Origin: Aminobacter niigataensis
GTDB taxonomy: Bacteria; Pseudomonadota; Alphaproteobacteria; Rhizobiales; Rhizobiaceae
Length of the DNA stretch: 64,000 nt
Direction: 5' to 3'
Assembly (NCBI RefSeq): GCF_014200015.1
Contig: NZ_JACHOT010000009.1
Location: forward strand, 62,001-126,000
The notes below the pieces were generated by a model. It ran no database searches and had not been told where the DNA came from. It saw only the letters and a list, made by a program, of their open reading frames with translations. The translations under genes and the position numbers were made by a program. Below, piece after piece: positions 1 to 64,000 of this stretch; position 1 is the first letter of the stretch; each line of letters opens with the position of its first letter.

Positions 1-108
1 ACGACGGCGGAAATCGTCGATCATCTCGGCGCAAACCTCGTCGCGTTCGGCGCGCTCGAGGCTGTTGCGGAGGTCGTCGAGGCTCGGGACGATGGAGGGC
101 GTATCCAC
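1..108 (-). CDS. Hypothetical protein, truncated by window edge
   Basis: Only the first 36 codons are present. They read leftwards from a GTG at 108-106, one base past the TGA (112-110) of the gene before it. The fragment is acidic and helical-looking (starts M-D-T-P-S-I-V-P, later DDLRNSLERAERDE). It is the third gene of the leftward operon that starts at 615. The operon lies on the side of the repressor where many temperate phages keep integrase or excisionase, but this fragment resembles neither. No function can be given. Confidence 0.55.
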   Translation of the reverse strand, partial: MDTPSIVPSLDDLRNSLERAERDEVCAEMIDDFRRR

Positions 109-109
109 G

Positions 110-460
110 TCAGCGCCCCTCCGCTTGCGCGAGAGCAGCGCGGACGTCGGCGAGTGTGCGCACCTCCATCTGAACTTCAGCGGTCCAGTCGTCGGTGCAT
201 GAGCCGGGCGCATAACCGCGAGCAAGGAGGGTTCCAGAAAGGCAAGCCTCTGCCAATCTCAGCGCAGCCAGCATGGCCGGCGCTGCCTGCTCGCGCTCGA
301 TGGCTGCTCGCAAGCCGGCGAGAATATCGGCGACGCCATCTTGGGTTGGATCACCTTCAAAGCCGGCGACGAAAGCTTCGGCCTGCATCAGTGCATCCAC
401 GGTATCGTTGGCGTCGTCAGCGCTTGGCGCGACTGGCATGGCAGCAACAGCGGCGATCAT
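110..460 (-). CDS. Hypothetical leftward-operon protein
   Basis: A 116-aa product if translation starts at the ATG at 460-458, whose first base is also the last base of the TGA of the preceding gene, a classic coupled start. A longer reading to 511 is possible but would run inside that gene. The N-terminus (MIAAVAAMPVAPSADD) could be a weak signal peptide. The remainder is an acidic helical region containing ILAGLRAAIEREQAAP and LADVRAALAQAE. I do not recognise the family. Its operon is controlled by the repressor-operator promoter at 636-692. Confidence 0.6.
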   Translation of the reverse strand: MIAAVAAMPVAPSADDANDTVDALMQAEAFVAGFEGDPTQDGVADILAGLRAAIEREQAAPAMLAALRLAEACLSGTLLARGYAPGSCTDDWTAEVQMEVRTLADVRAALAQAEGR

Positions 461-615
461 CAGAACCACCCCTTGAGCGCTTCGGCGCCCCCCATGGTCA
501 GCACCAGCCACGATCCCGGAAGGATCAGGACAGCGAACAGCAGCTTGACCAGATCGGCGGCCAGGCCGAGGGCGTCATCGGTTTCGGGGTCACGTCGTGG
601 GGTCGTGTTTGGCAT
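460..615 (-). CDS. Small membrane protein, first gene of leftward phage operon
   Basis: A 51-aa reading frame starting at ATG 615-613 with a good Shine-Dalgarno (AGGAG near 622-626). It has a charged N-terminus (MPNTTPRRDPETDD) and one hydrophobic segment (roughly residues 22-42, LVKLLFAVLILPGSWLVL). It ends in a TGA that overlaps the next start codon. The promoter just upstream carries repressor operators, so the gene should be silent in the lysogen and induced early. The role is unknown. Confidence 0.6.
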   Translation of the reverse strand: MPNTTPRRDPETDDALGLAADLVKLLFAVLILPGSWLVLTMGGAEALKGWF

Positions 616-635
616 CGGATTTCTCCTTTGCCCAA

Positions 636-666
636 AGCATAGCGCGCAACGCTATAGTCTTGTCAA
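636..666 (-). promoter_or_regulatory. Leftward early promoter P_L
   Basis: Read on the minus strand: a perfect -35 TTGACA (666-661), 19 bases, then TATGCT (641-636), 20 bases before the ATG at 615. The spacer holds a complete 17-bp repressor operator. The rightward promoter at 1748-1778 has the same TTGACA-N19-TATGAT layout with the same operator in the spacer. If -10 is read two bases earlier the spacer becomes 17. Confidence 0.65.
639..655. promoter_or_regulatory. CI operator O_L1
   Basis: The palindromic half-sites ATAGC and GCTAT flank 7 bases: ATAGCGCGCAACGCTAT. It is the exact reverse complement of the operator at 1759-1775 and sits between the -35 and -10 of the leftward promoter, so a bound repressor would block RNA polymerase. 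Confidence 0.75.
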
Positions 667-675
667 GCCAGAAAT

Positions 676-692
676 ATAGCTTTTCACGCTAT
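676..692. promoter_or_regulatory. CI operator O_L2
   Basis: ATAGC-TTTTCAC-GCTAT, with the same half-sites and 7-base spacing as O_L1. It lies just upstream of the -35 element of the leftward promoter, 37 bases centre to centre from O_L1. It is a likely cooperative second site. Confidence 0.65.
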
Positions 693-965
693 GCTGTCCG
701 TTCGGCCATTCACCGATAGCGGCCCACGCGTTCGCGCGCGGAAGCGCCAGACCTGATTCGTAGCGCGCTGCGCAGTGGGGTGCGACAGCACCCCACACTG
801 AGAACGATGCGGGACACGGATTCGTTGAAAGGTTGAGCTCTACGAGTATCGTTGAGCAAGACCTGAGAGGTCTAAACGTAGAGCTCTATGTTAGAAGTTT
901 ATACTCACCGGGCGTGTGCGAAGGCGCGCGCGGTTAGCCCGCGCGCCGCGGCGATGTCAACGATG
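693..965. other. Non-coding, hairpin-rich stretch downstream of the repressor gene
   Basis: No convincing gene lies here. Three inverted repeats follow one another. At 775-796 there is a perfect 9-bp stem GTGGGGTGC / GCACCCCAC with loop GACA. At 835-886 a 10-bp stem GAGCTCTACG / CGTAGAGCTC encloses a second stem GACCT-GAG-AGGTC (860-872). At 923-947 there is GGCGCGCG / CGCGCGCC. None is followed by a clear T-tract in either direction, so they are not standard terminators. A structured RNA or a recombination site are alternatives. Confidence 0.4.
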
Positions 966-1691
966 TCAGAGATGGATTTTTTGACCCTCGTCGAGATCGA
1001 AGATCGCCTTCCCGAACAGGTTATAGGATCCCGTCACATAGGCGATGATTCTGATCTCCTCGCCCTCGACGATGCCATTTTTGGGGATCAGGATCGGCTT
1101 GTGATGGAGGTTCGTGGACTCCGGCATCAAGGCGATCCCGTTGGGCTCCTCCCAGTACCGCTTGATGGTCCGCTCCCGCTCCTGGCCATCGAACCGCATC
1201 CGTTCGACGACAACGATGTCGCCTGTCGCAATCGGCCGATAGTGCTCGACGAAATCCAGGTAATCGACGCCGACAGCGAACATGCCATCGAGGATCCCAG
1301 CCTTGTTCATGGAATCGCCAAGGACCTGCCAGACGTACTGGCGGGCACGCCGATACCGCGGATCCGGAGATATCGCGACGGCCTGCGGCTCATGATTGGA
1401 ATGCAGGTTGATGTCGACGAAGACACCGGCCTGGGCGATCCCTGCATAGGGGAGGAACGGCGCTGCTTCAGCGTCGGAGCCCCGGTCTGAGGTGCCCTCG
1501 AATTCCTCGCCGAAGAGCTCGTTGAGATCGACTCCCAGGACCTGCGCGATCTGCTGATAGCGGTCCATGCCGGGATTCGATTTGTCCCGCTCGATCTTGC
1601 TGAGATTGGTCCAGTGCATGTCGAGCTGCTCGGCGAGGTCGGCTTGCGACATCCCTTTGGCAGCCCTGATAGCGGCGATGTTGTTTTTCAT
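966..1691 (-). CDS. CI-like phage repressor (XRE HTH plus S24 LexA-type peptidase)
   Basis: A 241-aa master repressor of lysogeny. Residues 4-58 form an XRE helix-turn-helix (IRAAKGMSQADLAEQLDMHWTNLSKIERDKSN). Residues ~115-235 form the S24 self-cleavage domain, with nucleophile Ser127 in GDSMNK and Lys177 in RTIKRYW. Candidate Ala-Gly cleavage sites are A83-G84 or A88-G89 in YAGIAQAGVF. RecA-stimulated cleavage would induce the prophage. The gene is divergent from the Cro-like gene. Four ATAGC/GCTAT sites nearby are its probable operators. Its own start codon is only 6 bases after a TATGCT box (1703-1698) with no Shine-Dalgarno, suggesting a leaderless transcript. Confidence 0.92.
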   Translation of the reverse strand: MKNNIAAIRAAKGMSQADLAEQLDMHWTNLSKIERDKSNPGMDRYQQIAQVLGVDLNELFGEEFEGTSDRGSDAEAAPFLPYAGIAQAGVFVDINLHSNHEPQAVAISPDPRYRRARQYVWQVLGDSMNKAGILDGMFAVGVDYLDFVEHYRPIATGDIVVVERMRFDGQERERTIKRYWEEPNGIALMPESTNLHHKPILIPKNGIVEGEEIRIIAYVTGSYNLFGKAIFDLDEGQKIHL

Positions 1692-1697
1692 TTCAAT

Positions 1698-1717
1698 AGC
1701 ATAGCGCCATTTGCATC
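1698..1717. promoter_or_regulatory. Repressor-maintenance promoter -10 with imperfect operator
   Basis: On the minus strand TATGCT (1703-1698) stands 6 bases before the cI ATG at 1691, so transcription would start at or next to the A of the ATG. The overlapping ATAGCGCCATTTGCATC (1701-1717) matches the operator in its left half (ATAGC) and only partly in its right half. This fits weak autoregulation. No good -35 is visible. Confidence 0.45.
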
Positions 1718-1747
1718 ATACGGGAAAAGCGGCAAACGCGATGCCGC

Positions 1748-1778
1748 TTGACAAATGCATAGCGTTGCGCGCTATGAT
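1748..1778 (+). promoter_or_regulatory. Rightward early promoter P_R with operator O_R1
   Basis: TTGACA (1748-1753), 19 bases, TATGAT (1773-1778), with the 17-bp operator ATAGCGTTGCGCGCTAT at 1759-1775 filling the spacer and overlapping the -10. The ATG of the Cro-like gene begins 8 bases after the -10, so this mRNA also looks leaderless. It drives the whole rightward early region unless a further promoter lies downstream. Confidence 0.7.
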
Positions 1779-1785
1779 TATCGTC

Positions 1786-2028
1786 ATGAAAGTCCGCGAA
1801 TGGCGTATCGCCAACTCCAAGTCTCTTCGACAGGCCGCCGAAGATTTCGGTATCGGTGCTGGAAAGAACCCCTCTCGCCGTATGCAGCGTATCGAAACCG
1901 GTGAAGCGCCGGTCGATGCCCTGCTTGCCGATGTGATCGTCCAGATCACGAATGGCGCGGTCACTCTCCAGGATCTCAACGATACGCGTCGCGACTGGAT
2001 GCAGAACGCTCGCGCCGAGGTGGCGTGA
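1786..2028 (+). CDS. Cro-like antirepressor / HTH protein
   Basis: An 80-aa protein starting at ATG 1786 (MKVREWRIANSKSLRQAAEDFGI). It is divergent from the repressor and sits directly behind P_R. The segment SLRQAAEDFGIGAGKNPSRR followed by MQRIETGEAPVDALLADVI has the helix-turn-helix and scaffold pattern of small XRE/Cro proteins. By position it should compete with CI for the shared operators and commit the phage to lysis. In-frame codons upstream are ignored because they would overlap the promoter. Confidence 0.7.
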   Translation: MKVREWRIANSKSLRQAAEDFGIGAGKNPSRRMQRIETGEAPVDALLADVIVQITNGAVTLQDLNDTRRDWMQNARAEVA

Positions 2029-2187
2029 TGGTTGGCGTCGCGCACATCGTTTCAGGTGCCTTGCGCGACTGCCGGCGTGTCGCCGGCATGGTGGCCCCCT
2101 TGCCTTCCCGGCTGGGTGTTGCCCGCTTCGTTTCGTCTGTCCGTTCATCGCGTCTCTCCAACTCCGTTGCTGGATTGAGGGATAGCA

Positions 2188-2691
2188 ATGATCGAGGCCG
2201 AGATCGTGGAAAGCTCAACCAAGAGCTTGGAAAGTTTAGCCAAGGGCAGAAGCCCGAGGCGGGGCGGCGGCATCATGTCTAGCGTTACCGCCGCCTTCAC
2301 AGCCGAAAAGCGATCACCACGCCAGATAATCCAGGCAGTTGGCGACCTGTTGGCGCCTAACGTGCCGGCAAAGAGCCAGTTTGCTCCGATCCTGCGGGCG
2401 CTGATCAAATTTGTTCCCCAAGAATACCATAAGCGAGTCACGGAACGGCGGGTTCGTGGCATCTACAACGGCGACGCTCGCCGCGTTGAATGGTACGAAG
2501 TGCAAGCGCTTCTTGATATCGAAGCGACCGAGGAGGCCAGACGTGCCAAGCTTAAACTCGCCACCACGGCGCACATTCTGGCAGCTCATCTTGCCGCTGA
2601 GGGTGCGCCGCTCGATGGCCACCAGATGCGTGCTCTGGGGCGACTCGCTGGCGCACTGGATCTATCCGGAACTGGCGGAGACGCCAGGTGA
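2188..2691 (+). CDS. Hypothetical early phage protein
   Basis: A 167-aa protein with a purine-rich ribosome site (GAGGGA) 6 bases before ATG 2188. ATG 2275 is an alternative start (MSSVTAAFT). The segment YHKRVTERRVRGIYNGDARRVEWYEVQALLD looks helical and basic, possibly DNA-binding. A segment like this occurs in early regions of many rhizobial phages. Its stop overlaps the start of the GcrA-like gene by 4 bases, so the two are translationally coupled. The function is unknown. Confidence 0.65.
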   Translation: MIEAEIVESSTKSLESLAKGRSPRRGGGIMSSVTAAFTAEKRSPRQIIQAVGDLLAPNVPAKSQFAPILRALIKFVPQEYHKRVTERRVRGIYNGDARRVEWYEVQALLDIEATEEARRAKLKLATTAHILAAHLAAEGAPLDGHQMRALGRLAGALDLSGTGGDAR

Positions 2692-3554
2692 GCGCGCCAG
2701 CAAAACCATGGCTGGCGATGACGCCAGCCCAGCGCCTCGAGGCGGTCCGCCAGCTACTTGAGCAGGGGCACGCCCCTAGCGCCATCGCCTGGAAATTCCA
2801 GGCCCGCCCCGCCGCTATCGCCACGGTCGTCAAGGCGATCCGAAAAGCCGACGGGGCCCCGCAAGACGAATCCCCCCCTGTCGCGGCCGACCTCACCCAG
2901 CGAGCCTGGGCAATCCTGACCAGCGAGGAACGGGATGCCGTGGTTCTCGCGCTGCGCGCCGACGGTCTGGCGGCATCAGCGATAGCAGCCCAGCTCGCCA
3001 CGACCCGCAATGCTGTCATCGGGTACATGAAGCGGTTGACCGACGCCGGCGTCGAGGTGCCAGGCCTCAAGAAGCCGATGCGGCCGCGCACCAGCAGGGT
3101 GCCGACGCCACCATCACCAAGCAAGAAGCAGGCGACTCCAAAACCTGCAAAAGCCCCGGCGCCGAAGCGCGACAAGGTTTTACGCAGAAGCGCCGCCGGT
3201 GCCGTCGAAGCGGTACCGATGCGCGGCCCCAACAATCCGCATCCCTATGACTTCAAGGCGCGCGCCGAGCAGCGTGCCTCATCCCCAGGGCTATCCCCTG
3301 CTCTCGTTGCCGGCGAGCCCATCCGTGCCATCGAGGATCTCGCGGCACCCGTTTCCCGACGTCTCGCGTTGACGCAGCTCACCGAGCGGACCTGCAAATG
3401 GCCGAATGGGGACCCGCAGGCCGAAGACTTCGGGTTCTGCGGCCACCAGGTCTCCAGCGCGCCGTACTGCGCCTACCACGCCCGTATCGCCTACGTGCCT
3501 CCCACTATCCGCCACCGCGCCGACATCAGGTCGGCGGAAAGGAAATTCGCATGA
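2688..3554 (+). CDS. GcrA-like cell-cycle regulator with an extra N-terminal HTH
   Basis: 288 aa. Residues ~73-118 (LTSEERDAVVLALRADGLAA ... TTRNAVIGYMKRL) match the GcrA DNA-binding domain, in which TRNAVIGK-hRL is the hallmark. Residues ~231-270 (TERTCKWPNGDP, FGFCGH, PYCAYHARIAY) match the C-terminal sigma70-interacting domain of GcrA, with its paired Cys/His positions. A Pro/Lys-rich linker joins them. An additional HTH-like unit (residues ~10-52, MTPAQRLEAVRQLLEQGHAP) precedes. Host GcrA activates transcription at GANTC-methylated promoters with sigma70. The phage form may redirect this. It overlaps both neighbours by 4 bases. Confidence 0.85.
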   Translation: MSAPAKPWLAMTPAQRLEAVRQLLEQGHAPSAIAWKFQARPAAIATVVKAIRKADGAPQDESPPVAADLTQRAWAILTSEERDAVVLALRADGLAASAIAAQLATTRNAVIGYMKRLTDAGVEVPGLKKPMRPRTSRVPTPPSPSKKQATPKPAKAPAPKRDKVLRRSAAGAVEAVPMRGPNNPHPYDFKARAEQRASSPGLSPALVAGEPIRAIEDLAAPVSRRLALTQLTERTCKWPNGDPQAEDFGFCGHQVSSAPYCAYHARIAYVPPTIRHRADIRSAERKFA

Positions 3555-4078
3555 CCGTTCATGAGCGTCCGAACCGCGCTTCGGCGAATGAAGCAGCTTC
3601 CTTTGTCGAAGAGTACGACCGTCTCGAGCAAGTCCGCGAGGAAAAGCTTCGCCTCCTCGATGCCGACTTCAAGACGAAGAAGCGGGCGATCCAGAAGGAA
3701 ATCGACAGCTCCCAGGGCACGCTTCTCGCCGATGCGAAGAGGCAGGGCGTCAACAAGGGCGTCATCCGGGCGCTGACCGATGCCCAGAAGATCAAGCGCA
3801 AGGCCGAGGCTTTGATGGAACGCGCCGAAGGCAAGGTCGACGGCCTCGATGAGGACGATCGCGACTTCGCCGTCGATATCCGCACCGCTCTTGGCGACGA
3901 CTTCGCCGGCTTCGGGCTCGGCGCCGCGGCTGTGGCGCGCGAGGACACCGTCGCCGAAGAGGCGAAGCCTGATGCCACCACGCAGGCCGTGATTGCAGCC
4001 GTCAGGGCCGACATGAGCGAGGACGACTGGGACAAGGCCGCACCAGACGTAAACAGCGAGGCGACTGCCCCGCACTGA
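3551..4078 (+). CDS. Coiled-coil protein, possibly GapR-like
   Basis: 175 aa from ATG 3551, overlapping the stop of the GcrA-like gene (ATGA). Residues ~14-80 form a charged coiled coil (SFVEEYDRLEQVREEKLRLL, then ADAKRQGVNKGVIRALTDAQ). The order 'helix with RLE...EK, then D/EAK-x-x-G-x-x-x-x-x-(I/L)' resembles GapR/DUF2312, the nucleoid protein of alphaproteobacteria that binds overtwisted DNA. The heptads are longer here and an acidic Ala-rich tail is added. The match is by eye and weak. A scaffold-like or SSB-like early protein is possible. Confidence 0.6.
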   Translation: MTVHERPNRASANEAASFVEEYDRLEQVREEKLRLLDADFKTKKRAIQKEIDSSQGTLLADAKRQGVNKGVIRALTDAQKIKRKAEALMERAEGKVDGLDEDDRDFAVDIRTALGDDFAGFGLGAAAVAREDTVAEEAKPDATTQAVIAAVRADMSEDDWDKAAPDVNSEATAPH

Positions 4079-4255
4079 TCCCGAGCGAAAGCCTCCGATG
4101 ACAACGGCAGGATCACCGGCGAGGCCGGCCCTGTGACGGGAGAGGTGAGTAGGCCGCGCGGGGCGGACCGCGCAGGGGGAACGCCACCTCCTATCAGGCG
4201 TGACAGGACGGAGAGACGTCCACCAATCCAAGGCCCGAAAGGGCGGAGTTCCGTG
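4079..4255. other. Short non-coding gap
   Basis: 177 bases between the coiled-coil gene and the resolvase gene, with no convincing reading frame of its own. A GC-rich hairpin (GCGCGG / CCGCGC around 4159-4176) is visible. A purine-rich ribosome site (GGGCGGAG) precedes ATG 4256. No promoter was recognised with confidence. Confidence 0.4.
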
Positions 4256-4912
4256 ATGACCACACCGCGCATTCTTGCAATCGATGCCGCAGCCCATTTC
4301 GGCTGGGCTTATGGTCCCATAGGCCAGATACCGCGGTCCGGCGCACAGTACTTCGCGAAATCCGGCGCCGGCGCCAGCTACGCCAACATCATGCTTGGCG
4401 CCATGCGCTGGACCACGGAATTCCTGACCGCCTATCCGGCCGACTATGTCGTCGTCGAACGGGCGGTGCCGGACACCGGCGGCATCAAGAACAGCACCAA
4501 TTACGAAACCTCGGAAATGAAGAACGGCCTGATCGGCGTCATCGTGGCGACGGCTCGTCTTCTCAAGGTCCGCAATCCGGATCTGATCATCGGCGACCAG
4601 CGCGGCGAACACCGACTCTGGCTATCGACGGTCCGCGCAAAATTCCTTCCGAAGAAACCCAAGGAAGACGCCGCGAAGCCGATTATCCGGCAGAAGTGCA
4701 TCGACCTCGGCTGGATCAGCCAGGCCGAAGCCCTTGCCGACAAGGGCTTCGACAGAACCGACGCCCTTGCGAACTGGTACTGCGCTTGCCTGCTCATCGA
4801 CCCCAGGAAGGCGCCGCCTGTAGACCCGCTGTTCCTGGCCGCGGAACGCCGCAAGCGCGAGGCCGAGGCGCGGTCGCATCCATCCCAACCAACAGTTCCG
4901 GAGCGTTTCTGA
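4256..4912 (+). CDS. RuvC-like Holliday-junction resolvase / nuclease
   Basis: 218 aa with the RNase H-like RuvC fold. Asp10 lies in ILAIDAAAHFGWA (first strand), Glu68 in YVVVERAV (fourth strand), and Asp166 and Asp169 in GFDRTDALA (final helix), giving the acidic catalytic set. Phage members cut branched DNA during replication or packaging. The start at ATG 4256 is favoured by a GGGCGGAG ribosome site and the typical immediate RILAID beginning. An upstream in-frame start at 4133 would add 41 low-complexity residues. The stop overlaps the next gene by one base. Confidence 0.82.
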   Translation: MTTPRILAIDAAAHFGWAYGPIGQIPRSGAQYFAKSGAGASYANIMLGAMRWTTEFLTAYPADYVVVERAVPDTGGIKNSTNYETSEMKNGLIGVIVATARLLKVRNPDLIIGDQRGEHRLWLSTVRAKFLPKKPKEDAAKPIIRQKCIDLGWISQAEALADKGFDRTDALANWYCACLLIDPRKAPPVDPLFLAAERRKREAEARSHPSQPTVPERF

Positions 4913-5031
4913 TGCAGTTCCGAACCCCGCATATTGTGAGCCACGCCCTGCCCGTCGTGGTGTTTATCGCCGCCCTCGTACTGATCATTGGTGTCGTTGC
5001 CGGCATCATCGAACCAGTGGAGCCACGGTAG
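4912..5031 (+). CDS. 39-aa single-span membrane protein
   Basis: ATG 4912 shares a base with the upstream TGA, and the TAG at 5029-5031 directly abuts the next ATG. This tight packing supports translation. Residues ~10-32 (SHALPVVVFIAALVLIIGVV) form one transmembrane helix, with a basic N-terminus and acidic C-terminus. No family was recognised. Confidence 0.6.
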   Translation: MQFRTPHIVSHALPVVVFIAALVLIIGVVAGIIEPVEPR

Positions 5032-5775
5032 ATGCGTGCCGTGGTTGCCGGAGATAGACCGCCATTCAATGCAGTCGTGACGTCCTGGCTGTCGCATCGT
5101 CAAGCCAGTGTCGGCGTCGCCAGCAGTCCCGAAGAGCTCGCAGCGGCGACCCGCGCCGATCCTCTCCGTCTCGCCGTGATCTGGTCCGAAGATGGATACC
5201 GCGCGGTGTCCGCGATTCGTCGCCTCCGCGATGCCGCCATCGGCAATCTGATCATGGTGATGATGCCGGCGCAGTGCGAGGACCTCGCCGCCGATGCGAA
5301 GCACCGTGCCGTCGCCTTGCGTGCCGGAGCCGATGACGCCCAGACCTGGCCGCTGGCCGAAGACGAGTTCATTGAACGTTGCCGAGCCCTGATCCGCCGC
5401 GACCGTGGGCTCTATGCCGACGAGAACATTGTCAGGTTCGCGGGCTGCGATTTCCTGCCCGAGCTCAAGATGATCCGGTCGCCGGCAGGTGTCATCGCTC
5501 TAACGCCCCTCGAGACAGCCTACATGCTCGCTTTGACCCGGCATGACGACCGGGTTGTCACCAACAAGGCGATTTCGATCGAGGTCTATGGTTGGGACCA
5601 TCAGGACATCTCCCCCAGTCTCGTCAAGGTATTCGTCCACCGTCTCCGCAAGCAGATCTTCGTCCTCACCGGCGGTCTCGATTTCCTCGAAACGGTATGG
5701 GGCCGCGGCTACAGGTTCGTTCGCGAAGGCTACCGGCCGAAATTCGACCATTGGGGTCGGAGGGCGGTGGGATGA
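5032..5775 (+). CDS. CtrA-like transcription regulator with degenerate receiver domain
   Basis: 247 aa. Residues ~150-232 form an OmpR/PhoB winged helix very close to CtrA: ALTPLETAYML, then VKVFVHRLRKQI, then FLETVWGRGYRFVREG (the ETVWGRGY string is characteristic). Residues 1-122 follow the receiver outline (MRAVV, then LRAGADDAQTWPLAEDEFI) but lack the phosphorylation chemistry. The acidic pair is GD, the acceptor Asp position reads IWS, the Thr/Ser after strand 4 is Met, and the Lys of the T-K-P motif is Trp. So it should act without phosphorylation. It starts directly after a TAG and overlaps the next ATG. Confidence 0.82.
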   Translation: MRAVVAGDRPPFNAVVTSWLSHRQASVGVASSPEELAAATRADPLRLAVIWSEDGYRAVSAIRRLRDAAIGNLIMVMMPAQCEDLAADAKHRAVALRAGADDAQTWPLAEDEFIERCRALIRRDRGLYADENIVRFAGCDFLPELKMIRSPAGVIALTPLETAYMLALTRHDDRVVTNKAISIEVYGWDHQDISPSLVKVFVHRLRKQIFVLTGGLDFLETVWGRGYRFVREGYRPKFDHWGRRAVG

Positions 5776-6233
5776 GCGACCGTCCGATCCGCGACATCCT
5801 CGCCGAATGCATCCGCCTCGAGCGCCTCGGTCCGACATTCCCGCTTTGGGGAAGCTGGTTCGAAGAGGGTCGAGAACCCGTCCGGAAACGGGCCGACCAC
5901 ATCCTGCGACTTCTCGGCGATCGTGGCGTCGGGCTCGTCCGGACAGGCGAGCCCGCACCTCAAGCCAGACCCGATAGCCCGGAATACTGGCGGTGCAAAA
6001 TTATCGGTCGCAACGCGGAACGCATCCTGCGCGTCGGTGCCAATGGCATCGAGGTCATCATGACAGAGGGCGGCAAAGAGACCGTCCAGCTCGTCTTCGC
6101 TGTTGACGAGGCTTACGCCTTGGCGGGGCGCGGCCTCATCGGGGATCGGGATCTCATGAAGGAACCCGGTCTCGTCACCAAGCTCTCAGCGGCGCTCGAG
6201 GCGTATCGCGTCAACATCGTGGGGGCGCAGTAG
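5772..6233 (+). CDS. Hypothetical early protein
   Basis: 153 aa from ATG 5772 (ATGA overlap with the CtrA-like gene). It starts MSDRPIRDILAECIRLERLG, a mixed alpha/beta sequence with no motif I can name. The first part suggests a small helical domain and the second (ILRVGANGIEVIMTEGG) beta strands. Coupling to the regulator upstream and the methylase downstream suggests a shared role, but nothing in the sequence proves it. Confidence 0.6.
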   Translation: MSDRPIRDILAECIRLERLGPTFPLWGSWFEEGREPVRKRADHILRLLGDRGVGLVRTGEPAPQARPDSPEYWRCKIIGRNAERILRVGANGIEVIMTEGGKETVQLVFAVDEAYALAGRGLIGDRDLMKEPGLVTKLSAALEAYRVNIVGAQ

Positions 6234-6235
6234 CG

Positions 6236-7033
6236 ATGGCCCACGTCAAGAAGCACCCATGGGCCGGAATGAAGGGGCCGGCCGCCGACTTCCTGAAGCT
6301 GATAGATGATCTCGCCCGCAGCAGATCCCATCGTGACGTCTTCCACGATTTCCTTGAGGCTGCGTTCTGCGCCTTCATCTCACCGCTGACACCTCCCGGC
6401 AAGAAGCGCGACGACATCGAGGCCCGGTACCTCAAGGTCATCAACTCCGACAAGAAGTATCCGACCCAGTTTCCCGAGCTGCTCGCGATCACCGCCGCCG
6501 GCATCGATGACGAATACGACTTCCTCGGCCCCATAGCCGGCCAGGTCGCATCCCTGAACGCAGCACAAGGCCAGTTCTTCACACCCTGGGCAGTGTGTCG
6601 GGTCACGGCCGAAATGATCCTTGACGAAGACAGCGTCAAGCGAGCCATCGAGAAGAATGGCTTCATCACAGTCGAGGAGCCTGCGGTGGGTTCCGGCGCC
6701 CTTGCGCTAGCCGCAGCGGAGCGCATCCGCGAACTCGGCTTCGACCCCGAAACACAGGCATGGATCACGGCACGGGACGTCTCGATGCCCTGTATCAAGA
6801 TGGCCTACCTGCAGCTCAGCTTGCGCGGAGTCTGCGCCGATGTTTGCCATGCCAATACGCTCACCTTGGAACAATGGGGACGATACCCGACCCCCTCCAA
6901 ATTGGTATTTCGTCAACACCACGGCGACCGGCTCATCGCTTATCTAAACGATCCCGCGAACTACCTGCAACCCGCGGTACCGGCACCAACACCACCCGCA
7001 CCACAACTCGACCTCTTCGGGGATGCCGCATGA
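6236..7033 (+). CDS. N6-DNA-methylase-like protein with C-terminal clamp-binding motif
   Basis: 265 aa. GQFFTPWAVCRVTAEMIL (residues ~119-136) is the target-recognition/entry motif of HsdM-type adenine methylases. VEEPAVGSGALALAAAERI (~148-166) is the SAM-binding motif I. SMPCIKMAYLQLSLRG followed by HANTLTLE are typical later motifs. The catalytic (N/D)PP(Y/F) motif IV is not visible, so activity is uncertain. The C-terminus ends QLDLFGDAA. QLDLF (257-261) fits the beta-sliding-clamp binding consensus, suggesting recruitment to replication forks. It overlaps the next gene by 4 bases. Confidence 0.75.
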   Translation: MAHVKKHPWAGMKGPAADFLKLIDDLARSRSHRDVFHDFLEAAFCAFISPLTPPGKKRDDIEARYLKVINSDKKYPTQFPELLAITAAGIDDEYDFLGPIAGQVASLNAAQGQFFTPWAVCRVTAEMILDEDSVKRAIEKNGFITVEEPAVGSGALALAAAERIRELGFDPETQAWITARDVSMPCIKMAYLQLSLRGVCADVCHANTLTLEQWGRYPTPSKLVFRQHHGDRLIAYLNDPANYLQPAVPAPTPPAPQLDLFGDAA

Positions 7034-7212
7034 GCGAGCTCTCCGTCACCGATCTCTGTGTCGCCATGCTGCGGGTCGCTGCCCGCCGGCTGCGGGCCGG
7101 CGTCGCACCAGCAGACGTTCCGCACTCCATCGACCAGGTCGCCAGAGCCTCGATCGAGAGCGGCCGAGACAACCGGAACCTCACCACCACTCGGGATCAG
7201 AAAGGGACCTGA
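7030..7212 (+). CDS. 60-aa hypothetical protein
   Basis: ATG 7030 overlaps the methylase stop (ATGA). The product starts MSELSVTDLCVAMLRVAARRLRAG, with one amphipathic helix and a polar, charged tail. It is followed after one base by the ATG of the HerA-like gene. I can offer no function. Coupling on both sides supports expression. Confidence 0.55.
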   Translation: MSELSVTDLCVAMLRVAARRLRAGVAPADVPHSIDQVARASIESGRDNRNLTTTRDQKGT

Positions 7213-7213
7213 G

Positions 7214-9172
7214 ATGATGAATGCCGAAGTCCGTGAATCCACAGAACGACCGATCAGCCGTGCATTTGGCGTCGTGTTCCCCAAGCCCGATCAGATCGCG
7301 AAGCTCTCGCCAGCGGATCAGCTCGTCGCCCAGCTTCTTGCCGAGGAATCCGGGGTCCCATCGCCGGTCAAGATCATTCGTGACGAACCCAGGCAAGGCG
7401 CTGCCGACGTCGTAACCATCGACACCTCGGCACCAGCTCGTCCTCTTGGTGCCGGCGATATCCGCATCGGCGATACCTCGAAGGGTGAACCCGTTGGCAT
7501 CGACCTCGCCAAGCTGATCGACGGCCGACTGTTGATCCAAGGCAACAGCGGCGCCGGCAAATCCATGCTGCTGCGCCGCCTCTTCGAGCAATCGTTCGGC
7601 CGCGTCCAGCAGCTTCTCCTGGATCCCGATGGCGAGTTCTCGACGCTGAAGGAACACTTCGACGTCGCGGTCCTTTCGGCCGCTGATGTCCGCCGGATCG
7701 GCGGCCATGCCTTCGCCGAGCATCTTCGCCAGCACCGCTACAGCGCCGTCCTCGATCTGTCCGATGCGACCCCAGAGGATCGCCTCGAGCTCGTCGCCGA
7801 CATCGCCGAAGGATTGCTCGCGGTAGCGGAGCAGCATTGGCACCCGCTTCTCGTCCTCATCGATGAAGCCCAGACCGTGGCGCCGCACTACGACACCGGC
7901 GACGTCACCGCCGATACTCGCAAGCGCTCCACCGCAATGCTTTCAGACCTCATGGGCCGAGGCCGCAAACGTGGCATCGCCGGCATCATCGCGACGCAGC
8001 GCATCGCCGAAACAGCCAAGGCCGTGGTATCCAAGGCCACCAACGTCGTCGTCGGCCGCACGATCTTCGACCGCGATCTCGAGCGGGCGGGCTCGCTGCT
8101 GGGGTTTACGCTCGGGCATAGCCGGGCGCTCCGTACGCTTTCCGACGGCGAGTTCCTGGCAATTGGTCCCGCTATAGCTGGACCGCGTCGCATCAGGTTC
8201 AAGGCAGGTTCGGTCCAGTCCAGGCACAAGGGTGCGGCGCCCGAGGTCCTCGCGCCGCCGACGATCTCGGCGGCTGATGCTGCTGCCCTTCTGTTGCAGG
8301 TGCCCGATGCCGCCCCGTCCGTTCAGGCCGAGAATCGAGCGCCTGGCACGCGTGGTCGAGGATGGGACCAGCGCGAAGACCACATCATCAAGCAGGGATA
8401 CACGGAGAAACTGCCGGTTCGCGACATTGTGAACAGGCTTGAAGCTGCCGGCTTCAAGCGTCGTTCGAACAGTGGGGTTTCGACCCGTGCCCGCGACCTT
8501 GGGTTCGTGAGCGTGCGGGCCTCGGTGATGTGGTCGGATGACGAGGATCAGATCATCGCTGACGGCTATGCCCGCGAGGTCAAGATCATGGACATCGTCC
8601 AGCTGCTGTCGGACGCCGGTTATGATCGAGGCCGCGTCGCCGTTCAGATGCGCGCCATTGCCCTTGGCATCACCCGCGACCGCGTCAACTATTGGACCGA
8701 GCCCGAAAAGGACATCGCCCGCGCCGGTCTCGAAGGGGGCAAACCCTACCGCGAGATCATCGCGGATCTGGCCGCAGCGGGCTTCCACCGCGGTCTCACC
8801 GGGATCCTAAAGTTCGCCCAGAAGAACAATTTCAATCGGGCGGCTGATCCTTGGACGCATGAGATGATCGAGCGTCTTCGTGTCCTCTACGAGAAGAAGA
8901 CGCCGGTCAAACAGATCGCCGAAGAGCTCGGAAAACCGATCGCGTCGGTTCGAACCCGGGCCAGCAACCTCGGCCTGAAGCAGCGCATCGCCTGGACCGA
9001 CCAGGAATACCAGATGCTCACTGAGGCAGCGGAGCGGGGCGACAAGCTCATCGACATCGCTGCCCGCATAGGGCGCCCGTACCCCAATGTCGCGGCCGTT
9101 GCCAAACGTCTCGGCCTCAACTTCCGGCAAGGCAGATCCACCCCAGGTACCCACGAAAGGACACCCACATGA
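7214..9172 (+). CDS. HerA/DUF87-type ATPase fused to five Myb/SANT-like HTH repeats
   Basis: 652 aa. Residues ~90-330 form a HerA/FtsK-like motor: Walker A GNSGAGKS (~110-117), Walker B LVLIDEAQ (~213-220), then DLMGRGRKRGIAGIIATQR, the sensor region typical of HerA. From residue ~384 come five repeats, each opening with Trp (WDQREDH, WSDDEDQ, WTEPEKD, WTHEMIE, WTDQEYQ). Each continues as a three-helix Myb/SANT or GcrA-type unit ending near a Leu-Gly or Asn-Phe turn. The repeats probably bind DNA in tandem. ATG 7214 (or 7217) follows AAGGGA. The stop overlaps the ParB-like start by 4 bases. Confidence 0.85.
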   Translation: MMNAEVRESTERPISRAFGVVFPKPDQIAKLSPADQLVAQLLAEESGVPSPVKIIRDEPRQGAADVVTIDTSAPARPLGAGDIRIGDTSKGEPVGIDLAKLIDGRLLIQGNSGAGKSMLLRRLFEQSFGRVQQLLLDPDGEFSTLKEHFDVAVLSAADVRRIGGHAFAEHLRQHRYSAVLDLSDATPEDRLELVADIAEGLLAVAEQHWHPLLVLIDEAQTVAPHYDTGDVTADTRKRSTAMLSDLMGRGRKRGIAGIIATQRIAETAKAVVSKATNVVVGRTIFDRDLERAGSLLGFTLGHSRALRTLSDGEFLAIGPAIAGPRRIRFKAGSVQSRHKGAAPEVLAPPTISAADAAALLLQVPDAAPSVQAENRAPGTRGRGWDQREDHIIKQGYTEKLPVRDIVNRLEAAGFKRRSNSGVSTRARDLGFVSVRASVMWSDDEDQIIADGYAREVKIMDIVQLLSDAGYDRGRVAVQMRAIALGITRDRVNYWTEPEKDIARAGLEGGKPYREIIADLAAAGFHRGLTGILKFAQKNNFNRAADPWTHEMIERLRVLYEKKTPVKQIAEELGKPIASVRTRASNLGLKQRIAWTDQEYQMLTEAAERGDKLIDIAARIGRPYPNVAAVAKRLGLNFRQGRSTPGTHERTPT

Positions 9173-10992
9173 CCTCTCGCATGATTCCGCTCAACGAACT
9201 CCGGTTCGGGCACGAAGCCACGCCACCGATCAATGCCAGGCGTGTCGGCCGGGAAGACGAGATCGCCGAACTTGCGGCTTCAATTCACGCCCACGGGCTG
9301 ATCACGCCGCCCAAGGTGAAGGAGATCGCGAGAACGTTCTATGTCGGCATCGGCAATCGCCGTCTCGCCGCAATGAGGCTGCTCGTCGAACAGGGGCAAC
9401 TTGCCCCGGACTGGCTGGTCACATGCGACGAGTTCGATGGCGACATCGCCGATCCCCGCGAAATCGCTTTGGCGGAGCAGATCATGCGGGCGCCACTGCA
9501 TGAGGCCGACCAGCTCGAGGAGTTCACAATCCTCGTCGACGCCGGGCTTTCCGAGGCCTCCATCGCGAGCCGCTTCGGTATCGAACCTCAGCGGGTCAAG
9601 AAGATCCTGGCGCTTGGTCGCCTCTCCCCTGTCATCCTCGATGCCTGGCGTCAGGGTGCCTTTGATCGTGAACCCGCTGGCTGCGTTCGTGCTTTCACGC
9701 TCGCGCCGTCGATCGAGGCCCAGGAGGCCGTGTTCGCGAAGCTGCACAAGAACAACAATCTGCATGCCCACGCGATCCGGCAAGCCTTCGGGGCCAACAA
9801 TCATGAAGCCGCGAAGGCAATCAAGATCGCGGGTGTCGAGGCCTACACGGACGCCGGCGGCCGGATGACGACGGACCTCTTCGGGGACAACCATGTCATC
9901 GAAGATCCCGAGATAGCGGTTCAGGTCGCCGAGGCCAAGATCGAGGCCACCCTCACAGGTCTCCGTGCCGAGGGCTGGTCGTGGGTTTCGACGGCCGATG
10001 ACCTCCCCTATTCCTGGACCTATTCCTGGGGCACCGAGAAACCGGCCGAGGGCAAGGCCACAGCCGGCGAAAAGAAAGCGATCAAGAAGCTCGAAAAGGC
10101 TGCGGCCAAGGGCACCGATGGTGCCGCCGACGATCTGGCGGCACTGCAGAAAGCGATTGCGGAGCGGCAGTGGACCCCGGAGCAGCTCGCGCGCGCCGGC
10201 GCCGTCCTCACCATCAGCCACTACGGCGATCTCAACATCAAGCGTGGTGTCGTCAAACCCCATGCCGCGAAGAAGGCGGCAAGCGCGGACGCCGATGGCA
10301 CCAAAGAGAAGGCGGCCCCAACGATCTCGAATGCCTTGGCGATGCGGCTGTCGGCGCAGGCCGGCCTCGCCACCCGCAAGGCATTGCAGGCCGAACCGCG
10401 TCTCGGGCTCATCGCCCTGCTCGCCGGCTTCCTGACGAAGCGTGACATGTACAGCGGGGCGAGACTTTGCCCGATTCATGTCAGCCACGAAGGCATGGGC
10501 TACCAGCAGCTCCGTGGTACCGAGCTCTTCCAGGATGCCCTCGAACGTCTGCAGGCAATGACGGATTCCGAGCTGTTCGTTGTTGCCGCCGGCATCGCTG
10601 GCAACGCCGTCGACCTCCATGTCTCGTCATCCGAGTATAAGGCTTTCGACGGTGCGCCGGCCGCGCTCGCCGCTGCCATTGACGCCGACAACATGACGGC
10701 GGCTCTCCATGAGACCTTTGATGCCGCTGATTACTTCGGCGGGGTCTCGAAGTCATTCGTTATCGATGCGATCCGCGAAGCCATCAACGACGATGAGGCG
10801 AGGCGAGCCGACAAGCTGAAGAAGAAGGAGCTCGTTGACTTCGCCGTTGAGAACGTGGCCGGCACCGGCTGGTTGCCACCCGAGCTTCGTGCCCCAACCT
10901 ATTCCGGCCCAGGCGAGCGGCCGGCCATCGCTGCCCCAGCCCTCGAAGAAGATCCCGATTTTGCGGAGATCGACGAGGAAGAGGCTGCTTGA
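9169..10992 (+). CDS. Large ParB/RepB/Spo0J-family protein
   Basis: 607 aa. The N-terminal ~60 residues are a ParB/sulfiredoxin domain (MIPLNELRFG, EIAELAASIHAHGLI, YVGIGNRRLAAMRLL, the last replacing GERRxRA). Residues ~105-160 carry the ParB HTH (LSEASIASRFGIEPQRVKKILALGRL). The long C-terminal half is specific to phage and plasmid members and ends in an acidic tail. No ParA is encoded nearby, so partition is not obvious. A CTP-dependent clamp that loads on phage DNA or regulates transcription is another option. It is coupled to the HerA-like ATPase. Confidence 0.82.
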   Translation: MTSRMIPLNELRFGHEATPPINARRVGREDEIAELAASIHAHGLITPPKVKEIARTFYVGIGNRRLAAMRLLVEQGQLAPDWLVTCDEFDGDIADPREIALAEQIMRAPLHEADQLEEFTILVDAGLSEASIASRFGIEPQRVKKILALGRLSPVILDAWRQGAFDREPAGCVRAFTLAPSIEAQEAVFAKLHKNNNLHAHAIRQAFGANNHEAAKAIKIAGVEAYTDAGGRMTTDLFGDNHVIEDPEIAVQVAEAKIEATLTGLRAEGWSWVSTADDLPYSWTYSWGTEKPAEGKATAGEKKAIKKLEKAAAKGTDGAADDLAALQKAIAERQWTPEQLARAGAVLTISHYGDLNIKRGVVKPHAAKKAASADADGTKEKAAPTISNALAMRLSAQAGLATRKALQAEPRLGLIALLAGFLTKRDMYSGARLCPIHVSHEGMGYQQLRGTELFQDALERLQAMTDSELFVVAAGIAGNAVDLHVSSSEYKAFDGAPAALAAAIDADNMTAALHETFDAADYFGGVSKSFVIDAIREAINDDEARRADKLKKKELVDFAVENVAGTGWLPPELRAPTYSGPGERPAIAAPALEEDPDFAEIDEEEAA

Positions 10993-11004
10993 TCCATCAT
11001 GACG

Positions 11005-11754
11005 TCAAGCATGATCAATACCGGTAGTGGTGATGACGTGGGCAATATAACCGCGGTCGGCCTCCTGGACGTCGTACGCCTCAATGATGGAAGCGAAATC
11101 CGAATTTGTGATGAAAGGTCCCAGGACACCTTGCTTCAATTGTATCTGGGCTGCGGCGACAGAGAACATGTGCGCAAGGACTTGGGCTCGGTATGCAAGA
11201 GGCTTTCGACTCTCCATGAGCGTCATATACCTTCCTGCCGCCTCAGGAGATCTAGTCTTCAGCTCAGATTCGAACTTACCAACCTCGCTGCAATGCTGAT
11301 GCAGTGCAATTGCGAGGGAGGGAGAAATCTTGGCAGCCTCCACGACCATCGTGCGAGCCGTCGCCGACATTGGCGGATCGAGTTCGCTCGCCAGAGTAAC
11401 GTATTTGATACGCATGGCGGTATCCAGCAGATCGGCAGTCAAAGTGGCGGCCACGGCTTCATCTTGCCGCCTGTAGTCATCCTGTCGATGTTTCTCGGAT
11501 TGATCCATCTGGAAACGAACGTAAGCGATGGTAGCAAACGCCGCCCCCAGCGCCAGAAGACCGGAAACATACGTCTGCCAGATGTTGAGGATTTCGAGCG
11601 AGACGCACGTGAAGTCAGACTTACTCCACCAGTGAGCGCAAGCATATGTAAGGGGGAGCACAGACGAAAGTGCAGCCAACCCTGCTACAACGGCCGCTCC
11701 GAGCAGCCATCCCCCAAGTTTCATAAGAACCGCCCGCACCATAATTGTCGGCAC
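11005..11754 (-). CDS. Two-span membrane protein, reverse-strand passenger gene
   Basis: 249 aa read against the surrounding early genes. Hydrophobic segments lie at ~14-33 (GGWLLGAAVVAGLAALSSVL) and ~60-80 (YVSGLLALGAAFATIAYVRF). They are followed by a charged coiled coil (QMDQSEKHRQDDYRRQDEAV) and a helical soluble domain. The loop between the spans holds two Cys. Starts at residue 5 or 11 are equally plausible. Position and orientation are typical of genes expressed from the prophage, such as superinfection exclusion or other host-protective membrane proteins. That role is inference, as I do not recognise the family. Confidence 0.65.
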   Translation of the reverse strand: MPTIMVRAVLMKLGGWLLGAAVVAGLAALSSVLPLTYACAHWWSKSDFTCVSLEILNIWQTYVSGLLALGAAFATIAYVRFQMDQSEKHRQDDYRRQDEAVAATLTADLLDTAMRIKYVTLASELDPPMSATARTMVVEAAKISPSLAIALHQHCSEVGKFESELKTRSPEAAGRYMTLMESRKPLAYRAQVLAHMFSVAAAQIQLKQGVLGPFITNSDFASIIEAYDVQEADRGYIAHVITTTGIDHA

Positions 11755-11798
11755 TCATTCTTATCTCATAGCGCCACCCCGGCAAGCGGGTGGTTGCA

Positions 11799-12083
11799 AT
11801 GAACGAGGTCAACGCACGCGCTGTTGCTGTCATGGGCGGCTTCGAAGGTCAGTTCCGCAAAGTCCACAAGGCAGCCTGGGAATCGGTCTGCATCAAAGGC
11901 ATCGCCCAGATCTACCCAACCGCCTTCGAGGCCGAAGCCATGGCCTGGCGGGCGCTCCGATCACATCTGCAGGGCGACATCGTCGGCAGTGGTGACAAGG
12001 CATCCCCGATGCGCTCGAAGGCAGAAGAACAGTTCGGCGCGATCTTCAGGCGCGGCCGCAAGATCGAGGTCGAGCGTCGGTGA
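11799..12083 (+). CDS. Hypothetical small early protein
   Basis: 94 aa from ATG 11799 (GTG 11790 is an alternative, and neither has a clear ribosome site). The sequence MNEVNARAVAVMGGFEGQFRKV ... FEAEAMAWRALRSHLQGDIVGSG ends in a basic tail (RGRKIEVERR) and looks helical. Its TGA overlaps the GTG start of the nuclease-like gene, so it heads the replication block. No family was recognised. Confidence 0.55.
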   Translation: MNEVNARAVAVMGGFEGQFRKVHKAAWESVCIKGIAQIYPTAFEAEAMAWRALRSHLQGDIVGSGDKASPMRSKAEEQFGAIFRRGRKIEVERR

Positions 12084-12880
12084 GCGAGAAAGCACGTTTC
12101 AGTTCAGAGGCCGAACTCTGCGCCACTTTCATCTCGCAGCTGCCCGAGGGATGGACCGCATACCCGGAGACCGCCGGTTTCGACATCCTGCTTGCGCGCG
12201 ATGTGGATGGCGTGCAGATCGGCATCGAGGCCAAGCTTGCCCTGAACGCCAAAGTCATCGAGCAAGTGATGCCACATGATAGTTGGTGGCACGCCGATGG
12301 CGAGCACCCCGAATATCGCGCCGTGCTGGTGCCATGGGGATGCTCCGGCGGCCTCGCCGCGGTCTGCAAATTCCTCGACATCACCATCATCGAAATGGCG
12401 TCGAAAGCCCTCTATCAGTCCTGGCACCCCATGGTACGCCGAAAGATGTCGCCCGATCTCCCTAAGGTCGGCGACCATTGGTACCAGGACAGGAAATGGC
12501 GGGACTGGTGCCCGGCGAAGCGCTGCGCGCTCCCCGATTATATCCCTGATGTGACCGCGGGCGCCTCGGCACCCGTCCAGCTCTCGGGTTGGAAGGTCAA
12601 GGCCATCAAGCTCATTATCCTCCTGGACCGACGTGGCTACGTCACCCGAGCCGACTTCAAGCATCTCGAGGTCGATCCCGGCCGCTGGATCTACAGCGGG
12701 CGCTGGCTTGCCCATGGGGCCGTCAAGGGCCAGTTCGTGAGATGCGAATACACCCCTGATTTCCGGGCCCAGCATCCCGTGAATTTCGATCAGATCGCGG
12801 CCGACTTCGAAAAATGGTCGCCGCAAGCCATCAGGGCCGACCACGTCCCCGCTCCGGAAAAGCAGGAGCGCATGCTCTGA
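12080..12880 (+). CDS. PD-(D/E)XK nuclease-like protein
   Basis: 266 aa, starting at GTG 12080 (GTGA overlap). Near the N-terminus the pattern E11, D35 in GFDILLAR and E50-A-K52 in GVQIGIEAKLAL gives an E...D...ExK arrangement in the alpha-beta-beta order of the PD-(D/E)XK fold, as in restriction-like and Holliday-junction enzymes. The rest (WYQDRKWRDWCPAKRCALPDY) is unfamiliar and holds a possible wing or HTH near residues 170-215. Coupling to primase suggests processing of replication intermediates. The nuclease call rests on motif spacing only. Confidence 0.6.
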   Translation: MSEKARFSSEAELCATFISQLPEGWTAYPETAGFDILLARDVDGVQIGIEAKLALNAKVIEQVMPHDSWWHADGEHPEYRAVLVPWGCSGGLAAVCKFLDITIIEMASKALYQSWHPMVRRKMSPDLPKVGDHWYQDRKWRDWCPAKRCALPDYIPDVTAGASAPVQLSGWKVKAIKLIILLDRRGYVTRADFKHLEVDPGRWIYSGRWLAHGAVKGQFVRCEYTPDFRAQHPVNFDQIAADFEKWSPQAIRADHVPAPEKQERML

Positions 12881-14004
12881 TGTCGCAGCGATATGACCCC
12901 GCCGAACTCGACGTTTTGAAGTCGCGGACCTCGCTGTCCAAGGTGTTCGAGACCTATGGCATCAGGTCCAAGGGCAGTGCGCGCGCCCGATGGGCGGTCT
13001 GCTGTTTCCATCATGAGAAGTCAGGCAGCCTGAAAATCGACGATCAACGTGGCCGATACAAATGCTTCGGCTGCGGGGTCAGCGGCGACCACTTCACCTT
13101 CCTGAATGAGTTCGTGGGAAAGAGCTTTCATGAGGCCGTCGAATATCTCGGTGGGAGTGTCGGGTTTGTCACCACGGAGGAACGCCGAGCCATCGAGCAG
13201 CGCAACGCCGAATGGGAGGCCCAGGAGCTCGCCGAGAAACAGCGAACGATGACGTCGGTGCAACGGATCTTCGACAACGGGAAAACGATCCATGGCACCC
13301 ATGCCGAGGCCTATCTGGCGGCACGTGGCCTCAGGGTCGTCAAACACTGGACGTTCGATATCAGGTTCGTCGCCGCGTTGACCTATCGGGGTTGGCCAAA
13401 CCCCGATGCCGACGACACCGTCGAACTCGGCACGTTCCCGACCATGATAGCCGCGATCCGCAACCCGGGTGGCGACATCATCGGGCTCCACCGCACCTAT
13501 CTCGATCCCGACCGGCCGGCGAAGCTCACACCTCCTGGCGATCAGCGGCGCAACAAGGCGAAGAAGGTGCTCGGGGAGCAGCGCGGCGGCATGATCCGCC
13601 TCTCCCCGCTGGGTCCACGTCTGGCGATGGGCGAAGGCATCGAGACCTCGCAGGCCTGGTTCTCCGGAGGCTTCGGCGGCATCGATGACGTCGCTGTTGC
13701 CGCTGCGGTCTCGCTGGGCAATCTTGCGGGCTCCGCCATGGGGTCCGCGGAGCATCCCAGCGATCACTCGAAGCGCGTCCCCAACGGGATCCCCGATATG
13801 GAGCGCCCCGGCGTCGTTCTCCCCGACGAGGTCCGCGAGCTCGTCCTCATCGGCGACGGCGACAGTGACCCCGCGATGACGAGGGCCCGCCTCATGGTGG
13901 CGGGCCGCCGATACCGAAACCTCGGCCGCAGGGTGTTCGTATCGATGGCGCCTCAGGGCAAAGACTTCGCTGACCTCAACCTCGAGCTTGGGGCCGGCCA
14001 ATGA
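12880..14004 (+). CDS. Phage DNA primase (CHC2 zinc finger plus Toprim)
   Basis: 374 aa. Residues ~39-70 (CCFHHEKSGSLKID, then YKCFGCGVSGD) form the CHC2 zinc-binding domain of DnaG primases. Residues ~245-365 resemble a Toprim domain (RLAMGEGIETSQAW, giving the acidic Glu; ELVLIGDGDSDPAM, giving the DxD; then KDFADLN). It makes RNA primers for phage replication. The short length and missing helicase-binding domain are usual in siphophage primases. The helicase is encoded directly downstream with a 4-base overlap. The ATG at 12880 shares a base with the upstream TGA. Confidence 0.88.
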   Translation: MSQRYDPAELDVLKSRTSLSKVFETYGIRSKGSARARWAVCCFHHEKSGSLKIDDQRGRYKCFGCGVSGDHFTFLNEFVGKSFHEAVEYLGGSVGFVTTEERRAIEQRNAEWEAQELAEKQRTMTSVQRIFDNGKTIHGTHAEAYLAARGLRVVKHWTFDIRFVAALTYRGWPNPDADDTVELGTFPTMIAAIRNPGGDIIGLHRTYLDPDRPAKLTPPGDQRRNKAKKVLGEQRGGMIRLSPLGPRLAMGEGIETSQAWFSGGFGGIDDVAVAAAVSLGNLAGSAMGSAEHPSDHSKRVPNGIPDMERPGVVLPDEVRELVLIGDGDSDPAMTRARLMVAGRRYRNLGRRVFVSMAPQGKDFADLNLELGAGQ

Positions 14005-15317
14005 ACGATGTCCCTGTCTTTATCGAACCATTCGAGGCCTTCGAGGCCGCCACGACGACATTCCTGACCCCACCGTTCCGGTCGAAGTTCGGGCTGATCC
14101 GTTGGGAGGATCAGGACAAGCCATCGGATCGCACCTACGAATTCCAGGTCGCCGGACTGATACCGCGGCGCGAAACCGTGCTGTGGTTCGGGGAAAGCCA
14201 GTCCGGGAAGTCGTTCTCCGCCTTCGACTGCGGGATCCATGTGGCCTCGGGCATGGAATATCAGGGCCGCCGCACCCGTCGCGGCGGCGTCATCTACTGC
14301 TTCATCGAGAAGGGTCACGGTGCTAAAAACCGCATGCAGGCGTTCCGGCAGCACTTCGACCTCCCCCTCGAGGGTTTCCCATTCGCCGTTCTGACGAAGC
14401 GGATCGACATCTTCTCCTCGGAAGAAACCGTCGACCTGCTTGCCGCCGAATGCGCCGAGATCGCCAAGGGCTGGGACGTCCCCCTGGACGTCATCGTCAT
14501 CGATACCCACGACAAGGCGACACCGGGCGCCTCCGAGATCGACAAGAAAGACGTCTCCACGGTGCTGAATCGGTACGAGCGTCTGCGCGATCGTAGCAGT
14601 GCCGGGATATGGGTCATCGGCCACTCGAATTCGTTCGGATCCGCCCGCGGCTCCCTCGTCCTCTACAATGCCATCGAGACCGTGATCTCGATATCGGTGC
14701 TTCGCGACAAAGCCCTCGGCGAATTCCGCGACGCCAACCAGCGGGTGATCCGCCAGGCCAAGGTGATGAAGCAGTCCGAGGGTGAAGCCGGGCAGACCTG
14801 GAAGTTCGTGCTTCCGGCCATCGAGGTCGCCCGCAACGAGTACGGGGAGTCGGTGACATCATGTGTGGTGACCCCACCAGCGGACAAGGAAGGCGATGAC
14901 CTCATCTCTTCGGGCTTCAAGGCTTCAGCCAACGACTCCATCTTCCTGAAGGCGCTGATCAAGGCGCTCGGCGAACGCGGGGAGGCGCCGTCGCCGCTGC
15001 TCGCGCTACCACCATCGATCGTGCGCGTCGTCGATTACGCCCATGTCAAGGAGGCCTACAAAGCGCTGAACCCCGACGACGGCAACGACGCCGTGAAATG
15101 GCGGGAGCGTCTGAAAACGGGGCTTCGCCGCGCCCGAGAACGCCTCATCGACCATCGCATCATCGGGGTCTCGAGCCCGCATATCTGGATCACGGGCCGG
15201 CCGGTGCGCGGCATCATCAAGGCCAGGGACAGCGGACCCGCCGATTACGATCAGCGTGATCAGGACTCGCCTGGGCTCGCCGAGGCGATGGAAAACGGCG
15301 GGAGCGATCTGCTGTGA
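14001..15317 (+). CDS. RepA-type replicative helicase / AAA ATPase
   Basis: 438 aa. Walker A is GESQSGKSFSAFDCG (~residues 66-80) and Walker B is DVIVIDTHDKATPG (~162-175), in the order of the AAA_25/RepA hexameric helicase family (RecA fold). The C-terminal ~130 residues (FLKALIKALGERGEAPSP ... YAHVKEAYKAL) look like a winged helix. It pairs with the primase in front. Together they are the phage replisome core, with host polymerase presumably recruited. The repeat cluster with six TGTCCCC starts immediately behind the stop. Confidence 0.82.
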   Translation: MNDVPVFIEPFEAFEAATTTFLTPPFRSKFGLIRWEDQDKPSDRTYEFQVAGLIPRRETVLWFGESQSGKSFSAFDCGIHVASGMEYQGRRTRRGGVIYCFIEKGHGAKNRMQAFRQHFDLPLEGFPFAVLTKRIDIFSSEETVDLLAAECAEIAKGWDVPLDVIVIDTHDKATPGASEIDKKDVSTVLNRYERLRDRSSAGIWVIGHSNSFGSARGSLVLYNAIETVISISVLRDKALGEFRDANQRVIRQAKVMKQSEGEAGQTWKFVLPAIEVARNEYGESVTSCVVTPPADKEGDDLISSGFKASANDSIFLKALIKALGERGEAPSPLLALPPSIVRVVDYAHVKEAYKALNPDDGNDAVKWRERLKTGLRRARERLIDHRIIGVSSPHIWITGRPVRGIIKARDSGPADYDQRDQDSPGLAEAMENGGSDLL

Positions 15318-15320
15318 AAA

Positions 15321-15475
15321 TGTCCCCGGTGATGTCCCCTTTGTACCGCCGCTCCGAAACAGTGGGAACCCTTGTATCACATGGGGTTGCGCTGTGGCCG
15401 GCGGCATCGAGGGGTACACGCCATTTCGTCGTTTTGTCCCCTTTTGTCCCCGCGATGTCCCCCTTTTTGTCCCCC
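15321..15475. repeat. TGTCCCC repeat cluster A (candidate origin or operator array)
   Basis: Six direct copies of TGTCCCC begin at 15321, 15333, 15435, 15445, 15456 and 15469, the last four spaced 10, 11 and 13 bases. Most copies are followed by a short pyrimidine run. A GGGGTACACGCC element lies at 15411-15422. The same two elements recur in the gap at 17083-17441. The cluster lies in the only non-coding gap of the replication block, between the helicase gene and ATG 15493. An iteron-type origin or a regulator-binding array are the main options. Confidence 0.6.
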
Positions 15476-15492
15476 CTTCCAGGGAGGTCGCG

Positions 15493-15924
15493 ATGACGAC
15501 AGTTCAGGCGATCTGCAGCGAGTTCGGGATCACCATAGTTGACGGCCACCGCTATCCCGAGATCGGGCAGACACGGGCCGTCGCCACCCTGGAACGCATC
15601 ATGCGGCGACATGGTGAAGGTCACCTGCGCCTCGTCCTGACGACACTGGCCGAAACAGCGAACAACAAGGTGCTGCTCGATGAGGTCGGCTTGTGGATGG
15701 CTTCAGATATGATCCGGGCCTGTGCCGGCATCGTCGAGGCCCGCGCCGCGGACTGGCTACATGCCTGGGACGAGATGCCCGTCGGCGAGCTGCAGTTCAT
15801 CTGCCAAGACCTCCGCGGTGTGGTCCCACAGCGCAACGCGTTGGGCGGCATGGTCTTCGAGCGCCTCTATCGCCGGTTCGGTCCCGCACAGATCGAGCTC
15901 TTCGACGGCAAGGAGCCCGCATGA
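15493..15924 (+). CDS. Hypothetical protein of replication block
   Basis: 143 aa from ATG 15493 with a strong Shine-Dalgarno (AGGGAGG at 15481-15487). The sequence MTTVQAICSEFGITIVDGHRYPEIGQTRAVATLERIMRRHG ... (written here in part: TTVQAICSEFGI, then VATLERIMRRHGEGHLRLVL) is helical with conserved-looking aromatic and Arg positions. It ends QIELFDGKEPA, in which QIELF resembles a clamp-binding peptide. Flanked by the TGTCCCC repeats, it is a candidate repeat-binding protein, but no DNA-binding motif is certain. It overlaps the next start by 4 bases. Confidence 0.65.
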   Translation: MTTVQAICSEFGITIVDGHRYPEIGQTRAVATLERIMRRHGEGHLRLVLTTLAETANNKVLLDEVGLWMASDMIRACAGIVEARAADWLHAWDEMPVGELQFICQDLRGVVPQRNALGGMVFERLYRRFGPAQIELFDGKEPA

Positions 15925-16670
15925 ACATCAGGCTGGTCCGGGATCTGCTCATCGATGCGGTCAGGCTCGATCGAGAAACCCATGATCATATCGGCCCGGC
16001 CCCGTTGCGGGGCCAGCAGCTGCCTTACGCCCATGGCTTCTCGGACATGGCGGGTTGGGGCAAGGTGCCCAATGACTTCAGATGCCAGCTGCGCACCGAA
16101 GACGGCGATCCCCTGGCCACGATACGGCATGATTTCTGGGACCAGTACGACCGCGATCCATCCCCGGCCGAGATCTCGCGCGCCGACACCGTTCATGGGT
16201 GGGTCTCATACATCGATGTTGATGCGGAGCGGCGCGCCCTTCTGGGATGGCTGAAATCGAAGGTTGGAGGCAGAGCGTTCAAGCGGTGGTGCGCCTCGGA
16301 AGGGATCTCGACGACGACGGGGACAAAGCGCAAAAACCGAGCCCTTGACAAAATTCTTGCCGAATTGGCTCGCAGGCCTGTCCAAGATTACCGATTGCTC
16401 GATTTCGGGGTGTTGCATCTGGAGCCCGAAATCAGCGATGTTTCGGCTACGATCGCAGAAGGTGCGGGTGACGCCACCGAGGGGCTCAACAACTGGGCTG
16501 CCGCCGATGCGCTCCCCGACCAGATCGAGTTCTCCTACAAGAGCGACCGCACCGGAAACCGCGGCATCGAGATCCCGCAATCTGAGTTCTCCTGGGCGGC
16601 GAGGCGCAACGAACGCCGGCGGAGGCAGCGCGCCAAGAAGGCGGCGAAAAAGGCCAAGGCTAAGTCGTAG
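15921..16670 (+). CDS. Hypothetical protein with basic C-terminal tail
   Basis: 249 aa from ATG 15921 (ATGA overlap). The N-terminal half contains RLVRDLLIDAVRLDRETHDH and a Pro/Gly-rich stretch. The middle (LLGWLKSKVGGRAFKRWCAS ... KNRALDKILAELARR) looks like an HTH. The C-terminus is a strongly basic run (RRNERRRRQRAKKAAKKAK) expected to bind nucleic acid. It ends by overlapping, tail to tail, the reverse-strand membrane gene by 11 bases. I cannot assign a family. Confidence 0.65.
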   Translation: MNIRLVRDLLIDAVRLDRETHDHIGPAPLRGQQLPYAHGFSDMAGWGKVPNDFRCQLRTEDGDPLATIRHDFWDQYDRDPSPAEISRADTVHGWVSYIDVDAERRALLGWLKSKVGGRAFKRWCASEGISTTTGTKRKNRALDKILAELARRPVQDYRLLDFGVLHLEPEISDVSATIAEGAGDATEGLNNWAAADALPDQIEFSYKSDRTGNRGIEIPQSEFSWAARRNERRRRQRAKKAAKKAKAKS

Positions 16671-17082
16671 AGTTCGAGGCGCGTTCCCGATCTACCCACG
16701 CTTGCTTCTGGGAACGCTCTTTCGCCCGGATATTCACCGCATCGGGCTCGTACTGGTATAGCAGGTCAGTAGTGCGCTTCTTATCATCGACGACGGACCA
16801 GACCCTGATGACCTTGCTTTCGAAAGCGGCCGAAGTGATCTGTTCCTCCGACATCGCCAGGTTGGCCACGAGGTGGTGAATGGTACGACTGCCCTTGGTG
16901 CCTATGGCTCCGAAGTCTCTTTCCAGCTTCAGGTAAGCCTCGACTTCGCGCCGTCGCTGCGTCGATTTCCAGACGACCAACAGCCAAATCCAGCCTGCGA
17001 ACACCGCGGTCAGGATCGCTGCGATATTGGCGAGATGTGTGAGCACCTGACCAACAAGTGCCAACGTGAGCCATTCCGGCAT
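16660..17082 (-). CDS. Single-span membrane protein, reverse-strand passenger gene
   Basis: 140 aa. Hydrophobic residues ~4-40 (LTLALVGQVLTHLANIAAIL, then FAGWIWLLVVW) give one or two spans. A basic stop (KSTQRRREVEAYLKLERD) follows, then a cytoplasmic helical domain with NLAMSEEQITSAAFESKVIR. It reads against the replication genes, behind the second TGTCCCC cluster. Like the gene at 11005-11754, it may be expressed from the prophage to act at the membrane, for instance against superinfection. That is inference. Confidence 0.65.
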   Translation of the reverse strand: MPEWLTLALVGQVLTHLANIAAILTAVFAGWIWLLVVWKSTQRRREVEAYLKLERDFGAIGTKGSRTIHHLVANLAMSEEQITSAAFESKVIRVWSVVDDKKRTTDLLYQYEPDAVNIRAKERSQKQAWVDRERASNSTT

Positions 17083-17441
17083 TTCGTGATGTCCCCTTTG
17101 CCCTTGGGACTAAATCGGCCCAAATCATCCCGGCGCGTCAAGCAAAAAACACTGCCGTGCCGGGGTACATCACCTATACCGCCGGATGTCCCCTTTCCGG
17201 CGATCCCCTTGGAGTCGTTGGAGCCAAGGGGGTACACGCCGTGGGTACATGGGGGGACAAAAGGGACAATCCCGAATTGTCACAATTCGTGATTTCCAGA
17301 AACCGTTAGAATTCAGCACCTTATCGCGGCTCCCTTCCCTCGCGTAGACGCCAAGTTGTGATGACCCGACGCCCTCCGGCGGGCGGCCATCAGGCCGACC
17401 CCGGCTGAAGTGCTCTACGATCAAAGGTATACGCTGGCACC
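17083..17441. repeat. Repeat cluster B in a 359-base non-coding gap
   Basis: No gene is apparent. TGTCCCC occurs at 17090 and 17187, its reverse complement GGGGACA at 17253, with a further GGGACA at 17263. GGGGTACA occurs at 17163 (followed by TCACC) and 17231 (followed by CGCC), with a third GGGTACAT at 17243. The stretch CATTTCGTGA-TGTCCCCTTTG at 17079-17100 mirrors CATTTCGTCG...TGTCCCCTTT in cluster A. The gap probably serves the same DNA-binding protein as cluster A and may hold the promoter for the leftward membrane gene. Confidence 0.55.
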
Positions 17442-17771
17442 ATGGCAAAGCTCATAGGGCCGTCGATCCGAACGATCGACGTCCGCATCGCGCTACCTCC
17501 AGCCAAGAAGGTCGACCCCGAACTGCGTACCGCTGAACATCAGGCATGGCGTCGTGCCGTCCTGGAGCGTGCCGGATACCAGTGCGAGGGCACCACTCAT
17601 GGGCATCGCTGTCATGTCCGTGCCCCTGCCCGTCTCTTCGCCGACCACATCAAGGAGCGAAAGGACGGCGGTGCCCTGTACGACGTCGCCAACGGGCAGT
17701 GTCTATGTGGCCACCACCACACCTTGAAGACGGTGGCAGCCCGAGCCGATCGGATGAAGGAACGGTACTGA
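17442..17771 (+). CDS. HNH endonuclease
   Basis: 109 aa. Cys48, Cys57, Cys87 and Cys89 (YQCEG, HRCHV, GQCLCGHHH) form a zinc site around the HNH core: His69 in FADHIKERKDGG, Asn84 in DVANGQ, and His91-93. Many cos-type phages carry an HNH enzyme beside terminase, where it helps the terminase cut. Its place just before a non-coding GC-palindromic stretch and the terminase block fits that. A free-standing homing role is less likely, given its small size and standard location. Confidence 0.85.
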   Translation: MAKLIGPSIRTIDVRIALPPAKKVDPELRTAEHQAWRRAVLERAGYQCEGTTHGHRCHVRAPARLFADHIKERKDGGALYDVANGQCLCGHHHTLKTVAARADRMKERY

Positions 17772-18234
17772 ACGAGGGAAGAAAAACTGACAGGCAGGTC
17801 GTCCAACTCCTGCTGACCGCCTTGCCAACTCCCCAGCTCGGCGGGCTGGATCAACGCCTTACCCGTCTTCGGATCTCCGGGCTGCTGTCAGTGCCCCCCT
17901 TCTACCTCATGGGGAGGGGGGTGTCGATCTCTGGGCGGTCCGGGGGCCCCCAACCCCCATCCTGCCGCAATGCAGGCCGACCGGGGGGCCATCGAATCTC
18001 TAGGGCCTCCGGGGCCCCCGACCGCCTGGGGCTCATTCGCAGATTTTTTTTCGGCCTAACCGCTGAAACGCACTTTCCCGTCTATCAAAGGATGGGGATC
18101 GCCACCGTCATCGACGGGGGCAAGGGCGCGCCAACGCCCGAGCCGCGAGCTTGAGACTCGCATGACCAGACCCGGCCGGTTTTCCTGGCCACCCCGCCAC
18201 CGCAGCTGCGGCGGGTTCATTGGGCCATGTGTTC
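17772..18234. other. 463-base non-coding stretch with GC palindromes (candidate cos region)
   Basis: No reading frame here looks real. GGGGGCCCCC (17942-17951) and GGGGCCCC (18011-18018) sit inside two similar ~20-base segments, TCCGGGGGCCCCCAACC and TCCGGGGCCCCCGACC, about 69 bases apart. A run of eight T follows at 18044-18051. Lying between HNH and terminase, this is where a cohesive-end site could be expected. The alternative is a terminator for HNH transcripts, though the T-run is 24 bases from the nearest stem. Confidence 0.35.
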
Positions 18235-18879
18235 ATGCAATCGCACAATTCATACTCGGCCGAGATGCGGCCGATTGCCGACGTTATCCCCTATGAACGC
18301 AATCCGAGAGTGATCCCGGAGAGCGCAGTACTCAAAGTTGCGGCTTCGATCCGCGAATTCGGATGGCGCCAGCCCATCGTTGTCGACGAGGCCGGCATCA
18401 TACTCGTCGGCCATACGCGGCGACTCGCCGCCATCCATCTCGGCTTGGCAGAGGTACCGGTCCACGTCGCTGTCGGCTTGACGCCGGCACAGGCGCGGGC
18501 TTATCGCCTCGCCGATAATCGCGTCGGCGAAGAGACATCTTGGGATTTCGAGACCCTCGGCCTCGAGATCGAGGCGCTTGGGGCCTCTGATCTCGACATC
18601 GATCTGTCATCGATAGGGCTCGACCTCGGGTCTTTCACCGATTTCGACGGCGAATTGACTGCCGGCGCCGACGCCGTCGAGGCCAAAGCCTCGCTGATGG
18701 AGCGTTTCGGGGTCGCCCCATTCTCGGTTCTCAACGCCCGCGATGGGTGGTGGCAGGACAGAAAGCGCGCCTGGCTGGCGATCGGCATCGAATCCGAGCT
18801 CGGCCGAGGCGAAAACGCGCTGAATTTCAGTGCGACTGTGATCGCGGCGACTGCTCCGAAGCGTGGAGCACGCCGATGA
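18235..18879 (+). CDS. ParB-like N-terminal domain protein
   Basis: 214 aa from ATG 18235 (TTG 18220 would add five residues). It holds the ParB/sulfiredoxin-like domain: MRPIADVIPYERNPRVIPE, SIREFGWRQPIVVDE, ILVGHTRRLAAIHLG, LTPAQARAYRLADNRVGE. In many phages this domain is fused to a DNA methyltransferase. Here the methyltransferase is the next gene with a 4-base overlap, so the pair looks like a split form of that fusion. The domain likely guides or regulates the methylase. It is unrelated in length to the 607-aa ParB-like protein at 9169. Confidence 0.8.
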   Translation: MQSHNSYSAEMRPIADVIPYERNPRVIPESAVLKVAASIREFGWRQPIVVDEAGIILVGHTRRLAAIHLGLAEVPVHVAVGLTPAQARAYRLADNRVGEETSWDFETLGLEIEALGASDLDIDLSSIGLDLGSFTDFDGELTAGADAVEAKASLMERFGVAPFSVLNARDGWWQDRKRAWLAIGIESELGRGENALNFSATVIAATAPKRGARR

Positions 18880-19751
18880 GCCGCTCAAAGAAGGCCGATG
18901 CGCAGATTTCCGGCGGCGGTGGTGGCGCCTGGGCAGAATTCAATGCCAAGGCGGCAGAGCGGAGGCGGAAGTCGAAGGTTGCGGCCGGGCTCGTGTTCGG
19001 CGAGATGAAGTTCGATGACGGATCGGCGCGGACGCTGAACGGGACTTCGATTTTCGATCCAGTGCTATGCGAGCTCGCCTATCGCTGGTTCTGTCCCGTC
19101 GGCGGGCTAGTTATTGACCCATTCGCTGGCGGCTCGGTTCGCGGAATCGTGGCCTCGCGGCTCGGTCGGGCATATTTCGGCGTCGACCTACGTCCCGAAC
19201 AGATCGAGGCCAATCGAAAACAGGCCGAAAGAATCTGTTCGGATCCTTTTCCGGAGTGGGTCGAGGGCGACAGCACCAATGTTCGGGATCTGATCGGGGG
19301 CCGGCGCGGAGATTTCCTGTTTTCGTGCCCGCCCTATGCCGACTTGGAGCGCTACAGCGACGATCCGCGTGATCTGTCGACCATGGAATACGAGGACTTC
19401 CGGGCCACATACCGGAAAATCGTCGCGGCGAGCTGCGATTTGCTCGAACCGGATCGCTTCGCCTGCTTCGTCGTCGGCGATGTCCGGGATCGACAGGGTT
19501 TGTACCGGAATTTTATCGGCCACACCGTCGAGGCCTTCGAGGACGCCGGGCTGCCGCTCTACAACGAGGCCATTCTGGTGACCCAGGCTGGATCGTTACC
19601 GATCCGCGCCGGGAAACAGTTCGTGACGAGCCGCAAGCTTGGGAAAACGCATCAGAACTGTCTGGTTTTCGTCAAAGGCGATCCCCGCAAGGCAACGGAG
19701 GCCTGCGGGGATGTCGAATTCGGGGAAATCGAGGAAGGGGCGCCGGAATAG
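18876..19751 (+). CDS. Site-specific DNA methyltransferase (N4/N6 amino type)
   Basis: 291 aa from ATG 18876. LVIDPFAGGSVRGIVAS (~79-95) is the SAM-binding motif I. FLFSCPPYADLE (~147-158) is catalytic motif IV. The Ser-Pro-Pro-Tyr-like form (SCPPY) leans to N4-cytosine or N6-adenine modification. FGVDLRPEQIEANRKQAERI is motif II/III. No restriction partner is present, so it is an orphan phage methylase, possibly anti-restriction or packaging-linked. It does not show the C-terminal domain of host CcrM. It ends 11 bases before a convergent gene. Confidence 0.85.
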   Translation: MSRSKKADAQISGGGGGAWAEFNAKAAERRRKSKVAAGLVFGEMKFDDGSARTLNGTSIFDPVLCELAYRWFCPVGGLVIDPFAGGSVRGIVASRLGRAYFGVDLRPEQIEANRKQAERICSDPFPEWVEGDSTNVRDLIGGRRGDFLFSCPPYADLERYSDDPRDLSTMEYEDFRATYRKIVAASCDLLEPDRFACFVVGDVRDRQGLYRNFIGHTVEAFEDAGLPLYNEAILVTQAGSLPIRAGKQFVTSRKLGKTHQNCLVFVKGDPRKATEACGDVEFGEIEEGAPE

Positions 19752-19762
19752 CGCCCCTTCGG

Positions 19763-19990
19763 CTATCTGATGGTGTCGACGAAGGCCTGTCTGCCGGTTG
19801 GTCCAATCGCGTAGATGATGGTTCCGCGCCCCATTTCGGCGGCGATGGTCCTGATCGCATCTTGTGTCGGGGCCTCTCGCTTGTCGTATCGGCCGACACC
19901 GGTCTTGCGGCATGCGGTGAAGTAGGCGGCATTTGCGATGATGTCGGCGTTGTATTCGTCGATCGTCATCTCGGTGAGCAGCTTCTTCAT
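19763..19990 (-). CDS. 75-aa hypothetical reverse-strand protein
   Basis: Reads MKKLLTEMTIDEYNADIIANAAYFTACRK... with GVGRYDKREAPTQDAIRTIA in the middle. It is helical, with one Cys. Its ATG overlaps the stop of the gene behind it (19987-20520) by 4 bases, so the two form a small leftward operon between the methylase and the terminase. The function is unknown. Confidence 0.55.
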   Translation of the reverse strand: MKKLLTEMTIDEYNADIIANAAYFTACRKTGVGRYDKREAPTQDAIRTIAAEMGRGTIIYAIGPTGRQAFVDTIR

Positions 19991-20520
19991 TTCGCTGCCG
20001 GCGCCGAGAGGGCCCAGACCGCGAGCTCGTGATAGCGAGCGATGGCCTTCCGGCTGCTGGTGTGCCGCTCGAGCTTGAGCGCGCGCAGCGCCTTCAGATT
20101 CCTGGCTTCGACCAGGGCGACGACCTCGGCGAGCCGCTTGCGGTGCGCCTTGTGGGTTTCAGCGCTGAAATCCGGCGCTGTAGGGATTTTCCCGGCCTTG
20201 GCATCGGCGTCGGCCTGTGCCCGCTTGCCGCGTTCCTTCGGTGCCTTCGGCGCCTTGGCGGCCTTGGGCTCAGCTGCCTTCTTGCCCTTCGCCGGCTTCG
20301 TGGCTGGTGCAACCAGCGCCTTCAGCGCCTCTGATGCGGCCTCGAAATCGGCGGCGGCCAGAACCGCGGTAGCGTCGTCGATGCCGATCTTGGCGCCGTT
20401 GGCGATGTTGAGGAAGCGACCGACAGCCGCGTCCTTGGTGTTGGACCGGCGATATCCGCCGCCGGTGATCACCGCGGAAAGCTTCGCGATCTCAATGCTG
20501 GAAAGATTGGTCGTCGTCAT
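19987..20520 (-). CDS. Reverse-strand protein with Ala/Lys/Pro-rich linker
   Basis: 177 aa from ATG 20520-20518, preceded by GGAG (read on the minus strand). It has a compact N-terminal part (SSIEIAKLSAVITGGGYRRS, then DAAVGRFLNIANGAKIGIDD), a low-complexity histone-like linker (KPAKGKKAAEPKAAKAPKAP) and a basic helical C-terminus (HRKRLAEVVALVEARNLKAL, RYHELAVWAL). It probably binds nucleic acid. It is divergent from the small terminase with a 119-base gap that should hold both promoters. I cannot name a family. Confidence 0.6.
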   Translation of the reverse strand: MTTTNLSSIEIAKLSAVITGGGYRRSNTKDAAVGRFLNIANGAKIGIDDATAVLAAADFEAASEALKALVAPATKPAKGKKAAEPKAAKAPKAPKERGKRAQADADAKAGKIPTAPDFSAETHKAHRKRLAEVVALVEARNLKALRALKLERHTSSRKAIARYHELAVWALSAPAAK

Positions 20521-20639
20521 GGTGGTTTTCTCCGGTTCGCGGCGGCTTGATTGCCTGCCGTGCTCTGGAGTTAGCAGTACTGTGGGACGCTTCAACTCAA
20601 GATCATCGAGATTTTTCAACCACTTGGAAGAAAGTTCGC

Positions 20640-21047
20640 ATGAAAGGAAAGCAGCATGTCCCGACCGCGAAGGATCGCAAAATGGTCGAGGCAATGGCGG
20701 CGGTTGTGACGCAGGAAGAGATCGCTATCGTGATGGAGATCGACACCAAGACGCTCCGTCGCCACTACCGGGTCGAGCTCGATCGAGCCCTCGTCATCGC
20801 GAATTCGAAAGTCGGGCTCAACCTGTTCAAGATCGCGACCGGAAAGGGTCGTGAGGCCGTCACCGCCGCCATATTCTGGATGAAGACTCGAGCGGGCTGG
20901 TCCGAATACAGCCCGCCTCCGAAGCCGCCGGCGCCGCCCAAGGAACCCGCTCCAGGCAAGAAGGAACTCGCGGAGCGCGAAGCCAACGAGCGGCCTGGAG
21001 ACCCCGAATGGGGTGACCTCGTTGGGACAGGCCGGCGTCCGAACTGA
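20640..21047 (+). CDS. Terminase small subunit-like protein
   Basis: 135 aa from ATG 20640. Residues ~8-55 make an HTH (KDRKMVEAMAAVVTQEEIAI, then MEIDTKTLRRHYRVELDRAL), followed by helical KVGLNLFKIATGKGREAVTA and a Pro-rich tail. That is the layout of small terminases, which recognise the packaging site. Its TGA shares a base with the ATG of the large terminase gene, and it lies next to the putative cos stretch. Identity rests on HTH plus position rather than on a diagnostic motif. Confidence 0.72.
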   Translation: MKGKQHVPTAKDRKMVEAMAAVVTQEEIAIVMEIDTKTLRRHYRVELDRALVIANSKVGLNLFKIATGKGREAVTAAIFWMKTRAGWSEYSPPPKPPAPPKEPAPGKKELAEREANERPGDPEWGDLVGTGRRPN

Positions 21048-22783
21048 TGTACGCCACCCTCGCCTGCCCGGACTGGGTCGATAGGCTCAAGTCGGGCAGG
21101 TCCCTTATTCCTGACCTGCCGCTTGATCGCAGTCGCGCCGACAGGGCCGTCGCGATCTTCAATAAGCTCAGGCTTCCCGATGTCGGCGGCCAGCCCTCAA
21201 TGGCTGAGGCCGCCGGCGATTGGTTCCGCGAGATCGTCGCCGCCCTTTTCGGCGGCTTCATGCCGGACAGCGACGATCGGTTCATCCGAGAGATTTTCAC
21301 TCTCGTCCCGAAGAAGAACAGCAAGACGACCGGCGGCGCCGGCATCATGATGACCGCGCTCATCATGAATGAGCGGCCGCGTGCCGAATTCCTGCTGATC
21401 GGCCCGACCCAGGCGGTGTCGGATACCGCCTTCAGCCAGGCAGTCGGCATGATCCAGGCCGACCCGTATCTGACGAAACGGTTCCACATCAAGGAACACG
21501 TCAAGGAGATCCGGGACCGCACCAACGGCGCCAAGCTCAAGATCAAGACCTTTGACACCAAGGTTCTGGTCGGATCGAAGCCCGTCGGCGTCCTCATCGA
21601 CGAGATCCACGAGCTCGGCAAGATCGCCAGCGCTGCGCGCGTCCTCCGTCAGATCCGCGGTGGCATCCTGCCCTTCCCCGAAGGGTTCGTCGTCTTCATC
21701 ACGACGCAGTCCGACGAGCCGCCGGTCGGTGTGTTCCGCTCCGAGCTTATCAAGGCCAGGATGATCCGTGACGGCAAGGCGCAGAGCGTCATGCTTCCGG
21801 TTCTCTACGAGTTCCCGGTCTCGATGATGAAAGATGGATCCTGGAAGGATCCTGCTAACTGGTGGATGGTCACCCCGAACCGGGATCGATCGATCACCAT
21901 CGAACGCCTGATCGAGGGGCATACCGAGGCACTGCTTGAGGGCGATGCTGCCCTCAAGATCTGGGCGTCACAGCATCTCAATATCGAGATCGGCCTCGCC
22001 CTGCAGGACGACAATTGGGCCGGTGCCGAATTCTGGCCGCTCGCCGCCAACAAGCGTCTGACGCTCCAGGAGGTGAAACGCCGATCCTCAGTGATCGTCA
22101 TCGGCATCGATGGCGGCGGCCTGGACGACTTGCTGGGTATCGCCGTCATGGGCCGATGCAAGTTCACCGGCAAGAACCTGCTTTGGAGTCATGCCTGGGC
22201 GCATGAGATCGTGAAGAAGCGCCGGCCCGAAATCGCATCGAAGCTCGACGATCTTAGTAAGCTGAAGCAGCTGACGTTTGTGAAGTTGCCCGGCGAAGAC
22301 GTCTACGAGCTCGCCGGCATCGTATTTGATATCGAGGCGAGCGGCTTGCTCGCCGCCGAGAATTCGATCGGCGTTGACTCATTCGGCGTCGCTGCGATCC
22401 GCAAGGCGCTTACGAAGGAAGATGGCGGAATCGCCAAGGAACGCATCGTCGGTATCCCGCAAGGCTGGAAGCTGAACGGCGCCATCAAGGATGCCGAACG
22501 CGACCTCGCCGGCGGCCAGCTCGTCCATGCCGGGCTCGAACTCATGGATTTCGCGGTCGGCAACGCGAAGGTGGTACCTCGCGGCAATGCCGTAGCCATC
22601 GACAAGCAGGTCTCGGGTTCGGCGAAGATCGATCCCCTCATGGCTGCTCTGCATGCCCAGGTCCTCATGGGCCTGAACCCGGTACCTGCCGGCGTCTCGG
22701 GTTGGGACACCGACGACCTCGATGCGCTCGAGGAAAAAATCGCGGCTGCGGTCCTTGAGGCCGAGGCCCGCCACGTCGCCTGA
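21047..22783 (+). CDS. Terminase large subunit
   Basis: 578 aa. The ATPase P-loop variant is LVPKKNSKTTGGAG (~87-100) and Walker B is VGVLIDEIHE (~180-189, D185-E186), followed by the coupling segment FVVFITTQSDEP. The RNase H-like nuclease begins at VIVIGIDGGGLDDLLG (~345-360) and ends with SAKIDPLMAALHAQ. It translocates and cuts DNA into proheads. The family is the Terminase_1-like group found with HK97-type capsids, which agrees with the genes that follow. It is coupled to the small subunit. Confidence 0.93.
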   Translation: MYATLACPDWVDRLKSGRSLIPDLPLDRSRADRAVAIFNKLRLPDVGGQPSMAEAAGDWFREIVAALFGGFMPDSDDRFIREIFTLVPKKNSKTTGGAGIMMTALIMNERPRAEFLLIGPTQAVSDTAFSQAVGMIQADPYLTKRFHIKEHVKEIRDRTNGAKLKIKTFDTKVLVGSKPVGVLIDEIHELGKIASAARVLRQIRGGILPFPEGFVVFITTQSDEPPVGVFRSELIKARMIRDGKAQSVMLPVLYEFPVSMMKDGSWKDPANWWMVTPNRDRSITIERLIEGHTEALLEGDAALKIWASQHLNIEIGLALQDDNWAGAEFWPLAANKRLTLQEVKRRSSVIVIGIDGGGLDDLLGIAVMGRCKFTGKNLLWSHAWAHEIVKKRRPEIASKLDDLSKLKQLTFVKLPGEDVYELAGIVFDIEASGLLAAENSIGVDSFGVAAIRKALTKEDGGIAKERIVGIPQGWKLNGAIKDAERDLAGGQLVHAGLELMDFAVGNAKVVPRGNAVAIDKQVSGSAKIDPLMAALHAQVLMGLNPVPAGVSGWDTDDLDALEEKIAAAVLEAEARHVA

Positions 22784-22802
22784 CCACATCTGGAGCAACT
22801 GT

Positions 22803-23015
22803 ATGCGCTATGTCACTGCCGCTGCGCGCGGTATCCGCCGTGGTGCGACGTCAGTTGCGCGGGCCGTACCGGTCCTGGCTCGCGATTGCATCGGGCTCGT
22901 CGGCGCCGCATCGATCGTATACGGGATCGCTCAAATCCATGTCCCCGCCGCATACATCGTCGGCGGCTTGATGTTGATGTGGGCGGCATTCGCCCTGGCC
23001 GGGCGGGCGAACTGA
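22803..23015 (+). CDS. 70-aa membrane protein between terminase and portal
   Basis: From ATG 22803. A basic N-terminus (RYVTAAARGIRRGATSVAR) is followed by two hydrophobic segments (IGLVGAASIVYGIAQIHV and YIVGGLMLMWAAFALA). The TGA overlaps the portal ATG. Small membrane proteins at this spot occur in many alphaproteobacterial siphophages, but their role is unknown. Confidence 0.6.
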   Translation: MRYVTAAARGIRRGATSVARAVPVLARDCIGLVGAASIVYGIAQIHVPAAYIVGGLMLMWAAFALAGRAN

Positions 23016-24298
23016 TGCGCGGCCTGTTCGGAACGCTCGCACAGCCCGAGGTCAAGGCTGACGGCTCGTCGCGATATGGCCTCGTCGACGAGATGTGGGC
23101 CAACTTCTTCGGCGGTTACCGGACGTCGAAATCCGGGGTCGCCGTGAACTGGCGCTCCGCCTTGTCGGTGACAACCGTTCTGGCCTGCGCGCGAGTCCGC
23201 GCCGACGGCCACGCCACTGTGCCTTGGAAGCTCTACCACAAGCCGGAAGGCAGCAACGTTCCGACCGAAGCCAGGACACATCCGCTCTACGACCTGATGG
23301 CGACGGCGCCGAACGAATGGATGACGAGCCTGGAATTCAGGGAAACCCAAAGTTTCCACGTCGATCTCGCTGGCAGATCATACGCCTTCCTGAACAAGCT
23401 TCCGAATGGCCGGATCCTCGAAATGATCCTGCTCGATCCTGCCCGGGTCGCCTTCAAGCAGCATCCCGATTACTCGCGGACCTACACGCTGCAAGGGCTC
23501 GACGGTACCACCCAAACGGTTTCTGGCGACAAGATCTGGCACGTCAAAGGCCCGTCGTGGGACACCGTGGAGGGACTCGATATCGTCCGCTTCGCATCCG
23601 AGGCCATCGGCCTGGCGCTTGCCGCCGAGGAAAGTCATGCCTCGTTCCATCGCAACGGTGTGATGCCGAGCGGAATTTTGTCCGTTGAGGGCAACGTTAA
23701 TGAAGCCGGCCTGATCCGCCTCGCCGCATGGGTGCGTCGGCATTTCGGCGGCGCCGACAACGTCGGCAAGCTGATGGCCGTCGACAGGAATGCTAAATTC
23801 CTGCCGGTCCGGATGAATGGCGTCGACAGCCAGCATCTTGAAACCCGGAAATTCCAGGTCGAGCGGATCTGCGAGGTCATGCGGACGATGCCGATCATGA
23901 TCGGCTTCTCCGGAGACAAGAACGCGACCTTTGCGTCGGCGTCCGAGATGTTTTTGGCCCATCTCGTCCATACGGTTCGACCGATTCACCGCCGTTTCGA
24001 GGCGTCCGCTGATCTCTTCCTGCTCACCAAGGAAGAGCGCGCCAAAGGCTTCTACACCGGGTTTGTCGACCAGGAATTCTTGCGCGCCAACGCCAAGGAT
24101 CGAGCCGAGTACAACAAATCCGCGCTGGGCGGCTCAAGCCCCGGCTGGCGGACTCCGAACCAGATCCGCGCCGATGATGAGGAGCCCCCGATTCCCGGCG
24201 GCGATTACCTCTACGTCCCCGCCAACATGGTGGCGATCGGCGCCGACGGAAAACCCATCTTTCTCACCGCGCCCAAAGCGCCTGTGGCTGGAGAGTGA
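23015..24298 (+). CDS. Portal protein, HK97 family
   Basis: 427 aa from ATG 23015. Typical portal landmarks are WRSALSVTTVLACARVRADG, PWKLYHKPEG, HPLYDLMATAPNEWMTSLEF, then IWHVKGPSWDTVEGLDIVRF, and the clip/crown helix with EASADLFLLTKEERAKGFY. It forms the dodecameric vertex ring through which DNA enters and to which the tail joins. The C-terminus (RADDEEPPIPGGDYLYVPAN) is the usual disordered end. It lies between terminase and protease as expected. Confidence 0.92.
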   Translation: MRGLFGTLAQPEVKADGSSRYGLVDEMWANFFGGYRTSKSGVAVNWRSALSVTTVLACARVRADGHATVPWKLYHKPEGSNVPTEARTHPLYDLMATAPNEWMTSLEFRETQSFHVDLAGRSYAFLNKLPNGRILEMILLDPARVAFKQHPDYSRTYTLQGLDGTTQTVSGDKIWHVKGPSWDTVEGLDIVRFASEAIGLALAAEESHASFHRNGVMPSGILSVEGNVNEAGLIRLAAWVRRHFGGADNVGKLMAVDRNAKFLPVRMNGVDSQHLETRKFQVERICEVMRTMPIMIGFSGDKNATFASASEMFLAHLVHTVRPIHRRFEASADLFLLTKEERAKGFYTGFVDQEFLRANAKDRAEYNKSALGGSSPGWRTPNQIRADDEEPPIPGGDYLYVPANMVAIGADGKPIFLTAPKAPVAGE

Positions 24299-24303
24299 GC
24301 CAA

Positions 24304-25002
24304 ATGGAACACTTCAACGTCAATTTCGACGAGCTCAAATTCGCCTCGAATGGTGTCAAGGAAGGCACGTTCTCTGGCTATGCGTCGATTTTTGGCAACG
24401 TGGATTCCCACGGCGATATCGTCGAAAAGGGCGCCTTCGCGAAGAGCCTTCGCGACTGGGGCGACAAGGGCAAACTGCCCAAGATGATGCTTCAGCACGG
24501 CGGCTTCTTTGGTCCCGTCGACGACATGCTTCCGATCGGCAAATGGACGTCGATGGAAGAGAACTCCAAGGGGCTCAAGGTCGAAGGCGAGCTGTTTGCC
24601 ATCAACACCGACCGCGGTGCCCTGATCCATGAAGGCATGAAGAGCGGCGAACTCGATGGTCTCTCCATAGGCTACCGGCCGATCAAGTACCGGATGGGAT
24701 CGAAGCCCCAGGACCCGACACGGTGGCTCGAAGAGATCGACCTCCGTGAGGTTAGCATCGTGACGTGGGGCTCCAACGACAAGGCGCTGATCGGCCAGGT
24801 CAAGGCCGCCGATCTTCTCAATCCCCGTGAGCTCGAACGCGAGCTCAAATCCATTCTCTCCGCGACCGACGCCGTGAGGGCCGTCGCCATCGTGAAGAAG
24901 CACCTTCAGCGTGAGGCTGAGGGCCACCCATCTCCCAACGCTCGTGAGGAAGCGATGGCGATGGAACTGCTCGATTCACTGAAAAAGTTCCGGGCAGCCT
25001 GA
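24304..25002 (+). CDS. HK97-type prohead protease
   Basis: 232 aa from ATG 24304, preceded by GGAGAG. GTG 24295 is possible but lies too close to it. The Ser-His pair of the U35/S78 fold is visible: His65 in KMMLQHGGFFG and Ser121 in LDGLSIGYRP. FSGYASIFGNVDSHGDIVEKGAF at the N-terminus is the family signature (shown only in part: GYASIFGNVDSHGD). It cleaves the capsid delta domain and itself during maturation. Confidence 0.92.
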   Translation: MEHFNVNFDELKFASNGVKEGTFSGYASIFGNVDSHGDIVEKGAFAKSLRDWGDKGKLPKMMLQHGGFFGPVDDMLPIGKWTSMEENSKGLKVEGELFAINTDRGALIHEGMKSGELDGLSIGYRPIKYRMGSKPQDPTRWLEEIDLREVSIVTWGSNDKALIGQVKAADLLNPRELERELKSILSATDAVRAVAIVKKHLQREAEGHPSPNAREEAMAMELLDSLKKFRAA

Positions 25003-25029
25003 CCTCAACCTGACAATTAGGAGGGCGAA

Positions 25030-26409
25030 ATGCCCGAACTCAAGGACGTGCTGGACGATGTCCAGCGCGAGGTGAAGAAGTTTGGCGACGATGTCGGCTC
25101 GCTGAAGACCTCGATGGAAAAGGACCTCAAGGAGGTTCGCGAGCTCGCCGAAAAGGCCGGCAAGGCCGCCGGCGAAGGCACCCAGCTCAAGAACGATCTC
25201 GAAGCCTTGACCCGTGGCGTCGAGGAGAAGCACGCCGCGATCGAGAAGAAGGTCCAGGAGATCCTGGATAAGGCCGCCAAGGAAGCCGAGGCGGTTCTCG
25301 AAATCCAGAAGAAGATGGGGCGCCCCGGTTTCGGCGGCAGCGGCGATGTCGACACCGTGCTGAAGCACGCCACCGACTTCAAGCGCGTCGCGATGTCCCG
25401 TCGTGGCGAGCTCAAGTCGACAACCAACCTGAAGCCCGAAGACACCAACGTCGACGAGTACAAGGCCTATGTCGACGCCTTCAAGATGTCGATCCGCCGC
25501 GAGATCAACACCCTCTCGCAGGACGAACAGAAGGCCATGATGGTCGGCTCCGATCCTGACGGCGGCTATTTGGTGCCGACGTCGGTGTCGGCCCGCATCA
25601 TCACCAAGGTCTACGAGACCTCGCCGCTCGACGAGCTCGCCTATCATGAGTCCGTCTCGACCGATGCGCTCGAGATCGCGGTCGACACCGACGAGGCCGG
25701 CGCCGGCTGGGTTGGTGAAACCGAGGCCCGTCCCGAAACCAGCACGCCGCAGGTCGGCGTCCAGCGTATTCCGGTCCACGAAATCTATGCGAAGCCGAAA
25801 GCAACGCAGCAGCTGCTCGAGGATGCCGGCATCGACGTGGAGGCCTGGCTTGCCGGCAAGGTCGCCGACAAGTTCGCCCGGATGCGCGCCCTTGCGTTCA
25901 TTTCGGGCAACGGCATCAAGAAGCCTCGCGGCATCCTGACCTACCCGGCGGGTTCCGCTGGCGTTCGCGGCACCATCATGCAGGTCCCGTCGGGCCACGC
26001 CACCCTGTTGACGGCCGATGGTCTCGTCACCATGACGTTCTCCATCAAGGACCGGTACCTCGCCAACGCGAACTGGATGATGAAGCGGGGCACCGTTGGC
26101 GCCGTCATGCTCTTCAAGGACTCGCAGGGCCAGTATATCTGGCGGCCTGGCCTTGAGGCCGGCAAGCCGTCGATCCTGCTCGGCTACAACGTCCGCCGCG
26201 CCGACGACATGCCATCGGTTGGCGCCGGCGCGTTGCCGGTGGCCTTTGGCGATTTCCGCGCCGGCTACACCGTCGTGGACCGTCTCGGCATCCGGACCCT
26301 CCGCGACCCATACTCGTCGAAGCCGTTCGTCGAGTTCTACACGCGCCAGCGTGTCGGCGGCGATGTCGTCGACTTCGAGGCCTATGCCCTGCAGGTCGTC
26401 GGGACCTGA
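25030..26409 (+). CDS. Major capsid protein, HK97 fold
   Basis: 459 aa, strong AGGAGG ribosome site. The first ~100 residues are charged coiled coil (VLDDVQREVKKFGDDVGSLK, ELAEKAGKAAGEG), the cleavable delta/scaffold domain. The rest is HK97-type: MVGSDPDGGYLVPTSVSARI, PVHEIYAKPKATQQLLEDAG, FISGNGIKKPRGILTYPAG, ILLGYNVRRADDMPSVGAGA, YTVVDRLGIRTLRDPYSSKP. Protease cleavage after residue ~100-115 is expected. A hairpin at 26426-26450 follows. Confidence 0.95.
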   Translation: MPELKDVLDDVQREVKKFGDDVGSLKTSMEKDLKEVRELAEKAGKAAGEGTQLKNDLEALTRGVEEKHAAIEKKVQEILDKAAKEAEAVLEIQKKMGRPGFGGSGDVDTVLKHATDFKRVAMSRRGELKSTTNLKPEDTNVDEYKAYVDAFKMSIRREINTLSQDEQKAMMVGSDPDGGYLVPTSVSARIITKVYETSPLDELAYHESVSTDALEIAVDTDEAGAGWVGETEARPETSTPQVGVQRIPVHEIYAKPKATQQLLEDAGIDVEAWLAGKVADKFARMRALAFISGNGIKKPRGILTYPAGSAGVRGTIMQVPSGHATLLTADGLVTMTFSIKDRYLANANWMMKRGTVGAVMLFKDSQGQYIWRPGLEAGKPSILLGYNVRRADDMPSVGAGALPVAFGDFRAGYTVVDRLGIRTLRDPYSSKPFVEFYTRQRVGGDVVDFEAYALQVVGT

Positions 26410-26425
26410 TCTCCCTTGAGCCATT

Positions 26426-26450
26426 AGAGGCGCGGCGACCCCGCGCCTCT
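26426..26450 (+). terminator. Hairpin after capsid gene (attenuator-like)
   Basis: A perfect 10-bp stem AGAGGCGCGG / CCGCGCCTCT with loop CGACC, 17 bases after the capsid stop, followed by CCCTCTCAAT rather than a T-run. It is more likely a transcript-stabilising or processing structure than a full terminator, as structural genes continue directly after it. Confidence 0.5.
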
Positions 26451-26503
26451 CCCTCTCAATCCTGTCCGGCGCGACCGCCGGCACCTTTCAAATGGAGGTC
26501 CCG

Positions 26504-26929
26504 ATGCGGGACATCATCTCTCATATCGATCCAAAGCGCGGGATTTCGCCGGCCGCCGCGGTGACCGACAACACCGCCTTCGTTTCTCAGATCAACAATC
26601 GCCTCGGCGTCGAAGCCGTGGCTTTCCTGCTGCTGATGGGCTCCATCGCGGATGCCGACGTCACCTTCACGTTCCTGATGGAACACGGCGACGCCGCAAA
26701 CATGTCCGACGCCACCGCGGTGCCGGACGACATGCTGAACGGCACCGAGCTTCTGGCAACGCCGCTGTTTTCCAGCGACGATAAGGTCTTCAAGATCGGC
26801 TACACCGGCGGCAAGCAATACCAGCGCGTCACCCTGACGCCCGTCGCGAACACCGGCAACATTTTCGTCGCCGGGGCTTGGCTGAACAGCAGGCTCAATC
26901 TCGGCCCCGCCGCGAACCCGCCGGCATAA
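26504..26929 (+). CDS. Hypothetical virion-region protein downstream of capsid
   Basis: 141 aa from ATG 26504, with GGAGG 4 bases upstream. The ATG at 26492 overlaps that ribosome site and is rejected. The sequence MRDIISHIDPKRGISPAAAV ... FVSQINNRLGVEAVAFLLLM, then TFTFLMEHGDAANMSDATAV is beta-rich with Asp/Ala turns. It occupies the place of a head decoration or head-tail joining protein. No motif decides between these. Confidence 0.65.
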   Translation: MRDIISHIDPKRGISPAAAVTDNTAFVSQINNRLGVEAVAFLLLMGSIADADVTFTFLMEHGDAANMSDATAVPDDMLNGTELLATPLFSSDDKVFKIGYTGGKQYQRVTLTPVANTGNIFVAGAWLNSRLNLGPAANPPA

Positions 26930-26936
26930 CGCCGGC
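26920..26936 (+). other. Small intergenic hairpin
   Basis: GCCGGC-ATAAC-GCCGGC spans the stop codon of the gene before it. No T-run follows. It is one of a set of stems that sit in the gaps of the head-tail operon. Confidence 0.4.
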
Positions 26937-26999
26937 AATTGATGGGTCGGCGCCTCGGCGCGCCGGTCCTCCCTCTCACAAGTAGAAGGATCGGTCGCC

Positions 27000-27671
27000 A
27001 TGAAAGGCAAGGTCATCAAGGCATTCCCGTTCGCATTTGACGGGATCAGCATTCAGCACCTCCCCGTGAACACGGATTTTCCGCCGGTCGGTTATGCTGT
27101 CAGCCAGCGTACATTCGACGGTATGGTGGACGCCGGGTTTGTCGAGCGCGGCGCCGCCGACGAACTGCCGGCCGAAGAGGCACTCAACCGCGAAATCATC
27201 GCCGCATTTGACCGCCAATTGTCGGCAGCATCCGACCAGGATCTCAAGGACATCATTGCGCGCTCGGGCCAGCCCTACAGCGGCAACCTGGTGCACGCCC
27301 ACCTGGTTCTCGCGGCCAAACGCCAGATGCTGGCCGAAATGCAGGGCGTAGAACCTGTATTCGGCATCGACCCCACCTCAGGCGTCACCGAACAACCACT
27401 CTCGAAGCCAGGCGAGGCAACACCGCCTTCGGCAGCCGCTGCGGTACAGGAGCAGTTGGATCAGCAGGATGCCGGAAAGACTACCGGCGAGAACAAGGCA
27501 ACCAACCAGTTCGGCGATCCGTTGCCGGGAGCCGCGCCGCGTCCGACCGTTGATCTCGACGGGTTGAAGAAGGATGAGCTCGAGAAGCTCGCCGCTGAAC
27601 GTGGCGTCGACATATCGGCCGCGAAGACCAAACCGGAAATCCTCGCCGCGCTGAAGGCAGCCCAGGCTTGA
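27000..27671 (+). CDS. Head-region protein with C-terminal SAP/Rho-N-like motif
   Basis: 223 aa from ATG 27000 (AAGGA upstream). The N-terminal part (KVIKAFPFAFDGISIQHLPV ... GYAVSQRTFDGMVDAGFVE) is beta-rich. A long Gln/Ala/Pro-rich linker follows. The last ~38 residues (LDGLKKDELEKLAAERGVDI, then KTKPEILAALKAA) form the two-helix SAP/Rho-N-like unit often seen at the ends of small head-joining proteins. It probably belongs to the head-completion set. The exact role is unclear. Confidence 0.65.
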   Translation: MKGKVIKAFPFAFDGISIQHLPVNTDFPPVGYAVSQRTFDGMVDAGFVERGAADELPAEEALNREIIAAFDRQLSAASDQDLKDIIARSGQPYSGNLVHAHLVLAAKRQMLAEMQGVEPVFGIDPTSGVTEQPLSKPGEATPPSAAAAVQEQLDQQDAGKTTGENKATNQFGDPLPGAAPRPTVDLDGLKKDELEKLAAERGVDISAAKTKPEILAALKAAQA

Positions 27672-27679
27672 AATCGCGG

Positions 27680-27701
27680 GCCGGCGCGCGAATGCGCCGG
27701 C
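27680..27701 (+). other. Intergenic hairpin
   Basis: Stem GCCGGCGC / GCGCCGGC with loop GCGAAT, just before the connector gene's ribosome site (GGAGG 27713-27717). No T-run follows. Confidence 0.45.
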
Positions 27702-27726
27702 AGCGGCCCAACGGAGGATGCTCGAC

Positions 27727-28377
27727 ATGATACGGTCTCAGCTCGTCGTCGACGTCGCCGCCGATAGCCTACAGCTCCTGAGCATCGAGGAGATGCGTGC
27801 CGCTGCTGAAATTTCGGGGTCGGCCAGCGACTCCCAATTGAAGGCAATGGGGCTCGAGGTGGCTCAGGCCATCATGTCGGAGTGCAACATCGCGGTCGGC
27901 AAGGGTGCGGAGCACACGCTTTGGCAGGAAACGCTGGTCGAAACCTTCTATTGGGTGCTGAGCGACGAGCTGCTGCTGTCACGCCGGCACGATATCGAAT
28001 TGTTGTCCGTCGTCGCCGGCGGTGTCATCCTGGCCGACACCGAATATCAGGCTGATCCCGAATCCGGCATCATGCACAGGCTTTGCGGTGACCGCCCGAT
28101 GGAGTGGCGGGCAACCCGGATCGTGGTGACCTATAAGGCCGGCTTCGAAGCCATCCCCGGCGACCTCAAGATGGCTGCATCCGAGTTCTTCAAGCTCGCA
28201 TGGCAGAATCAAAAGCGCGATCTCGCGCTGCGGAGCGAAGTCGTCGATGTGCCCGACGTCCTGCGCACCGAAAAGAACTGGTGGATCGGCTCGGTACCCG
28301 GTCAGTCCTCCGATGGAGCCGTCCCGGCATCAATCGCCGGCAAGCTTCGCCGTTTCCGCAATATCGCAATCGGCTGA
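27727..28377 (+). CDS. gp6-like head-tail connector protein
   Basis: 216 aa from ATG 27727, with GGAGG 9 bases upstream. The ATG at 27718 directly abuts that site and is unlikely. Helical connector features are LLSIEEMRAAAEISGSASDS, LEVAQAIMSECNIAVGKGAE, IVVTYKAGFEAIPGDLKMAA and EFFKLAWQNQKRDLALRSE. The '...tYkaGf..iP.dlk.A...l.....' run is the signature of Phage_connect_1/gp6 proteins, which form the ring under the portal. Confidence 0.82.
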   Translation: MIRSQLVVDVAADSLQLLSIEEMRAAAEISGSASDSQLKAMGLEVAQAIMSECNIAVGKGAEHTLWQETLVETFYWVLSDELLLSRRHDIELLSVVAGGVILADTEYQADPESGIMHRLCGDRPMEWRATRIVVTYKAGFEAIPGDLKMAASEFFKLAWQNQKRDLALRSEVVDVPDVLRTEKNWWIGSVPGQSSDGAVPASIAGKLRRFRNIAIG

Positions 28378-28393
28378 GTAAGGAACCGAAGCC

Positions 28394-28822
28394 ATGTCGA
28401 TGAGCAATGCGCTTGAAAATGCCCTTCTGCTGCTGATCTTCAATGCCACAGCCTGGGCAAACTATGCCGACAACGCGGCGTCGTCACCGCAGACCAATAT
28501 CCATGTCGCCGCCCATACCGCGGATCCCGGCGAGGCCGGCGATATGACGACCAGCGAATCCGCCTATACCTCGTATGCCCGTGTCAACGTGGCCAGGACC
28601 TCGGGTGGCTGGACGGTCACCGCGAATAGCGTGAGCCCTTTCGCCAACATCGATTTCCCGGCCGGTACCGGTGGCTCCGGCACGATCTCCCACTTCTCGA
28701 CGGGCAAGACGGGAGGCGGCGCCACTGCGATCCTGTTTTCAGGAACGGTGACTCCGAACATCGTCTCCGGCAATGGTGTGACCCCGCGCCTCACCACCGC
28801 GACGGCGATCACGCTGGACTGA
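28394..28822 (+). CDS. Phage tail-fibre-associated protein
   Basis: 142 aa from ATG 28394 (AAGGA upstream). MSNALENALLLLIFNATAWA, then IHVAAHTADPGEAGDMTTSE and SAYTSYARVNVARTSGGWTV match a widespread small virion family in which 'L.LHTaDPg.aG...t.ev.Y.gYaRv.v' is conserved; databases often label it tail fibre protein. The rest is beta-rich with Gly/Thr (FSTGKTGGGATAILFSGTV). It precedes the large Gly-rich fibre-like gene, consistent with one appendage. Confidence 0.65.
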   Translation: MSMSNALENALLLLIFNATAWANYADNAASSPQTNIHVAAHTADPGEAGDMTTSESAYTSYARVNVARTSGGWTVTANSVSPFANIDFPAGTGGSGTISHFSTGKTGGGATAILFSGTVTPNIVSGNGVTPRLTTATAITLD

Positions 28823-28825
28823 GCG

Positions 28826-29287
28826 ATGCAGCTCGGCGATGCGTTCCGGCGATGCCTCGTCGAGCTCGACGTCGCCGGTGCCCGCGCGCTCTGGCGCGAG
28901 GTCTCCCCGCACCTTCGTCAGCCCGCCAACGATGTTGAGACCTTGTTCATGCTGCATCGGGCTCGCACCGAGGCCGCGTCGATCGACCTCAAGCTGCGCG
29001 CATATTCGCATCGTTGGCTGGTCGACAACGGGTATCCGTCCGGACTGCCGGATACACTGCGACCGCGCGCCGAGCGGCTCTATCCCCGTGTCGTCGATGC
29101 TGTCGGAGTCTGCGTACGTCCGAGCTCATCTGACATGATACCCTTGGCGAAGGAGGTCGAAAGGGCGATGTCAGATGCCATCGCCGATGCCTATGCGGAG
29201 GGCAGGAAGTATCCCGAATTCGTTCGGGCCCGGATGCTCGAGGCGCGCGCGGCGACGCGGAAGAAGCTGCTCGGCATCGCGAAGTAG
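28826..29287 (+). CDS. Hypothetical head-tail region protein
   Basis: 153 aa, mostly helical: MQLGDAFRRCLVELDVAGAR, LWREVSPHLRQPANDVETLF, LHRARTEAASIDLKLRAYSH, and a charged C-terminus (ARMLEARAATRKKLLGIAK). It starts 3 bases after the previous stop. Similar helical proteins are found in this position in rhizobial prophages. No role can be read from the sequence. Confidence 0.6.
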   Translation: MQLGDAFRRCLVELDVAGARALWREVSPHLRQPANDVETLFMLHRARTEAASIDLKLRAYSHRWLVDNGYPSGLPDTLRPRAERLYPRVVDAVGVCVRPSSSDMIPLAKEVERAMSDAIADAYAEGRKYPEFVRARMLEARAATRKKLLGIAK

Positions 29288-29292
29288 CCACG

Positions 29293-32200
29293 ATGGCCAT
29301 AGTCGTTGTCGGCTCCGCGGTTGGTTCGACCAATCCGACGACATCTTTTACGATAACGATCCCGTCGACGGTTCGAACCGGCGATATCATGGTGTTGGCG
29401 GCGACCAATCGTGGAGCAACCGCCGCTCCGACGGTCACTGACAATGACACCGGTGGCAACACCTGGACGCGAAAGAACTCGGAAACGTCCAAGGCTTCCT
29501 TGTGGTGGAAGCGCGCCACATCTGCGACAGCCGGCAAGACGATCACAGTAAGCGGGATGACGACCGCGAGCTCTGGCGGCATTGTCGTCCTGCGGTTTGC
29601 CTATCCGACGGGCGATCCTTTCGACACCTATTCGCTCGAAGACAATACTTCCGGTAACGAGACCCACGCCTCGATAACCCCTAGCGTAAACGGGTGCGCC
29701 GTGGGTCTCGTGGTCTACAATACAGTCGGCGCGCGCACGATCACGACGCAGGCCGCAACCAGCCCGACTTCGCTGGTTGAGCGCTTCGACAACATCAATA
29801 CCGGCGGCAACAACTGCGGCACATGTCTGGCCATTTCGAACCAGACGACAGCGGCCGCGACTGGTGCCGTTACTTGGGCTCAGGCCAACGACGTCACGAC
29901 ATCGATCGTTCTTGCGATCAAGCCAGATCCTAATGTCGTTACCTCGTTCATTACCGCAACAGGCAGCGGTACCTGGACGAAGCCGAGCGACTGGTCCGAT
30001 GTCAATTGCATCGAGGTCATCGGCGGCGGTGGTGCCGGTGAAGATGTCACGGGCGGTGGTGGCGGCGGTGGAGCCTATTCCGCCTCGTTCGATGTCACCG
30101 GGCTTAACGCGACCGAAACGGTTGTGGTCGGCACAGGTGGTGCAACAAGCTCTGCCAATGGCGCCGATACCTGCTTCGGGGGCACGACGCTGGCAGGATC
30201 CATAGTGTCAGCCAAGGCTGGCGCAGGTTCCACCGGAACAGCTGGCGGTTTAGGCGGAGATACCTCCGGCGTCGGAGATGTCAAATTTGCCGGCGGCAAT
30301 GGCGGCAACGGTGATTCCGGCGGCCAGGGTGCCGGTGGCGGCGGCGCCGGCGGCATAGGGGGCGCCGGCAAGAACGGTGGTAACGGCGCGACGGGCTCCA
30401 ACGATGGTGGCGGTGGTGGCGGCGGTGCCGGCGGCAACATGTCCACCGCAGGCACCAATGGTGGGGCCAACGGCAGTCCTGGCGGTGCTGGACCATATGG
30501 AAATGGTGGCGGTGCTGGCGGGTCAGGTGCGGGCACTGGCGGTGCTGTAGGCGGTGGCGGCGGCGGCGGTGTCACCACAGGTGCTGCCGGCGGCGTCGGC
30601 GCCGAGTGGGATAATACCCATGGTTCCGGCGGCGGCGGCGGCGGCGGTGGTTTCTCTGGTGGCGCTGGTGGTGCTGGTGCGCTCTACGGTGGTGGGGGTG
30701 GAGGCGGCGGCGATACCGGCAACGGTGGTATCGGTGGCCAGGGCCTCATTGTTATCACCTATGCTGTCTCGGCCGGCTCGGCTGGCGCAGCAGGTGGCAC
30801 CGGAACAGCGTCGGGCGCTGGTACCGCAATTGGAACCGCTAGCGCCTCGGCAACCGGAACTGGCACAGCGACAGCAACTGGCCGGGCAACTTGTGAAGGC
30901 GTCGGCGCTTCCTCCGGTACCGGAAATGCGACGGCGGTTGGGATCAAGATCGATGCCGCAGTTGGTGCTGGAGGGGGATCCGGGGCGGCAACGGGCACCG
31001 GTCGGTCCACTGGCGCCGGAACGGCCGCAGCTTCGGCTACAGGTGGCGTCACAGCGCAAGGTGCCTCGACGGCCGCCGGTTCATCGGCGGCATCAGGTCT
31101 CGGCGCCGCAGCGGGCTCAGGCGCCGCCACAACGGCGGGCGTCGGGGCCGCATCCTCGGCGGGAGTCGCCACTGGCTTAGGTTCCGGCATCGGATCGGCC
31201 GCAGGGGCATCTACGGGGGCCGCGACAGCAACTGCCGCTGCAACCTCTGTCACGATATCCAGTGGTGGCGGAACAGCCGGCGGGGGCTCTGTTGTTTCGG
31301 CAACCGGGCAATCGACCGGAACAGGCACCGGCGCAGCAGCTGGGCTCGCGTCGGCGGCGGCCACAGGCCGACCGATTGCTGCCGCCATAGGTGCGGCAAG
31401 CAGCTCGGGCCAGGCTAGCGCTAGTGGAGCCGCAACAGGAACGGGTTCGGGGTCGAGCAGCGCAACCGCATCGGTCCAGGCCACTGGCCGGGCCACCGCG
31501 GGATCTGCCGGCTCGGTTTCGGGCGCCGGTGTTGCCGCAGCTGCCGCGGTCACGATCTCGGCTGGCGCCGGTTCTGCCTCTGGCTCGTCGAGCGTATCAG
31601 GGCTGTCGTCCTCGGCCAGCACCGGCCTGGCGTCGGGAAACAGCAGCGTTTCAGCCGTTGGTGCCGCCGTCGCAGGTGCCGGCGGACTTTCGACTTCCTC
31701 TGGCATCGGAGCTGGCGTCGGTCGCGCGACCGCTGCTTCGGCGGCATCTGCCAGCGGGAGCAGCTCCGCAGTCAGCCAGGGCGCCGGAATCGCGTCGGCC
31801 ATCGCGACATCGTCGGGCGCCGCGCAGGCCTCTGCAGCAGGATCAGCGATCGTGGCGCGAGCCGGATCGGCGACTTGCACCGCTGTAGTGGCCGCAAACG
31901 GTGGCTCGGTATCCGCAGCTATCGGGGCCACGACTGCTTTTGGCGATGCCGATGGCTTGTCGTCGGCTATCGGCGCCGGCGTCGCGATATCGAGCGGATT
32001 CGGCGTCGCACTGTCGATCGGTTCCGCGGTTGCGGAAGCCGACGGCACCTCGTCCGGCCAGTCGTCGGCTTCCGGGGCTGGTCATGCGCTCCAGGGGTCA
32101 CCGACGCCACCGGAACGGATCGTCGAGCTCGCCGCTGAGAATAGACGTGCGGTGATTGCCGGTGAGACCAGGTTGCGCGTCCTCGACGCCGAAAACCGCC

Positions 32201-32295
32201 GAAGCGTGCTGGGGGCCGAAGATCGACGGCTCGTGTTGGGCAACGAAGATCGAAGCACCGAGCTGCCGGCGGAAGCCAGGCGCAGGGCGATATGA
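29293..32295 (+). CDS. 1000-aa Gly/Ala/Ser/Thr-rich fibre-like protein
   Basis: Four parts are visible. Residues 1-~215 form a beta-rich folded head (MVLAATNRGATAAPTVTDND, WWKRATSATAGKTITVSGMT). Residues ~216-490 are glycine-rich (TWTKPSDWSDVNCIEVIGGGG followed by long Gly runs), as in phage adhesins that form polyglycine-II bundles. Residues ~490-935 are almost only Ala, Gly, Ser, Thr and Val in an alternating pattern (for example ATGTGTATATG). Residues ~938-1000 are a charged tail with ~9-residue repeats (AENRRSVLG, AEDRRLVLG). It is probably a host-contacting fibre or whisker, and its place among head-joining genes is unusual. Confidence 0.75.
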   Translation: MAIVVVGSAVGSTNPTTSFTITIPSTVRTGDIMVLAATNRGATAAPTVTDNDTGGNTWTRKNSETSKASLWWKRATSATAGKTITVSGMTTASSGGIVVLRFAYPTGDPFDTYSLEDNTSGNETHASITPSVNGCAVGLVVYNTVGARTITTQAATSPTSLVERFDNINTGGNNCGTCLAISNQTTAAATGAVTWAQANDVTTSIVLAIKPDPNVVTSFITATGSGTWTKPSDWSDVNCIEVIGGGGAGEDVTGGGGGGGAYSASFDVTGLNATETVVVGTGGATSSANGADTCFGGTTLAGSIVSAKAGAGSTGTAGGLGGDTSGVGDVKFAGGNGGNGDSGGQGAGGGGAGGIGGAGKNGGNGATGSNDGGGGGGGAGGNMSTAGTNGGANGSPGGAGPYGNGGGAGGSGAGTGGAVGGGGGGGVTTGAAGGVGAEWDNTHGSGGGGGGGGFSGGAGGAGALYGGGGGGGGDTGNGGIGGQGLIVITYAVSAGSAGAAGGTGTASGAGTAIGTASASATGTGTATATGRATCEGVGASSGTGNATAVGIKIDAAVGAGGGSGAATGTGRSTGAGTAAASATGGVTAQGASTAAGSSAASGLGAAAGSGAATTAGVGAASSAGVATGLGSGIGSAAGASTGAATATAAATSVTISSGGGTAGGGSVVSATGQSTGTGTGAAAGLASAAATGRPIAAAIGAASSSGQASASGAATGTGSGSSSATASVQATGRATAGSAGSVSGAGVAAAAAVTISAGAGSASGSSSVSGLSSSASTGLASGNSSVSAVGAAVAGAGGLSTSSGIGAGVGRATAASAASASGSSSAVSQGAGIASAIATSSGAAQASAAGSAIVARAGSATCTAVVAANGGSVSAAIGATTAFGDADGLSSAIGAGVAISSGFGVALSIGSAVAEADGTSSGQSSASGAGHALQGSPTPPERIVELAAENRRAVIAGETRLRVLDAENRRSVLGAEDRRLVLGNEDRSTELPAEARRRAI

Positions 32296-32307
32296 AAGGT
32301 TTCACCG

Positions 32308-32589
32308 ATGGCTGAGGTCTGGGAGGCCCCCAAGGATCCCGATGACGTCAAGGATTACGAGCTCGACTGGACCGCACGGCTTCCCGGCGACACGATCTCG
32401 GGGTCGACGTGGTCAATCGCGGTCGGCACCGGCCTGGTCATCGACAGCTCCTCGCACACGAACACCGTGACGAAGGTCTGGCTGTCCGCAGGGACCGCCG
32501 GCGTAAACTACGAGCTGCTCAATCGTGTCGAGACCACAGGCGGCCGAATCTACGACCAGACCATGAAGCTGAAGGTCAGGGCGCGATGA
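32308..32589 (+). CDS. Phage fibre-tail adaptor-like protein
   Basis: 93 aa from ATG 32308. KDPDDVKDYELDWTARLPGD, then TISGSTWSIAVGTGLVIDSS and TAGVNYELLNRVETTGGRIY give an Ig-like beta sandwich that matches the small 'fibre-tail adaptor' family of temperate siphophages. It directly follows the Gly-rich fibre-like gene, fitting attachment of that fibre to the neck or tail. It overlaps the next gene by 4 bases. Confidence 0.7.
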   Translation: MAEVWEAPKDPDDVKDYELDWTARLPGDTISGSTWSIAVGTGLVIDSSSHTNTVTKVWLSAGTAGVNYELLNRVETTGGRIYDQTMKLKVRAR

Positions 32590-32909
32590 CGCCGGCGGAG
32601 ATGATCGCCGATCTCGACGCCGCCCTGCTCGAAGCGGGATCAACGATCCAGCTCCGGAAGACCAACACCGCGGTTGGACAGATTTCGGTCCGGGCGCGCG
32701 TCCGCTTCTACAAACCGGACGAGATAGTCGGGATCATCCAGCAAGGCGACAGCAAGGTCGTGCTGTCGCCGACCGGGCTCGGTGCATTCGGGGTGCCGCC
32801 GCAGAACGGGTTCGTCGTCGTCGATGGGGCGCCACGCCGGATCGTATCGGCCAACCCGATCGAGATCGTGGACACGCTTGTCCGCATCGAGTTGCAGGTC
32901 AGAGGCTAA
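32586..32909 (+). CDS. Head-closure / head-tail joining protein
   Basis: 107 aa from ATG 32586 (ATGA). A short helix (TPAEMIADLDAALLEAGSTI) is followed by beta strands (ISVRARVRFYKPDEIVGIIQ, KVVLSPTGLG, GFVVVDGAPRRIVSANPIEI). This is the usual appearance of small head-closure or stopper proteins. It sits between connector and tail-completion genes. The call is from position and fold impression only. Confidence 0.6.
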   Translation: MTPAEMIADLDAALLEAGSTIQLRKTNTAVGQISVRARVRFYKPDEIVGIIQQGDSKVVLSPTGLGAFGVPPQNGFVVVDGAPRRIVSANPIEIVDTLVRIELQVRG

Positions 32910-33502
32910 TGGCGCGCACCGCCGGGATCGGCCAGCAGTTCCGCATCGCGACGCAAGCCACCCTCGAGGAAACCCGGAAGCAGCTCGTCAAGGTCGCGAA
33001 GCGCGAGCACGCCCGCGTGATGGGGACCGATCCGCGGCCGACATCGTTTCAGCGGTTTGTCGATGGCCGTGTTGGTGCCGTCGAAGAGGCTGTGAAAGCG
33101 GACGGGATCATCCACTACGTCTATCCACGCCTCGACATCGTCGCCCAATTCGCGATGGAGACGCTGTTCGACCGGTCCCCGCTCCTCTCCGGCGAATATC
33201 GGATGGCGCACCAGCTCTTCCTGAATGGAGCCGCGGTGTCGAATCTCAAGGGTTGGAGTACCGGCGATGAGGTCTCGATCAGCAATCCCTTGCCCTACAG
33301 CAGGAAGATCGAAGTCGGCTCGATGACGATGCGGGTGCCCGGTACATCTCGCGTCTATCAGGAAACCGCGAAGATCGTACAGGGGCGCTTCGGCAATCTG
33401 GCCAGCGTCGTTTTCACATTCCGGGCCGTCGTCGGTGGCGCCATTCGCGGCTCCAAGGCGCGCGATCTCCGGTATCCCGTCCTCGTCATCACGGAACGCT
33501 GA
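32909..33502 (+). CDS. Tail-completion / neck protein (HK97 gp10-like)
   Basis: 197 aa. HYVYPRLDIVAQFAMETLFD, SPLLSGEYRMAHQLFLNGAA and VSISNPLPYSRKIEVGSMTM resemble HK97 gp10-type neck proteins, in which the N-P-x-x-Y-(A/S) motif is typical. It probably builds the neck that joins the head-closure ring to the tail. Its ATG shares a base with the preceding TAA. Confidence 0.68.
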   Translation: MARTAGIGQQFRIATQATLEETRKQLVKVAKREHARVMGTDPRPTSFQRFVDGRVGAVEEAVKADGIIHYVYPRLDIVAQFAMETLFDRSPLLSGEYRMAHQLFLNGAAVSNLKGWSTGDEVSISNPLPYSRKIEVGSMTMRVPGTSRVYQETAKIVQGRFGNLASVVFTFRAVVGGAIRGSKARDLRYPVLVITER

Positions 33503-33503
33503 T

Positions 33504-33956
33504 ATGGCCGACTATGCAGGCGCCAAAGCCGCGATCCGCGCGCGGCTCGAGGCCGGTTGGACGACGACACGGATCACCGTCCAGAACGAACAGCCCGCTG
33601 CCCCGTGGCCACCAGTCGATGTCGACGGTGTCCTGCAGCCGTGGATCCAACTTGAGGTCGTCGGTCTCGGAAGCAGCATCTGGACTTTCGGGACCCCTGG
33701 CAATCGTGGCTGGCGGTATCCCGGCACGATCTACGTCCATGTCTTCGCCCCGGTTGGTAGCGGCGAGGCCACCGCCAATCAGTATGCGGTTGCCATCGGC
33801 GAAATCTTCCGAGCCGCGAAATTCTATGAGGACGGACAGGGATCCTACGTCCGCTCTCTTTCACCGCAGGTCGACGACGGCGACAGCGGGTCCGATGACG
33901 GGAACTGGTTCCGCGTCACGATGTCCGTCGATTTCACGTACTGGCATCGCGGCTGA
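33504..33956 (+). CDS. Tail terminator protein
   Basis: 150 aa from ATG 33504. KAAIRARLEAGWTTTRITVQ, QPWIQLEVVGLGSSIWTFGT, RYPGTIYVHVFAPVGSGEAT and NWFRVTMSVDFTYWHRG match the DUF4128/tail-terminator type, an alpha-beta protein that caps the tail tube and sets its end. It is the gene directly before the tail tube gene, the usual order. Confidence 0.75.
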   Translation: MADYAGAKAAIRARLEAGWTTTRITVQNEQPAAPWPPVDVDGVLQPWIQLEVVGLGSSIWTFGTPGNRGWRYPGTIYVHVFAPVGSGEATANQYAVAIGEIFRAAKFYEDGQGSYVRSLSPQVDDGDSGSDDGNWFRVTMSVDFTYWHRG

Positions 33957-33980
33957 TCCGCATCTCCAAGGAGCCCAATC

Positions 33981-35216
33981 ATGGCATATTCTCAGAATTG
34001 GAACGGCTACGCCGCTGCCAAGGTTCAGGCCGGGCAAGGCAGCCAGGCCAGCGGCGGATCTGCAAAGGTCATCCGCCAGACCGGCGGCCAGGGTGGCAGG
34101 CTTTCGAAGGCCCCCATCGAAAGCCAGGAAGTCAGGCGCGACGGCCTCTCGACCCGTGGACGCCATGGGCTCCAGAAGACCAACGGCCAATATTCCAGCG
34201 AGCTTTCCATCGCCGGCTTCGACGACATTTTCGAAGCCGTGATGCGCGGCACCTGGGGTTCCGCCAACCTGGCGATCACCGAAGCCACGGCCGGTCTGAC
34301 CAGCATCACCACGGGTGCCAACACCATCGTGGCCGCCGCTGGATCATGGATCACGGCTGGTCTCCGTGTCGGCGACGTCGTCGTGCTTACCGGCCATTCG
34401 ACGGCCGGTAACAACGGCCGCAACCTCAGGATCACCGCGCTGACCGCCACCACAATGACAGTCGCGGAAACGCTCATCGTCAATGCGGTCGCCGATACCG
34501 CGTTCACGATCACCCGTACAGGGCGTGTCCTCGTCAACCCGGGCGCCGGCGCGCTGGTGAAGCGATATTTCACAATCGAGGAGCACGAATACGATCTAGA
34601 CCAGTCCGAATTGTTCACTGACGCGGTCTGGAGTTCCTTCCGGCTGTCGATGCAACCCAACGGGTTGCTTATGCTCGATACTTCCTGGGTCGGCACCGGT
34701 CAGTTCGACGCCTTGGCTTCGGGATCGTCGCCCCACTTCACGTCACCGACGACGTCAACCGGGGAGCCGCTTGCGGTCGTCGAGGCCGTGGTTCGCATGG
34801 GTGGTGTCGACATGATCGACCTCACCTCGTTCGATCTGTCCGTGGATATCCAGGGCGTGTCCCCCGATGTCATCAGCGCGACGCCATATGCCCCGGATGT
34901 CTTCACCGGTACCGAGTTGGTGTCGATGAACCTGTCGATGCTGCGCAAGGATCTGCTCACCGTAGCCGACTTCATCAACGAAAACCCACTGTCACTGCAT
35001 ATTCTGGCACAAGAGAACGAGGCTGCCCCGGCGAGCTTTGTCTCGATCTTCGTACCCAACTTTACTCTGGGTTCCGTCGACAAGTCGGCGCTTGCCAAGG
35101 CAGGTGGCCCCCGCACCCAGACGATTTCGGTCCCGCCGGCGCTCGTCGGCATCGACAGCAGGGGCGGCGCATACGACGCCACCGCCCTCAAGATCCAGGT
35201 CAGCAACGCAACCTGA
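33981..35216 (+). CDS. Major tail tube protein
   Basis: 411 aa, AAGGAG ribosome site. The family signature is near the N-terminus (SKAPIESQEVRRDGLSTRGR, then GQYSSELSIAGFDDIFEAVM). An inserted Ig-like unit of ~80 residues (SITTGANTIVAAAGSWITAG ... MTVAETLIVNAVADTAFTIT) is decorative. The tube core resumes with RYFTIEEHEYDLDQSELFTD and ends SVPPALVGIDSRGGAYDATA. It polymerises into the tail tube. Confidence 0.85.
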   Translation: MAYSQNWNGYAAAKVQAGQGSQASGGSAKVIRQTGGQGGRLSKAPIESQEVRRDGLSTRGRHGLQKTNGQYSSELSIAGFDDIFEAVMRGTWGSANLAITEATAGLTSITTGANTIVAAAGSWITAGLRVGDVVVLTGHSTAGNNGRNLRITALTATTMTVAETLIVNAVADTAFTITRTGRVLVNPGAGALVKRYFTIEEHEYDLDQSELFTDAVWSSFRLSMQPNGLLMLDTSWVGTGQFDALASGSSPHFTSPTTSTGEPLAVVEAVVRMGGVDMIDLTSFDLSVDIQGVSPDVISATPYAPDVFTGTELVSMNLSMLRKDLLTVADFINENPLSLHILAQENEAAPASFVSIFVPNFTLGSVDKSALAKAGGPRTQTISVPPALVGIDSRGGAYDATALKIQVSNAT

Positions 35217-35244
35217 AGCTCCTAAAACGGAAAGGTAACCACCC

Positions 35245-35439
35245 ATGAAAGCGAAGGAAAAGGCTATCCGCGACGCCGCCGAGGCGCTGCGCGTCGCGAT
35301 CGTCGACGGCCAGGCAACAGGCATCGCCGTGACTTGGCCGCCGCGCCGCGTCGCCGATCTCTCCGCGCTGGAGATCAGCGACACCGGCAAGGCAGCCGAT
35401 GAACCCGCCGAAAGCGCCAAAGCGCCGCCGAAGAAATAG
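35245..35439 (+). CDS. 64-aa hypothetical tail-region protein
   Basis: From ATG 35245. MKAKEKAIRDAAEALRVAIV is a helix, followed by IAVTWPPRRVADLSALEISD and a Pro/Ala/Lys-rich end. It lies between the tail tube and chaperone genes. Small proteins with a V-x-W-P-P motif are frequent there in rhizobial phages, but their role is unknown. Confidence 0.6.
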   Translation: MKAKEKAIRDAAEALRVAIVDGQATGIAVTWPPRRVADLSALEISDTGKAADEPAESAKAPPKK

Positions 35440-35479
35440 GCCAGATCCGGCCCCACAGCTGGACGAGTCGCATGCGAAA

Positions 35480-35509
35480 GGCGGGGCGGTGTGTGGGCGC
35501 CGCCTCGCC
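35480..35509 (+). other. Intergenic hairpin before tail chaperone gene
   Basis: Stem GGCGGGGCGG / CCGCCTCGCC (10 bp, one G-T pair) with loop TGTGTGGGCG, 26 bases before ATG 35536. No T-run follows. Confidence 0.45.
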
Positions 35510-35535
35510 ACCTTTCCCACAAAGGACAATCCCCC

Positions 35536-36006
35536 ATGACGAAAGCACCTGAAACCGACGCCGGGTTCGTCGACATCACCGGCTTCGCGCCCGTTGATAC
35601 GATCCGCTACGAGGTCTTGAAGCCCGGTACGACTGTAGGTACCGGCTGGTTTATCGAAATCGCGGACGAGAGCCATCCGAACGCGATGGCTTGGTCGAAC
35701 GAACTCGCTCGCAAGAACCTGAAGCGCCGGGCCAACCTTGAAGCCCAGCAGCTCAATGGCAGGAAGATCAAGGCCGAGGAACGGGATCCTGAGGAGCAAA
35801 AGCGGGAAAACATCGGCTGGGTTGTCAGCCGCATCGTCGGTTGGACGCCGGTGAAGCTCGCATTTATCTCGCCGGATCCGATCACCTATTCGGAAGACGC
35901 CGCCTACAAGGTGTTCATGCACCCTAAGATGGGGTGGGCTTTGGGGCAGCTCGTCGATGTCATCGGTGACGAAAAGGCTTTTACGAAGGCCTTGCCGAAG
36001 CCCTAG
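35536..36006 (+). CDS. Tail assembly chaperone (G-type)
   Basis: 156 aa from ATG 35536. GFVDITGFAPVDTIRYEVLK, GTGWFIEIADESHPNAMAWS, NIGWVVSRIVGWTPVKLAFI and VFMHPKMGWALGQLVDVIGD have the pattern of lambda gpG-like chaperones that coat the tape measure protein. It is followed in the -1 frame by a start-less continuation (35970-36368), so a minority of ribosomes should produce a longer G-T fusion. Position between tube and tape measure genes agrees. Confidence 0.8.
   Translation: MTKAPETDAGFVDITGFAPVDTIRYEVLKPGTTVGTGWFIEIADESHPNAMAWSNELARKNLKRRANLEAQQLNGRKIKAEERDPEEQKRENIGWVVSRIVGWTPVKLAFISPDPITYSEDAAYKVFMHPKMGWALGQLVDVIGDEKAFTKALPKP
35970..35985 (+). promoter_or_regulatory. Probable -1 ribosomal frameshift site
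   Basis: The downstream frame opens only after a TGA at 35967-35969 and holds no ATG, GTG or TTG before the G stop at 36004-36006. The shift must therefore fall in 35970-36003. The shiftiest strings are CGAAAAG (35970-35976, Lys AAG can slip to AAA) and the TTTT run (35979-35982). Neither is a perfect X-XXY-YYZ heptamer. Confidence 0.6.
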
Positions 36007-36368
36007 AGGCTCACGCCAAGGCATATTTCGCACTTACCGCGCCGGACACCGACGGGATCTCGGCGCGGGATCACATCGAGGGTCTCCTCGATAGAGCCCG
36101 GACCCCGGAGCGCCGAGAGCAGCTCGAGACCGAGCTCGACCTTCCTCCGCTGCCTTGGTGCCTCGTCTACCTCTGGAGCCGCTTCAACCGCCTGTCCAAT
36201 CGCCGAGGCACCAACGGCTTCGGTCCCTCCCTCCTCACCTATCCCGAGATCGATGCATTCCAGCGGCTGACCGGCTTCAGGTTCACGCCCTGGGAGATCG
36301 AAATGATCGAGATGCTCGATCATGCCTATATCGCGGCGCGAGCCGAGGCGAAAGATTCAGGTGGCTAG
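35970..36368 (+). CDS. Tail assembly chaperone C-terminal extension (T-type), reached by -1 frameshift
   Basis: 133 codons without a start codon, in the -1 frame of the G-type gene. The product contains YEGLAEALEAHAKAYFALTA, ARDHIEGLLDRARTPERREQ, LPPLPWCLVYLWSRFNRLSN and TYPEIDAFQRLTGFRFTPWE, ending IEMIEMLDHAYIAARAEAKD. The last part strongly resembles tail-chaperone ends in GTA and rhizobial phages (L-T-x-x-E-I-x-A-(F/Y)-x-x-L-T-G ... P-W-E). The fusion recruits tube subunits in lambda-like phages. A start-codon search would miss this gene. It overlaps the convergent gene by 4 bases. Confidence 0.78.
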   Translation, partial: RKGFYEGLAEALEAHAKAYFALTAPDTDGISARDHIEGLLDRARTPERREQLETELDLPPLPWCLVYLWSRFNRLSNRRGTNGFGPSLLTYPEIDAFQRLTGFRFTPWEIEMIEMLDHAYIAARAEAKDSGG

Positions 36369-36688
36369 CCTGGGCATCCCGCACCGCTCATGATCAGCCG
36401 CTTGTACGGCGGCAGATACTGGAACGGCGCGAATCCGACATATCCGCCGTAACCGTTCTTGGCGTTGAACTCGCCGCAGACCGCTTCGTAGTCAGCTCCG
36501 ACCGGCGTGAACATTCGGAGCCGGCGCAGCTGTCCTGATCCGGGGTCAGACAGTCGATCCGACATCGCTGCTACGACCTCCTTGAGCATCACGTCACCCA
36601 CGGATGCTGTGGAATCGTCGACGACGACCTGCGCCTGAGCAGGCAGGCCCATCGCCCCGAGGATCACCAGTACGCCCAATGTGCGCAT
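36365..36688 (-). CDS. Small secreted protein, reverse-strand passenger gene
   Basis: 107 aa from ATG 36688-36686. Residues 1-20 (MRTLGVLVILGAMGLPAQAQ) are a clear signal peptide with cleavage after AQA-Q or Q-V. The mature part has SDRLSDPGSGQLRRLRMF and VCGEFNAKNGYGGYVGF; the C-G-x-x-N-A-K-N-x-x-G-G-Y-x-G-F motif is that of a widespread periplasmic family of unknown function. It reads against the tail operon, between chaperone and tape measure genes, so it is probably expressed in the lysogen. Confidence 0.8.
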   Translation of the reverse strand: MRTLGVLVILGAMGLPAQAQVVVDDSTASVGDVMLKEVVAAMSDRLSDPGSGQLRRLRMFTPVGADYEAVCGEFNAKNGYGGYVGFAPFQYLPPYKRLIMSGAGCPG

Positions 36689-36743
36689 TTTGCTTGGCCC
36701 CACAAACTCCAGGCCAGCATACCCAACAGTCAGAAGGCAGACA

Positions 36744-39700
36744 ATGAATGCCGTCGTAACCGAACTCACCATCGATGCGCGCGGCGCGACGCAGGGTTCC
36801 GCCGAATACGTTCGGGCCATGGCGGTTGCCCAGGCTGCCGTCGATCGGTTGAGGGATCGTGAGGACAAGCTGGCTGCTGGTGCTGGCAAGGCCACCGACA
36901 TGCTCATGGTCCAATCGGCCTCGATTGGGCGTGTCGCCGCATCGTGGGATCGGCTGCGGGCATCTATCGACCCCGTCACCCGGGCAGAGGTAGCGGCGGC
37001 TCGTGAGCTCGACAGAGCCATGTTGACGGCCGATTCCGCGGTGAAACGTGGTGTCACCTCGCAGCAGGATGCTGCTCGCGTGATCTCTGCACTGCGCCAG
37101 AAGCAGATCGTCGAACTCAACGCGGTGCGGGAGGCTCAGCAGCGATTGAACTCGACGATGGCGGATACCCCCGTCATCGCCGCCAACCAGAACAGGGGCT
37201 TCGCAAACGACAACCGATACAATACCGCGAACGTCGCGGCCCAGTTCCAAGACATAGCTGTCACCTCGGCGATGGGGATGTCGCCGCTACAGATCGCCTT
37301 GCAGCAGGGCACCCAGCTATCCGCTGTCCTCGGACAGCAGGGCGCCGCTGGCGCTGCCCGAACGCTCGCTTCCGCGCTTTTTTCGATCATCAGCCCGGTG
37401 TCACTGATCACCATCGGATTGGTCGGCGCCGCGGCCGCAGCGATTCAGTATTTTTCGAAGTCAAAGGCCGAAACGAAATCGCTGGATGACGTGCTCAAGG
37501 AGCACGAGAAGGCAATTGGCCGGGTTCGCGATCTCTGGGGCGAAGCCGCAGACCAGCGGAGCAAGTACGGCCGCGAAAGCACCGGAGCGGTCACCTTCGG
37601 GCTCGAGAGCAACCTCACCGAATTGGTGAAACGGCTCCGCGATGCCAACAAGCCGACCATGTTCGGCGCCGGCGCTATCGGCGAGGCCGTCACCTCTGCG
37701 ATCAACAAGAACCTGGATATCACCGGTTTCGGCGCCCGCGAATTCCGTGGCACCACGCTGTTCAAGACGCTGCAGATCGATTTCGAGGCGCTGCAGAACG
37801 CAACCATTCAGGGCCGGCCCGATGTGCTCGGGCTCATCAAGAACCTCGAAGAGATCGGTCAGACATCTGCGAACGCAGGTATCAAGGCAATCGCAGCCGA
37901 TGCCATCGCGGCGCTGGCCCCATTCAAGGATCTCGCCGAGGCGATCCAGGCCGCCGACCGGGAGCTGAAACGTCTCTTCAACGACCGCGGCCCCAACGGG
38001 ATGCTGTTGTCGCGCGGCCAGACCAATCGTGACGACATGGGCAATTTCGCCCTGTTCGAGGCTCAGGAGGCAGTCGCTGCGGCGCGGCGACGTGCCGCTG
38101 CACAGGCGCAGCTCGATGCTTTGTTGGCGAGATCTCCGGCCGATAAGGCAGCTGCGGCTCGTGCAGCGGCGGCGGCACAGTACAATGACAGCGAAAGTGC
38201 GGCGGCGCGTGCGGATCGCATCGACATCGCTGGTAAGCTGGCGCTGGCGGAGGCCGAAAAGGCACTCGCCGAAGCACGTCGAGACCGGGCTCGCTCCCTC
38301 GAAGAGACTTTGGCGTCGCAGCAGCTCGAACTTGGTCTCATCGGACAGACCGTCGGCGAGGTTGCCCGGCTCCGCATGGAATACGACCTCACTGCGAAAC
38401 TGCGTGAGGAGGCCGCAAGGAACGGGATCGAGGCCGACCAGAAGGAAATCGACCTCATCAAGCAGAAGGCGGCCGAATATGGTCGCTACGCCGAAGAGAT
38501 CGCCCGCACCAATCTCCTCCGCGAGGTTCAGTTCGAGCGGGAACAGATGTTCCGGAGTGCAGGCGATCAGGAGATCGCGTCCCGCCTCCGCGGTGCCGGT
38601 CTTCCAATCGATCTCAATTCCGATATCGCCAGAGCGATCCGGGAGAACCAACGGATCGAGCAGCTTCGCGCGGGCATCCGCGGCTTCTTCGACGACTTCC
38701 AGGCAGGATTGATGCAGGGTGACTCCTTCGGGAAGGCCCTTGGCAACGCGATCTTGAACGCCCTCAACAGGGCCTTGGACAACGTTCTCGACAAGCTACT
38801 GAACTCGATCGTGGACTCGCTCGTCGGCGGCGCCACTGGAGGCAGCGCCGGCGGTGGCGTCGTCGGTGCCATCCTCGGCGCCATAGGGCTTGGCGGGAAG
38901 TCCGGCGGTGGTGGTGCGGATCCCTGGAGCGCGCTGCGCGACGTCACATCGGGATCGGCTGTCACCCGCATGTTTGCGCCGGCGAACTCGAACACTGACA
39001 TGTCGATCTTCCGACAGGCGATCTCGGCAATCGAGAGCCTTGGCAGCGGTGGATATTCGGCGCTGGGTCCTTGGACGAAAGGTGACCGAGCCTATGGGGC
39101 CTATCAGGTCATGGGCGCCAACATTCCTTCATGGACGAAACAGGCTCTCGGCACTTCGATGACGCCGGGCCAGTTCCTCGCGAACCCGCGCGCCCAGGAT
39201 TCTGTGTTCGATCATTTCTTCGGGAAATCGCTGGCGAAATACGGGAACCCTCAGGATGCCGCGTCGGTGTGGTTCACGGGGCGGCCGCTAAGCGGTGGGG
39301 CCGGTGCCAAGGATGTCCTCGGCACCTCAGGTTCCGTCTATGTCGACAAGTTCAACGCCCAGCTCGACAAGCTGGGTGGCTCCGCTGAAAAAACGGCGTC
39401 GGCGATGCTGCGGACCGGCACCGCCGGCAATCAGGCCGCCCAGGGCCTCCAGCAGACCACAGGCGGCCTGTCAGGGTTCGCTCAGCAGCTCCAATCATTC
39501 ATGGGATCGGCACAGGGCGGCGGTTCGTCGTGGTTCAAGGGCCTGTCCGGAATGTTCGGGGGCGTCGGCGGCGCCTTCAGCTTCATGAATTCGATCTCGC
39601 CACTGGCCACCATGGACATCCTGTCAGGGTCCTGGGGGCTGTTTCATGATGGGGGCGTCGCTGGCTATGCGACCAGGTCTCGTGCCGGCGTCGATCCTCG

Positions 39701-40034
39701 AGTCTTCATCGGGGCTCCTCGCTACCATAACGGAACCCCGGGTGCTGGGCTCGGCCATGACGAAGTGCCCGCCATCCTTCGGCGTGGGGAGCCGGTGTTC
39801 AAGTCGTTTGAGCACGCCCGCCAGGTCGTCGGTGGCAACAAGGTGAGCATCAACATCAACAACCTCGGGGGCGCCTCGGTGCAAGCGGAATCCAGGGAAC
39901 AGGCAGATGGAACCACGGCGATCGACATCATTGTCGACCGTGTCGTCGCCGAAAAGCTGTCGCGACGCGGCACCGCGGCCAACAACACGCTGCGGACCCA
40001 GTTCGGGGCACGCGAAGCTCTGAAGAGGCGGTAA
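36744..40034 (+). CDS. Tape measure protein with SLT-like lytic domain
   Basis: 1096 aa from ATG 36744 (AAGG upstream; starts further up would lie in the reverse gene's leader). The tape start is VTELTIDARGATQGSAEYVR, the hallmark region is NVAAQFQDIAVTSAMGMSPL, hydrophobic spans lie near residues 205-235 (LFSIISPVSLITIGLVGAAA), and long coiled coils occur at ~380-640. Residues ~760-870 (AISAIESLGSGGYSALGPWT, with Glu764; AYGAYQVMGANIPSW) form a transglycosylase-like domain for crossing peptidoglycan. The tail DEVPAILRRGEPVF is typical. It sets tail length. Confidence 0.92.
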   Translation: MNAVVTELTIDARGATQGSAEYVRAMAVAQAAVDRLRDREDKLAAGAGKATDMLMVQSASIGRVAASWDRLRASIDPVTRAEVAAARELDRAMLTADSAVKRGVTSQQDAARVISALRQKQIVELNAVREAQQRLNSTMADTPVIAANQNRGFANDNRYNTANVAAQFQDIAVTSAMGMSPLQIALQQGTQLSAVLGQQGAAGAARTLASALFSIISPVSLITIGLVGAAAAAIQYFSKSKAETKSLDDVLKEHEKAIGRVRDLWGEAADQRSKYGRESTGAVTFGLESNLTELVKRLRDANKPTMFGAGAIGEAVTSAINKNLDITGFGAREFRGTTLFKTLQIDFEALQNATIQGRPDVLGLIKNLEEIGQTSANAGIKAIAADAIAALAPFKDLAEAIQAADRELKRLFNDRGPNGMLLSRGQTNRDDMGNFALFEAQEAVAAARRRAAAQAQLDALLARSPADKAAAARAAAAAQYNDSESAAARADRIDIAGKLALAEAEKALAEARRDRARSLEETLASQQLELGLIGQTVGEVARLRMEYDLTAKLREEAARNGIEADQKEIDLIKQKAAEYGRYAEEIARTNLLREVQFEREQMFRSAGDQEIASRLRGAGLPIDLNSDIARAIRENQRIEQLRAGIRGFFDDFQAGLMQGDSFGKALGNAILNALNRALDNVLDKLLNSIVDSLVGGATGGSAGGGVVGAILGAIGLGGKSGGGGADPWSALRDVTSGSAVTRMFAPANSNTDMSIFRQAISAIESLGSGGYSALGPWTKGDRAYGAYQVMGANIPSWTKQALGTSMTPGQFLANPRAQDSVFDHFFGKSLAKYGNPQDAASVWFTGRPLSGGAGAKDVLGTSGSVYVDKFNAQLDKLGGSAEKTASAMLRTGTAGNQAAQGLQQTTGGLSGFAQQLQSFMGSAQGGGSSWFKGLSGMFGGVGGAFSFMNSISPLATMDILSGSWGLFHDGGVAGYATRSRAGVDPRVFIGAPRYHNGTPGAGLGHDEVPAILRRGEPVFKSFEHARQVVGGNKVSININNLGGASVQAESREQADGTTAIDIIVDRVVAEKLSRRGTAANNTLRTQFGAREALKRR

Positions 40035-40390
40035 TGGTCGCTGCTTGGCCGGCGACGCTGCCGCAGTATCTTCTGACCGAGGGCTATTCCGAGGCACAGG
40101 GCGACGGGCGCCTCCGGACCCAGCCCGATCTTGGCCCCGCCAAGGTGCGGCGCCGGTCATCGTCGATGCCGGGGCCCCTCCAGGGCCGCATGACCATGTC
40201 GGGGGCTCAACGTACCATTCTCGACGATTTCGTAGAGACGACGCTGGCCGGCGGCACGCTGCCTTTCACGTTCCCGGATCCGCTGACCCGGGCCCCGATC
40301 CTTGTGCGATTTAGCGCCAATCTGCCGGCCTGGTCGAGCCCAGGCGGCGACACCTTTATTGCCGCGCTTGATCTCGAGGTGTTGCCTTGA
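40034..40390 (+). CDS. Minor tail protein
   Basis: 118 aa from ATG 40034, sharing a base with the tape measure stop. AAWPATLPQYLLTEGYSEAQ, RLRTQPDLGPAKVRRRSS and GAQRTILDDFVETTLAGGTL, then PFTFPDPLTRAPILVRF fit a family that follows tape measure genes in alphaproteobacterial siphophages. It is probably part of the distal tail or baseplate hub. It overlaps the next start (TTGA). Confidence 0.7.
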   Translation: MVAAWPATLPQYLLTEGYSEAQGDGRLRTQPDLGPAKVRRRSSSMPGPLQGRMTMSGAQRTILDDFVETTLAGGTLPFTFPDPLTRAPILVRFSANLPAWSSPGGDTFIAALDLEVLP

Positions 40391-40890
40391 GCCGAACGGT
40401 CTCGATTACCCTTCGGCAGGCAATGAACTCGCAGGAAACCGGCGAGGTCATGGTTGGATTGCTGACCCTGACACATCCCTCGTTTCCGACGCCGCTTCTT
40501 CTCAGCAGCGATCCCACGGAGCGTCTTTCCGACGAGCCATTGACCTATGGGACCATCAGCCGGGGCGACACTTATACGTTTTGTCCAATGGTGGTCTCGC
40601 TTCCCGACGATCTCGGGGAACGGGCGCCGGCGGCCCGCTTCATGGTCGAGAACGTCAGTCGGAAAATCGTCGAGCAGATCCGCGGAATCTCCAGTCCCGG
40701 CATCGCCAAGCTCGAGCTGGTGCTGGGGAGTTCGCCGGATAACGTCGAGATCGGCTACCCGGACTTCCAGGTCAGCCGCGCCCAATACAACGCGAACGTG
40801 ATCACCCTCGAGGTCTCGATCGACGCCCTCACCGACGAGCCATACCCGGCCGAGACCTTCAACCCCAGTGGTTTCCCAGGACTGTTCTGA
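40387..40890 (+). CDS. DUF1833-family distal tail protein
   Basis: 167 aa. It starts at TTG 40387 within the previous stop, an unusual but well-coupled start. MSRTVSITLRQAMNSQETGE, VMVGLLTLTHPSFPTPLLLS and FCPMVVSLPDDLGERAPAAR, then FMVENVSRKIVEQIRGISSP are characteristic of DUF1833. This family lies between tape measure and NlpC/P60 genes and is thought to be a hub or distal tail component. Confidence 0.82.
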   Translation: MSRTVSITLRQAMNSQETGEVMVGLLTLTHPSFPTPLLLSSDPTERLSDEPLTYGTISRGDTYTFCPMVVSLPDDLGERAPAARFMVENVSRKIVEQIRGISSPGIAKLELVLGSSPDNVEIGYPDFQVSRAQYNANVITLEVSIDALTDEPYPAETFNPSGFPGLF

Positions 40891-40894
40891 TCTC

Positions 40895-41302
40895 ATGAAC
40901 CTTGATGATTTTGTAGGGCTGCCCTGGTTGGACCGGGGTCGCGACCGCAATGGCTGTGACTGCTGGGGGCTTCTCGCCCTGGTCTACGCCGAGCGGTTCG
41001 GCATCGAATTGCCGAGCTTTCGCGACGATTACCAGACCGCAGCCGATGGAGATGCGGTGTCCGCCCTCATCGACGGCCGCCGTGACTGCTGGACCGAGAT
41101 CCCCGATGGTACAGAACGCCCCGGCGACGCCGTGCTGATGTCCTTAGGCGGCCGTCCGCGTCATGTCGGTATCGTCATCGGCGGCGCCCGTGTCCTGCAC
41201 ATCGAGCGCGGTGCCGGCTCCGTCATCGAGAGCTACCGGTCATTCCGCCTGCGCCGTCGCGTCCTCGGCTTCTTCAGGCACGATGGAGTCGCGGCATCAT
41301 GA
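40895..41302 (+). CDS. NlpC/P60-type tail peptidase
   Basis: 135 aa from ATG 40895. The catalytic Cys is in NGCDCWGLLALVY (two Cys, the second being the expected nucleophile), His is in RPRHVGIVIGG, and the third polar residue is probably His in VLHIERG. GVDYWGL-type first motifs are standard in phage tail-tip hydrolases (lambda gpK-like). It would open peptidoglycan during DNA entry. It overlaps TipJ by 4 bases. Confidence 0.85.
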   Translation: MNLDDFVGLPWLDRGRDRNGCDCWGLLALVYAERFGIELPSFRDDYQTAADGDAVSALIDGRRDCWTEIPDGTERPGDAVLMSLGGRPRHVGIVIGGARVLHIERGAGSVIESYRSFRLRRRVLGFFRHDGVAAS

Positions 41303-44300
41303 ACATGATGCCAGTGCCCACCGCTCTGACCGGCGAGATCCTCGGTACCAAGGACAGCATTCGGGTTGTCGCCGCCCTGCACCCGTTGCGGGTCGAACGC
41401 ACCGAGTTGTCGGCGCCCCCAGGCTCCACGATCGCCGAGATCGTCGATCTCGTCGTCGCAACGGACGGCTGCAGGTCGATTGCCTCGGATTTCATCGTTC
41501 ATCTCGCCGGCCATCCTATCGAAGCCGCGGCTTGGCATCTGGTGAGGCCGAAGCCAGGCACCACGGTAGCGCTACGCCCCACTGTTCAGGGTTTCATCGC
41601 ACCGCTTTTCGCCGCGCTTTCGGCCGCGTTTACAGGCTTCAGCGCCTTCATCGGCGGCCTCGGCTTCTTCGGCAAGATCATCATGGCGGGCCTGAGCTTC
41701 GGCGTGAAGCTGTTGCTCAATGCCCTGTTTGCTCCGCGTCCGCCGCAACTTTCCCAGCCGAAGCCGAGCTACTCGCTCGTAAACTCACGCAACCAGGCCG
41801 CGCCATTTGAGCCCGTGCCTGTTGTCCTCGGCAAGCATCGTATCAGCCCGTTCTACGGTGCCCTGCCCTACACCGAATCCAGCGGCGAGAATCAGTACCT
41901 CCGCCTGTTGTTCGTTTGGGGCTACGGCCCCCTGCAGGTCGATGACATCAAAATCGGCGAGACGCTGCTGTCGTCGTTCGATGAAGTCGAGATCGAAACC
42001 CGCACCGGTTATCCTTCTGATCTGCCTGTCACGCTCTATCCGCGTCAGGTCGTAGAAGAACCGCTTTCGATAGATCTCAAGCAGGTCGACGGCTGGCATC
42101 GGCGGACCACTGCCGCCGATATCAATGAGATTTCCGTCGATATCGTGATGCCGAATGGCCTCATCTACATCGACGACAAGGGCAAGAAGCGCACCCGGCA
42201 GGTCAATATTTCGGTGCGCTATCGCCTGTTCGGCACCATCGATTGGACGACGCTGCCCGAGCTCGTGATCTCGGCCCGGACCGTCAATACGATCCGGCGG
42301 ACCGTATCCGCGGTGGTCCCGCAGGGCGAGTATGACGTCGAGGTCTCGAAGACGAGCCCCGACACCAACAACAGCACTCAGGTCCGCGAAACAGCGGTAT
42401 GGTCGGCACTCCGCGGCTTCCGCACCGGTTCCCCGCTGACGTTTTCGAAACCGCTTTGCGTCTCGGCGATCAAGATCAAGGCGACGTCGCAGCTCAACGG
42501 GACGCTGGACACCCTCAACGGCATCGCGACGTCGTTGGTGAAATCGTGGAATGGTGCGGCCTGGGTCGACAACCAACCCTCCCGAAACCCCGCCGACCTG
42601 TACCGTCATGTCCTTCAGGGTGCCGCTAACGCGCGACCGGTCGGAGATGCGGCTATCGATCTTGTCGCTCTTCAGGGCTGGCATGGCTACTGCGTCGCCA
42701 ACGGCTGGACTTTCGATCATCCCCGCGTCGCCGCGGCATCGGTGTTCGACACCCTGGCCGACATCTGCGCCGCCGGTCGCGCCGTACCGATCTTCAAGGA
42801 TGGTCTGTGGTCGGTGGTCTGGGACGAGCTCGATACGCCGATCGTCCAGATGTTTACGCCGCGCAACAGCTGGGGCTTCGAGGCACAGCACGAGTTCCGC
42901 GAACTGCCCCATGCCTGGCGCGTCAGGTTCATCAATGAGATGCGGGATTGGCGCGAGGACGAGCGTATCGTCTACGACGATGGCTATTCGGCCGCGAACG
43001 CAACCCGTTTCGAGGGAATCGAGTTTCCGGGGGTAACGAAGCCGGACTCGATATGGCGCCATGGGCGCTTCCACATCGCGCAGCTCCGGCTTCGTCCCGA
43101 AACCTACACGCTGAACGTCGACTTCGAAAACCTGCTTTGCACCCGGGCGGATCGCGTCCGTGTCGCTCATGACGTCATGCTGGTCGGCATCGCCAGCGGC
43201 CGTGTGAAATCGGTCGATGTCGGGGCTCAGTCCATCGAGATCGATGAGCTCGTCATGCTCGAGAGCGACAAGCTCTATCAGATCCGGATCAGGCTGGCTG
43301 ACGGCGCCTTCCTGGTTCGTTCGCTTATCCCAGGTGCCGCCGGCGAGACATCGACGCTCCTGCTAGAGGGAAACGACGATCTTCCAGCGGCCGGAGACCT
43401 CTTCACGTTGGGCGAAGCCGACAGGGAGAGCGGGGTCTACAGGGTTGTCGCGATCGAGGCACAGGAGGATATGACGGCGCGGGTCACCCTCGTCGATGAT
43501 GCGCCTGGGATTGCTGCAGCCGACACCGGCGTGATCCCTGCCTTCGAAAGCAACATCACGACACCATTCGATCCCTATGCCCAACCCCCGGCAAACTTCC
43601 TCCAGTTCGAGGGCGAAGCAGAGGGCGACCTTGCCTCGGCGCACCTATTCTGGATTGCACCCACTCTTGGGCAGGTCCAGGCCTATGAAATCGAATACCG
43701 CAATGAGAGCGATGCGGATCCGCTCTGGCTGCCGGCCTCCGTTATTCTTGCCCCTCTGACGACATCAAAGATCAGTGGTCTCGAGCCTGGGGTCTACACC
43801 TTCAGGATCAGATGTCGGTTCGTATCGGGCGACACTTCGCGGTGGAACACGTCGCCGACGATCGCCATCGACACGCTGCTCAATGCGCCCCCCGATGTCA
43901 CCAACTTCAGGATCTCGGTTCTCGGTGATCTCTCAACGTTGAGCTGGTCCGCAGTCGTGGGACCTGGGATCACCTACGAGATCCGCTTCGTTTCCGTCGA
44001 TGGCCTCGTGGTGGACTGGAACTCGGCGACGACGCTGATCCCGTCGGTATCGGGCACCAGCGTGCAGGTGCCGACCATGGTCGGCACCTACCTGATCAAG
44101 GCGGTGTTTCCAACCGGGCTCAAGAGCACCAATCCGGCAACGATAGAAACCGGCGTCTCGGCCATCGCAGGGCTCAACGTTGTCGAGGTCATCGCAGAAG
44201 AGCCAACCTTTGCCGGGGTTAGAACCGACGTCGATGTCTCCGGCGGGATCCTGCGGTTGCTGCCCAGAAACGTGATGTCGAGATGGGAGACCCTCAGCAC

Positions 44301-44973
44301 CGTGATCTCGCTTGCCGAGGGCGACGGCGCCGAGGACTCTCGCGGCGTCGTGGTGACGGGCACCTACGACTTCGCTGATATTTTCGACCTCGGCGATGTC
44401 TACACCTCGCGTGTCACCGCATTGATCGATGCAGTCGGAGAGAACCAGCAGAACGTGATGGCAGGCTGGGCTACGCTCGCAGATGTCGCTGTCCTCGATG
44501 ATTCCGACCCCGAGGATTGGGAGGTCTCCCTTGAGATATCCGACACCAGCTCCGATCCCATCCTCGGCCTGTGGAGCTCATGGCGCCCCTTTATGGTTGG
44601 TGACATCACCACTCGGGCTTTCAGGTTTCGGCTGCATCTCGAAGGAAGGGCCGCAGAGGACGGCACCGCCGATTACAGTTTCGTGACCCCGGCGGTCAGA
44701 ACCCTTCACGTCCAGATCGATATGCCGGATCGCGTCATCGCCGGCGACGATATCGCGGTGCCGGCGATTGGCCTCGATATATCGTTCACCCCGCCGTTCC
44801 GTGCACTGCATGGCATTGGCACCAACGACCAGGACATGGCGACTGGTGACCGCAAGTCGATCACGGCCAAGGGACCGGCCGGTTTCCACATCCAGTACTT
44901 TGATTCGGGGGGAACCCCGGTGGCACGAACCATGGATTACGTCGCCAAGGGCTACGGGAGCATCATTCTATGA
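41299..44973 (+). CDS. Tail tip attachment protein J-like (TipJ)
   Basis: 1224 aa. The N-terminal ubiquitin-like part is VRVVAALHPLRVERTEL (approximately), followed by a hydrophobic hinge at ~95-145 (FIAPLFAALSAAFTGFSAFI, FFGKIIMAGLSFGVKLLLNA). Hub domains come next (PVPVVLGKHRISPFYGALPY, YLRLLFVWGYGPLQVDDIKI, FLVRSLIPG). Residues ~765-960 hold fibronectin III-like units (AHLFWIAPTLGQVQAYEIEY, KISGLEPGVYTFRIRCRF). The C-terminal ~150 residues are beta-rich and probably receptor-facing. It forms the central tail tip and helps decide host range. Confidence 0.88.
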   Translation: MNMMPVPTALTGEILGTKDSIRVVAALHPLRVERTELSAPPGSTIAEIVDLVVATDGCRSIASDFIVHLAGHPIEAAAWHLVRPKPGTTVALRPTVQGFIAPLFAALSAAFTGFSAFIGGLGFFGKIIMAGLSFGVKLLLNALFAPRPPQLSQPKPSYSLVNSRNQAAPFEPVPVVLGKHRISPFYGALPYTESSGENQYLRLLFVWGYGPLQVDDIKIGETLLSSFDEVEIETRTGYPSDLPVTLYPRQVVEEPLSIDLKQVDGWHRRTTAADINEISVDIVMPNGLIYIDDKGKKRTRQVNISVRYRLFGTIDWTTLPELVISARTVNTIRRTVSAVVPQGEYDVEVSKTSPDTNNSTQVRETAVWSALRGFRTGSPLTFSKPLCVSAIKIKATSQLNGTLDTLNGIATSLVKSWNGAAWVDNQPSRNPADLYRHVLQGAANARPVGDAAIDLVALQGWHGYCVANGWTFDHPRVAAASVFDTLADICAAGRAVPIFKDGLWSVVWDELDTPIVQMFTPRNSWGFEAQHEFRELPHAWRVRFINEMRDWREDERIVYDDGYSAANATRFEGIEFPGVTKPDSIWRHGRFHIAQLRLRPETYTLNVDFENLLCTRADRVRVAHDVMLVGIASGRVKSVDVGAQSIEIDELVMLESDKLYQIRIRLADGAFLVRSLIPGAAGETSTLLLEGNDDLPAAGDLFTLGEADRESGVYRVVAIEAQEDMTARVTLVDDAPGIAAADTGVIPAFESNITTPFDPYAQPPANFLQFEGEAEGDLASAHLFWIAPTLGQVQAYEIEYRNESDADPLWLPASVILAPLTTSKISGLEPGVYTFRIRCRFVSGDTSRWNTSPTIAIDTLLNAPPDVTNFRISVLGDLSTLSWSAVVGPGITYEIRFVSVDGLVVDWNSATTLIPSVSGTSVQVPTMVGTYLIKAVFPTGLKSTNPATIETGVSAIAGLNVVEVIAEEPTFAGVRTDVDVSGGILRLLPRNVMSRWETLSTVISLAEGDGAEDSRGVVVTGTYDFADIFDLGDVYTSRVTALIDAVGENQQNVMAGWATLADVAVLDDSDPEDWEVSLEISDTSSDPILGLWSSWRPFMVGDITTRAFRFRLHLEGRAAEDGTADYSFVTPAVRTLHVQIDMPDRVIAGDDIAVPAIGLDISFTPPFRALHGIGTNDQDMATGDRKSITAKGPAGFHIQYFDSGGTPVARTMDYVAKGYGSIIL

Positions 44974-46043
44974 GCCAATTCGACTTCGGGACGCTTGACC
45001 CGAACATAAAGTCCGGCACAGCGCTTGCGACTGACCTGAACTCGTGGCGCAACGCGCTTCATACCGGCCACAAGGGTGCCGCGGCACCGGGATATGCCGT
45101 CGCAGGTTTGACGTGGCTCGACGACACCCTCGACCCGCTGTGGCTGGTGAAGAGGTACGATGGCACGAGCTGGATCGTTATTGAGGCCATCGACATCACC
45201 AACAACCTCGCCTGGACGCCAACAGTCGGCGAACGCCAGCGGTTTCCTTTGGCCGGTGGCTCCGCGAATGCGCTGACGCTGACCCCGGCGGTTGCCTTGA
45301 CCGCCTATACGGATCTCGACGTCATCACCTTCGAGGCCTCGGCCGACAACTCTGGCGCCACCACGCTGAATGTCTCCGGTGTCGGCGCCAAGGCAATCCG
45401 CAAGATTGTCGCTGGCGCCGACGTTGCCCTGGCCGCTGGCGACATCCTTGACGGTAGCCGTTACACAGCCAACTACGACACCGCCGCGAACGCAGCAGCA
45501 GGCGCCTGGATCCTGGCTGTACCACCGCCTGCTTCGGCCACGGCGCCGGGCCTTGTCGAACTTGCAACCAACGCCGAAGCGCAAGGAAAGTCTGATGCGG
45601 GTCGTGCGCTAACCCCGTCCAACCTTGCTTCCCTTGGAGCGTCAGCGACCTTTGCAGGTCTTGTTGAGCTCGCAACTGCTGCTGAGGTTGCTACCGGGAC
45701 GGATACTGCTCGTGTCCCCTCTGTGTCCACGATGGGGGATCATCAGGGCATGGCTAAGGCCTGGGTTAAGTTCAACGGGTCTGGTGTTGTCGCTATCAAC
45801 GACAGCTATGGTGTAACTTCTATCTCCGACAACAACGTGGGCGACTACACTGTCAACCTAGCTTCCGCTATGGCGAACGCCAATTTCGCCGCAGTTGGTA
45901 TGGGAGGTACAGATGGGTCCGGCAACATGCGGTGGCTGTCTGTGTTGTCTCAAACCACCACCGCCATCAACGTCATTTCCTGTGGCACCACGACACAAAG
46001 ACTTGATTCCAACAACAACACTGTAGCCGTGTTTGGAGACTGA
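44970..46043 (+). CDS. Tail fibre protein
   Basis: 357 aa. N-terminal residues ~1-70 (MSQFDFGTLDPNIKSGTALA) are the attachment part. Two fibre repeats follow, ATAPGLVELATNAEAQGKSD and ATFAGLVELATAAEVATGTD, of the GLVELAT type common in long and short tail fibres. The final ~100 residues (GMAKAWVKFNGSGVVAINDS ... YTVNLASAMANANFAAVGMG) form a receptor-binding tip seen in unrelated phages. From about 45650 on the codon choice shifts to T-ending codons and GC falls, a sign of recent module exchange. It overlaps TipJ by 4 bases. Confidence 0.82.
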   Translation: MSQFDFGTLDPNIKSGTALATDLNSWRNALHTGHKGAAAPGYAVAGLTWLDDTLDPLWLVKRYDGTSWIVIEAIDITNNLAWTPTVGERQRFPLAGGSANALTLTPAVALTAYTDLDVITFEASADNSGATTLNVSGVGAKAIRKIVAGADVALAAGDILDGSRYTANYDTAANAAAGAWILAVPPPASATAPGLVELATNAEAQGKSDAGRALTPSNLASLGASATFAGLVELATAAEVATGTDTARVPSVSTMGDHQGMAKAWVKFNGSGVVAINDSYGVTSISDNNVGDYTVNLASAMANANFAAVGMGGTDGSGNMRWLSVLSQTTTAINVISCGTTTQRLDSNNNTVAVFGD

Positions 46044-46047
46044 CCCG

Positions 46048-46341
46048 ATGGTTCAGCGCATCATCTACCCTAACGACAGCGGCGGCATCGTTGTACTTAT
46101 CTGTCACAGGGCAGATGGCACTCCTTTGACGAATTTGCCGCTTTCGGATGTGGCTCGCAAGGACGTCCCTGTTGGTGTCCCTTATCGTTTTGTGGACGAA
46201 TCCGAAATTCCGATCGATCGCAGCCAGCGCGATCTGTGGACGGCGGATTTTAGCGAACCGGAGGGCCACGGAATAGGCGCCGAAGCGTGGCTCGCCGAGC
46301 AGGCCGCTATTGCCGCCGAAGCAGAGGAGCCGCAGGAATGA
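46048..46341 (+). CDS. Tail fibre-associated small protein
   Basis: 97 aa from ATG 46048. RIIYPNDSGGIVVLICHRAD, DVARKDVPVGVPYRFVDESE and IPIDRSQRDLWTADF match a small phage family found behind tail fibre genes (pattern 'ai.KDvP.g.pY.ivd.sdiP.Dr..R.aW'). It may help fibre assembly. The first part shares the T-ending codon use of the fibre tip. It overlaps the next gene by 4 bases. Confidence 0.7.
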   Translation: MVQRIIYPNDSGGIVVLICHRADGTPLTNLPLSDVARKDVPVGVPYRFVDESEIPIDRSQRDLWTADFSEPEGHGIGAEAWLAEQAAIAAEAEEPQE

Positions 46342-46652
46342 ACGTCATTACCATCCGCCCCGCGCCGCCGCCTTCTATTGATGACTATAAAGCGGCGATC
46401 GTCGCCATGCTCGACGCCAAAGCGCAAGAACGTCGCTACGACAACGCGGTGTCGATTTCGACGTACGAAAAAAGCACCGAAGAGGCGTGGGCGGCGGAAG
46501 CTGTAGCGTACATCGCTTGGCGAGATCAGGTGTGGAAGTGCGCTTACGCGGAGCTCAAGAAGGTCGAATTGGGCCAGCGCACGCAACCGACCGTCGAGGG
46601 GTTCTTGGAGGAACTCCCTACTCTGACTTGGCCTTCGGGAAGCGCTTCCTGA
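46338..46652 (+). CDS. Tail fibre assembly-like protein
   Basis: 104 aa from ATG 46338 (ATGA). AMLDAKAQERRYDNAVSIST, YEKSTEEAWAAEAVAYIAWR and DQVWKCAYAELKKVELGQRT, then PTVEGFLEELPTLTWP belong to the widespread family with 'R.Yds..sa.tY..s....f..E..a...WRd.vw' and a final 'ELP.l.WP'. Such genes accompany fibre genes and may act as fibre chaperones. Its last 35 bases overlap the convergent methyltransferase gene. Confidence 0.75.
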   Translation: MNVITIRPAPPPSIDDYKAAIVAMLDAKAQERRYDNAVSISTYEKSTEEAWAAEAVAYIAWRDQVWKCAYAELKKVELGQRTQPTVEGFLEELPTLTWPSGSAS

Positions 46653-47268
46653 TCGAGCGGCCCATTCTGCGAAACAGTCTGACGATTCGCGGCTCGCGCT
46701 TTTCGAGAATATCGGTGATCCGATGCCGGTTCACGGGCCCATTGCCTTGGCCCGAACTCAGCGTTGCGTTGTAAATCCCTGTCCTGCGGTCGTACGCGAA
46801 CTCGTCGGCGTAGGAGAGCGAGGCACCGACTGCTGCCAGGAGTTCATCTGAGCTTTGATAGTCGTTGTGCACCTTCATCTCCGTTCGGGACTTCTTGTCG
46901 TCACCAAACATGTACGTGAAGATGATCTGGCGCCCCGGCGCATGCCTCGCGAGCTCTCGGAAAAAGGCGGGAACGTCGTCGACGTATTCCAGGAATCCGG
47001 CGCAAACAACCACGTTGAAATCGGTGTCAGGCAGCCGGAATTCCTTGTTGAAATCGACAACGAACGTGCCAGGCAGATCGGCGACACAGTCGACTGGGAT
47101 GTATCGGCACATCGGCGGAATAAAGCGGGCCAGCTTTTGATTGCCCGCGCCGATGTCCAAAACAGAGTCCGTGGCGCGGATCAGTTTCGCAATGGTTCTC
47201 GATCTCGGTTCCCAAGTAGGCTGCATGCCGTTGGCAACAGCACTCCACTCGCCGACTGAAGTAAGCAT
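46618..47268 (-). CDS. SAM-dependent methyltransferase, reverse-strand passenger gene
   Basis: 216 aa. Class I Rossmann motifs are visible: SVLDIGAGNQKLARFIP (SAM loop, ~35-51), YIPVDCVADLPGTFVVDFN (acidic strand 2 region), FNVVVCAGFLEYVDDVPAFF (motif IV region) and RQIIFTYMFGDDKKS. The target is unknown; the form resembles small-molecule or sugar methylases rather than DNA methylases (no NPPY). The end is basic (RLFRRMGRSIRKRFPKAK). It lies opposite the fibre genes, where lysogenic-conversion genes that change surface sugars are often found. That use is inference. Confidence 0.8.
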   Translation of the reverse strand: MLTSVGEWSAVANGMQPTWEPRSRTIAKLIRATDSVLDIGAGNQKLARFIPPMCRYIPVDCVADLPGTFVVDFNKEFRLPDTDFNVVVCAGFLEYVDDVPAFFRELARHAPGRQIIFTYMFGDDKKSRTEMKVHNDYQSSDELLAAVGASLSYADEFAYDRRTGIYNATLSSGQGNGPVNRHRITDILEKREPRIVRLFRRMGRSIRKRFPKAKSE

Positions 47269-47389
47269 AGAAATCCCCTAACCGGTGACTTCTCGCCTTC
47301 TGCCATTACGCTGATGCGGAGGCAATAGCGGCCATCTCCCGCACCCCTACCTACCGGGTCGCGTCGGCGCACCTCAAAAGGATCATCCC

Positions 47390-47902
47390 ATGTATCTCCG
47401 GTTCGCGCTCCTGGCGCCGCTTTCGCTCGCCTTCAATTTGTTCGTGATGCTGACGGCGCCGATCTGGGCGGCATGGGCCGCCCTCGGCAACCTCTATGTG
47501 CTCCCCGGCGTTTTCGCCTGGATCCACACCCACGACGCCAGCATCTACGGGCCGATCCCGAAACCGACCGGTGTCCTCGTCCGTTTCAAGACCGCGGTTT
47601 GGTGGCTCTGGCGCAACCCGGGCTATGGCTTCGACGCCTATGTGCTCGGGTTCGACCACGAAGGCATGGTCATCGTCGAGGACACCGGACCGACGACGCC
47701 ATTTGACAAGGCCCGAACTGCATCCCGGTTCGTCGTGATGCGTGCTGCAGATGGTCGGCGCTACTTCTCGTATCGGTGCGACCTGATGCTGCCTGGCAAC
47801 CGGTTCATCAAGATATGGCTGGGCTGGCACTGGGATACCAAGGACGGCCGCCGGCACATGATCAAGGTCATGTTCAACCCGTTCCGCAAGCTCTCGTCAT
47901 GA
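47390..47902 (+). CDS. Membrane protein upstream of lysis genes
   Basis: 170 aa from ATG 47390 (AAAGGA upstream). The hydrophobic N-terminus (LRFALLAPLSLAFNLFVMLT, then APIWAAWAALGNLYVLPGVF) gives one or two spans. A soluble part with TAVWWLWRNPGYGFDAYVLG, YFSYRCDLMLPGNRFIKIWL and GWHWDTKDGRRHMIKVMFNP follows. The W-R-N-P-x-Y motif and general form recur in phage proteins near lysis genes. It may be holin-related, but this is not shown. It overlaps the lipoprotein gene by 4 bases. Confidence 0.68.
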   Translation: MYLRFALLAPLSLAFNLFVMLTAPIWAAWAALGNLYVLPGVFAWIHTHDASIYGPIPKPTGVLVRFKTAVWWLWRNPGYGFDAYVLGFDHEGMVIVEDTGPTTPFDKARTASRFVVMRAADGRRYFSYRCDLMLPGNRFIKIWLGWHWDTKDGRRHMIKVMFNPFRKLSS

Positions 47903-48009
47903 GGGCTCTCGTCATCGCCGTTCTGCTGCTCCAGGCCTGCCAGACCGGCCACGACATCGATCCTGCCGCGGAGCGCGCCGTGATCTGCAGCATGCTCACC
48001 TGCGGTTAG
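47899..48009 (+). CDS. 36-aa lipoprotein-like peptide
   Basis: From ATG 47899 (ATGA). MRALVIAVLLLQACQTGHDI has a signal sequence ending in L-Q-A-C, an acceptable lipobox, so Cys14 may be lipidated. The remainder (DPAAERAVICSMLTCG) has two more Cys. Size and place before the endolysin would suit a small lysis lipoprotein or entry-exclusion peptide. Confidence 0.5.
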   Translation: MRALVIAVLLLQACQTGHDIDPAAERAVICSMLTCG

Positions 48010-48045
48010 TCCGCTCCCCCCCAATCTGCGACCGAGGAAGTTGTC

Positions 48046-48531
48046 ATGACCACCGCAAACGCGTGGCCCACTCAGGCCGACGTGAGGAAATTCTATGGCG
48101 AGCCCGGAAACCCGCAGTGCACGGCCGGCATGGTCGACCTTGCCTATCCAATGCGCATCGCCTGGGATCTCAACCAGCGCATCACCCGGTTCCGCTGCCA
48201 CGGCAAGGTCGAGGCTCCACTGGAGCGCATCTTCAGAAATACCCTTGCCCACTACGGCGAGGCCAAGATCAAGGCGCTCGGCCTCGATCTCTTCGGCGGC
48301 TGCTACAATCTGCGCCAGATGCGCGGCAGCAAGGCTTGGTCGATGCATTCCTGGGGCATCGCGGTCGACCTCGATCCCGCACGGAACCAGCTGAAATGGG
48401 GCCGCGACCGCGCTGTTTTCGCGAAGCCGGAATATGAACCGTTCTGGCAGATCGTCGAGGCCGAAGGCGCGCTGTCGCTCGGCCGAGCCCGTAACTACGA
48501 TTGGATGCACTTCCAGTTCGCGAGGCTGTGA
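48046..48531 (+). CDS. Endolysin, M15 peptidase (VanY/L-Ala-D-Glu type)
   Basis: 161 aa from ATG 48046 (GAGGAA upstream). Zinc ligands of the M15 family are visible: His101 and Asp108 in SMHSWGIAVDLDPARN and His155 in YDWMHFQF. Asp152 is next to it. Cleavage of the peptidoglycan peptide is expected. It has no signal peptide, so release depends on a holin. It is followed, with a one-base overlap, by a holin-like gene. Confidence 0.88.
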   Translation: MTTANAWPTQADVRKFYGEPGNPQCTAGMVDLAYPMRIAWDLNQRITRFRCHGKVEAPLERIFRNTLAHYGEAKIKALGLDLFGGCYNLRQMRGSKAWSMHSWGIAVDLDPARNQLKWGRDRAVFAKPEYEPFWQIVEAEGALSLGRARNYDWMHFQFARL

Positions 48532-48848
48532 TGTTCTTCGATAGGTGGGGTAGCGACGACTGGCGGATCCGCCGGCGCATCATCATCCTACTGCTGCTCT
48601 GGTGCGTCGGGCTCGTCACCTACATCGCGATCTACGGGCCGCCGGATCAGCTTCGCGAGGCGATCGCGACATCCCTCATCATCCTGATCGGCTCGATCGT
48701 CGGCAGCTACGTGTTCGGTGTGATCTGGGACAACAAGACGAAGATCCCGAGCTCGACAACCGAGATCAAGCAAACCGTTGTGCAGCCGGCGCCCGCGCCG
48801 GCTTCCCCTGTGGATCCGGCGCCGCCGCCGGGGATGGCTGAAAGCTGA
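48531..48848 (+). CDS. Holin-like two-span membrane protein
   Basis: 105 aa from ATG 48531, whose A is the base after the endolysin stop region. Segments ~20-36 (IIILLLLWCVGLVTYIAIYG) and ~48-66 (ATSLIILIGSIVGSYVFGVI) are membrane spans. The C-terminus is a Pro/Ala-rich flexible tail. Position directly behind the endolysin supports a holin role. The family is not one I can name. Confidence 0.7.
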   Translation: MFFDRWGSDDWRIRRRIIILLLLWCVGLVTYIAIYGPPDQLREAIATSLIILIGSIVGSYVFGVIWDNKTKIPSSTTEIKQTVVQPAPAPASPVDPAPPPGMAES

Positions 48849-49270
48849 TGCCGTTTCTCGCAATGATCGTCCGTTACGTCGGCTTCACGGGCTTGGCGGT
48901 CGCCGCCATCGTCGTCTTCTACGAGGGCCTGCCGCTTGGTCCTCTCCGGGCAGTCCCCGTTCTCGGGCCAGGACTCGAGATGCTGACTGACGGCCGCGTC
49001 GACCGGGAACGCAAGGCCGCGCTCGCCGGCTTCGTCCAAGAGGCCAAGCTTGTCGCCGCCGAGGCTGAGCTCGCGGAGACACGCCGGCAGCACGCCGCCG
49101 GCCGCAAGGCCACTGCGGGATTTGCCGAGCTGCTCGCGGCGGCGCAAGCCCGCGAGGCCGAGCTCGATGTCACCAACCAGCTGAAGGAGGCCGAGTATGA
49201 GGCACAGCTTGCTGCTTCAGGTCGCGCTTGTCGTCTCGACGCCGATGATCTCCGCTTTCTCATGCGCTGA
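48848..49270 (+). CDS. Rz-like inner-membrane spanin
   Basis: 140 aa. One N-terminal span (VRYVGFTGLAVAAIVVFYEG) is followed by a periplasmic coiled coil (RKAALAGFVQEAKLVAAEAE, LAAAQAREAELDVTNQLKEA). This is the i-spanin layout. An Rz1-like frame begins inside its 3' end. With the Rz1-like product it would fuse inner and outer membranes in the last step of lysis. It overlaps the holin-like gene by one base. Confidence 0.7.
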   Translation: MPFLAMIVRYVGFTGLAVAAIVVFYEGLPLGPLRAVPVLGPGLEMLTDGRVDRERKAALAGFVQEAKLVAAEAELAETRRQHAAGRKATAGFAELLAAAQAREAELDVTNQLKEAEYEAQLAASGRACRLDADDLRFLMR

Positions 49271-49511
49271 TGCGGCGCTGAGACAGGCCGCTGAAACGAA
49301 GGGTCGGGTCAGCGCCGGCGTCGTTCTCCCGGACCCTCCTGTCGATTGCGGCGTCAGGGAGCCATATGCGGCGCGCGGTATCGGCGTCGAGGCCCGTATT
49401 GTGATCCGGAGGTCAGACGACGCCCTAGACCGCGCCAACGCCCGTGGCGCCCGCTGCAACGGCTGGTATCTCGACCTGAAGTCCGGATACGAGGCAGGGC
49501 GGCCACGATGA
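49197..49511 (+). CDS. Rz1-like outer-membrane partner, overlapping frame
   Basis: 104 aa. It starts at ATG 49197 inside the Rz-like gene in another frame (74-base overlap), the hallmark of Rz/Rz1 pairs. MRHSLLLQVALVVSTPMISA is a signal peptide, and FSC-A at 22-23 could be a lipobox, though Phe at -2 is unusual. The mature part (VVLPDPPVDCGVREPYAARG) has Pro-rich stretches as in Rz1, but it is longer than normal Rz1. If the Cys is not lipidated it would be a periplasmic protein. Confidence 0.62.
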   Translation: MRHSLLLQVALVVSTPMISAFSCADAALRQAAETKGRVSAGVVLPDPPVDCGVREPYAARGIGVEARIVIRRSDDALDRANARGARCNGWYLDLKSGYEAGRPR

Positions 49512-49882
49512 CAACGAATCTCGATGACATCTCAGAGGCGATCGGCAGATTGCGAGCCGAAGTCCAGAACCTCAGCCAACAAATGGCGCACAGCAACAAG
49601 CGCGCCGACAATCATCGATCCGCAATTCACCGGCGGGTCGACGACCTGGTACGCGACGTCGGCGACCTCAGTTCCAGCCTGGTCGGGGTCAAACACGATG
49701 TCGCTGTGGTGCGCGAAGACCTCGGCGACGCCAAGAAGGTCACCGACGAGGTCAAGCAATGGAAGCAGCGCGGCATCGGCGCCCTGTTCGTCACCGGCAT
49801 CGCCAGTGCATCCCTATCCGGCATGATCGTTGGGTTCGCGGTCTACTGGTGGGATGCCTTCATGAAATTGCTGCGTTCGTAG
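49508..49882 (+). CDS. DUF1515-like coiled-coil protein with C-terminal span
   Basis: 124 aa from ATG 49508 (ATGA). IGRLRAEVQNLSQQMAHSNK, HRRVDDLVRDVGDLSSSLVG and VVREDLGDAKKVTDEVKQWK form a coiled coil, then GIGALFVTGIASASLSGMIV is a membrane anchor. The layout and the 'hRRvDdLv.ev' pattern match DUF1515, common at the end of lysis cassettes of rhizobial prophages, and resemble XhlA-type holin helpers. Confidence 0.72.
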   Translation: MTTNLDDISEAIGRLRAEVQNLSQQMAHSNKRADNHRSAIHRRVDDLVRDVGDLSSSLVGVKHDVAVVREDLGDAKKVTDEVKQWKQRGIGALFVTGIASASLSGMIVGFAVYWWDAFMKLLRS

Positions 49883-49931
49883 CGAGATCCGCGCCCGGCG
49901 GTTCCGGGCATCAACCAAGGAGAAGACTAAA

Positions 49932-50174
49932 ATGTCCGCGACTATGAGAGCGAAAATGAAGGTTTCGCGCGTTGAACGTTGGGAGGGCGCCGACAAGGTG
50001 ACGATGAACGCGGTCTGCAAGCCGAGCGGCTACCCGACGGACGGCAGCGACGAAGACAACACCTACGCGAAGTTCTCACCGCAAGGCGAACTGACGCTGA
50101 CCATCGCGAATCCTGCGCTCGTCGGCAAGATCGAGCCAGGGACGACCTTCTATCTCGACTTCACGCCGGCATAG
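49932..50174 (+). CDS. 80-aa phage protein at end of late operon
   Basis: From ATG 49932, strong AAGGAG. RAKMKVSRVERWEGADKVTM, NAVCKPSGYPTDGSDEDNTY and AKFSPQGELTLTIANPALVG, with FYLDFTPA at the end, give an all-beta small protein. Members are frequent in rhizobial phages directly before the late terminator. Possible roles are head decoration or single-strand binding. None is proved by the sequence. Confidence 0.68.
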   Translation: MSATMRAKMKVSRVERWEGADKVTMNAVCKPSGYPTDGSDEDNTYAKFSPQGELTLTIANPALVGKIEPGTTFYLDFTPA

Positions 50175-50196
50175 CACCGGTATCCATCGGCAACCG

Positions 50197-50228
50197 CCCC
50201 CGTCACCGAAAGGTGGCGGGGGTCTTTT
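50197..50228 (+). terminator. Rho-independent terminator of the late operon
   Basis: Stem CCCCCGTCACC (50197-50207) with GGTGGCGGGGG (50212-50222), 11 bp with one T-G pair, loop GAAA, followed by TCTTTTG. It starts 22 bases after the stop of the last late gene and is the best terminator in the window. Confidence 0.88.
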
Positions 50229-50336
50229 GTCGTTTGAACGGAAATTTTTCGCCGTCTGGAACGGAGTAGCACCAAAGGCGTTTCTGCGGGCGGAGCGCCC
50301 CACTCGCCCCTCAAGTGCCCGCGCTCCCCGGCAGTG

Positions 50337-50377
50337 GGCCTGCCTCTTCTCCTCCAACCGGAAGCGGCGGGCCTTTT
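50337..50377 (+). terminator. Second, weaker terminator-like hairpin in a 292-base gap
   Basis: GGCCTGCC (50337-50344) pairs with GGCGGGCC (50366-50373) across a 21-base loop, followed by TTTT. The gap 50229-50520 shows no gene. It may back up the late terminator. Confidence 0.4.
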
Positions 50378-50520
50378 CATGGAACGATCTCCCCATCTAG
50401 ATGCTTGTGCTGGTGAGCGGACTGTCTGCACCCGTCCGTTGAATAGGCCCGCTTATGGCGAGGCTATTTTTCGTCAGCCGACCCGGGCCGCCTTCATGTG
50501 TGGTCCCGAAGGGCATCAAC

Positions 50521-50691
50521 ATGAACCCCGACCAACCCAGCGAGCAGCCGAAACCTGCAAACATTACGATCCAACGATTGATGAAGGAAGGCGATATCAC
50601 TGAAGAACAAGCTCGGAAGCTTGTAGCTGATCTCGGATACGACTGGTCGTCACTTCTACGGGAAGCCCGGTTTCTTGCGAAGAAGCGATAA
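50521..50691 (+). CDS. 56-aa hypothetical protein
   Basis: From ATG 50521. NITIQRLMKEGDITEEQARK, then LVADLGYDWSSLLREARFLA gives two or three amphipathic helices, a compact three-helix look. It lies alone behind the late terminators and converges on the zinc-ribbon gene. The function is unknown. Confidence 0.55.
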   Translation: MNPDQPSEQPKPANITIQRLMKEGDITEEQARKLVADLGYDWSSLLREARFLAKKR

Positions 50692-50707
50692 CCAAGGGGC
50701 CGCGCCG

Positions 50708-50929
50708 CTATCTGATCTTCCTGATGCGGCCTTTCTCTATGAAAAAGGCGCCGTTTGTCCCGCCTTGCCGCGCAAGATCACTCTGCAATTCGTCCCACGT
50801 ACCGAGATATTCGCCGCAGTCATCGCATACTATCGGCGTGTCTGACTTGGCGTCCTCTGGAATCCTCAGCCGGATCGTCTTGCAGTAGGGGCATTCCAGC
50901 TTGTGGTTCAGATATCGTGCCTCAGCCAT
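50708..50929 (-). CDS. Zinc-ribbon protein
   Basis: 73 aa. LECPYCKTIRLRIP and IVCDDCGEYLGTWDELQSDL carry two CxxC pairs that should bind one zinc in a ribbon. The rest is charged, ending IRKIR. Such proteins may be transcription or translation accessory factors. A similar small gene occurs near prophages in rhizobia. It ends the row of leftward genes of the repair region. Confidence 0.6.
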   Translation of the reverse strand: MAEARYLNHKLECPYCKTIRLRIPEDAKSDTPIVCDDCGEYLGTWDELQSDLARQGGTNGAFFIEKGRIRKIR

Positions 50930-51104
50930 AGCGATACCTCCGCCAAGAAAACGGGAACGATTGAGCGTATCGCGACCAACGCAAATTTCAAGAATGTTCC
51001 GCGAACCGGGTCAAGAAGGCGGACAGCGCCAAGAGGCGGCCGGGGCGTGATGCCTTGCCGGCATGAGCCACGCTGCCGAGAGGTGGTGGGGCTTTCTCTG
51101 CGTT
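50930..51104. other. Short non-coding gap
   Basis: 175 bases with no reading frame I trust and no clear terminator. A longer leftward frame crossing it (50908-51294) runs through the coding sequence of two better-supported genes. Confidence 0.35.
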
Positions 51105-51239
51105 TCAGAGTGTCGGCCACATCAGCCACATCGCCGCGATGTTGGCGCAGGCCGCGACGATCCAGCCAATGACTGACCGATGCCAGATCGCGAAAGCCGA
51201 GATGGCAATCGCGGCAATCGAGAAAAGCACGGGGCTCAT
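51105..51239 (-). CDS. 44-aa membrane protein
   Basis: ATG 51239-51237 overlaps the TGA of the preceding leftward gene (ATGA), which supports it. It reads MSPVLFSIAAIAISAFAIWH, then SVIGWIVAACANIAAMWLMW: two short hydrophobic segments split by HRS. No family was recognised. Confidence 0.55.
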   Translation of the reverse strand: MSPVLFSIAAIAISAFAIWHRSVIGWIVAACANIAAMWLMWPTL

Positions 51240-51529
51240 GGGGTGTCGTCCTCAATTCGCACCGGCAGATATGCGCCTTTCTCCAGCCATTCACGGATGA
51301 TGACGCGGATCAGGTCTTTCCTGTTCATCTTGAGATCGTATGCGAGCGCGTCGATTGCCTCGTTGACATCGGGCTCAAGCACAATGCCTTCGACGTTGCG
51401 CAGGCGGATCGCAGCCCGGCGCAGCATGATCTGCAGATCGGCGCGGCTGATGTCCGCGATCCGGTTCGATGCACTTTCCATCTCGTCGGCGAAGTCGATG
51501 CGGGTGCTCATGGGCCGCAGCGTATTCAT
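51236..51529 (-). CDS. Small protein with RHH-like C-terminal region
   Basis: 97 aa (ATG 51529; ATG 51511 gives MSTRIDFADEME). SRADLQIMLRRAAIRLRNVE, then VNEAIDALAYDLKMNRKDLI and RVIIREWLEKGAYL. The last part has the strand-helix-helix feel of Arc/CopG ribbon-helix-helix proteins. It starts 13 bases after the ligase stop and overlaps the next gene, so it belongs to the SOS operon. It could be its local regulator, which is inference. Confidence 0.58.
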   Translation of the reverse strand: MNTLRPMSTRIDFADEMESASNRIADISRADLQIMLRRAAIRLRNVEGIVLEPDVNEAIDALAYDLKMNRKDLIRVIIREWLEKGAYLPVRIEDDTP

Positions 51530-51542
51530 GCGAAGTCAGATT

Positions 51543-52472
51543 TCAAGGGGTGAGGATTTCGGTCACCGTCGCGTGGCGCAGTTTCTCCTCGCCGCGCAAG
51601 TGCTTGGCCATGACCTTCAGGACGGGATGCACCGGCACCGCGCCCTTGTTACCGGCGCCGATGGGTGTCGCGAAGTGGCTGGTGTGCAGGAACTCCAGCG
51701 CCTGCCAGAGATTGTCGCGTTCCTCTCGGGCTATGGCCGGTATGGCACGGCCGACGTACCGCATGCTTGCATCGGTCTCCTCGGCAAGCAGAAGGGATGG
51801 TGCGGCGCCTCGCTTACGCTCATACCCAATCACCACGAACTCGCCTGTGATGTAGGCCTTCGTCTTCAGCCAGTCCTTGCTGTCGCCGCTCCTGTACGAG
51901 CTAGCCTTGCGCTTCGATACGATGCCTTCGAGGTGCATCTTTTCGACCTCGGCAAAGAACTTGGCACCAGATCCCTCGAATGATTGGCTGAACTGGATCG
52001 GCGAGGTGCTGCGCGGATCGCCTATCAGTTCGTGAAGACGCAACCGGCGATCGTCGCAGCGCTGCTTGCGGAGATCGTTGCCGTCGAGCCCGAGCAGATC
52101 GAAGGCGTAGAAGATCAGGCTGGCGTTTTCCCAGCGGATCGCGGTCGCAAGCTTCTTGAAGTCGGATCGGCCGGATTCGTCCTGCACCACCATCTCGCCA
52201 TCGAGGATCGCGTCGCGGGTGATCAGGTCGCGCGCCGCAGACAAGACCGATGCATACTTCTTCGACCAGTCATGGCCGTTGCGGGTGAAGGCCCGCGCGT
52301 GGCCGCCAGCGATATGGATCTGCGTCCGGTAGCCGTCGTATTTGATCTCGTGTGTCCATCGGTCGCCTTCGGGCGGCTCTTCCACGAGCGTCGGGATGCA
52401 GGGCGGAATGAAGATGCTTGCCACGGCCACCTTCCCTGTAATGACCGGCGCGCCTCCGGCTGAGTCATCCAT
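51543..52472 (-). CDS. ATP-dependent DNA ligase (LigD ligase-domain type)
   Basis: 309 aa. Nucleotidyltransferase motifs in order: I, HEIKYDGYRTQIH (Lys in KYDG forms the AMP adduct); III, AILDGEMVV and LIFYAFDLL; IV, LEGIVSKRKAS; V, DWLKTKAY. The OB-fold part is EFVVIGYERKRG and RYVGRA. It is a stand-alone ligase like LigC or the LigD core, without polymerase or nuclease domains. It seals nicks or breaks. It shares the leftward operon with a Y-family polymerase under a LexA box, so damage-induced repair is the likely use. Confidence 0.88.
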   Translation of the reverse strand: MDDSAGGAPVITGKVAVASIFIPPCIPTLVEEPPEGDRWTHEIKYDGYRTQIHIAGGHARAFTRNGHDWSKKYASVLSAARDLITRDAILDGEMVVQDESGRSDFKKLATAIRWENASLIFYAFDLLGLDGNDLRKQRCDDRRLRLHELIGDPRSTSPIQFSQSFEGSGAKFFAEVEKMHLEGIVSKRKASSYRSGDSKDWLKTKAYITGEFVVIGYERKRGAAPSLLLAEETDASMRYVGRAIPAIAREERDNLWQALEFLHTSHFATPIGAGNKGAVPVHPVLKVMAKHLRGEEKLRHATVTEILTP

Positions 52473-52537
52473 CAGTCGCGCCGGCCTGCGGGAAGCATTA
52501 GCTCCTGCGACCGTAAGCTATCCGCCCGAATTGTTTT

Positions 52538-52792
52538 TCAGGCAAGCCCTCCGACGAATCCGCTGGTGTCACCCTTGCGCGGCATCGCGAGGCGGACTGC
52601 CCCTCGGCAACCGCGCGCCTTGCAGATCTCGTTGCGCTCGACCTCGTCGAGGTACTCGAACTCACGCTCCTCAGACCTGCAGATCATCGCCTTGGTGAGA
52701 TAGTGGACATGCGCGCAGGCCTTGCAGGTGATCTCCAGGCGCTGGGCATCGTCGAGATCGCGGACCTGTATGTTCTGTTTCCAGCTGCTCAC
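52538..52792 (-). CDS. Small Cys-rich (zinc-binding) protein
   Basis: 84 aa. It starts at GTG 52792, which overlaps the polymerase stop (GTGA). VSSWKQNIQVRDLDDAQRLE, ITCKACAHVHYLTKAMICRS and ICKARGCRGAVRLAMP have CxxC...C and CxxxxC pairs consistent with one zinc site. Coupling to the polymerase suggests a partner role. The longer reading to 52939 would lie inside the polymerase gene and is rejected. Confidence 0.6.
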   Translation of the reverse strand: MSSWKQNIQVRDLDDAQRLEITCKACAHVHYLTKAMICRSEEREFEYLDEVERNEICKARGCRGAVRLAMPRKGDTSGFVGGLA

Positions 52793-54027
52793 CAGAAATC
52801 CTCCGCTGTCGGAATACGCGTGTAAGAGATCTTGCCGCCGACGTGGCCGCCGGCGGGCGGCTTCCACATCCCGAGCGATGTCACGGTTTTCCCGTATCGG
52901 GCATTCAAGCCGTCGACCGCATTGGAAACCCGTTCCCATTTCTGGCGGACGCGGTCGTCATTGAGGAGGAAGTCGAGCTGGCGCTCGCCGGCGCGGCTCA
53001 GATCATAGAGGGTGACGCCGACCCGGAAGACGGTGACACCGCGCGGGTATGTGGCGCGAACGCGCTTCCATAGCTCATCCAGGGCGGCGAGCACCGCCTG
53101 GTCATCGTGGACGATCGGCAGCTTCATCTTGGCCGACCAGTTTCGATCCCTGACTGCCAGCCAAAGCCACAACCCGCTGCAGTAATAATCTTCGCGACGG
53201 AGCCGCCGCGCCGCCTTGGTCAGCAAGAGACGGCAGATCTCGAAGGCCCCGGCGAGCGAGCGGCTTTCCGGAGGCAGCACGCGGCCGTGCCCGAACATGC
53301 CGCGTGACGACAACGGCGCCTGGACGTCGTAGCCGTGCAGCGCGTACCAAAGCCGTTCCCCGGTGACGTTGTTCCAGAGCTTGCGCATGTGCTTGGGCTC
53401 GAGGCGATACAGATCCGCGGTGGTGTAGATGCCGGAGCGGATCAGGCGCCGCTCCATGTTCTCGCCGACGCCAGGGATATCGGAAAGCTTGAGCCCAAGC
53501 AGGGGCGCCGGTAGGTCTTCGGGCCGCCAGATCATGACGCCGTTGCCGTAGGTTGCTCCGGAACGCTTTCCCTCCTTGCATGCCATCTTGGCGAGCTGCC
53601 GATTCGCGGCGAAGCCTACCGATGAGGTGATGACGGTACCGACGTTGTTCGCCAACGTGGTCTTGAGCCTGGCGGCCAGATGCTGGGGATCACGACGGCC
53701 CTCCCCGTCGAGCCGGCAGGTCAGCTCATCGATCGACTTCACGGCATCGATCGGGATGACGGACTGGATCTCCGACAGCAAGGCGTTATGGGCACGGCGA
53801 TAGAGATCGGGCTTCTGCGGGACCAAGACGATATCGGGGCACAGCTGGCGTGCCTCGGCCACAGGCATCACGTTCTTGACCCCGAAGGCCTTGGCCTCAC
53901 GCGAACACGCGATGACACATGTCCTGTCGGTCCCATCGAACGGCACAACACCCACTGGTCGACCTCGCAGACGACGGTCGGCCTGCTGCTCGACACTGGC
54001 AAAGAAGCCATCGAAATCGAGATACAT
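52789..54027 (-). CDS. Y-family translesion DNA polymerase (DinB/UmuC-like)
   Basis: About 412 aa from ATG 54027. Catalytic acids are in MYLDFDGFFASVEQQ (Asp4, Asp6) and VKSIDELTCRL (Asp-Glu). SSVGFAANRQLAKMACKEGK is the finger/palm signature, LSDIPGVGENMERRLIRSG is the helix-hairpin-helix, and the little-finger domain follows. A reading from 54153 would make the LexA box coding, so it is rejected. TTG 54054, with GGGAGAA before it, is an alternative start. It copies past lesions and is error-prone. Unlike ImuB it keeps its catalytic residues. Confidence 0.88.
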   Translation of the reverse strand: MYLDFDGFFASVEQQADRRLRGRPVGVVPFDGTDRTCVIACSREAKAFGVKNVMPVAEARQLCPDIVLVPQKPDLYRRAHNALLSEIQSVIPIDAVKSIDELTCRLDGEGRRDPQHLAARLKTTLANNVGTVITSSVGFAANRQLAKMACKEGKRSGATYGNGVMIWRPEDLPAPLLGLKLSDIPGVGENMERRLIRSGIYTTADLYRLEPKHMRKLWNNVTGERLWYALHGYDVQAPLSSRGMFGHGRVLPPESRSLAGAFEICRLLLTKAARRLRREDYYCSGLWLWLAVRDRNWSAKMKLPIVHDDQAVLAALDELWKRVRATYPRGVTVFRVGVTLYDLSRAGERQLDFLLNDDRVRQKWERVSNAVDGLNARYGKTVTSLGMWKPPAGGHVGGKISYTRIPTAEDFW

Positions 54028-54134
54028 GCGCTCGATGGTCTCCGGTTTCCGCAAGGCATAGTTCTCCCGTGGCGCGGAACAACGCGCAAAATCGAATGCT
54101 GAAAGGGTTTGACCAGCCGGTTGGCGCGGCTGAT

Positions 54135-54149
54135 GTTCTAGAAATGTTC
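54135..54149 (-). promoter_or_regulatory. LexA (SOS) box of the repair operon
   Basis: GTTC-TAGAAAT-GTTC, an exact match to the alphaproteobacterial LexA consensus GTTC-N7-GTTC (read leftwards GAAC-N7-GAAC). It lies 108 bases before the chosen polymerase start and should repress the leftward operon until DNA damage. Confidence 0.82.
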
Positions 54150-54583
54150 TCATCGCGTGATGGAGTCAAGCGAAAAGGAATGAAATCCTAGAAGTGAGCG
54201 TTGACCTTGGGGGGGGAGGTCAGGAATGGCGATTATGCGCGCTTTCGGAGCAACTCGCGCCAGGTGAACGGAACAAAAACATTCGGGGGGGTCGGCATGA
54301 AACGCCTTCCCGCTACCATTTCCCCTCCGGAATCATGCCTCTAAAGTGTGAAGCCTCTCGGCATCTGCGAGGCGAACTGACCGCGATGATTCCGGCCAAG
54401 CGCACGATCACGGATCTCACGCCACGGACATTCGTCGGACCCGACATATTCTGGCAACGATTTTTACACCCCCCGGCAGGGTGGCATGCCTGTCCATGAT
54501 ACTTGCCGCTATAATGTCGCTCGTTTCGAATGGGCCGGGATGGTTCGGCATCGGCGCTGGCACGCATGTGAGGCAAGATACTG
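54150..54583. other. Non-coding stretch at the probable prophage-host border
   Basis: 434 bases with no convincing gene and no tRNA recognised. Runs of G (GGGGGGGG near 54211, GGGGGGG near 54284) and a 16-base AT-rich patch (ACGATTTTTACACCCC near 54457) occur. TATAAT at 54510-54515 may be the -10 of the phosphatase promoter, with a poor -35 (TGCCTG, 17 bases upstream). The right attachment site could lie here or before 50.5 kb, but cannot be located without the left end. Confidence 0.4.
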
Positions 54584-55348
54584 GTGGGTTTCCTGAATTT
54601 CCGACAGCAGAACCGGCCTCAGGGGCGCGAACGGGTCGAACTCGAGCTGTCCGACACGGTCGTCTATGCCGTCGGCGACGTGCATGGCTGCTTCAGGGAA
54701 CTGCGCGCGCTCGAGGCGAAGATCGTTGCCGACGCGGCAATGCTGCCCGGGCGGAAGCTGATCGTCATGTTGGGCGACTACATCGACCGCGGCCCGGATT
54801 CGGCGCGCGTGCTCGACCACCTGATCGCCCCACCGCCGGCCGGTTTCGAGCGCATCTGTCTGATCGGCAACCACGAAGCCCAGGCCCTCGACTATCTCGA
54901 TGGGAAACTCTCGCTCGAACGCTGGCTCGCCACGGGTGCACGCAGCGCCTTGTTTTCCTACGACATCGATGCCGAGCACCTGGCCGAACTCTATGGCAGC
55001 AGTGGCAAGCTCGACGAGTACATCCGCGCCAACATCCCGCGCGACCACATCCGGTTCATGCGCTCGCTGCCGATCATGGCCTATTCGGAACGTTTCCTGT
55101 TCGTGCATGCCGGCATCCGGCCAGGCGTGCCCCTCCTCGAGCAGAAGGACGACGACCTTCTCTACATCCGCGAGGAGTTCTTCGAGGCGTCCCGGCGGCT
55201 CGACCGCTGGGTGGTGCACGGCCACACGCCGACTGACTTCCCGCGCATCGAGGGCCGCCGGCTCGGCATCGACACCGGCGCCTTCAAGACCGGCCGGCTG
55301 ACGGCGGTGCGGATCGCCAACAAGGGCGGCCGACTGCTGTTTTCCTAG
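54584..55348 (+). CDS. Calcineurin-like serine/threonine protein phosphatase
   Basis: 254 aa from GTG 54584 (no ATG gives full motifs). Metallophosphoesterase motifs: YAVGDVHGCFRE (~28-39), MLGDYIDRGPDSARV (~62-76), LIGNHEAQAL (~92-101), FLFVHAGIRPG (~170-180) and VVHGHTPTDFP (~210-220). They bind two metals and hydrolyse phosphate esters. The family resembles bacterial PrpA/PP1-type enzymes often found near exopolysaccharide genes in rhizobia. It converges on exoP, so it might act on the tyrosine-kinase-like chain length regulator. That link is inference. Confidence 0.88.
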   Translation: MGFLNFRQQNRPQGRERVELELSDTVVYAVGDVHGCFRELRALEAKIVADAAMLPGRKLIVMLGDYIDRGPDSARVLDHLIAPPPAGFERICLIGNHEAQALDYLDGKLSLERWLATGARSALFSYDIDAEHLAELYGSSGKLDEYIRANIPRDHIRFMRSLPIMAYSERFLFVHAGIRPGVPLLEQKDDDLLYIREEFFEASRRLDRWVVHGHTPTDFPRIEGRRLGIDTGAFKTGRLTAVRIANKGGRLLFS

Positions 55349-55403
55349 GCCACGCCCCGAAAGGCGGTCCCGGTTCTCGGGAGGCCCATGCGGGCTCCGT
55401 GCC

Positions 55404-57803
55404 TCAGCTGGCGACCTTCACCTTGGGCTCGCTCTTGTCGACATAGTAGCTGGAATATCTCTCCAGGAACTGCTCCGAGCCGCCATAGGCGCCGTAGCGC
55501 GGCAGCTTCTTGAGATCGACCTTGTTGAGCACCAGGCCAAGGATCTTGCTGGCGATCTGGGGTTCGGCGTTGAGCGCCGAGCGGACGAGCGGCCGCGGCG
55601 TCGCACCCCATTCGGCGACCAGCACGAAGCCGTCGGCGAGTGGCGCGAACGCCTTGGCGTCGACCACCGGGCCGAGCGGCGGCAGGTCGACGATGATATA
55701 GTCGAAGGTCGCCTTGGCGTCGTCGATGAAGCGCCGCATGCCGGCGGACGAAAGCAATTCGCTGGTGTGCGAGAAGCGGCCCCGAACCACCGCGGGAACG
55801 ATCGCCATCTTGGTCTGGCGATCGACCTTGATCACCGATTGCCAGCCCTGGTCGTTGACAACCGCCTCGACCAGCCCCTGCTCGGCATCGATGCCGAGGC
55901 TGCGGCTAAGACCGGGATTGCGCAGGTCGGCGTCGATCAGCAGCGTCTTGGCGCCATTGCTGGCGATCAGGCCGGCGAGATTGGCGGCGACCGTCGACTT
56001 GCCCTCGCCCGGAAGCATCGAGATGATCCCGATTACCTTGCAGCCCACATCCTGAAGCACGATGTCGCCGGCGATTTTGGTGCTGCGCAGCGTCTCGGCG
56101 AACATCGAGGCCGGGGCATCGACGGCGATGCGCATCTTGGCCCTGCGTTTCGCCGCCTCGGCGGCGCGCGTCGGGGGCTGTGGCGGCGGCGTGCCCATCT
56201 TGCCCTTCTCGGGTTTGGTCGCGTCCTTCTTGTCGTCGCTCGACCCGAGCAGCGGCAGATAGCCGAGGAACTTGACGCCAAGCCGCTCGCGCACATCCTC
56301 GGCGGTGCGGAAGAAGCGCTCGTTGAACTCATTGAGCGCGCCGAAGGCCGCACCGATGACGACGCCGAGCACGAGCGCCAGCCCGAACACCATCGAGGTT
56401 CGCGGGCTCGACGGGCCGCGCGGCGTCGTCGCCTCCGAAATCACCCTGACCTTGGCGATCGGGAAGGAGCGCTGCTGCGACGCCTCCTCGTAGCGCGACA
56501 GGAAGGTCTGGTAGAGCGTGCTGAGTGCGGTCGCCTGCTGCTGCAGTTCGCGCAGGCGCACCTGTGCTTGGTTGGCGCTGGAGTTCTGGCCGGTCGCCTC
56601 CATCACGCTGTTGCGCAGCGCGGTCTCGCGCGACTGTGCCACTTCATATGCGTTGCGGTAGGTCTCGGAAAGCTGGCTCAGTTCGCGAAGAATCTGGTTG
56701 GACAGGTCCGCCTGCTCCTTGCGCAGGGCCACGGCCTGGGGATGGTTGGGCCCGAAGCCGGCCGAAATCTCCTGCTCGCGCTTGGACACGCCGGAATAGC
56801 GTTTCTTGAGTTCGGAGATCAGCGGATTTCCCGCCTCTTCCGCCGACAGGGTCGAATTGCCGACGGCAGCTTCCGGCCCACTTTCGACGATGGTGCGGTA
56901 TTGTTCGTAGCGCGCCCGGGCCTTGGCGGTGTCGGCCTGGGCAAGGATCAGCTGGGCATTGAGATCGGACAGCTGCTGTTCGGCGATGGTTTCGCCGCGC
57001 GCCGCCGCAAGACCGTTCTCGGCGCGGAACTTCTCGACCTCGAGTGCCGCCTTCTGCGAACTCGTGCGCAGCTCCTCGAGCCGGCCCTGGAGCCAGACGG
57101 CGGCCTTTTCGGTGGCGTCGAAACTGGCGTCCAATTGGTCGGCGACGAAGGCGTCAGCATAGGCCTTGGTGATGGCTGCCGCCAGTTGCGGATCGTGCGA
57201 GCGGTAGCCCATGGAAATGACATAGCTGCGGCCGGAGCGCTCGGCCATGATATCCGCCTGGAGCATGGCCATCGCCTGCTCCTTGCGCGCCGCTGCCGCC
57301 ATTGCCTTGCGCTGCGCTTCGGTGAGTTCCGCGCCGCCCGCGACATCGGGGGCGGAACGGAAGATCTGCAGGAAGCCGCGTGCGTAGCCCACCAGGGTCG
57401 ACAGCAATGACTTCGGCGGCTGCATGAAATTCTGGTTCTGGTCGAGCTTTTCCTTGTCGACGACCACCGCGGCCAGGCGCGCCGACTTGATGATCTCGAT
57501 TTGGGAGAGGATCGCCGCGTCGGTCTGCATGTTGACCGGCGTCGCCGAAACCTCGTCGACCATCTTGTTCATGCCCTCGTCGATCAGCACGCGGGTGGAA
57601 GCGGTGAAGGTCGGCGGGGTGGTCTGGAGGTAAACGAGACCGAGCAGCAGGCCGATGATTGCGCCGACGCCGACGACCTTGGCCTGACGCTTGGCCATGG
57701 AAAGAAGGCGTTCGAGATCGATGAAGTCGCTGCCTTCCCGCGGGTCCTCGCGAGACGCGGGTATGCGGTTGTTGAAGGGAAAGCTGGCGTAGTTCATCTG
57801 CAT
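55404..57803 (-). CDS. exoP: Exopolysaccharide polymerisation/transport protein ExoP (Wzc-like BY-kinase)
   Basis: 799 aa. The first span lies near residues 43-61 (VVGVGAIIGLLLGLVYLQTT). A large periplasmic Wzz domain with coiled coils follows. The second span is near 470-490 (MVFGLALVLGVVIGAAFGAL). The cytoplasmic BY-kinase has Walker A MLPGEGKST (~596-604), Walker A' TLLIDADLRNPG and Walker B YIIVDLPPLGPVVDA. The end has a Tyr cluster (RYGAYGG, RYSSYYVDK) that can be autophosphorylated. It controls chain length and export of the acidic exopolysaccharide. Order next to exoN fits Sinorhizobium. Confidence 0.92.
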   Translation of the reverse strand: MQMNYASFPFNNRIPASREDPREGSDFIDLERLLSMAKRQAKVVGVGAIIGLLLGLVYLQTTPPTFTASTRVLIDEGMNKMVDEVSATPVNMQTDAAILSQIEIIKSARLAAVVVDKEKLDQNQNFMQPPKSLLSTLVGYARGFLQIFRSAPDVAGGAELTEAQRKAMAAAARKEQAMAMLQADIMAERSGRSYVISMGYRSHDPQLAAAITKAYADAFVADQLDASFDATEKAAVWLQGRLEELRTSSQKAALEVEKFRAENGLAAARGETIAEQQLSDLNAQLILAQADTAKARARYEQYRTIVESGPEAAVGNSTLSAEEAGNPLISELKKRYSGVSKREQEISAGFGPNHPQAVALRKEQADLSNQILRELSQLSETYRNAYEVAQSRETALRNSVMEATGQNSSANQAQVRLRELQQQATALSTLYQTFLSRYEEASQQRSFPIAKVRVISEATTPRGPSSPRTSMVFGLALVLGVVIGAAFGALNEFNERFFRTAEDVRERLGVKFLGYLPLLGSSDDKKDATKPEKGKMGTPPPQPPTRAAEAAKRRAKMRIAVDAPASMFAETLRSTKIAGDIVLQDVGCKVIGIISMLPGEGKSTVAANLAGLIASNGAKTLLIDADLRNPGLSRSLGIDAEQGLVEAVVNDQGWQSVIKVDRQTKMAIVPAVVRGRFSHTSELLSSAGMRRFIDDAKATFDYIIVDLPPLGPVVDAKAFAPLADGFVLVAEWGATPRPLVRSALNAEPQIASKILGLVLNKVDLKKLPRYGAYGGSEQFLERYSSYYVDKSEPKVKVAS

Positions 57804-57952
57804 TCCAGTTCTTGCTGAGCAGCGTCTGCCGCTCGATGGGTTCTGGCGGAGCCGACTTCAGCTACGCAACTGCGGTGCCGATCGGGCACGCGTTATCTCA
57901 AATGTCGTCGAAGGCGAACCGTTTCGCCCGCCTTCGACAACGGTTCATGGCT

Positions 57953-58846
57953 TTAGGCCGCAGCGACGTGATCGTGCTCGGCGACCATGTCGCGGATGGC
58001 ATCGAGCACGGAATCGCGGATGTCGGCCCGCTTCAGCGCAAAGGCGACATTGGCCTGGATGAAGCCTTCCTTGGAGCCGCAGTCGAACATCCGGCCATTG
58101 AACGGCCGGGCGAAGAAGGCCTGGCTCGCGGCAAGGCGAACCATGGCGTCGGTCAGCTGGATCTCGCCGCCGGCGCCGCGCTTCTGGGTGCCCAGCAGGT
58201 TGAAGATCTCCGGCTGCAGGATGTAGCGGCCGTTGATGTAGAAGTTCGACGGCGCGTTGGCCGGCGCCGGCTTTTCGACCATCGCCGTCACCTCGAATCC
58301 CGAGCCGACATCGGGCCCCTTGCCGACGATGCCGTATTTGTTGGTTTCGCTCGGATCGCACTGCTCGACGGCAATGACGTTGCCGCCTGTTTCGGCGTGC
58401 AGGTCCATGATCTCGGCTAGGCAGCCGCGCTTGCCGAACGACACCATGTCCGGCAGCAGAAGCGCGAACGGCTCGTCGCCGATGATGTCACGGGCGCACC
58501 AGACGGCATGCCCGAGCCCGTGCGGCGCCTGCTGGCGGGTGAAGCTGGTGGCACCAGGCACGGGCAATAGGCTCTCCAGCGATTTGATCTGCTCGACCTT
58601 GCCGGCCTGTTCGAGCGTGCCCACCAGTTCGGGATGAAGGTCGAAATAGTCCTCGATGACCGCCTTGTTGCGGCCCGTGACGAAGACGATGTGCTCGATG
58701 CCGGCTTCCAGTGCCTCGTCGACGGCGTACTGGACGACGGGCCTGTCGACGACGGGCAGCATTTCCTTGGGCATGGACTTGGTCGCGGGAAGGAACCGCG
58801 TGCCGAGCCCCGCCACCGGGATCACCGCTTTCCTGACTTTCTTCAT
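57953..58846 (-). CDS. exoN: UTP-glucose-1-phosphate uridylyltransferase
   Basis: 297 aa from ATG 58846 (AGAGG upstream; an ATG 7 codons earlier is possible). GalU signature: [62 protein letters not shown] and [15 protein letters not shown]. It makes UDP-glucose, the donor for the glucosyltransferases encoded next to it and for ExoY-type initiation via UDP-galactose. Its place between exoP and exoO matches the Sinorhizobium exo order. Confidence 0.92.
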
Positions 58847-58909
58847 CGTGCCAATCCTCTCGCTCATTTCAGTCTCCTCGTCTTGGTCTTGGCCGTCCCG
58901 GCTGTCGCA

Positions 58910-59860
58910 TCATTTGCTGGGCCGGTATGCGAACTGCCTGGCAACCCGGCGCAACCGGACTGCGATCGGCATTCGCAAATGGCGAACCGCCGCCGGGTCC
59001 CCCAGGGCGGTTCTGATCGCCTTGAGCGGCGACCGCTGCTTGATGTGCTCAACCAGTGACAGGAATGAGGCAGCCTGAGAGAGGCTGCGTGTCCGTCGCG
59101 TGAACGCTTTTCGTGCCTCGCCGTCGAGCCTGTTGCGCGCCGCGAAGGCGGCATCAGCGCGCTGCATCGCCTCGATGTGATGGAGCCCCAGAACCCTTGA
59201 AATCGAGCCGCTGCGGACATGATAGGCATAGCCTACGGCGGGTTCGACCGCGCAGCGCCCGCCATTGGCGAGTGCGCTGGCGAGCAGGATGTAGTCCTCG
59301 CCGATGCGCAATTCCTCGTCGTAGCGAAGGCCATGGTGCTTGAGATATTCACGCAAGAATATCGGCTTCATGTAACCAAAATTGAACGTGGATTCGAAGA
59401 CGACATTGCCGCCGATGAAGTCGGCCAGCGTGAGATCTGCCAGTTCTTCGAGATAGCGCTCGGGAAACATCACCTCGGGCGGCGTGCCGTCTTCTCGAAT
59501 CACGGCGATGTTGTCGACGGCCATCTCGGCAGAGCTCTGTTCGGCTCGGGCGATCATTGCGGCAAGCCTGCCCGGCAGTACCGCGTCGTCGGAATCGAGC
59601 ACGGCGACCCAGCGCCCCCGCGCGGCATCGAGACCGGCATTGCGCGCCCCGCCCGGACCGCGATTTTTCTCAAGCGCCACCACGCAGACGCGCGCGTCGT
59701 CATAAGAGCGCGCAAGCGCAAGCGTTGCGTCGGACGAGCGGTCGTCGACGACGATCACCTCGACGGTGACGCCACGTTGCGCCAATGCGCTGTCGATAGC
59801 GCGGCCGAGCGTCGCCTCGGCGTCGTAGGCGGCGATGACGAAGCTGACGTCAGGCTGCAT
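58910..59860 (-). CDS. exoO: Glycosyltransferase family 2, ExoO-like
   Basis: 316 aa from ATG 59860 (MQPDVSFVIAAYDAEATLGR), overlapping the ExoM stop by 11 bases. GT-A motifs: VIVVDDRSSDATLALARS, GGARNAGLDAARGRWVAVLD, then the D-S-D metal motif (VLDSDDAVLPGR). FIGGNVVFESTFNFGYMKPI and LRIGEDYILLASAL are typical of ExoO. In succinoglycan synthesis ExoO adds a glucose late in the octasaccharide. The gene order supports the name. Confidence 0.85.
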   Translation of the reverse strand: MQPDVSFVIAAYDAEATLGRAIDSALAQRGVTVEVIVVDDRSSDATLALARSYDDARVCVVALEKNRGPGGARNAGLDAARGRWVAVLDSDDAVLPGRLAAMIARAEQSSAEMAVDNIAVIREDGTPPEVMFPERYLEELADLTLADFIGGNVVFESTFNFGYMKPIFLREYLKHHGLRYDEELRIGEDYILLASALANGGRCAVEPAVGYAYHVRSGSISRVLGLHHIEAMQRADAAFAARNRLDGEARKAFTRRTRSLSQAASFLSLVEHIKQRSPLKAIRTALGDPAAVRHLRMPIAVRLRRVARQFAYRPSK

Positions 59861-60779
59861 CCTGGCCTCCTTCGTTGCCGTAGAGGCGCAGTTCGCGTGC
59901 GCCGACCAGCCCGCTGAGCACGCCGACATGCATGACCCCGCGCAGCAGGCTGCGGTTGCGGCTGACCGGCTGGAACGCGGTCAGCCCTGCAGCGGCGAAG
60001 CAATAGCTGGCCTTGGCCGAGGCGCGAGCCAGTTCGCCGACCCGGCCCATGCCCGGGCGCTTCGAGCCGAGCAACCGGCCATGCGTCTGGCCGACCCGGA
60101 AGCGCCGCTTGGTGAGCCAGCCGAACGAGGCACGCGACGATGGAACAGGCTCCTCCACCCAGGCCTCGGCGGCATAGGCAATGCGCCCGCCGGCGCCGTG
60201 GACCTGATCGAAGAACTCGGTGTCCTCGCCGCCAGACTGGCCGCGCGCCAGGCTGAAGCGGCGGCCGGAGATGCTGGGCGAACCCATCCTGAGCAAGGCA
60301 TTGCAGGTATAGCCGGTGCGGATCTCGCCCTGGACGAACACCGGATAGGTCGAGTGGAAGTCACCGACCTGCATCCAGCCCGGCGCCCCTGCCCCGTAGC
60401 GCGCCTTGACCGGTCCGAGCACCACGTCGGCGCTGGTCGCCTGGGCGGTCTCGACCAGCCGTCTCAGCCAAGCGCCCGTCGCCTTTTCGTCATCGTCGAT
60501 GAAGGCGACGAAATCGGCCGCGCTGGCATCGAGGCAGGCATTGCGGGCGAGCGAGATGTTGCGTGCCGGGCAATGGACGTAGCGGATCGGCAGCGGCAGT
60601 TCCTGCGCAAGCTCCGAGACCAGCGGCGAAGCGCTCGGCACCTCGTCATTGTCGGCGACGACGATGCCGATGCGATATCCCTCGGGCAGGTCCATCGCCG
60701 CCAGCGAGCGCAGCGTGTCGGCAAGTTCGCGGCGCCTGAAGGTGCAGACGCAGATGTCGATGCCTGGCATCCCGGTCAT
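59850..60779 (-). CDS. exoM: Glucosyltransferase ExoM
   Basis: 309 aa from ATG 60779 (MTGMPGIDICVCTFRRRELA). LADTLRSLAAMDLPEGYRIG, VADNDEVPSASPLV, YVHCPARNISLARNACLD and FVAFIDDDEKATGAWLRRL are close to Sinorhizobium ExoM, as are GDFHSTYPVFVQGEIRTGYT and SGGEDTEFFDQVHGAGG. It adds the fourth sugar (a glucose) of the succinoglycan unit. It overlaps exoA by 4 bases and exoO by 11, a single operon. Confidence 0.92.
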   Translation of the reverse strand: MTGMPGIDICVCTFRRRELADTLRSLAAMDLPEGYRIGIVVADNDEVPSASPLVSELAQELPLPIRYVHCPARNISLARNACLDASAADFVAFIDDDEKATGAWLRRLVETAQATSADVVLGPVKARYGAGAPGWMQVGDFHSTYPVFVQGEIRTGYTCNALLRMGSPSISGRRFSLARGQSGGEDTEFFDQVHGAGGRIAYAAEAWVEEPVPSSRASFGWLTKRRFRVGQTHGRLLGSKRPGMGRVGELARASAKASYCFAAAGLTAFQPVSRNRSLLRGVMHVGVLSGLVGARELRLYGNEGGQDAA

Positions 60780-61762
60780 GCGGTTCGCCCTCCTGCCGGC
60801 ATGCCGAGCAGCTGGAGCCAGAAGCCGAGCGACCATGCGAAATGCATGACCATTGCCGACACGCCGGCAAGCGCCAGCCCGGGCCTGCTTTCGCGCAAGG
60901 CAAGGGCCGCGCCATAGCTAAGGCAGATCGCCGCCCAGACGAGCAAAGGCACGGCCAATATCCAGTGGACGACGGCGAGGCTCGCCAGAAGTGCCGTCGG
61001 CGCCACCATCAACGGCACCATCTGCCGGAGCTTGGGGATGACCCGGTGCTTCAGCACGTTCTTCGCCCGGCCCCGGCCGTAGCCGAGATACTGCCGGAAC
61101 AGGCCGGCAAGGGAGGCACGCGGAAAATAGGTCATGCGGGTGCTGCCGCTCATCCAGATGCGGTAGCCGGCCTGACGCAGGCGATGGTCGAACTCGGCGT
61201 CCTCGTTGTGGCTGAAGCTTTCGTCATAGCCGCCGACGTCGCGGAACGCGGCTATGCGGATCAGGGCGTGGTGGCCGTGGTCGACCCATTCTCCCGCCGA
61301 GCCATGCCTGTGCTTGGAGCCGCCAGTGCCCAGTTTCGAGTTCTGCGCCGCGGCCGCGGCCTGCTGAACCGTGCCGGTGCCTTCAGTCAGCATCGAAACC
61401 ACGACGGAATCCGCACCGGTTTCCAGCGCTTCTTCGAGCAGCCTGTCGCAATAGTCGTCGGGGTAGCCGCCATGGGCGTCGATGCGGATCAGGTAGTCGA
61501 CACCATCGCCGAAAAGCTCGACCGCACGGTTGATGGCAGCACTCTGGATGCGCGCGGGATTGTCGATCAGCACGACATTGTCGTCTTGTGCCACAACGCC
61601 GGAAACGATAGCGCGCGTGGCATCACGGCTGCCGCCATCGGCAACGACGATCCGGGCCCCAAGCCGCCTTGCAGCCGGGCGAAGCCTGCCTAGCAGGCCG
61701 CCGATATGGCGCTCCTCGTTGAGGCACGGAATAACGATGATGGTGGAGGACGTCTCAATCAT
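60776..61762 (-). CDS. exoA: Glucosyltransferase ExoA
   Basis: 328 aa from ATG 61762. IIVIPCLNEERHIGGLLGRL, RIVVADGGSRDATRAIVSGV, LIDNPARIQSAAINRAVELF and RIDAHGGYPDDYCDRLLEEA match Sinorhizobium ExoA closely, as do GEWVDHGHHALIRIAAFRDV and YDESFSHNEDAEFDHRLRQA. Two C-terminal spans (MVAPTALLASLAVVHWILAV, PLLVWAAICLSYGAAL) anchor it to the membrane. It adds the first glucose to the galactose on the lipid carrier. Longer upstream readings overlap exoL and are rejected. Confidence 0.93.
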   Translation of the reverse strand: MIETSSTIIVIPCLNEERHIGGLLGRLRPAARRLGARIVVADGGSRDATRAIVSGVVAQDDNVVLIDNPARIQSAAINRAVELFGDGVDYLIRIDAHGGYPDDYCDRLLEEALETGADSVVVSMLTEGTGTVQQAAAAAQNSKLGTGGSKHRHGSAGEWVDHGHHALIRIAAFRDVGGYDESFSHNEDAEFDHRLRQAGYRIWMSGSTRMTYFPRASLAGLFRQYLGYGRGRAKNVLKHRVIPKLRQMVPLMVAPTALLASLAVVHWILAVPLLVWAAICLSYGAALALRESRPGLALAGVSAMVMHFAWSLGFWLQLLGMPAGGRTA

Positions 61763-61791
61763 GAAGCTGCTTGTCTTGGATGGGTTGGGAA

Positions 61792-62955
61792 TCAGGCGGC
61801 GATAGCGCGCGCGTCGACTTGCCCGTTCTCGGCAGCGACGCGTTCGAGCCTCGCCACCAGCGCGCGGCAATCGGAGCGGCTGCACACCCATGTCGCGGGA
61901 TCGCGCGCAAGCACTGCCCCGTGCAAGGCAGCGTACCGCTCCGTCGTCACGTCCGAGAGCGTTTGCGTCAGCGCCGCGACCGACGGCTCGGACAGCACCA
62001 GTCCGACATTCTGGCATTCGAGGAAGCTGGCTGTTTCGGTGCCGGCCATGGCGATCGGCACCGTGCCGAAACGGCAGCCTTCATAGAGCCTGTTGGGCAG
62101 CAGCCATGTCGAATTCTGGCCTTCCTCGAAGAAATCGATCGCCCAGGAGAAATGCACTTGCGAATAGATGTCGGCCATATCCTCGGGGTTTCGGTAGGCA
62201 CCCTTAAAGGCCAAATGGGGCTCGGATTCGACGAAACCATGGAAATCCGGAAACTCCGAAAGCGCCGGGCGCCCGCGCATGACCAGTTCGAAACGGCCTT
62301 CCGCGCTGCGGGTGAAATCGGCCAGCAGTTCGAGCGACTTGCGGCAGCGCAGCGCGCCGAACCAGCCGATCTTCCAAGGCAGCTGCGGAACCTGTGACGG
62401 CCGCAAATCGAATCGCGGCTCCAGTTCCAGCAGCTTGTTCTCGATGAGTTCGATGGGTGCGTCGATCTGGCCGAACCTTTCGAAATAATGCCTGACGAAG
62501 GCCGGCGAACTGGTCAGCAACAGGCTGACATTACGCCCAAGCAGGCGCTCGGCACCGCGCAGGCCCTTGCCGAGCAGATCCTCGCGCAGCACCAGCCGAT
62601 GGATGTCGAGGCACTCATAGACGGTCGGCACGGACGAAGAGAACGCACTCCGCGCGCGCTGCGCCAGCGCCAGCATTTCAAGATTGCGGGCTACGATCAC
62701 GTCTGGCGCCGCGACTGATTTCAGCGACGCGGCAATGCGCGTCGCCGCCATGGCGACCGCGCCCAGCCGCTGCGCAAAGCGGCCATCGCGCGTGATACCA
62801 AGGTCGATCGGCGTCACGCCTTCGACGTCTTCGAGTTCTTGCGTCCGGCGGAAACCAGCGAGCGTAACGCGCGCGCCACCGGCCTTGAGCATGATGATCC
62901 GTCGGCGAACTGCCGGGTCGGAAACATCATGCACCAGGTACAGAACATGCAGCAT
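61792..62955 (-). CDS. exoL: Glycosyltransferase ExoL
   Basis: 387 aa from ATG 62955 (MLHVLYLVHDVSDPAVRRRI). IIMLKAGGARVTLAGFRRTQ, then GVTPIDLGITRDGRFAQRLG and DVIVARNLEMLALAQRAR match ExoL. WKIGWFGALRCRKSLELLAD and QNSTWLLPNRLYEGCRFGTV are GT-B-type donor-site features. ExoL adds the third sugar of succinoglycan. It is the first gene of the leftward exo operon, transcribed from the divergent region with the paired inverted repeats. Confidence 0.88.
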   Translation of the reverse strand: MLHVLYLVHDVSDPAVRRRIIMLKAGGARVTLAGFRRTQELEDVEGVTPIDLGITRDGRFAQRLGAVAMAATRIAASLKSVAAPDVIVARNLEMLALAQRARSAFSSSVPTVYECLDIHRLVLREDLLGKGLRGAERLLGRNVSLLLTSSPAFVRHYFERFGQIDAPIELIENKLLELEPRFDLRPSQVPQLPWKIGWFGALRCRKSLELLADFTRSAEGRFELVMRGRPALSEFPDFHGFVESEPHLAFKGAYRNPEDMADIYSQVHFSWAIDFFEEGQNSTWLLPNRLYEGCRFGTVPIAMAGTETASFLECQNVGLVLSEPSVAALTQTLSDVTTERYAALHGAVLARDPATWVCSRSDCRALVARLERVAAENGQVDARAIAA

Positions 62956-63003
62956 GAATTCACGCTCGCAGTTTGGCCCACCGATGACGAGGCTAGAGCA
63001 CCC

Positions 63004-63064
63004 ATTGCTGCATCGCAACAATTATTGACTGGCAGGACCTCAAATATTGTTGCGCCGCAAAATG
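63004..63064. promoter_or_regulatory. Paired inverted repeats in divergent exo promoter region
   Basis: ATTGCTGC-ATC-GCAACAAT (63004-63022) and ATTGTTGC-GCC-GCAAAATG (63046-63064) share the form ATTGYTGC-N3-GCARMAT. Their centres are 42 bases apart, four helical turns. They lie between exoL and the pyruvyl transferase gene. A TTGACT at 63025-63030 could be a -35 for the rightward gene but lacks a clear -10. Confidence 0.6.
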
Positions 63065-63121
63065 GCCCGGTTAGCCTGTACTTAATTTCCCGACACGACC
63101 AATCCGAGGAGGCCAAGGCCC

Positions 63122-64000
63122 ATGAAGACAGTCATCGTCGAAAATACCGTCTGCCTGAACACCGGCGATGCGGCGATCCTGCTGGCGATCCGGCACATCC
63201 TCAAGGCAGCCTATCCCGGCGAGCTGCGCTTCCAGGTGTTCGACAGCCAACCCGAAGTGGCGTCGCGGCTCTACTCCAGGCAGGCCTATCCCGACATCGA
63301 GATTCGCAAGCTGTTGTCGGAATCGATCTTCAAATACCCCTATGACGACAACCGGCTGAAGAACCTGGCCAAGCCGATCTACAACCGTCTCGCACTGAGC
63401 GCGCTGCGCCACTACGGCAAGAGCCGGGCGCTGGATGAGACCATGTTCGGCGCCGAGGACCGCCGCAGCCTCGACATGTACCGTCAGGCCGATTTGGTCG
63501 TCACCACGGGCGGCACCTATCTGGTCGAGAACTACAATCTCGAACGCCGCCTCAACCAGTTCCGCATCGATGCCATCTTCGGCAAGGATCCGGTCTTCTT
63601 CACGCAATCGCTTGGGCCGTTCGCCAAGGACTACAACCGCCGCGAATTGAAGCCGGTGTTCGACCGCAGCCCGCTGATCCTGCTGCGCGACGAACGCTCG
63701 CGCGCCCACCTTGCAGGCCTCGTCGACAATCCCGGCAAGTGCCATGTCGTCGCCGATTCGGTGTTCGCGCTCGCCGACAAGGCACGCATCGAGGCGCTGC
63801 TCTCGACCGGCACGCCGCCCCGGCCGACCGGTCGTGTCGGCATCTCGGTGCGGCACTGGAACTACGTCAATGATGGCGCCGACGGCATGCGCCGCTACAT
63901 GGATTCAATCCGCGACATCGCCACCTCGCTGGTGCGCGACCATGGCAAGCAGGTGACCTTCGTCTCGACCTGCCAAGGCGTGCCCGAATACGCCCACGAC
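63122..64000 (+). CDS. Polysaccharide pyruvyl transferase family protein, cut by window edge
   Basis: 293 codons from ATG 63122 (GAGGAGG upstream) without a stop. MKTVIVENTVCLNTGDAAIL, ADLVVTTGGTYLVENYNLER, PVFFTQSLGPFAKDYNRREL and LILLRDERSRAHLAGL match the WcaK/AmsJ branch of the family. VGISVRHWNYVNDGADGMRR follows. It transfers pyruvate ketals to sugars, or is a related glycosyltransferase-fold enzyme. It is not closely like Sinorhizobium ExoV, although the local context suggests a related job on the same polymer. Confidence 0.85.
   Translation, partial: MKTVIVENTVCLNTGDAAILLAIRHILKAAYPGELRFQVFDSQPEVASRLYSRQAYPDIEIRKLLSESIFKYPYDDNRLKNLAKPIYNRLALSALRHYGKSRALDETMFGAEDRRSLDMYRQADLVVTTGGTYLVENYNLERRLNQFRIDAIFGKDPVFFTQSLGPFAKDYNRRELKPVFDRSPLILLRDERSRAHLAGLVDNPGKCHVVADSVFALADKARIEALLSTGTPPRPTGRVGISVRHWNYVNDGADGMRRYMDSIRDIATSLVRDHGKQVTFVSTCQGVPEYAHD

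Follow-up and report, generated by a model that had tools for sequence, protein, structure and literature searches.

Does a phage carry its own regulators of the host cell cycle, and what would such a set do? The question is raised by a block of genes in a 64,000-nt stretch of Aminobacter niigataensis DNA (hereafter the window). In an earlier note on this DNA, it was proposed that one tightly coupled unit carried a GcrA-like protein, a possible GapR-like coiled coil, a CtrA-like protein and an N6-methylase-like protein with a clamp-binding tail. GcrA is a sigma70 cofactor which binds sigma70 and methylated GANTC promoters, GANTC being the methylation site behind its binding, and GapR forms a dimer of dimers around overtwisted DNA. 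Phage GcrA has previously been taken to hint at interference with the cell cycle.

Organization of the operon

It was found that the frames at 2688–7033 were closely packed in one operon, which belongs to an alphaproteobacterial prophage (Table 1). Overlaps of 4 nt were observed between orf167 and gcrA (2688–2691), gcrA and the gapR-like gene (3551–3554), the CtrA-like gene and orf153 (5772–5775), and the methylase-like gene and orf60 (7030–7033). The remaining neighbours abutted or were 1–2 nt apart, with the exception of a 177-nt gap between the gapR-like and ruvC-like genes, where Rfam gave no match. The proposed tight coupling was thus borne out. The operon extended further, upstream to orf167 and downstream to the HerA-like and ParB-like genes, which were followed in the window by primase and helicase-like genes. 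The 34-nt inverted repeat is probably the operator of the CI-type repressor.

Three members of the unit had been absent from the earlier note, namely the RuvC-like gene, the 39-aa peptide and orf153. For the RuvC-like protein, nothing above cut-off was found in Pfam; for the AF2 model of orf153 (pLDDT 76), no PDB fold match was obtained at E 0.001.

Table 1. Features of the operon and its upstream flank (window positions)
Feature	Position	Strand	Basis or remark
34-nt inverted repeat, left copy, candidate operator	635–668	.	85% complementary to 1746–1779
CI-type repressor, HTH + UmuD-like part	966–1691	-	divergent from operon; phrog_4 transcriptional repressor E 2e-23, phrog_811 UmuD-like E 2e-5
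34-nt inverted repeat, right copy, candidate operator	1746–1779	.	upstream of rightward genes
orf167, opens cassette	2188–2691	+	phrog_26665 E 8e-6
GcrA-family protein, 288 aa	2688–3554	+	PF07750 E 6e-29
GapR-like protein of 175 aa, helical, with long first helix + C-terminal extension	3551–4078	+	hhalign
Intergenic stretch with hairpin, possible structured RNA	4079–4255	+	visual inspection: paired changes between relatives
RuvC-like protein	4256–4912	+	phrog_159 RuvC-like E 1e-3
39-aa peptide, membrane-like by its letters	4912–5031	+	64% identical copy in L008
CtrA-derived winged-helix regulator, degenerate receiver	5032–5775	+	PF00486 E 5.5e-12, alignment, tree
orf153	5772–6233	+	12/12 phages
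N6-MTase-like protein (SAM fold), no NPPY, QLDLF at C-terminus	6236–7033	+	PF02384 E 2e-6, phrog_5696 E 7e-45
orf60	7030–7212	+	4-nt overlap with methylase-like gene
HerA/FtsK-like ATPase, HTH repeats at C-terminus	7214–9172	+	PF01935 E 3e-9, phrog_323 E 5e-25
ParB-like protein	9169–10992	+	phrog_7783 E 3e-70, phrog_1033 E 7e-14

GcrA-like and GapR-like proteins

The GcrA-like protein passed the PF07750 cut-off (101.8 bits against 26.9) and was 35% identical to host GcrA across 202 aa, so its earlier designation stands. An N-terminal HTH candidate (HTH_22 at 4–27, E 0.003, sub-threshold) was followed by the GcrA HTH and the GcrA C-terminal Cys/His domain. In this last domain the pattern CKWP..CG..YC..H was kept, and C236, C251, C261 and H264 were invariant in the alignment with host GcrA. 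The protein failed the NCBI equivalog of the sigma70 cofactor GcrA (NF050816; 72 bits against 280).

The GapR-like protein had no Pfam match and did not reach the PF10073 cut-off. Among its family members, 5 of 11 gave weak PF10073 matches (best E 0.01), and GapR was their most frequent Pfam match. Comparison of the family with 28 chromosomal GapR proteins by hhalign gave 93.6% (P 2e-7, score 45.1), and none of 200 column shuffles (best 19.5) or 200 seven-residue block shuffles (best 34.4) was as good. When hmmsearch was run with chromosomal GapR, most phage proteins scored no higher than the best of 2,000 shuffled copies, and the protein of L012 was the sole one scoring above them all. AF2 predicted helices at 12–64 and 69–95 (pLDDT 69, pTM 0.31); the GapR fold is a long helix followed by shorter ones. 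GapR was not found by Foldseek or by a PDB sequence search with the window protein. By profile comparison alone, this protein would be a distant GapR relative, an assignment that is weak for the window protein by itself and supported by its family; the "possible GapR-like" of the earlier note is kept in that sense.

CtrA-like protein

The CtrA-like protein matched the OmpR/PhoB winged-helix family PF00486, and no Pfam match to the receiver PF00072 was found in it. At the receiver columns E7/D8, D51 and K101 it carried G, D, I and W, so that D8 alone was retained. In the alignment, the phospho-acceptor Asp D51 and the switch Lys K101 were absent from all 12 CtrA-like proteins of the family. The window and L008 proteins kept Asp at D8. 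In a tree of 32 DNA-binding domains, from which five truncated or chimeric rows had been excluded, all 12 family rows fell on the CtrA side, together with the CtrA of phage RDJL2 at 96/95. The split between the CtrA side and five other host regulators had a modest support of 91/77, below the tool's mark for a firm branch, and the branch of the window protein was long. Compared by itself, this protein had CtrA narrowly as the best of the host regulators (61.6 against 59.7 bits), and it failed the NCBI CtrA equivalog NF045991 (56.4 bits against 350). The earlier designation as CtrA-like is confirmed by domain match and tree as CtrA-derived, with the addition that the receiver is degenerate. A CtrA-like switch lacking the host's control site lends some weight to the take-over module proposed in the earlier note, and suggests that the virus may take cell-cycle control from its host.

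The recognition helix motif KI[I/V]DV was retained in 10 of the 12 family proteins, and these may occupy host CtrA boxes. The helix of the window and L008 proteins was SLVKVFVHRLRKQ, compared with KI[I/V]DVFICKLRKKL in CtrA. Because of this divergence, binding of CtrA boxes by the window protein is doubtful, and in its lineage the protein probably has other operators. The diverged helix would also fit a scheme in which the GcrA-like and CtrA-like proteins were re-used host genes serving as early activators and repressors of phage promoters, with the host cell cycle as no target and the GapR-like and RuvC-like proteins serving phage replication. CII, N, Q and Cro of lambda offer a precedent for such an internal circuit, which we consider plausible but clearly short of probable. 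It is favoured by the fixed place of the genes in an operon with a ParB-like and often a HerA-like gene, with primase and helicase next in the window, and by the two versions of the GcrA C-terminal domain observed among the family phages, as phage-specific re-tuning would produce. On the other hand, CtrA boxes were not enriched in the phages: 0 exact and 1 one-mismatch box were counted in 200,728 bp from ten relatives, the same rate as in 200 kb of host chromosome, in a scan that detects the canonical box only, from which the phage's own operators could differ.

Methylase-like protein and GANTC sites

The methylase-like protein passed the PF02384 cut-off (27.6 bits against 20.4) and retained motif I. 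It ended with QLDLF plus four residues, and QLDLF, which we take to be clamp-motif-like, was shared by the window and L008 copies. The catalytic motif NPPY/F was found neither in these two proteins nor in the three other phage relatives aligned (3 of 10 records). The earlier description as N6-methylase-like with a clamp-binding tail agreed with PF02384 and QLDLF. The methylase part of the proposed set failed, since the protein has no NPPY, differs in family from CcrM, which is PF01555, and was encoded in two of the 12 family phages; a CcrM-like identity was rejected. Elsewhere in the window, at 18747–19751 and outside the operon stretch, there was a methylase of the PF01555 type that carries a PPY motif. 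GANTC was no rarer in phage DNA than in the host, its density being near the host's, which also speaks against the internal circuit considered above.

In the sense of the earlier note, the methylase-like protein would set a GANTC state that is read by phage GcrA. Although the QLDLF end would suit such a module, and N6-adenosine methylation is needed for GcrA to bind in Caulobacter and other alphaproteobacteria according to the available part of PMC3667746, the idea is very improbable in view of the missing NPPY motif in the protein and its four relatives, the different methylase family, the GANTC density, the placing of the PF01555-type methylase outside the operon stretch, and the lack of the methylase-like gene in 10 of the 12 family phages.

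Conservation of the cassette among phages

The four proposed families recurred in part. GcrA, GapR-like and CtrA-like genes were found together and in the same order in all 12 family phages located, the window included, and orf153 was kept with them in all 12; the methylase-like gene was present in two. Searches seeded with the GapR-like protein found nine phages, all of which also carried GcrA and the CtrA-like gene. With the CtrA-like seed, 11 of 11 family loci carried the set, eight being shared with the first search and the new ones being 3 of 3. One family relative occurred in Aminobacter carboxidus.

Other members of the block were more variable, with the RuvC-like gene in 11 of the 12 phages, the ParB-like gene in 10, orf167 in 10 (missing from L073 and L074) and the HerA-like gene in 7; other methylase-like genes occurred in L012 and L075. 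Such variability would fit an ordinary replication operon in which small DNA-binding genes have accreted, their cell-cycle likeness being coincidental and the parts not cooperating. GcrA was also common in phages by itself (14 of 18 GcrA-seeded contigs had no CtrA-like gene in the stretch examined). We nevertheless regard this explanation as unlikely, given the four genes kept together in every family phage, a distant phage (L084) that repeats most of the block, and the pairing of CtrA with GapR, GcrA or methylases on other phage contigs.

Possible role of the cassette

What the sequences themselves show is the family membership or ancestry of the three factors (for GapR by profile comparison only), a gene order conserved in 12 phages, and the lack of D51 and K101 from every one of the 12 CtrA-like proteins. 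Genes of the recombination and replication type (RuvC-like, HerA-like and ParB-like, then primase and helicase) lie in one operon with those for a GcrA-family protein, a GapR-like protein and a protein that joins the DNA-binding domain of CtrA to a degenerate receiver. Our preferred explanation, to which we give slightly less than an even chance, is that the operon serves the early (lytic) programme of a lineage of temperate tailed phages infecting alphaproteobacteria, and that its stable cassette of host-derived cell-cycle factors decouples the infected cell from its own cell-cycle phase. The divergent CI-type protein would repress the operon in the lysogen. Upon induction, the phage would supply its own GcrA-type sigma70 cofactor, a GapR-like DNA-topology protein and a CtrA-like factor not switchable by the host phosphorelay, and under their joint action transcription and replication during infection might no longer follow the cell-cycle phase of the host. 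In our reading, the family phages would thus provide phosphorelay-independent cell-cycle factors along with replication genes. A direct block of the origin is unlikely in rhizobia, since the chromosomal origin of S. meliloti is not bound by its CtrA, as stated in the available part of PMC4433202.

With a conserved three-regulator cassette, the CtrA-derived member of which appears deaf to the host phosphorelay, the idea of cell-cycle interference becomes directly testable. If the factors were active on host promoters, this would be a rare virus with replacements for several nodes of the bacterial cell-cycle network.

Comparison with known systems

Phage GcrA, CtrA and GapR are each already on record singly, and our literature search found no paper on the three-regulator set or on a receiver-dead phage CtrA. 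In the accessible part of PMC3556154, a GcrA homologue of the large phiCbK-like Caulobacter phages was proposed to alter the host replicative state. The window phage likewise has a PF07750 protein, similar to theirs only over the C-terminal ~50 aa (43–48%); unlike in the window phage, that part of the paper reports the homologue and no set with CtrA-like and GapR-like proteins. GapR was reported in the Erythrobacter phages R34L1 and R34L2, by the authors' claim for the first time in a phage genome (PMC12185513); it is phage-encoded as in the window family but reported alone, "GcrA" and "CtrA" being absent from the main text.

The Roseobacter phages RDJL Phi 1 and 2 have a protein annotated as 'transcriptional regulator CtrA' with the CtrA recognition helix, and in the tree it grouped with those of the window family. 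This protein is 151 aa long and has no receiver domain, whereas that of the window family is degenerate. An exonuclease and an ATPase are among its annotated neighbours, and going by annotation alone there is no GapR or GcrA in the 10 kb covered.

Control of phage genes by host CtrA through TTAA-N7-TTAA boxes, 'lytic deferment', was demonstrated in PMC9437464, as far as the available part of that paper goes. Both cases tie an alphaproteobacterial phage programme to the CtrA cell-cycle axis, but the window phage has its own CtrA-derived protein in place of host CtrA, and its provirus has no TTAA-N7-TTAA box. According to PMC9437464, which cites Decewicz et al. 2017, CcrM analogues occur in Sinorhizobium phages, which are likewise rhizobial phages with a cell-cycle factor; theirs is a CcrM-type methylase, in contrast to the protein of another family without NPPY described here.

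CtrA on other phage contigs

The distant contig L084, besides GcrA and genes of the gapR-like and RuvC-like kinds, carried an intact CtrA (72% identity to host CtrA), all upstream of a primase, so descent of the window family from a working CtrA is plausible. CtrA occurred with GapR on L079/L080, L081 and L088, and with GcrA on L084 and L091. Among 13 informative phage CtrA copies, D51N was found in two (L080 and L089) and D51E in four (L085, L086, L088 and L093). The degenerate receiver, D51N and D51E mirror CtrA alleles used in the laboratory, Glu being a phosphomimic, and such phages offer natural variants of these kinds. It is possible, though doubtful at present, that alphaproteobacterial phages repeatedly captured CtrA and freed it from the host phosphorelay, by erosion of the receiver (the window family, 12 phages) or by change of D51 to Asn or Glu, several of them adding GapR, GcrA or a methylase of the CcrM type; holding the host in a fixed cell-cycle state would then be a general strategy of viruses, with the window operon as one of its branches. 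In L079 and L081, a PF01555 methylase gene lay 0.6 kb and 1.4 kb downstream of CtrA, respectively.

Organization of the prophage and the operon

The operon was found to belong to a provirus listed in IMG/VR (66,612 bases), the end of which falls at about window position 52,470 by coordinate arithmetic. Because terminase, portal, head protease, tape-measure and tail genes (minor tail and tail-fibre J) were present, the provirus was regarded as a tailed phage. The operon frames overlap, abut or stand 1–2 nt apart, with a single gap of 177 nt, in the order orf167, GcrA-like, GapR-like, RuvC-like, 39-aa peptide, CtrA-like, orf153, methylase-like, orf60, HerA-like and ParB-like. The layout, with the repressor and replication genes listed in the table, suggests early lytic expression of the operon.

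Coordinates of the features discussed in the text
Feature	Sequence	Position	Strand	Remark
34-nt inverted repeat pair	window	635-668 and 1746-1779		flanks CI-type repressor; putative operators
CI-type repressor	window	966-1691	-	
Operon	window	~2188 to 10992	+	
GcrA-like	window	2688-3554	+	
GapR-like	window	3551-4078	+	
Intergenic hairpin stretch	window	4079-4255		
Intergenic hairpin stretch	L012	10496-10660		
Intergenic hairpin stretch	L059	10499-10641		
Intergenic hairpin stretch	L073	8299-8438		
RuvC-like	window	4256-4912	+	
CtrA-like	window	5032-5775	+	
orf153	window	5772-6233	+	
Methylase-like	window	6236-7033	+	
DNA primase	window	12814-14004		right of operon
Helicase/primase-like gene	window	14001-15317		right of operon
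PF01555-type methylase	window	18747-19751	+	
Terminase	window	21047-22783		provirus structural gene
Portal	window	22886-24298		provirus structural gene
Tail-fibre J	window	41299-44973		
tRNA-Pro (ARAGORN)	window	41379-41467	-	
GapR, CtrA and PF01555 methylase	L079	9187-12342		
Host ORF L024	host	C1:980282-980452		
Partial GapR matches	host	C2:328659; C2:391207		

Recurrence of the regulator genes in phages

The earlier note had proposed that the operon assembles a GcrA-like, a possible GapR-like, a CtrA-like and an N6-methylase-like protein as a cell-cycle take-over module. The collection scans were built on short peptide patterns, and their counts refer to found cases, not to prevalence. With GapR-like seeds, nine phages with the block were recovered: the window's own phage, L008, L012, L018 (Aminobacter carboxidus DSM 1086) and L059, L060, L061, L062 and L063, among which L059, L060 and L061 are closely related to one another. 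The CtrA-like seed gave 12 loci, 11 belonging to the window family (L073, L074 and L075 being new) and one to another phage, L079. It was found that gcrA, gapR-like, CtrA-like and orf153 genes were each present in all 12 phages of the family, window included, the RuvC-like gene in 11 (missing in L075) and orf167 in 10, and within the stretches examined ParB-like genes were present in 10 and HerA-like genes in 7; missing neighbours at some loci mean little, since those loci stop soon after the seed gene. Thus three of the four proposed families recur together in every member, whereas the methylase-like gene was found in 2/12 phages (the window's and L008). A gapR-like search of 397 genomes of the host's order returned one genome, the host's own, and the cassette was rare in the sampled genomes.

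The methylase-like protein

The methylase-like protein matched PF02384 and phrog_5696. In the alignment, motif I was retained and NPPY was absent in the window and L008 copies, a Vibrio phage, Dulem virus 37 and FP_Taranis. As an analogue of CcrM it was rejected, being of the wrong family, without NPPY and confined to two family phages, and it is doubtful that it methylates. Near the C terminus of both copies is QLDLF, which resembles a clamp-binding motif. A GTDB contig scan with the protein confirmed no case, and a search of 151 genomes of the host's taxonomic family gave four matches, namely the own genome and three weak partial ones (E ~4e-4). On reading of translations, L012 carried a C5-methylase-like and a helicase/methylase-like gene in this position, the latter also seen in L075. 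Elsewhere in the window, a methylase of PF01555 type whose motifs are permuted (DPFAGG preceding SCPPY) was the sole PPY-bearing one among the methylase-like proteins examined.

GcrA-like and GapR-like proteins

The GcrA-like protein was borne out as such by a PF07750 match (E 6e-29), a GcrA-type Cys/His C-terminal domain and its identity to host GcrA (35% across 202 aa); a sub-threshold match pointed to a possible additional N-terminal HTH. When contigs were collected with a GcrA seed of the host-like C-terminal domain, by which phages with a diverged version are missed, 18 viral contigs were obtained. CtrA-like and GapR-like genes were both present in four of them (the window's phage, L008, L063 and L084), L121 had GapR and a partial CcrM-like match, and the remaining 13 had neither CtrA-like nor GapR within the stretches examined, except for a marginal GapR-like match in L115. 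It was also observed that the C-terminal domain of phage GcrA occurs in two versions, one host-like (window, L063) and one strongly diverged (L012, L018, L059-L061), which suggests exchange of this module among otherwise related phages.

For the GapR-like protein, kinship drawn from the window copy alone had to be rejected: it had no Pfam match, HMMER scored it no better than shuffles (in hmmsearch L012 alone exceeded all 2,000 shuffled copies), and neither Foldseek nor PDB sequence search with it returned GapR. Significance was reached only with 11 family members, that is, 10/12 phages (without L060 and L061) plus L084. GapR was their most frequent Pfam match (5/11, best E 0.01), and profile comparison with 28 chromosomal GapR proteins (from 30 loci listed, L058 not taken and L045 removed by the length filter) gave 93.6% probability, a result equalled in 0/200 column and 0/200 block shuffles. 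The two families aligned collinearly around an insertion of ~19 residues, by which the first helix would become longer; a helix at 12-64 and a second at 69-95 were predicted by AF2. In the host genome, ORF L024 joins the first GapR residues to a CtrA-like DNA-binding domain, and partial GapR matches were seen at two further host sites.

The CtrA-like protein and loss of receiver residues

The CtrA-like protein matched PF00486 (E 5.5e-12); PF00072 was not matched. Aligned to host CtrA, it showed Gly, Ile and Trp at E7, D51 (the phospho-acceptor) and K101 (the switch Lys), respectively, with Asp still at D8. D51 and K101 were absent from all 12 family proteins. The KI[I/V]DV recognition helix was retained in 10/12 and changed in the window and L008 copies. 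By BLAST against seven host proteins, the window protein favoured CtrA narrowly (61.6 vs 59.7 bits), and CtrA was clearly favoured by L012 (110 vs 59.7 bits) and L018 (107 vs 60.8 bits). When 32 DNA-binding domains were placed in a maximum-likelihood tree, from which five truncated or chimeric rows were excluded, all 12 family rows fell on the CtrA side and joined the RDJL2 phage CtrA at 96/95, the window and L008 forming a long branch; their separation from the five non-CtrA host regulators had modest support (91/77). RDJL phages differ in that their annotated CtrA is without a receiver. None of the 12 family proteins ends in Ala (host CtrA ends IA), and loss of a C-terminal degron may be a further step. 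A DNA-level search of INPHARED gave no match; tblastn gave 24 records with the window CtrA-like protein and 157 with L079 CtrA, among the matches listed mostly response regulators of other bacteria.

CtrA copies in other phages

The CtrA seed recovered 17 viral contigs, with an informative receiver in 13. The D51 column held Asp in seven (L081, L082, L083, L084, L087, L090, L091), Glu in four (L085, L086, L088, L093) and Asn in two (L080, L089), four cut rows being left out (L092, L094, L095 and L096, of which L094 shows Asp). All four D51E copies had Pro at D8. D51E is a laboratory phosphomimic of CtrA; a literature search found no paper calling it so. Phage tail, lysis, polymerase, integrase or terminase genes were present in L085, L086 and L093.

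Among the 17 contigs, GapR was found in four (L080, L081, L088, L096) and GcrA in two (L084, L091). L079 and L080 are one contig (IMGVR_UViG_3300050120_000442), in which true GapR (PF10073, E 5e-31), CtrA carrying both D51N and K101I, and a methylase of PF01555 stand together. L081 carried GapR, intact CtrA and a PF01555 methylase, L088 GapR and D51E CtrA, and L091 GcrA and intact CtrA. L084 had GcrA (PF07750, E 1e-35), GapR-like (46% to the window protein across 52 aa, E 2e-5), RuvC-like and then CtrA, plus a primase; an orf167-like frame before these genes was recognized by eye, which BLAST with window orf167 missed. Its CtrA was 72% identical to host CtrA with D8, D51 and K101 all intact, so a cassette of this type is also found with CtrA in a form that could still be phosphorylated. 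Assignment of L079, L081, L084 and L088 to phages depends chiefly on how IMG/VR labels the contigs: of two L079 proteins compared with PHROG, one had no match and the other matched an ATPase-type family, the L084 primase is phage-type, and the only L088 gene tested for phage nature was thymidylate synthase.

Possible targets and function

Sites of TTAA-N7-TTAA with at most one mismatch numbered 0 in the 66.6-kb provirus (1.8 in shuffles), 1 in ten relatives (200,728 bp, L060 excluded; 5.0 in shuffles) and 1 in the host chromosome (200,000 bp scanned; 5.8 in shuffles). Another ten phage loci bearing CtrA had 40 in 155,088 bp, below the 64.8 of their shuffles; the scan is a weak one, since the host ctrA promoter region itself yields a one-mismatch site only. 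Relatives and host were equal (0.5 per 100 kb) and both below shuffles, so canonical boxes were discarded as evidence for phage-internal control or avoidance. GANTC occurred at 1.67 per kb in the provirus, 1.38 in relatives and 1.35 in the host. Phage counts were 3.5-5x lower than in shuffles, yet the host is about equally depleted and depletion was not taken as a phage trait. With no sign of phage promoters built on canonical boxes in the provirus and ten relatives, and with GANTC not specifically avoided by the phage, the targets that are left are host promoters or operators of a non-canonical kind.

Beside the parts, order and conservation of the cassette and the D51 and K101 loss observed here, we infer the most likely mode of action. 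Upon derepression, the phage would express its own GcrA-type cofactor, GapR-like protein and a CtrA derivative blind to the phosphorelay together with its replication proteins, by which transcription and replication would become independent of the host cell-cycle phase. CtrA is unlikely to block a rhizobial origin directly, since in S. meliloti the origin is not bound by CtrA; indirect effects via CtrA target genes are possible, as CtrA depletion in that species leads to about 20 times the DNA per cell (PMC4433202). The strongest rival is a phage-internal role, since in the window lineage the changed recognition helix points to new operators.

GcrA is encoded by phiCbK-like phages (PMC3556154) and GapR by Erythrobacter phages (PMC12185513). 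Phage promoters are bound and regulated by host CtrA in PMC9437464, which also refers to phages that carry analogues of GcrA or CcrM, and a probable prophage operon of Brevundimonas depends on host GcrA (PMC7987155). Neither the three-regulator set nor a receiver-dead phage CtrA was found in print among open-licence PubMed Central papers.

Other features of the window

PADLOC returned only HerA, mad8 and methylase-type matches. The tRNA-Pro, being antisense within the tail-fibre J gene, was rejected as an attachment site and is probably a false tRNA. Accompanying the CtrA-like gene in 12/12 phages, orf153 might encode a partner of the CtrA-like protein; the window copy had no Pfam match and Foldseek gave no firm fold match.

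A hairpin was noticed in the non-coding DNA that separates the GapR-like gene from the RuvC-like one. Rfam gave no match at this element and sub-threshold matches elsewhere only, and single-sequence folding was mildly better than shuffles in 3/7 cases and not in the other four. The 5′ part of the stretch occurred in different versions among relatives, and the stem, as seen by eye, varied by paired changes (GGACG/CGTCC, GGGCG/CGCCC, GGCCG/CGGCC, GACCG/CGGTC).
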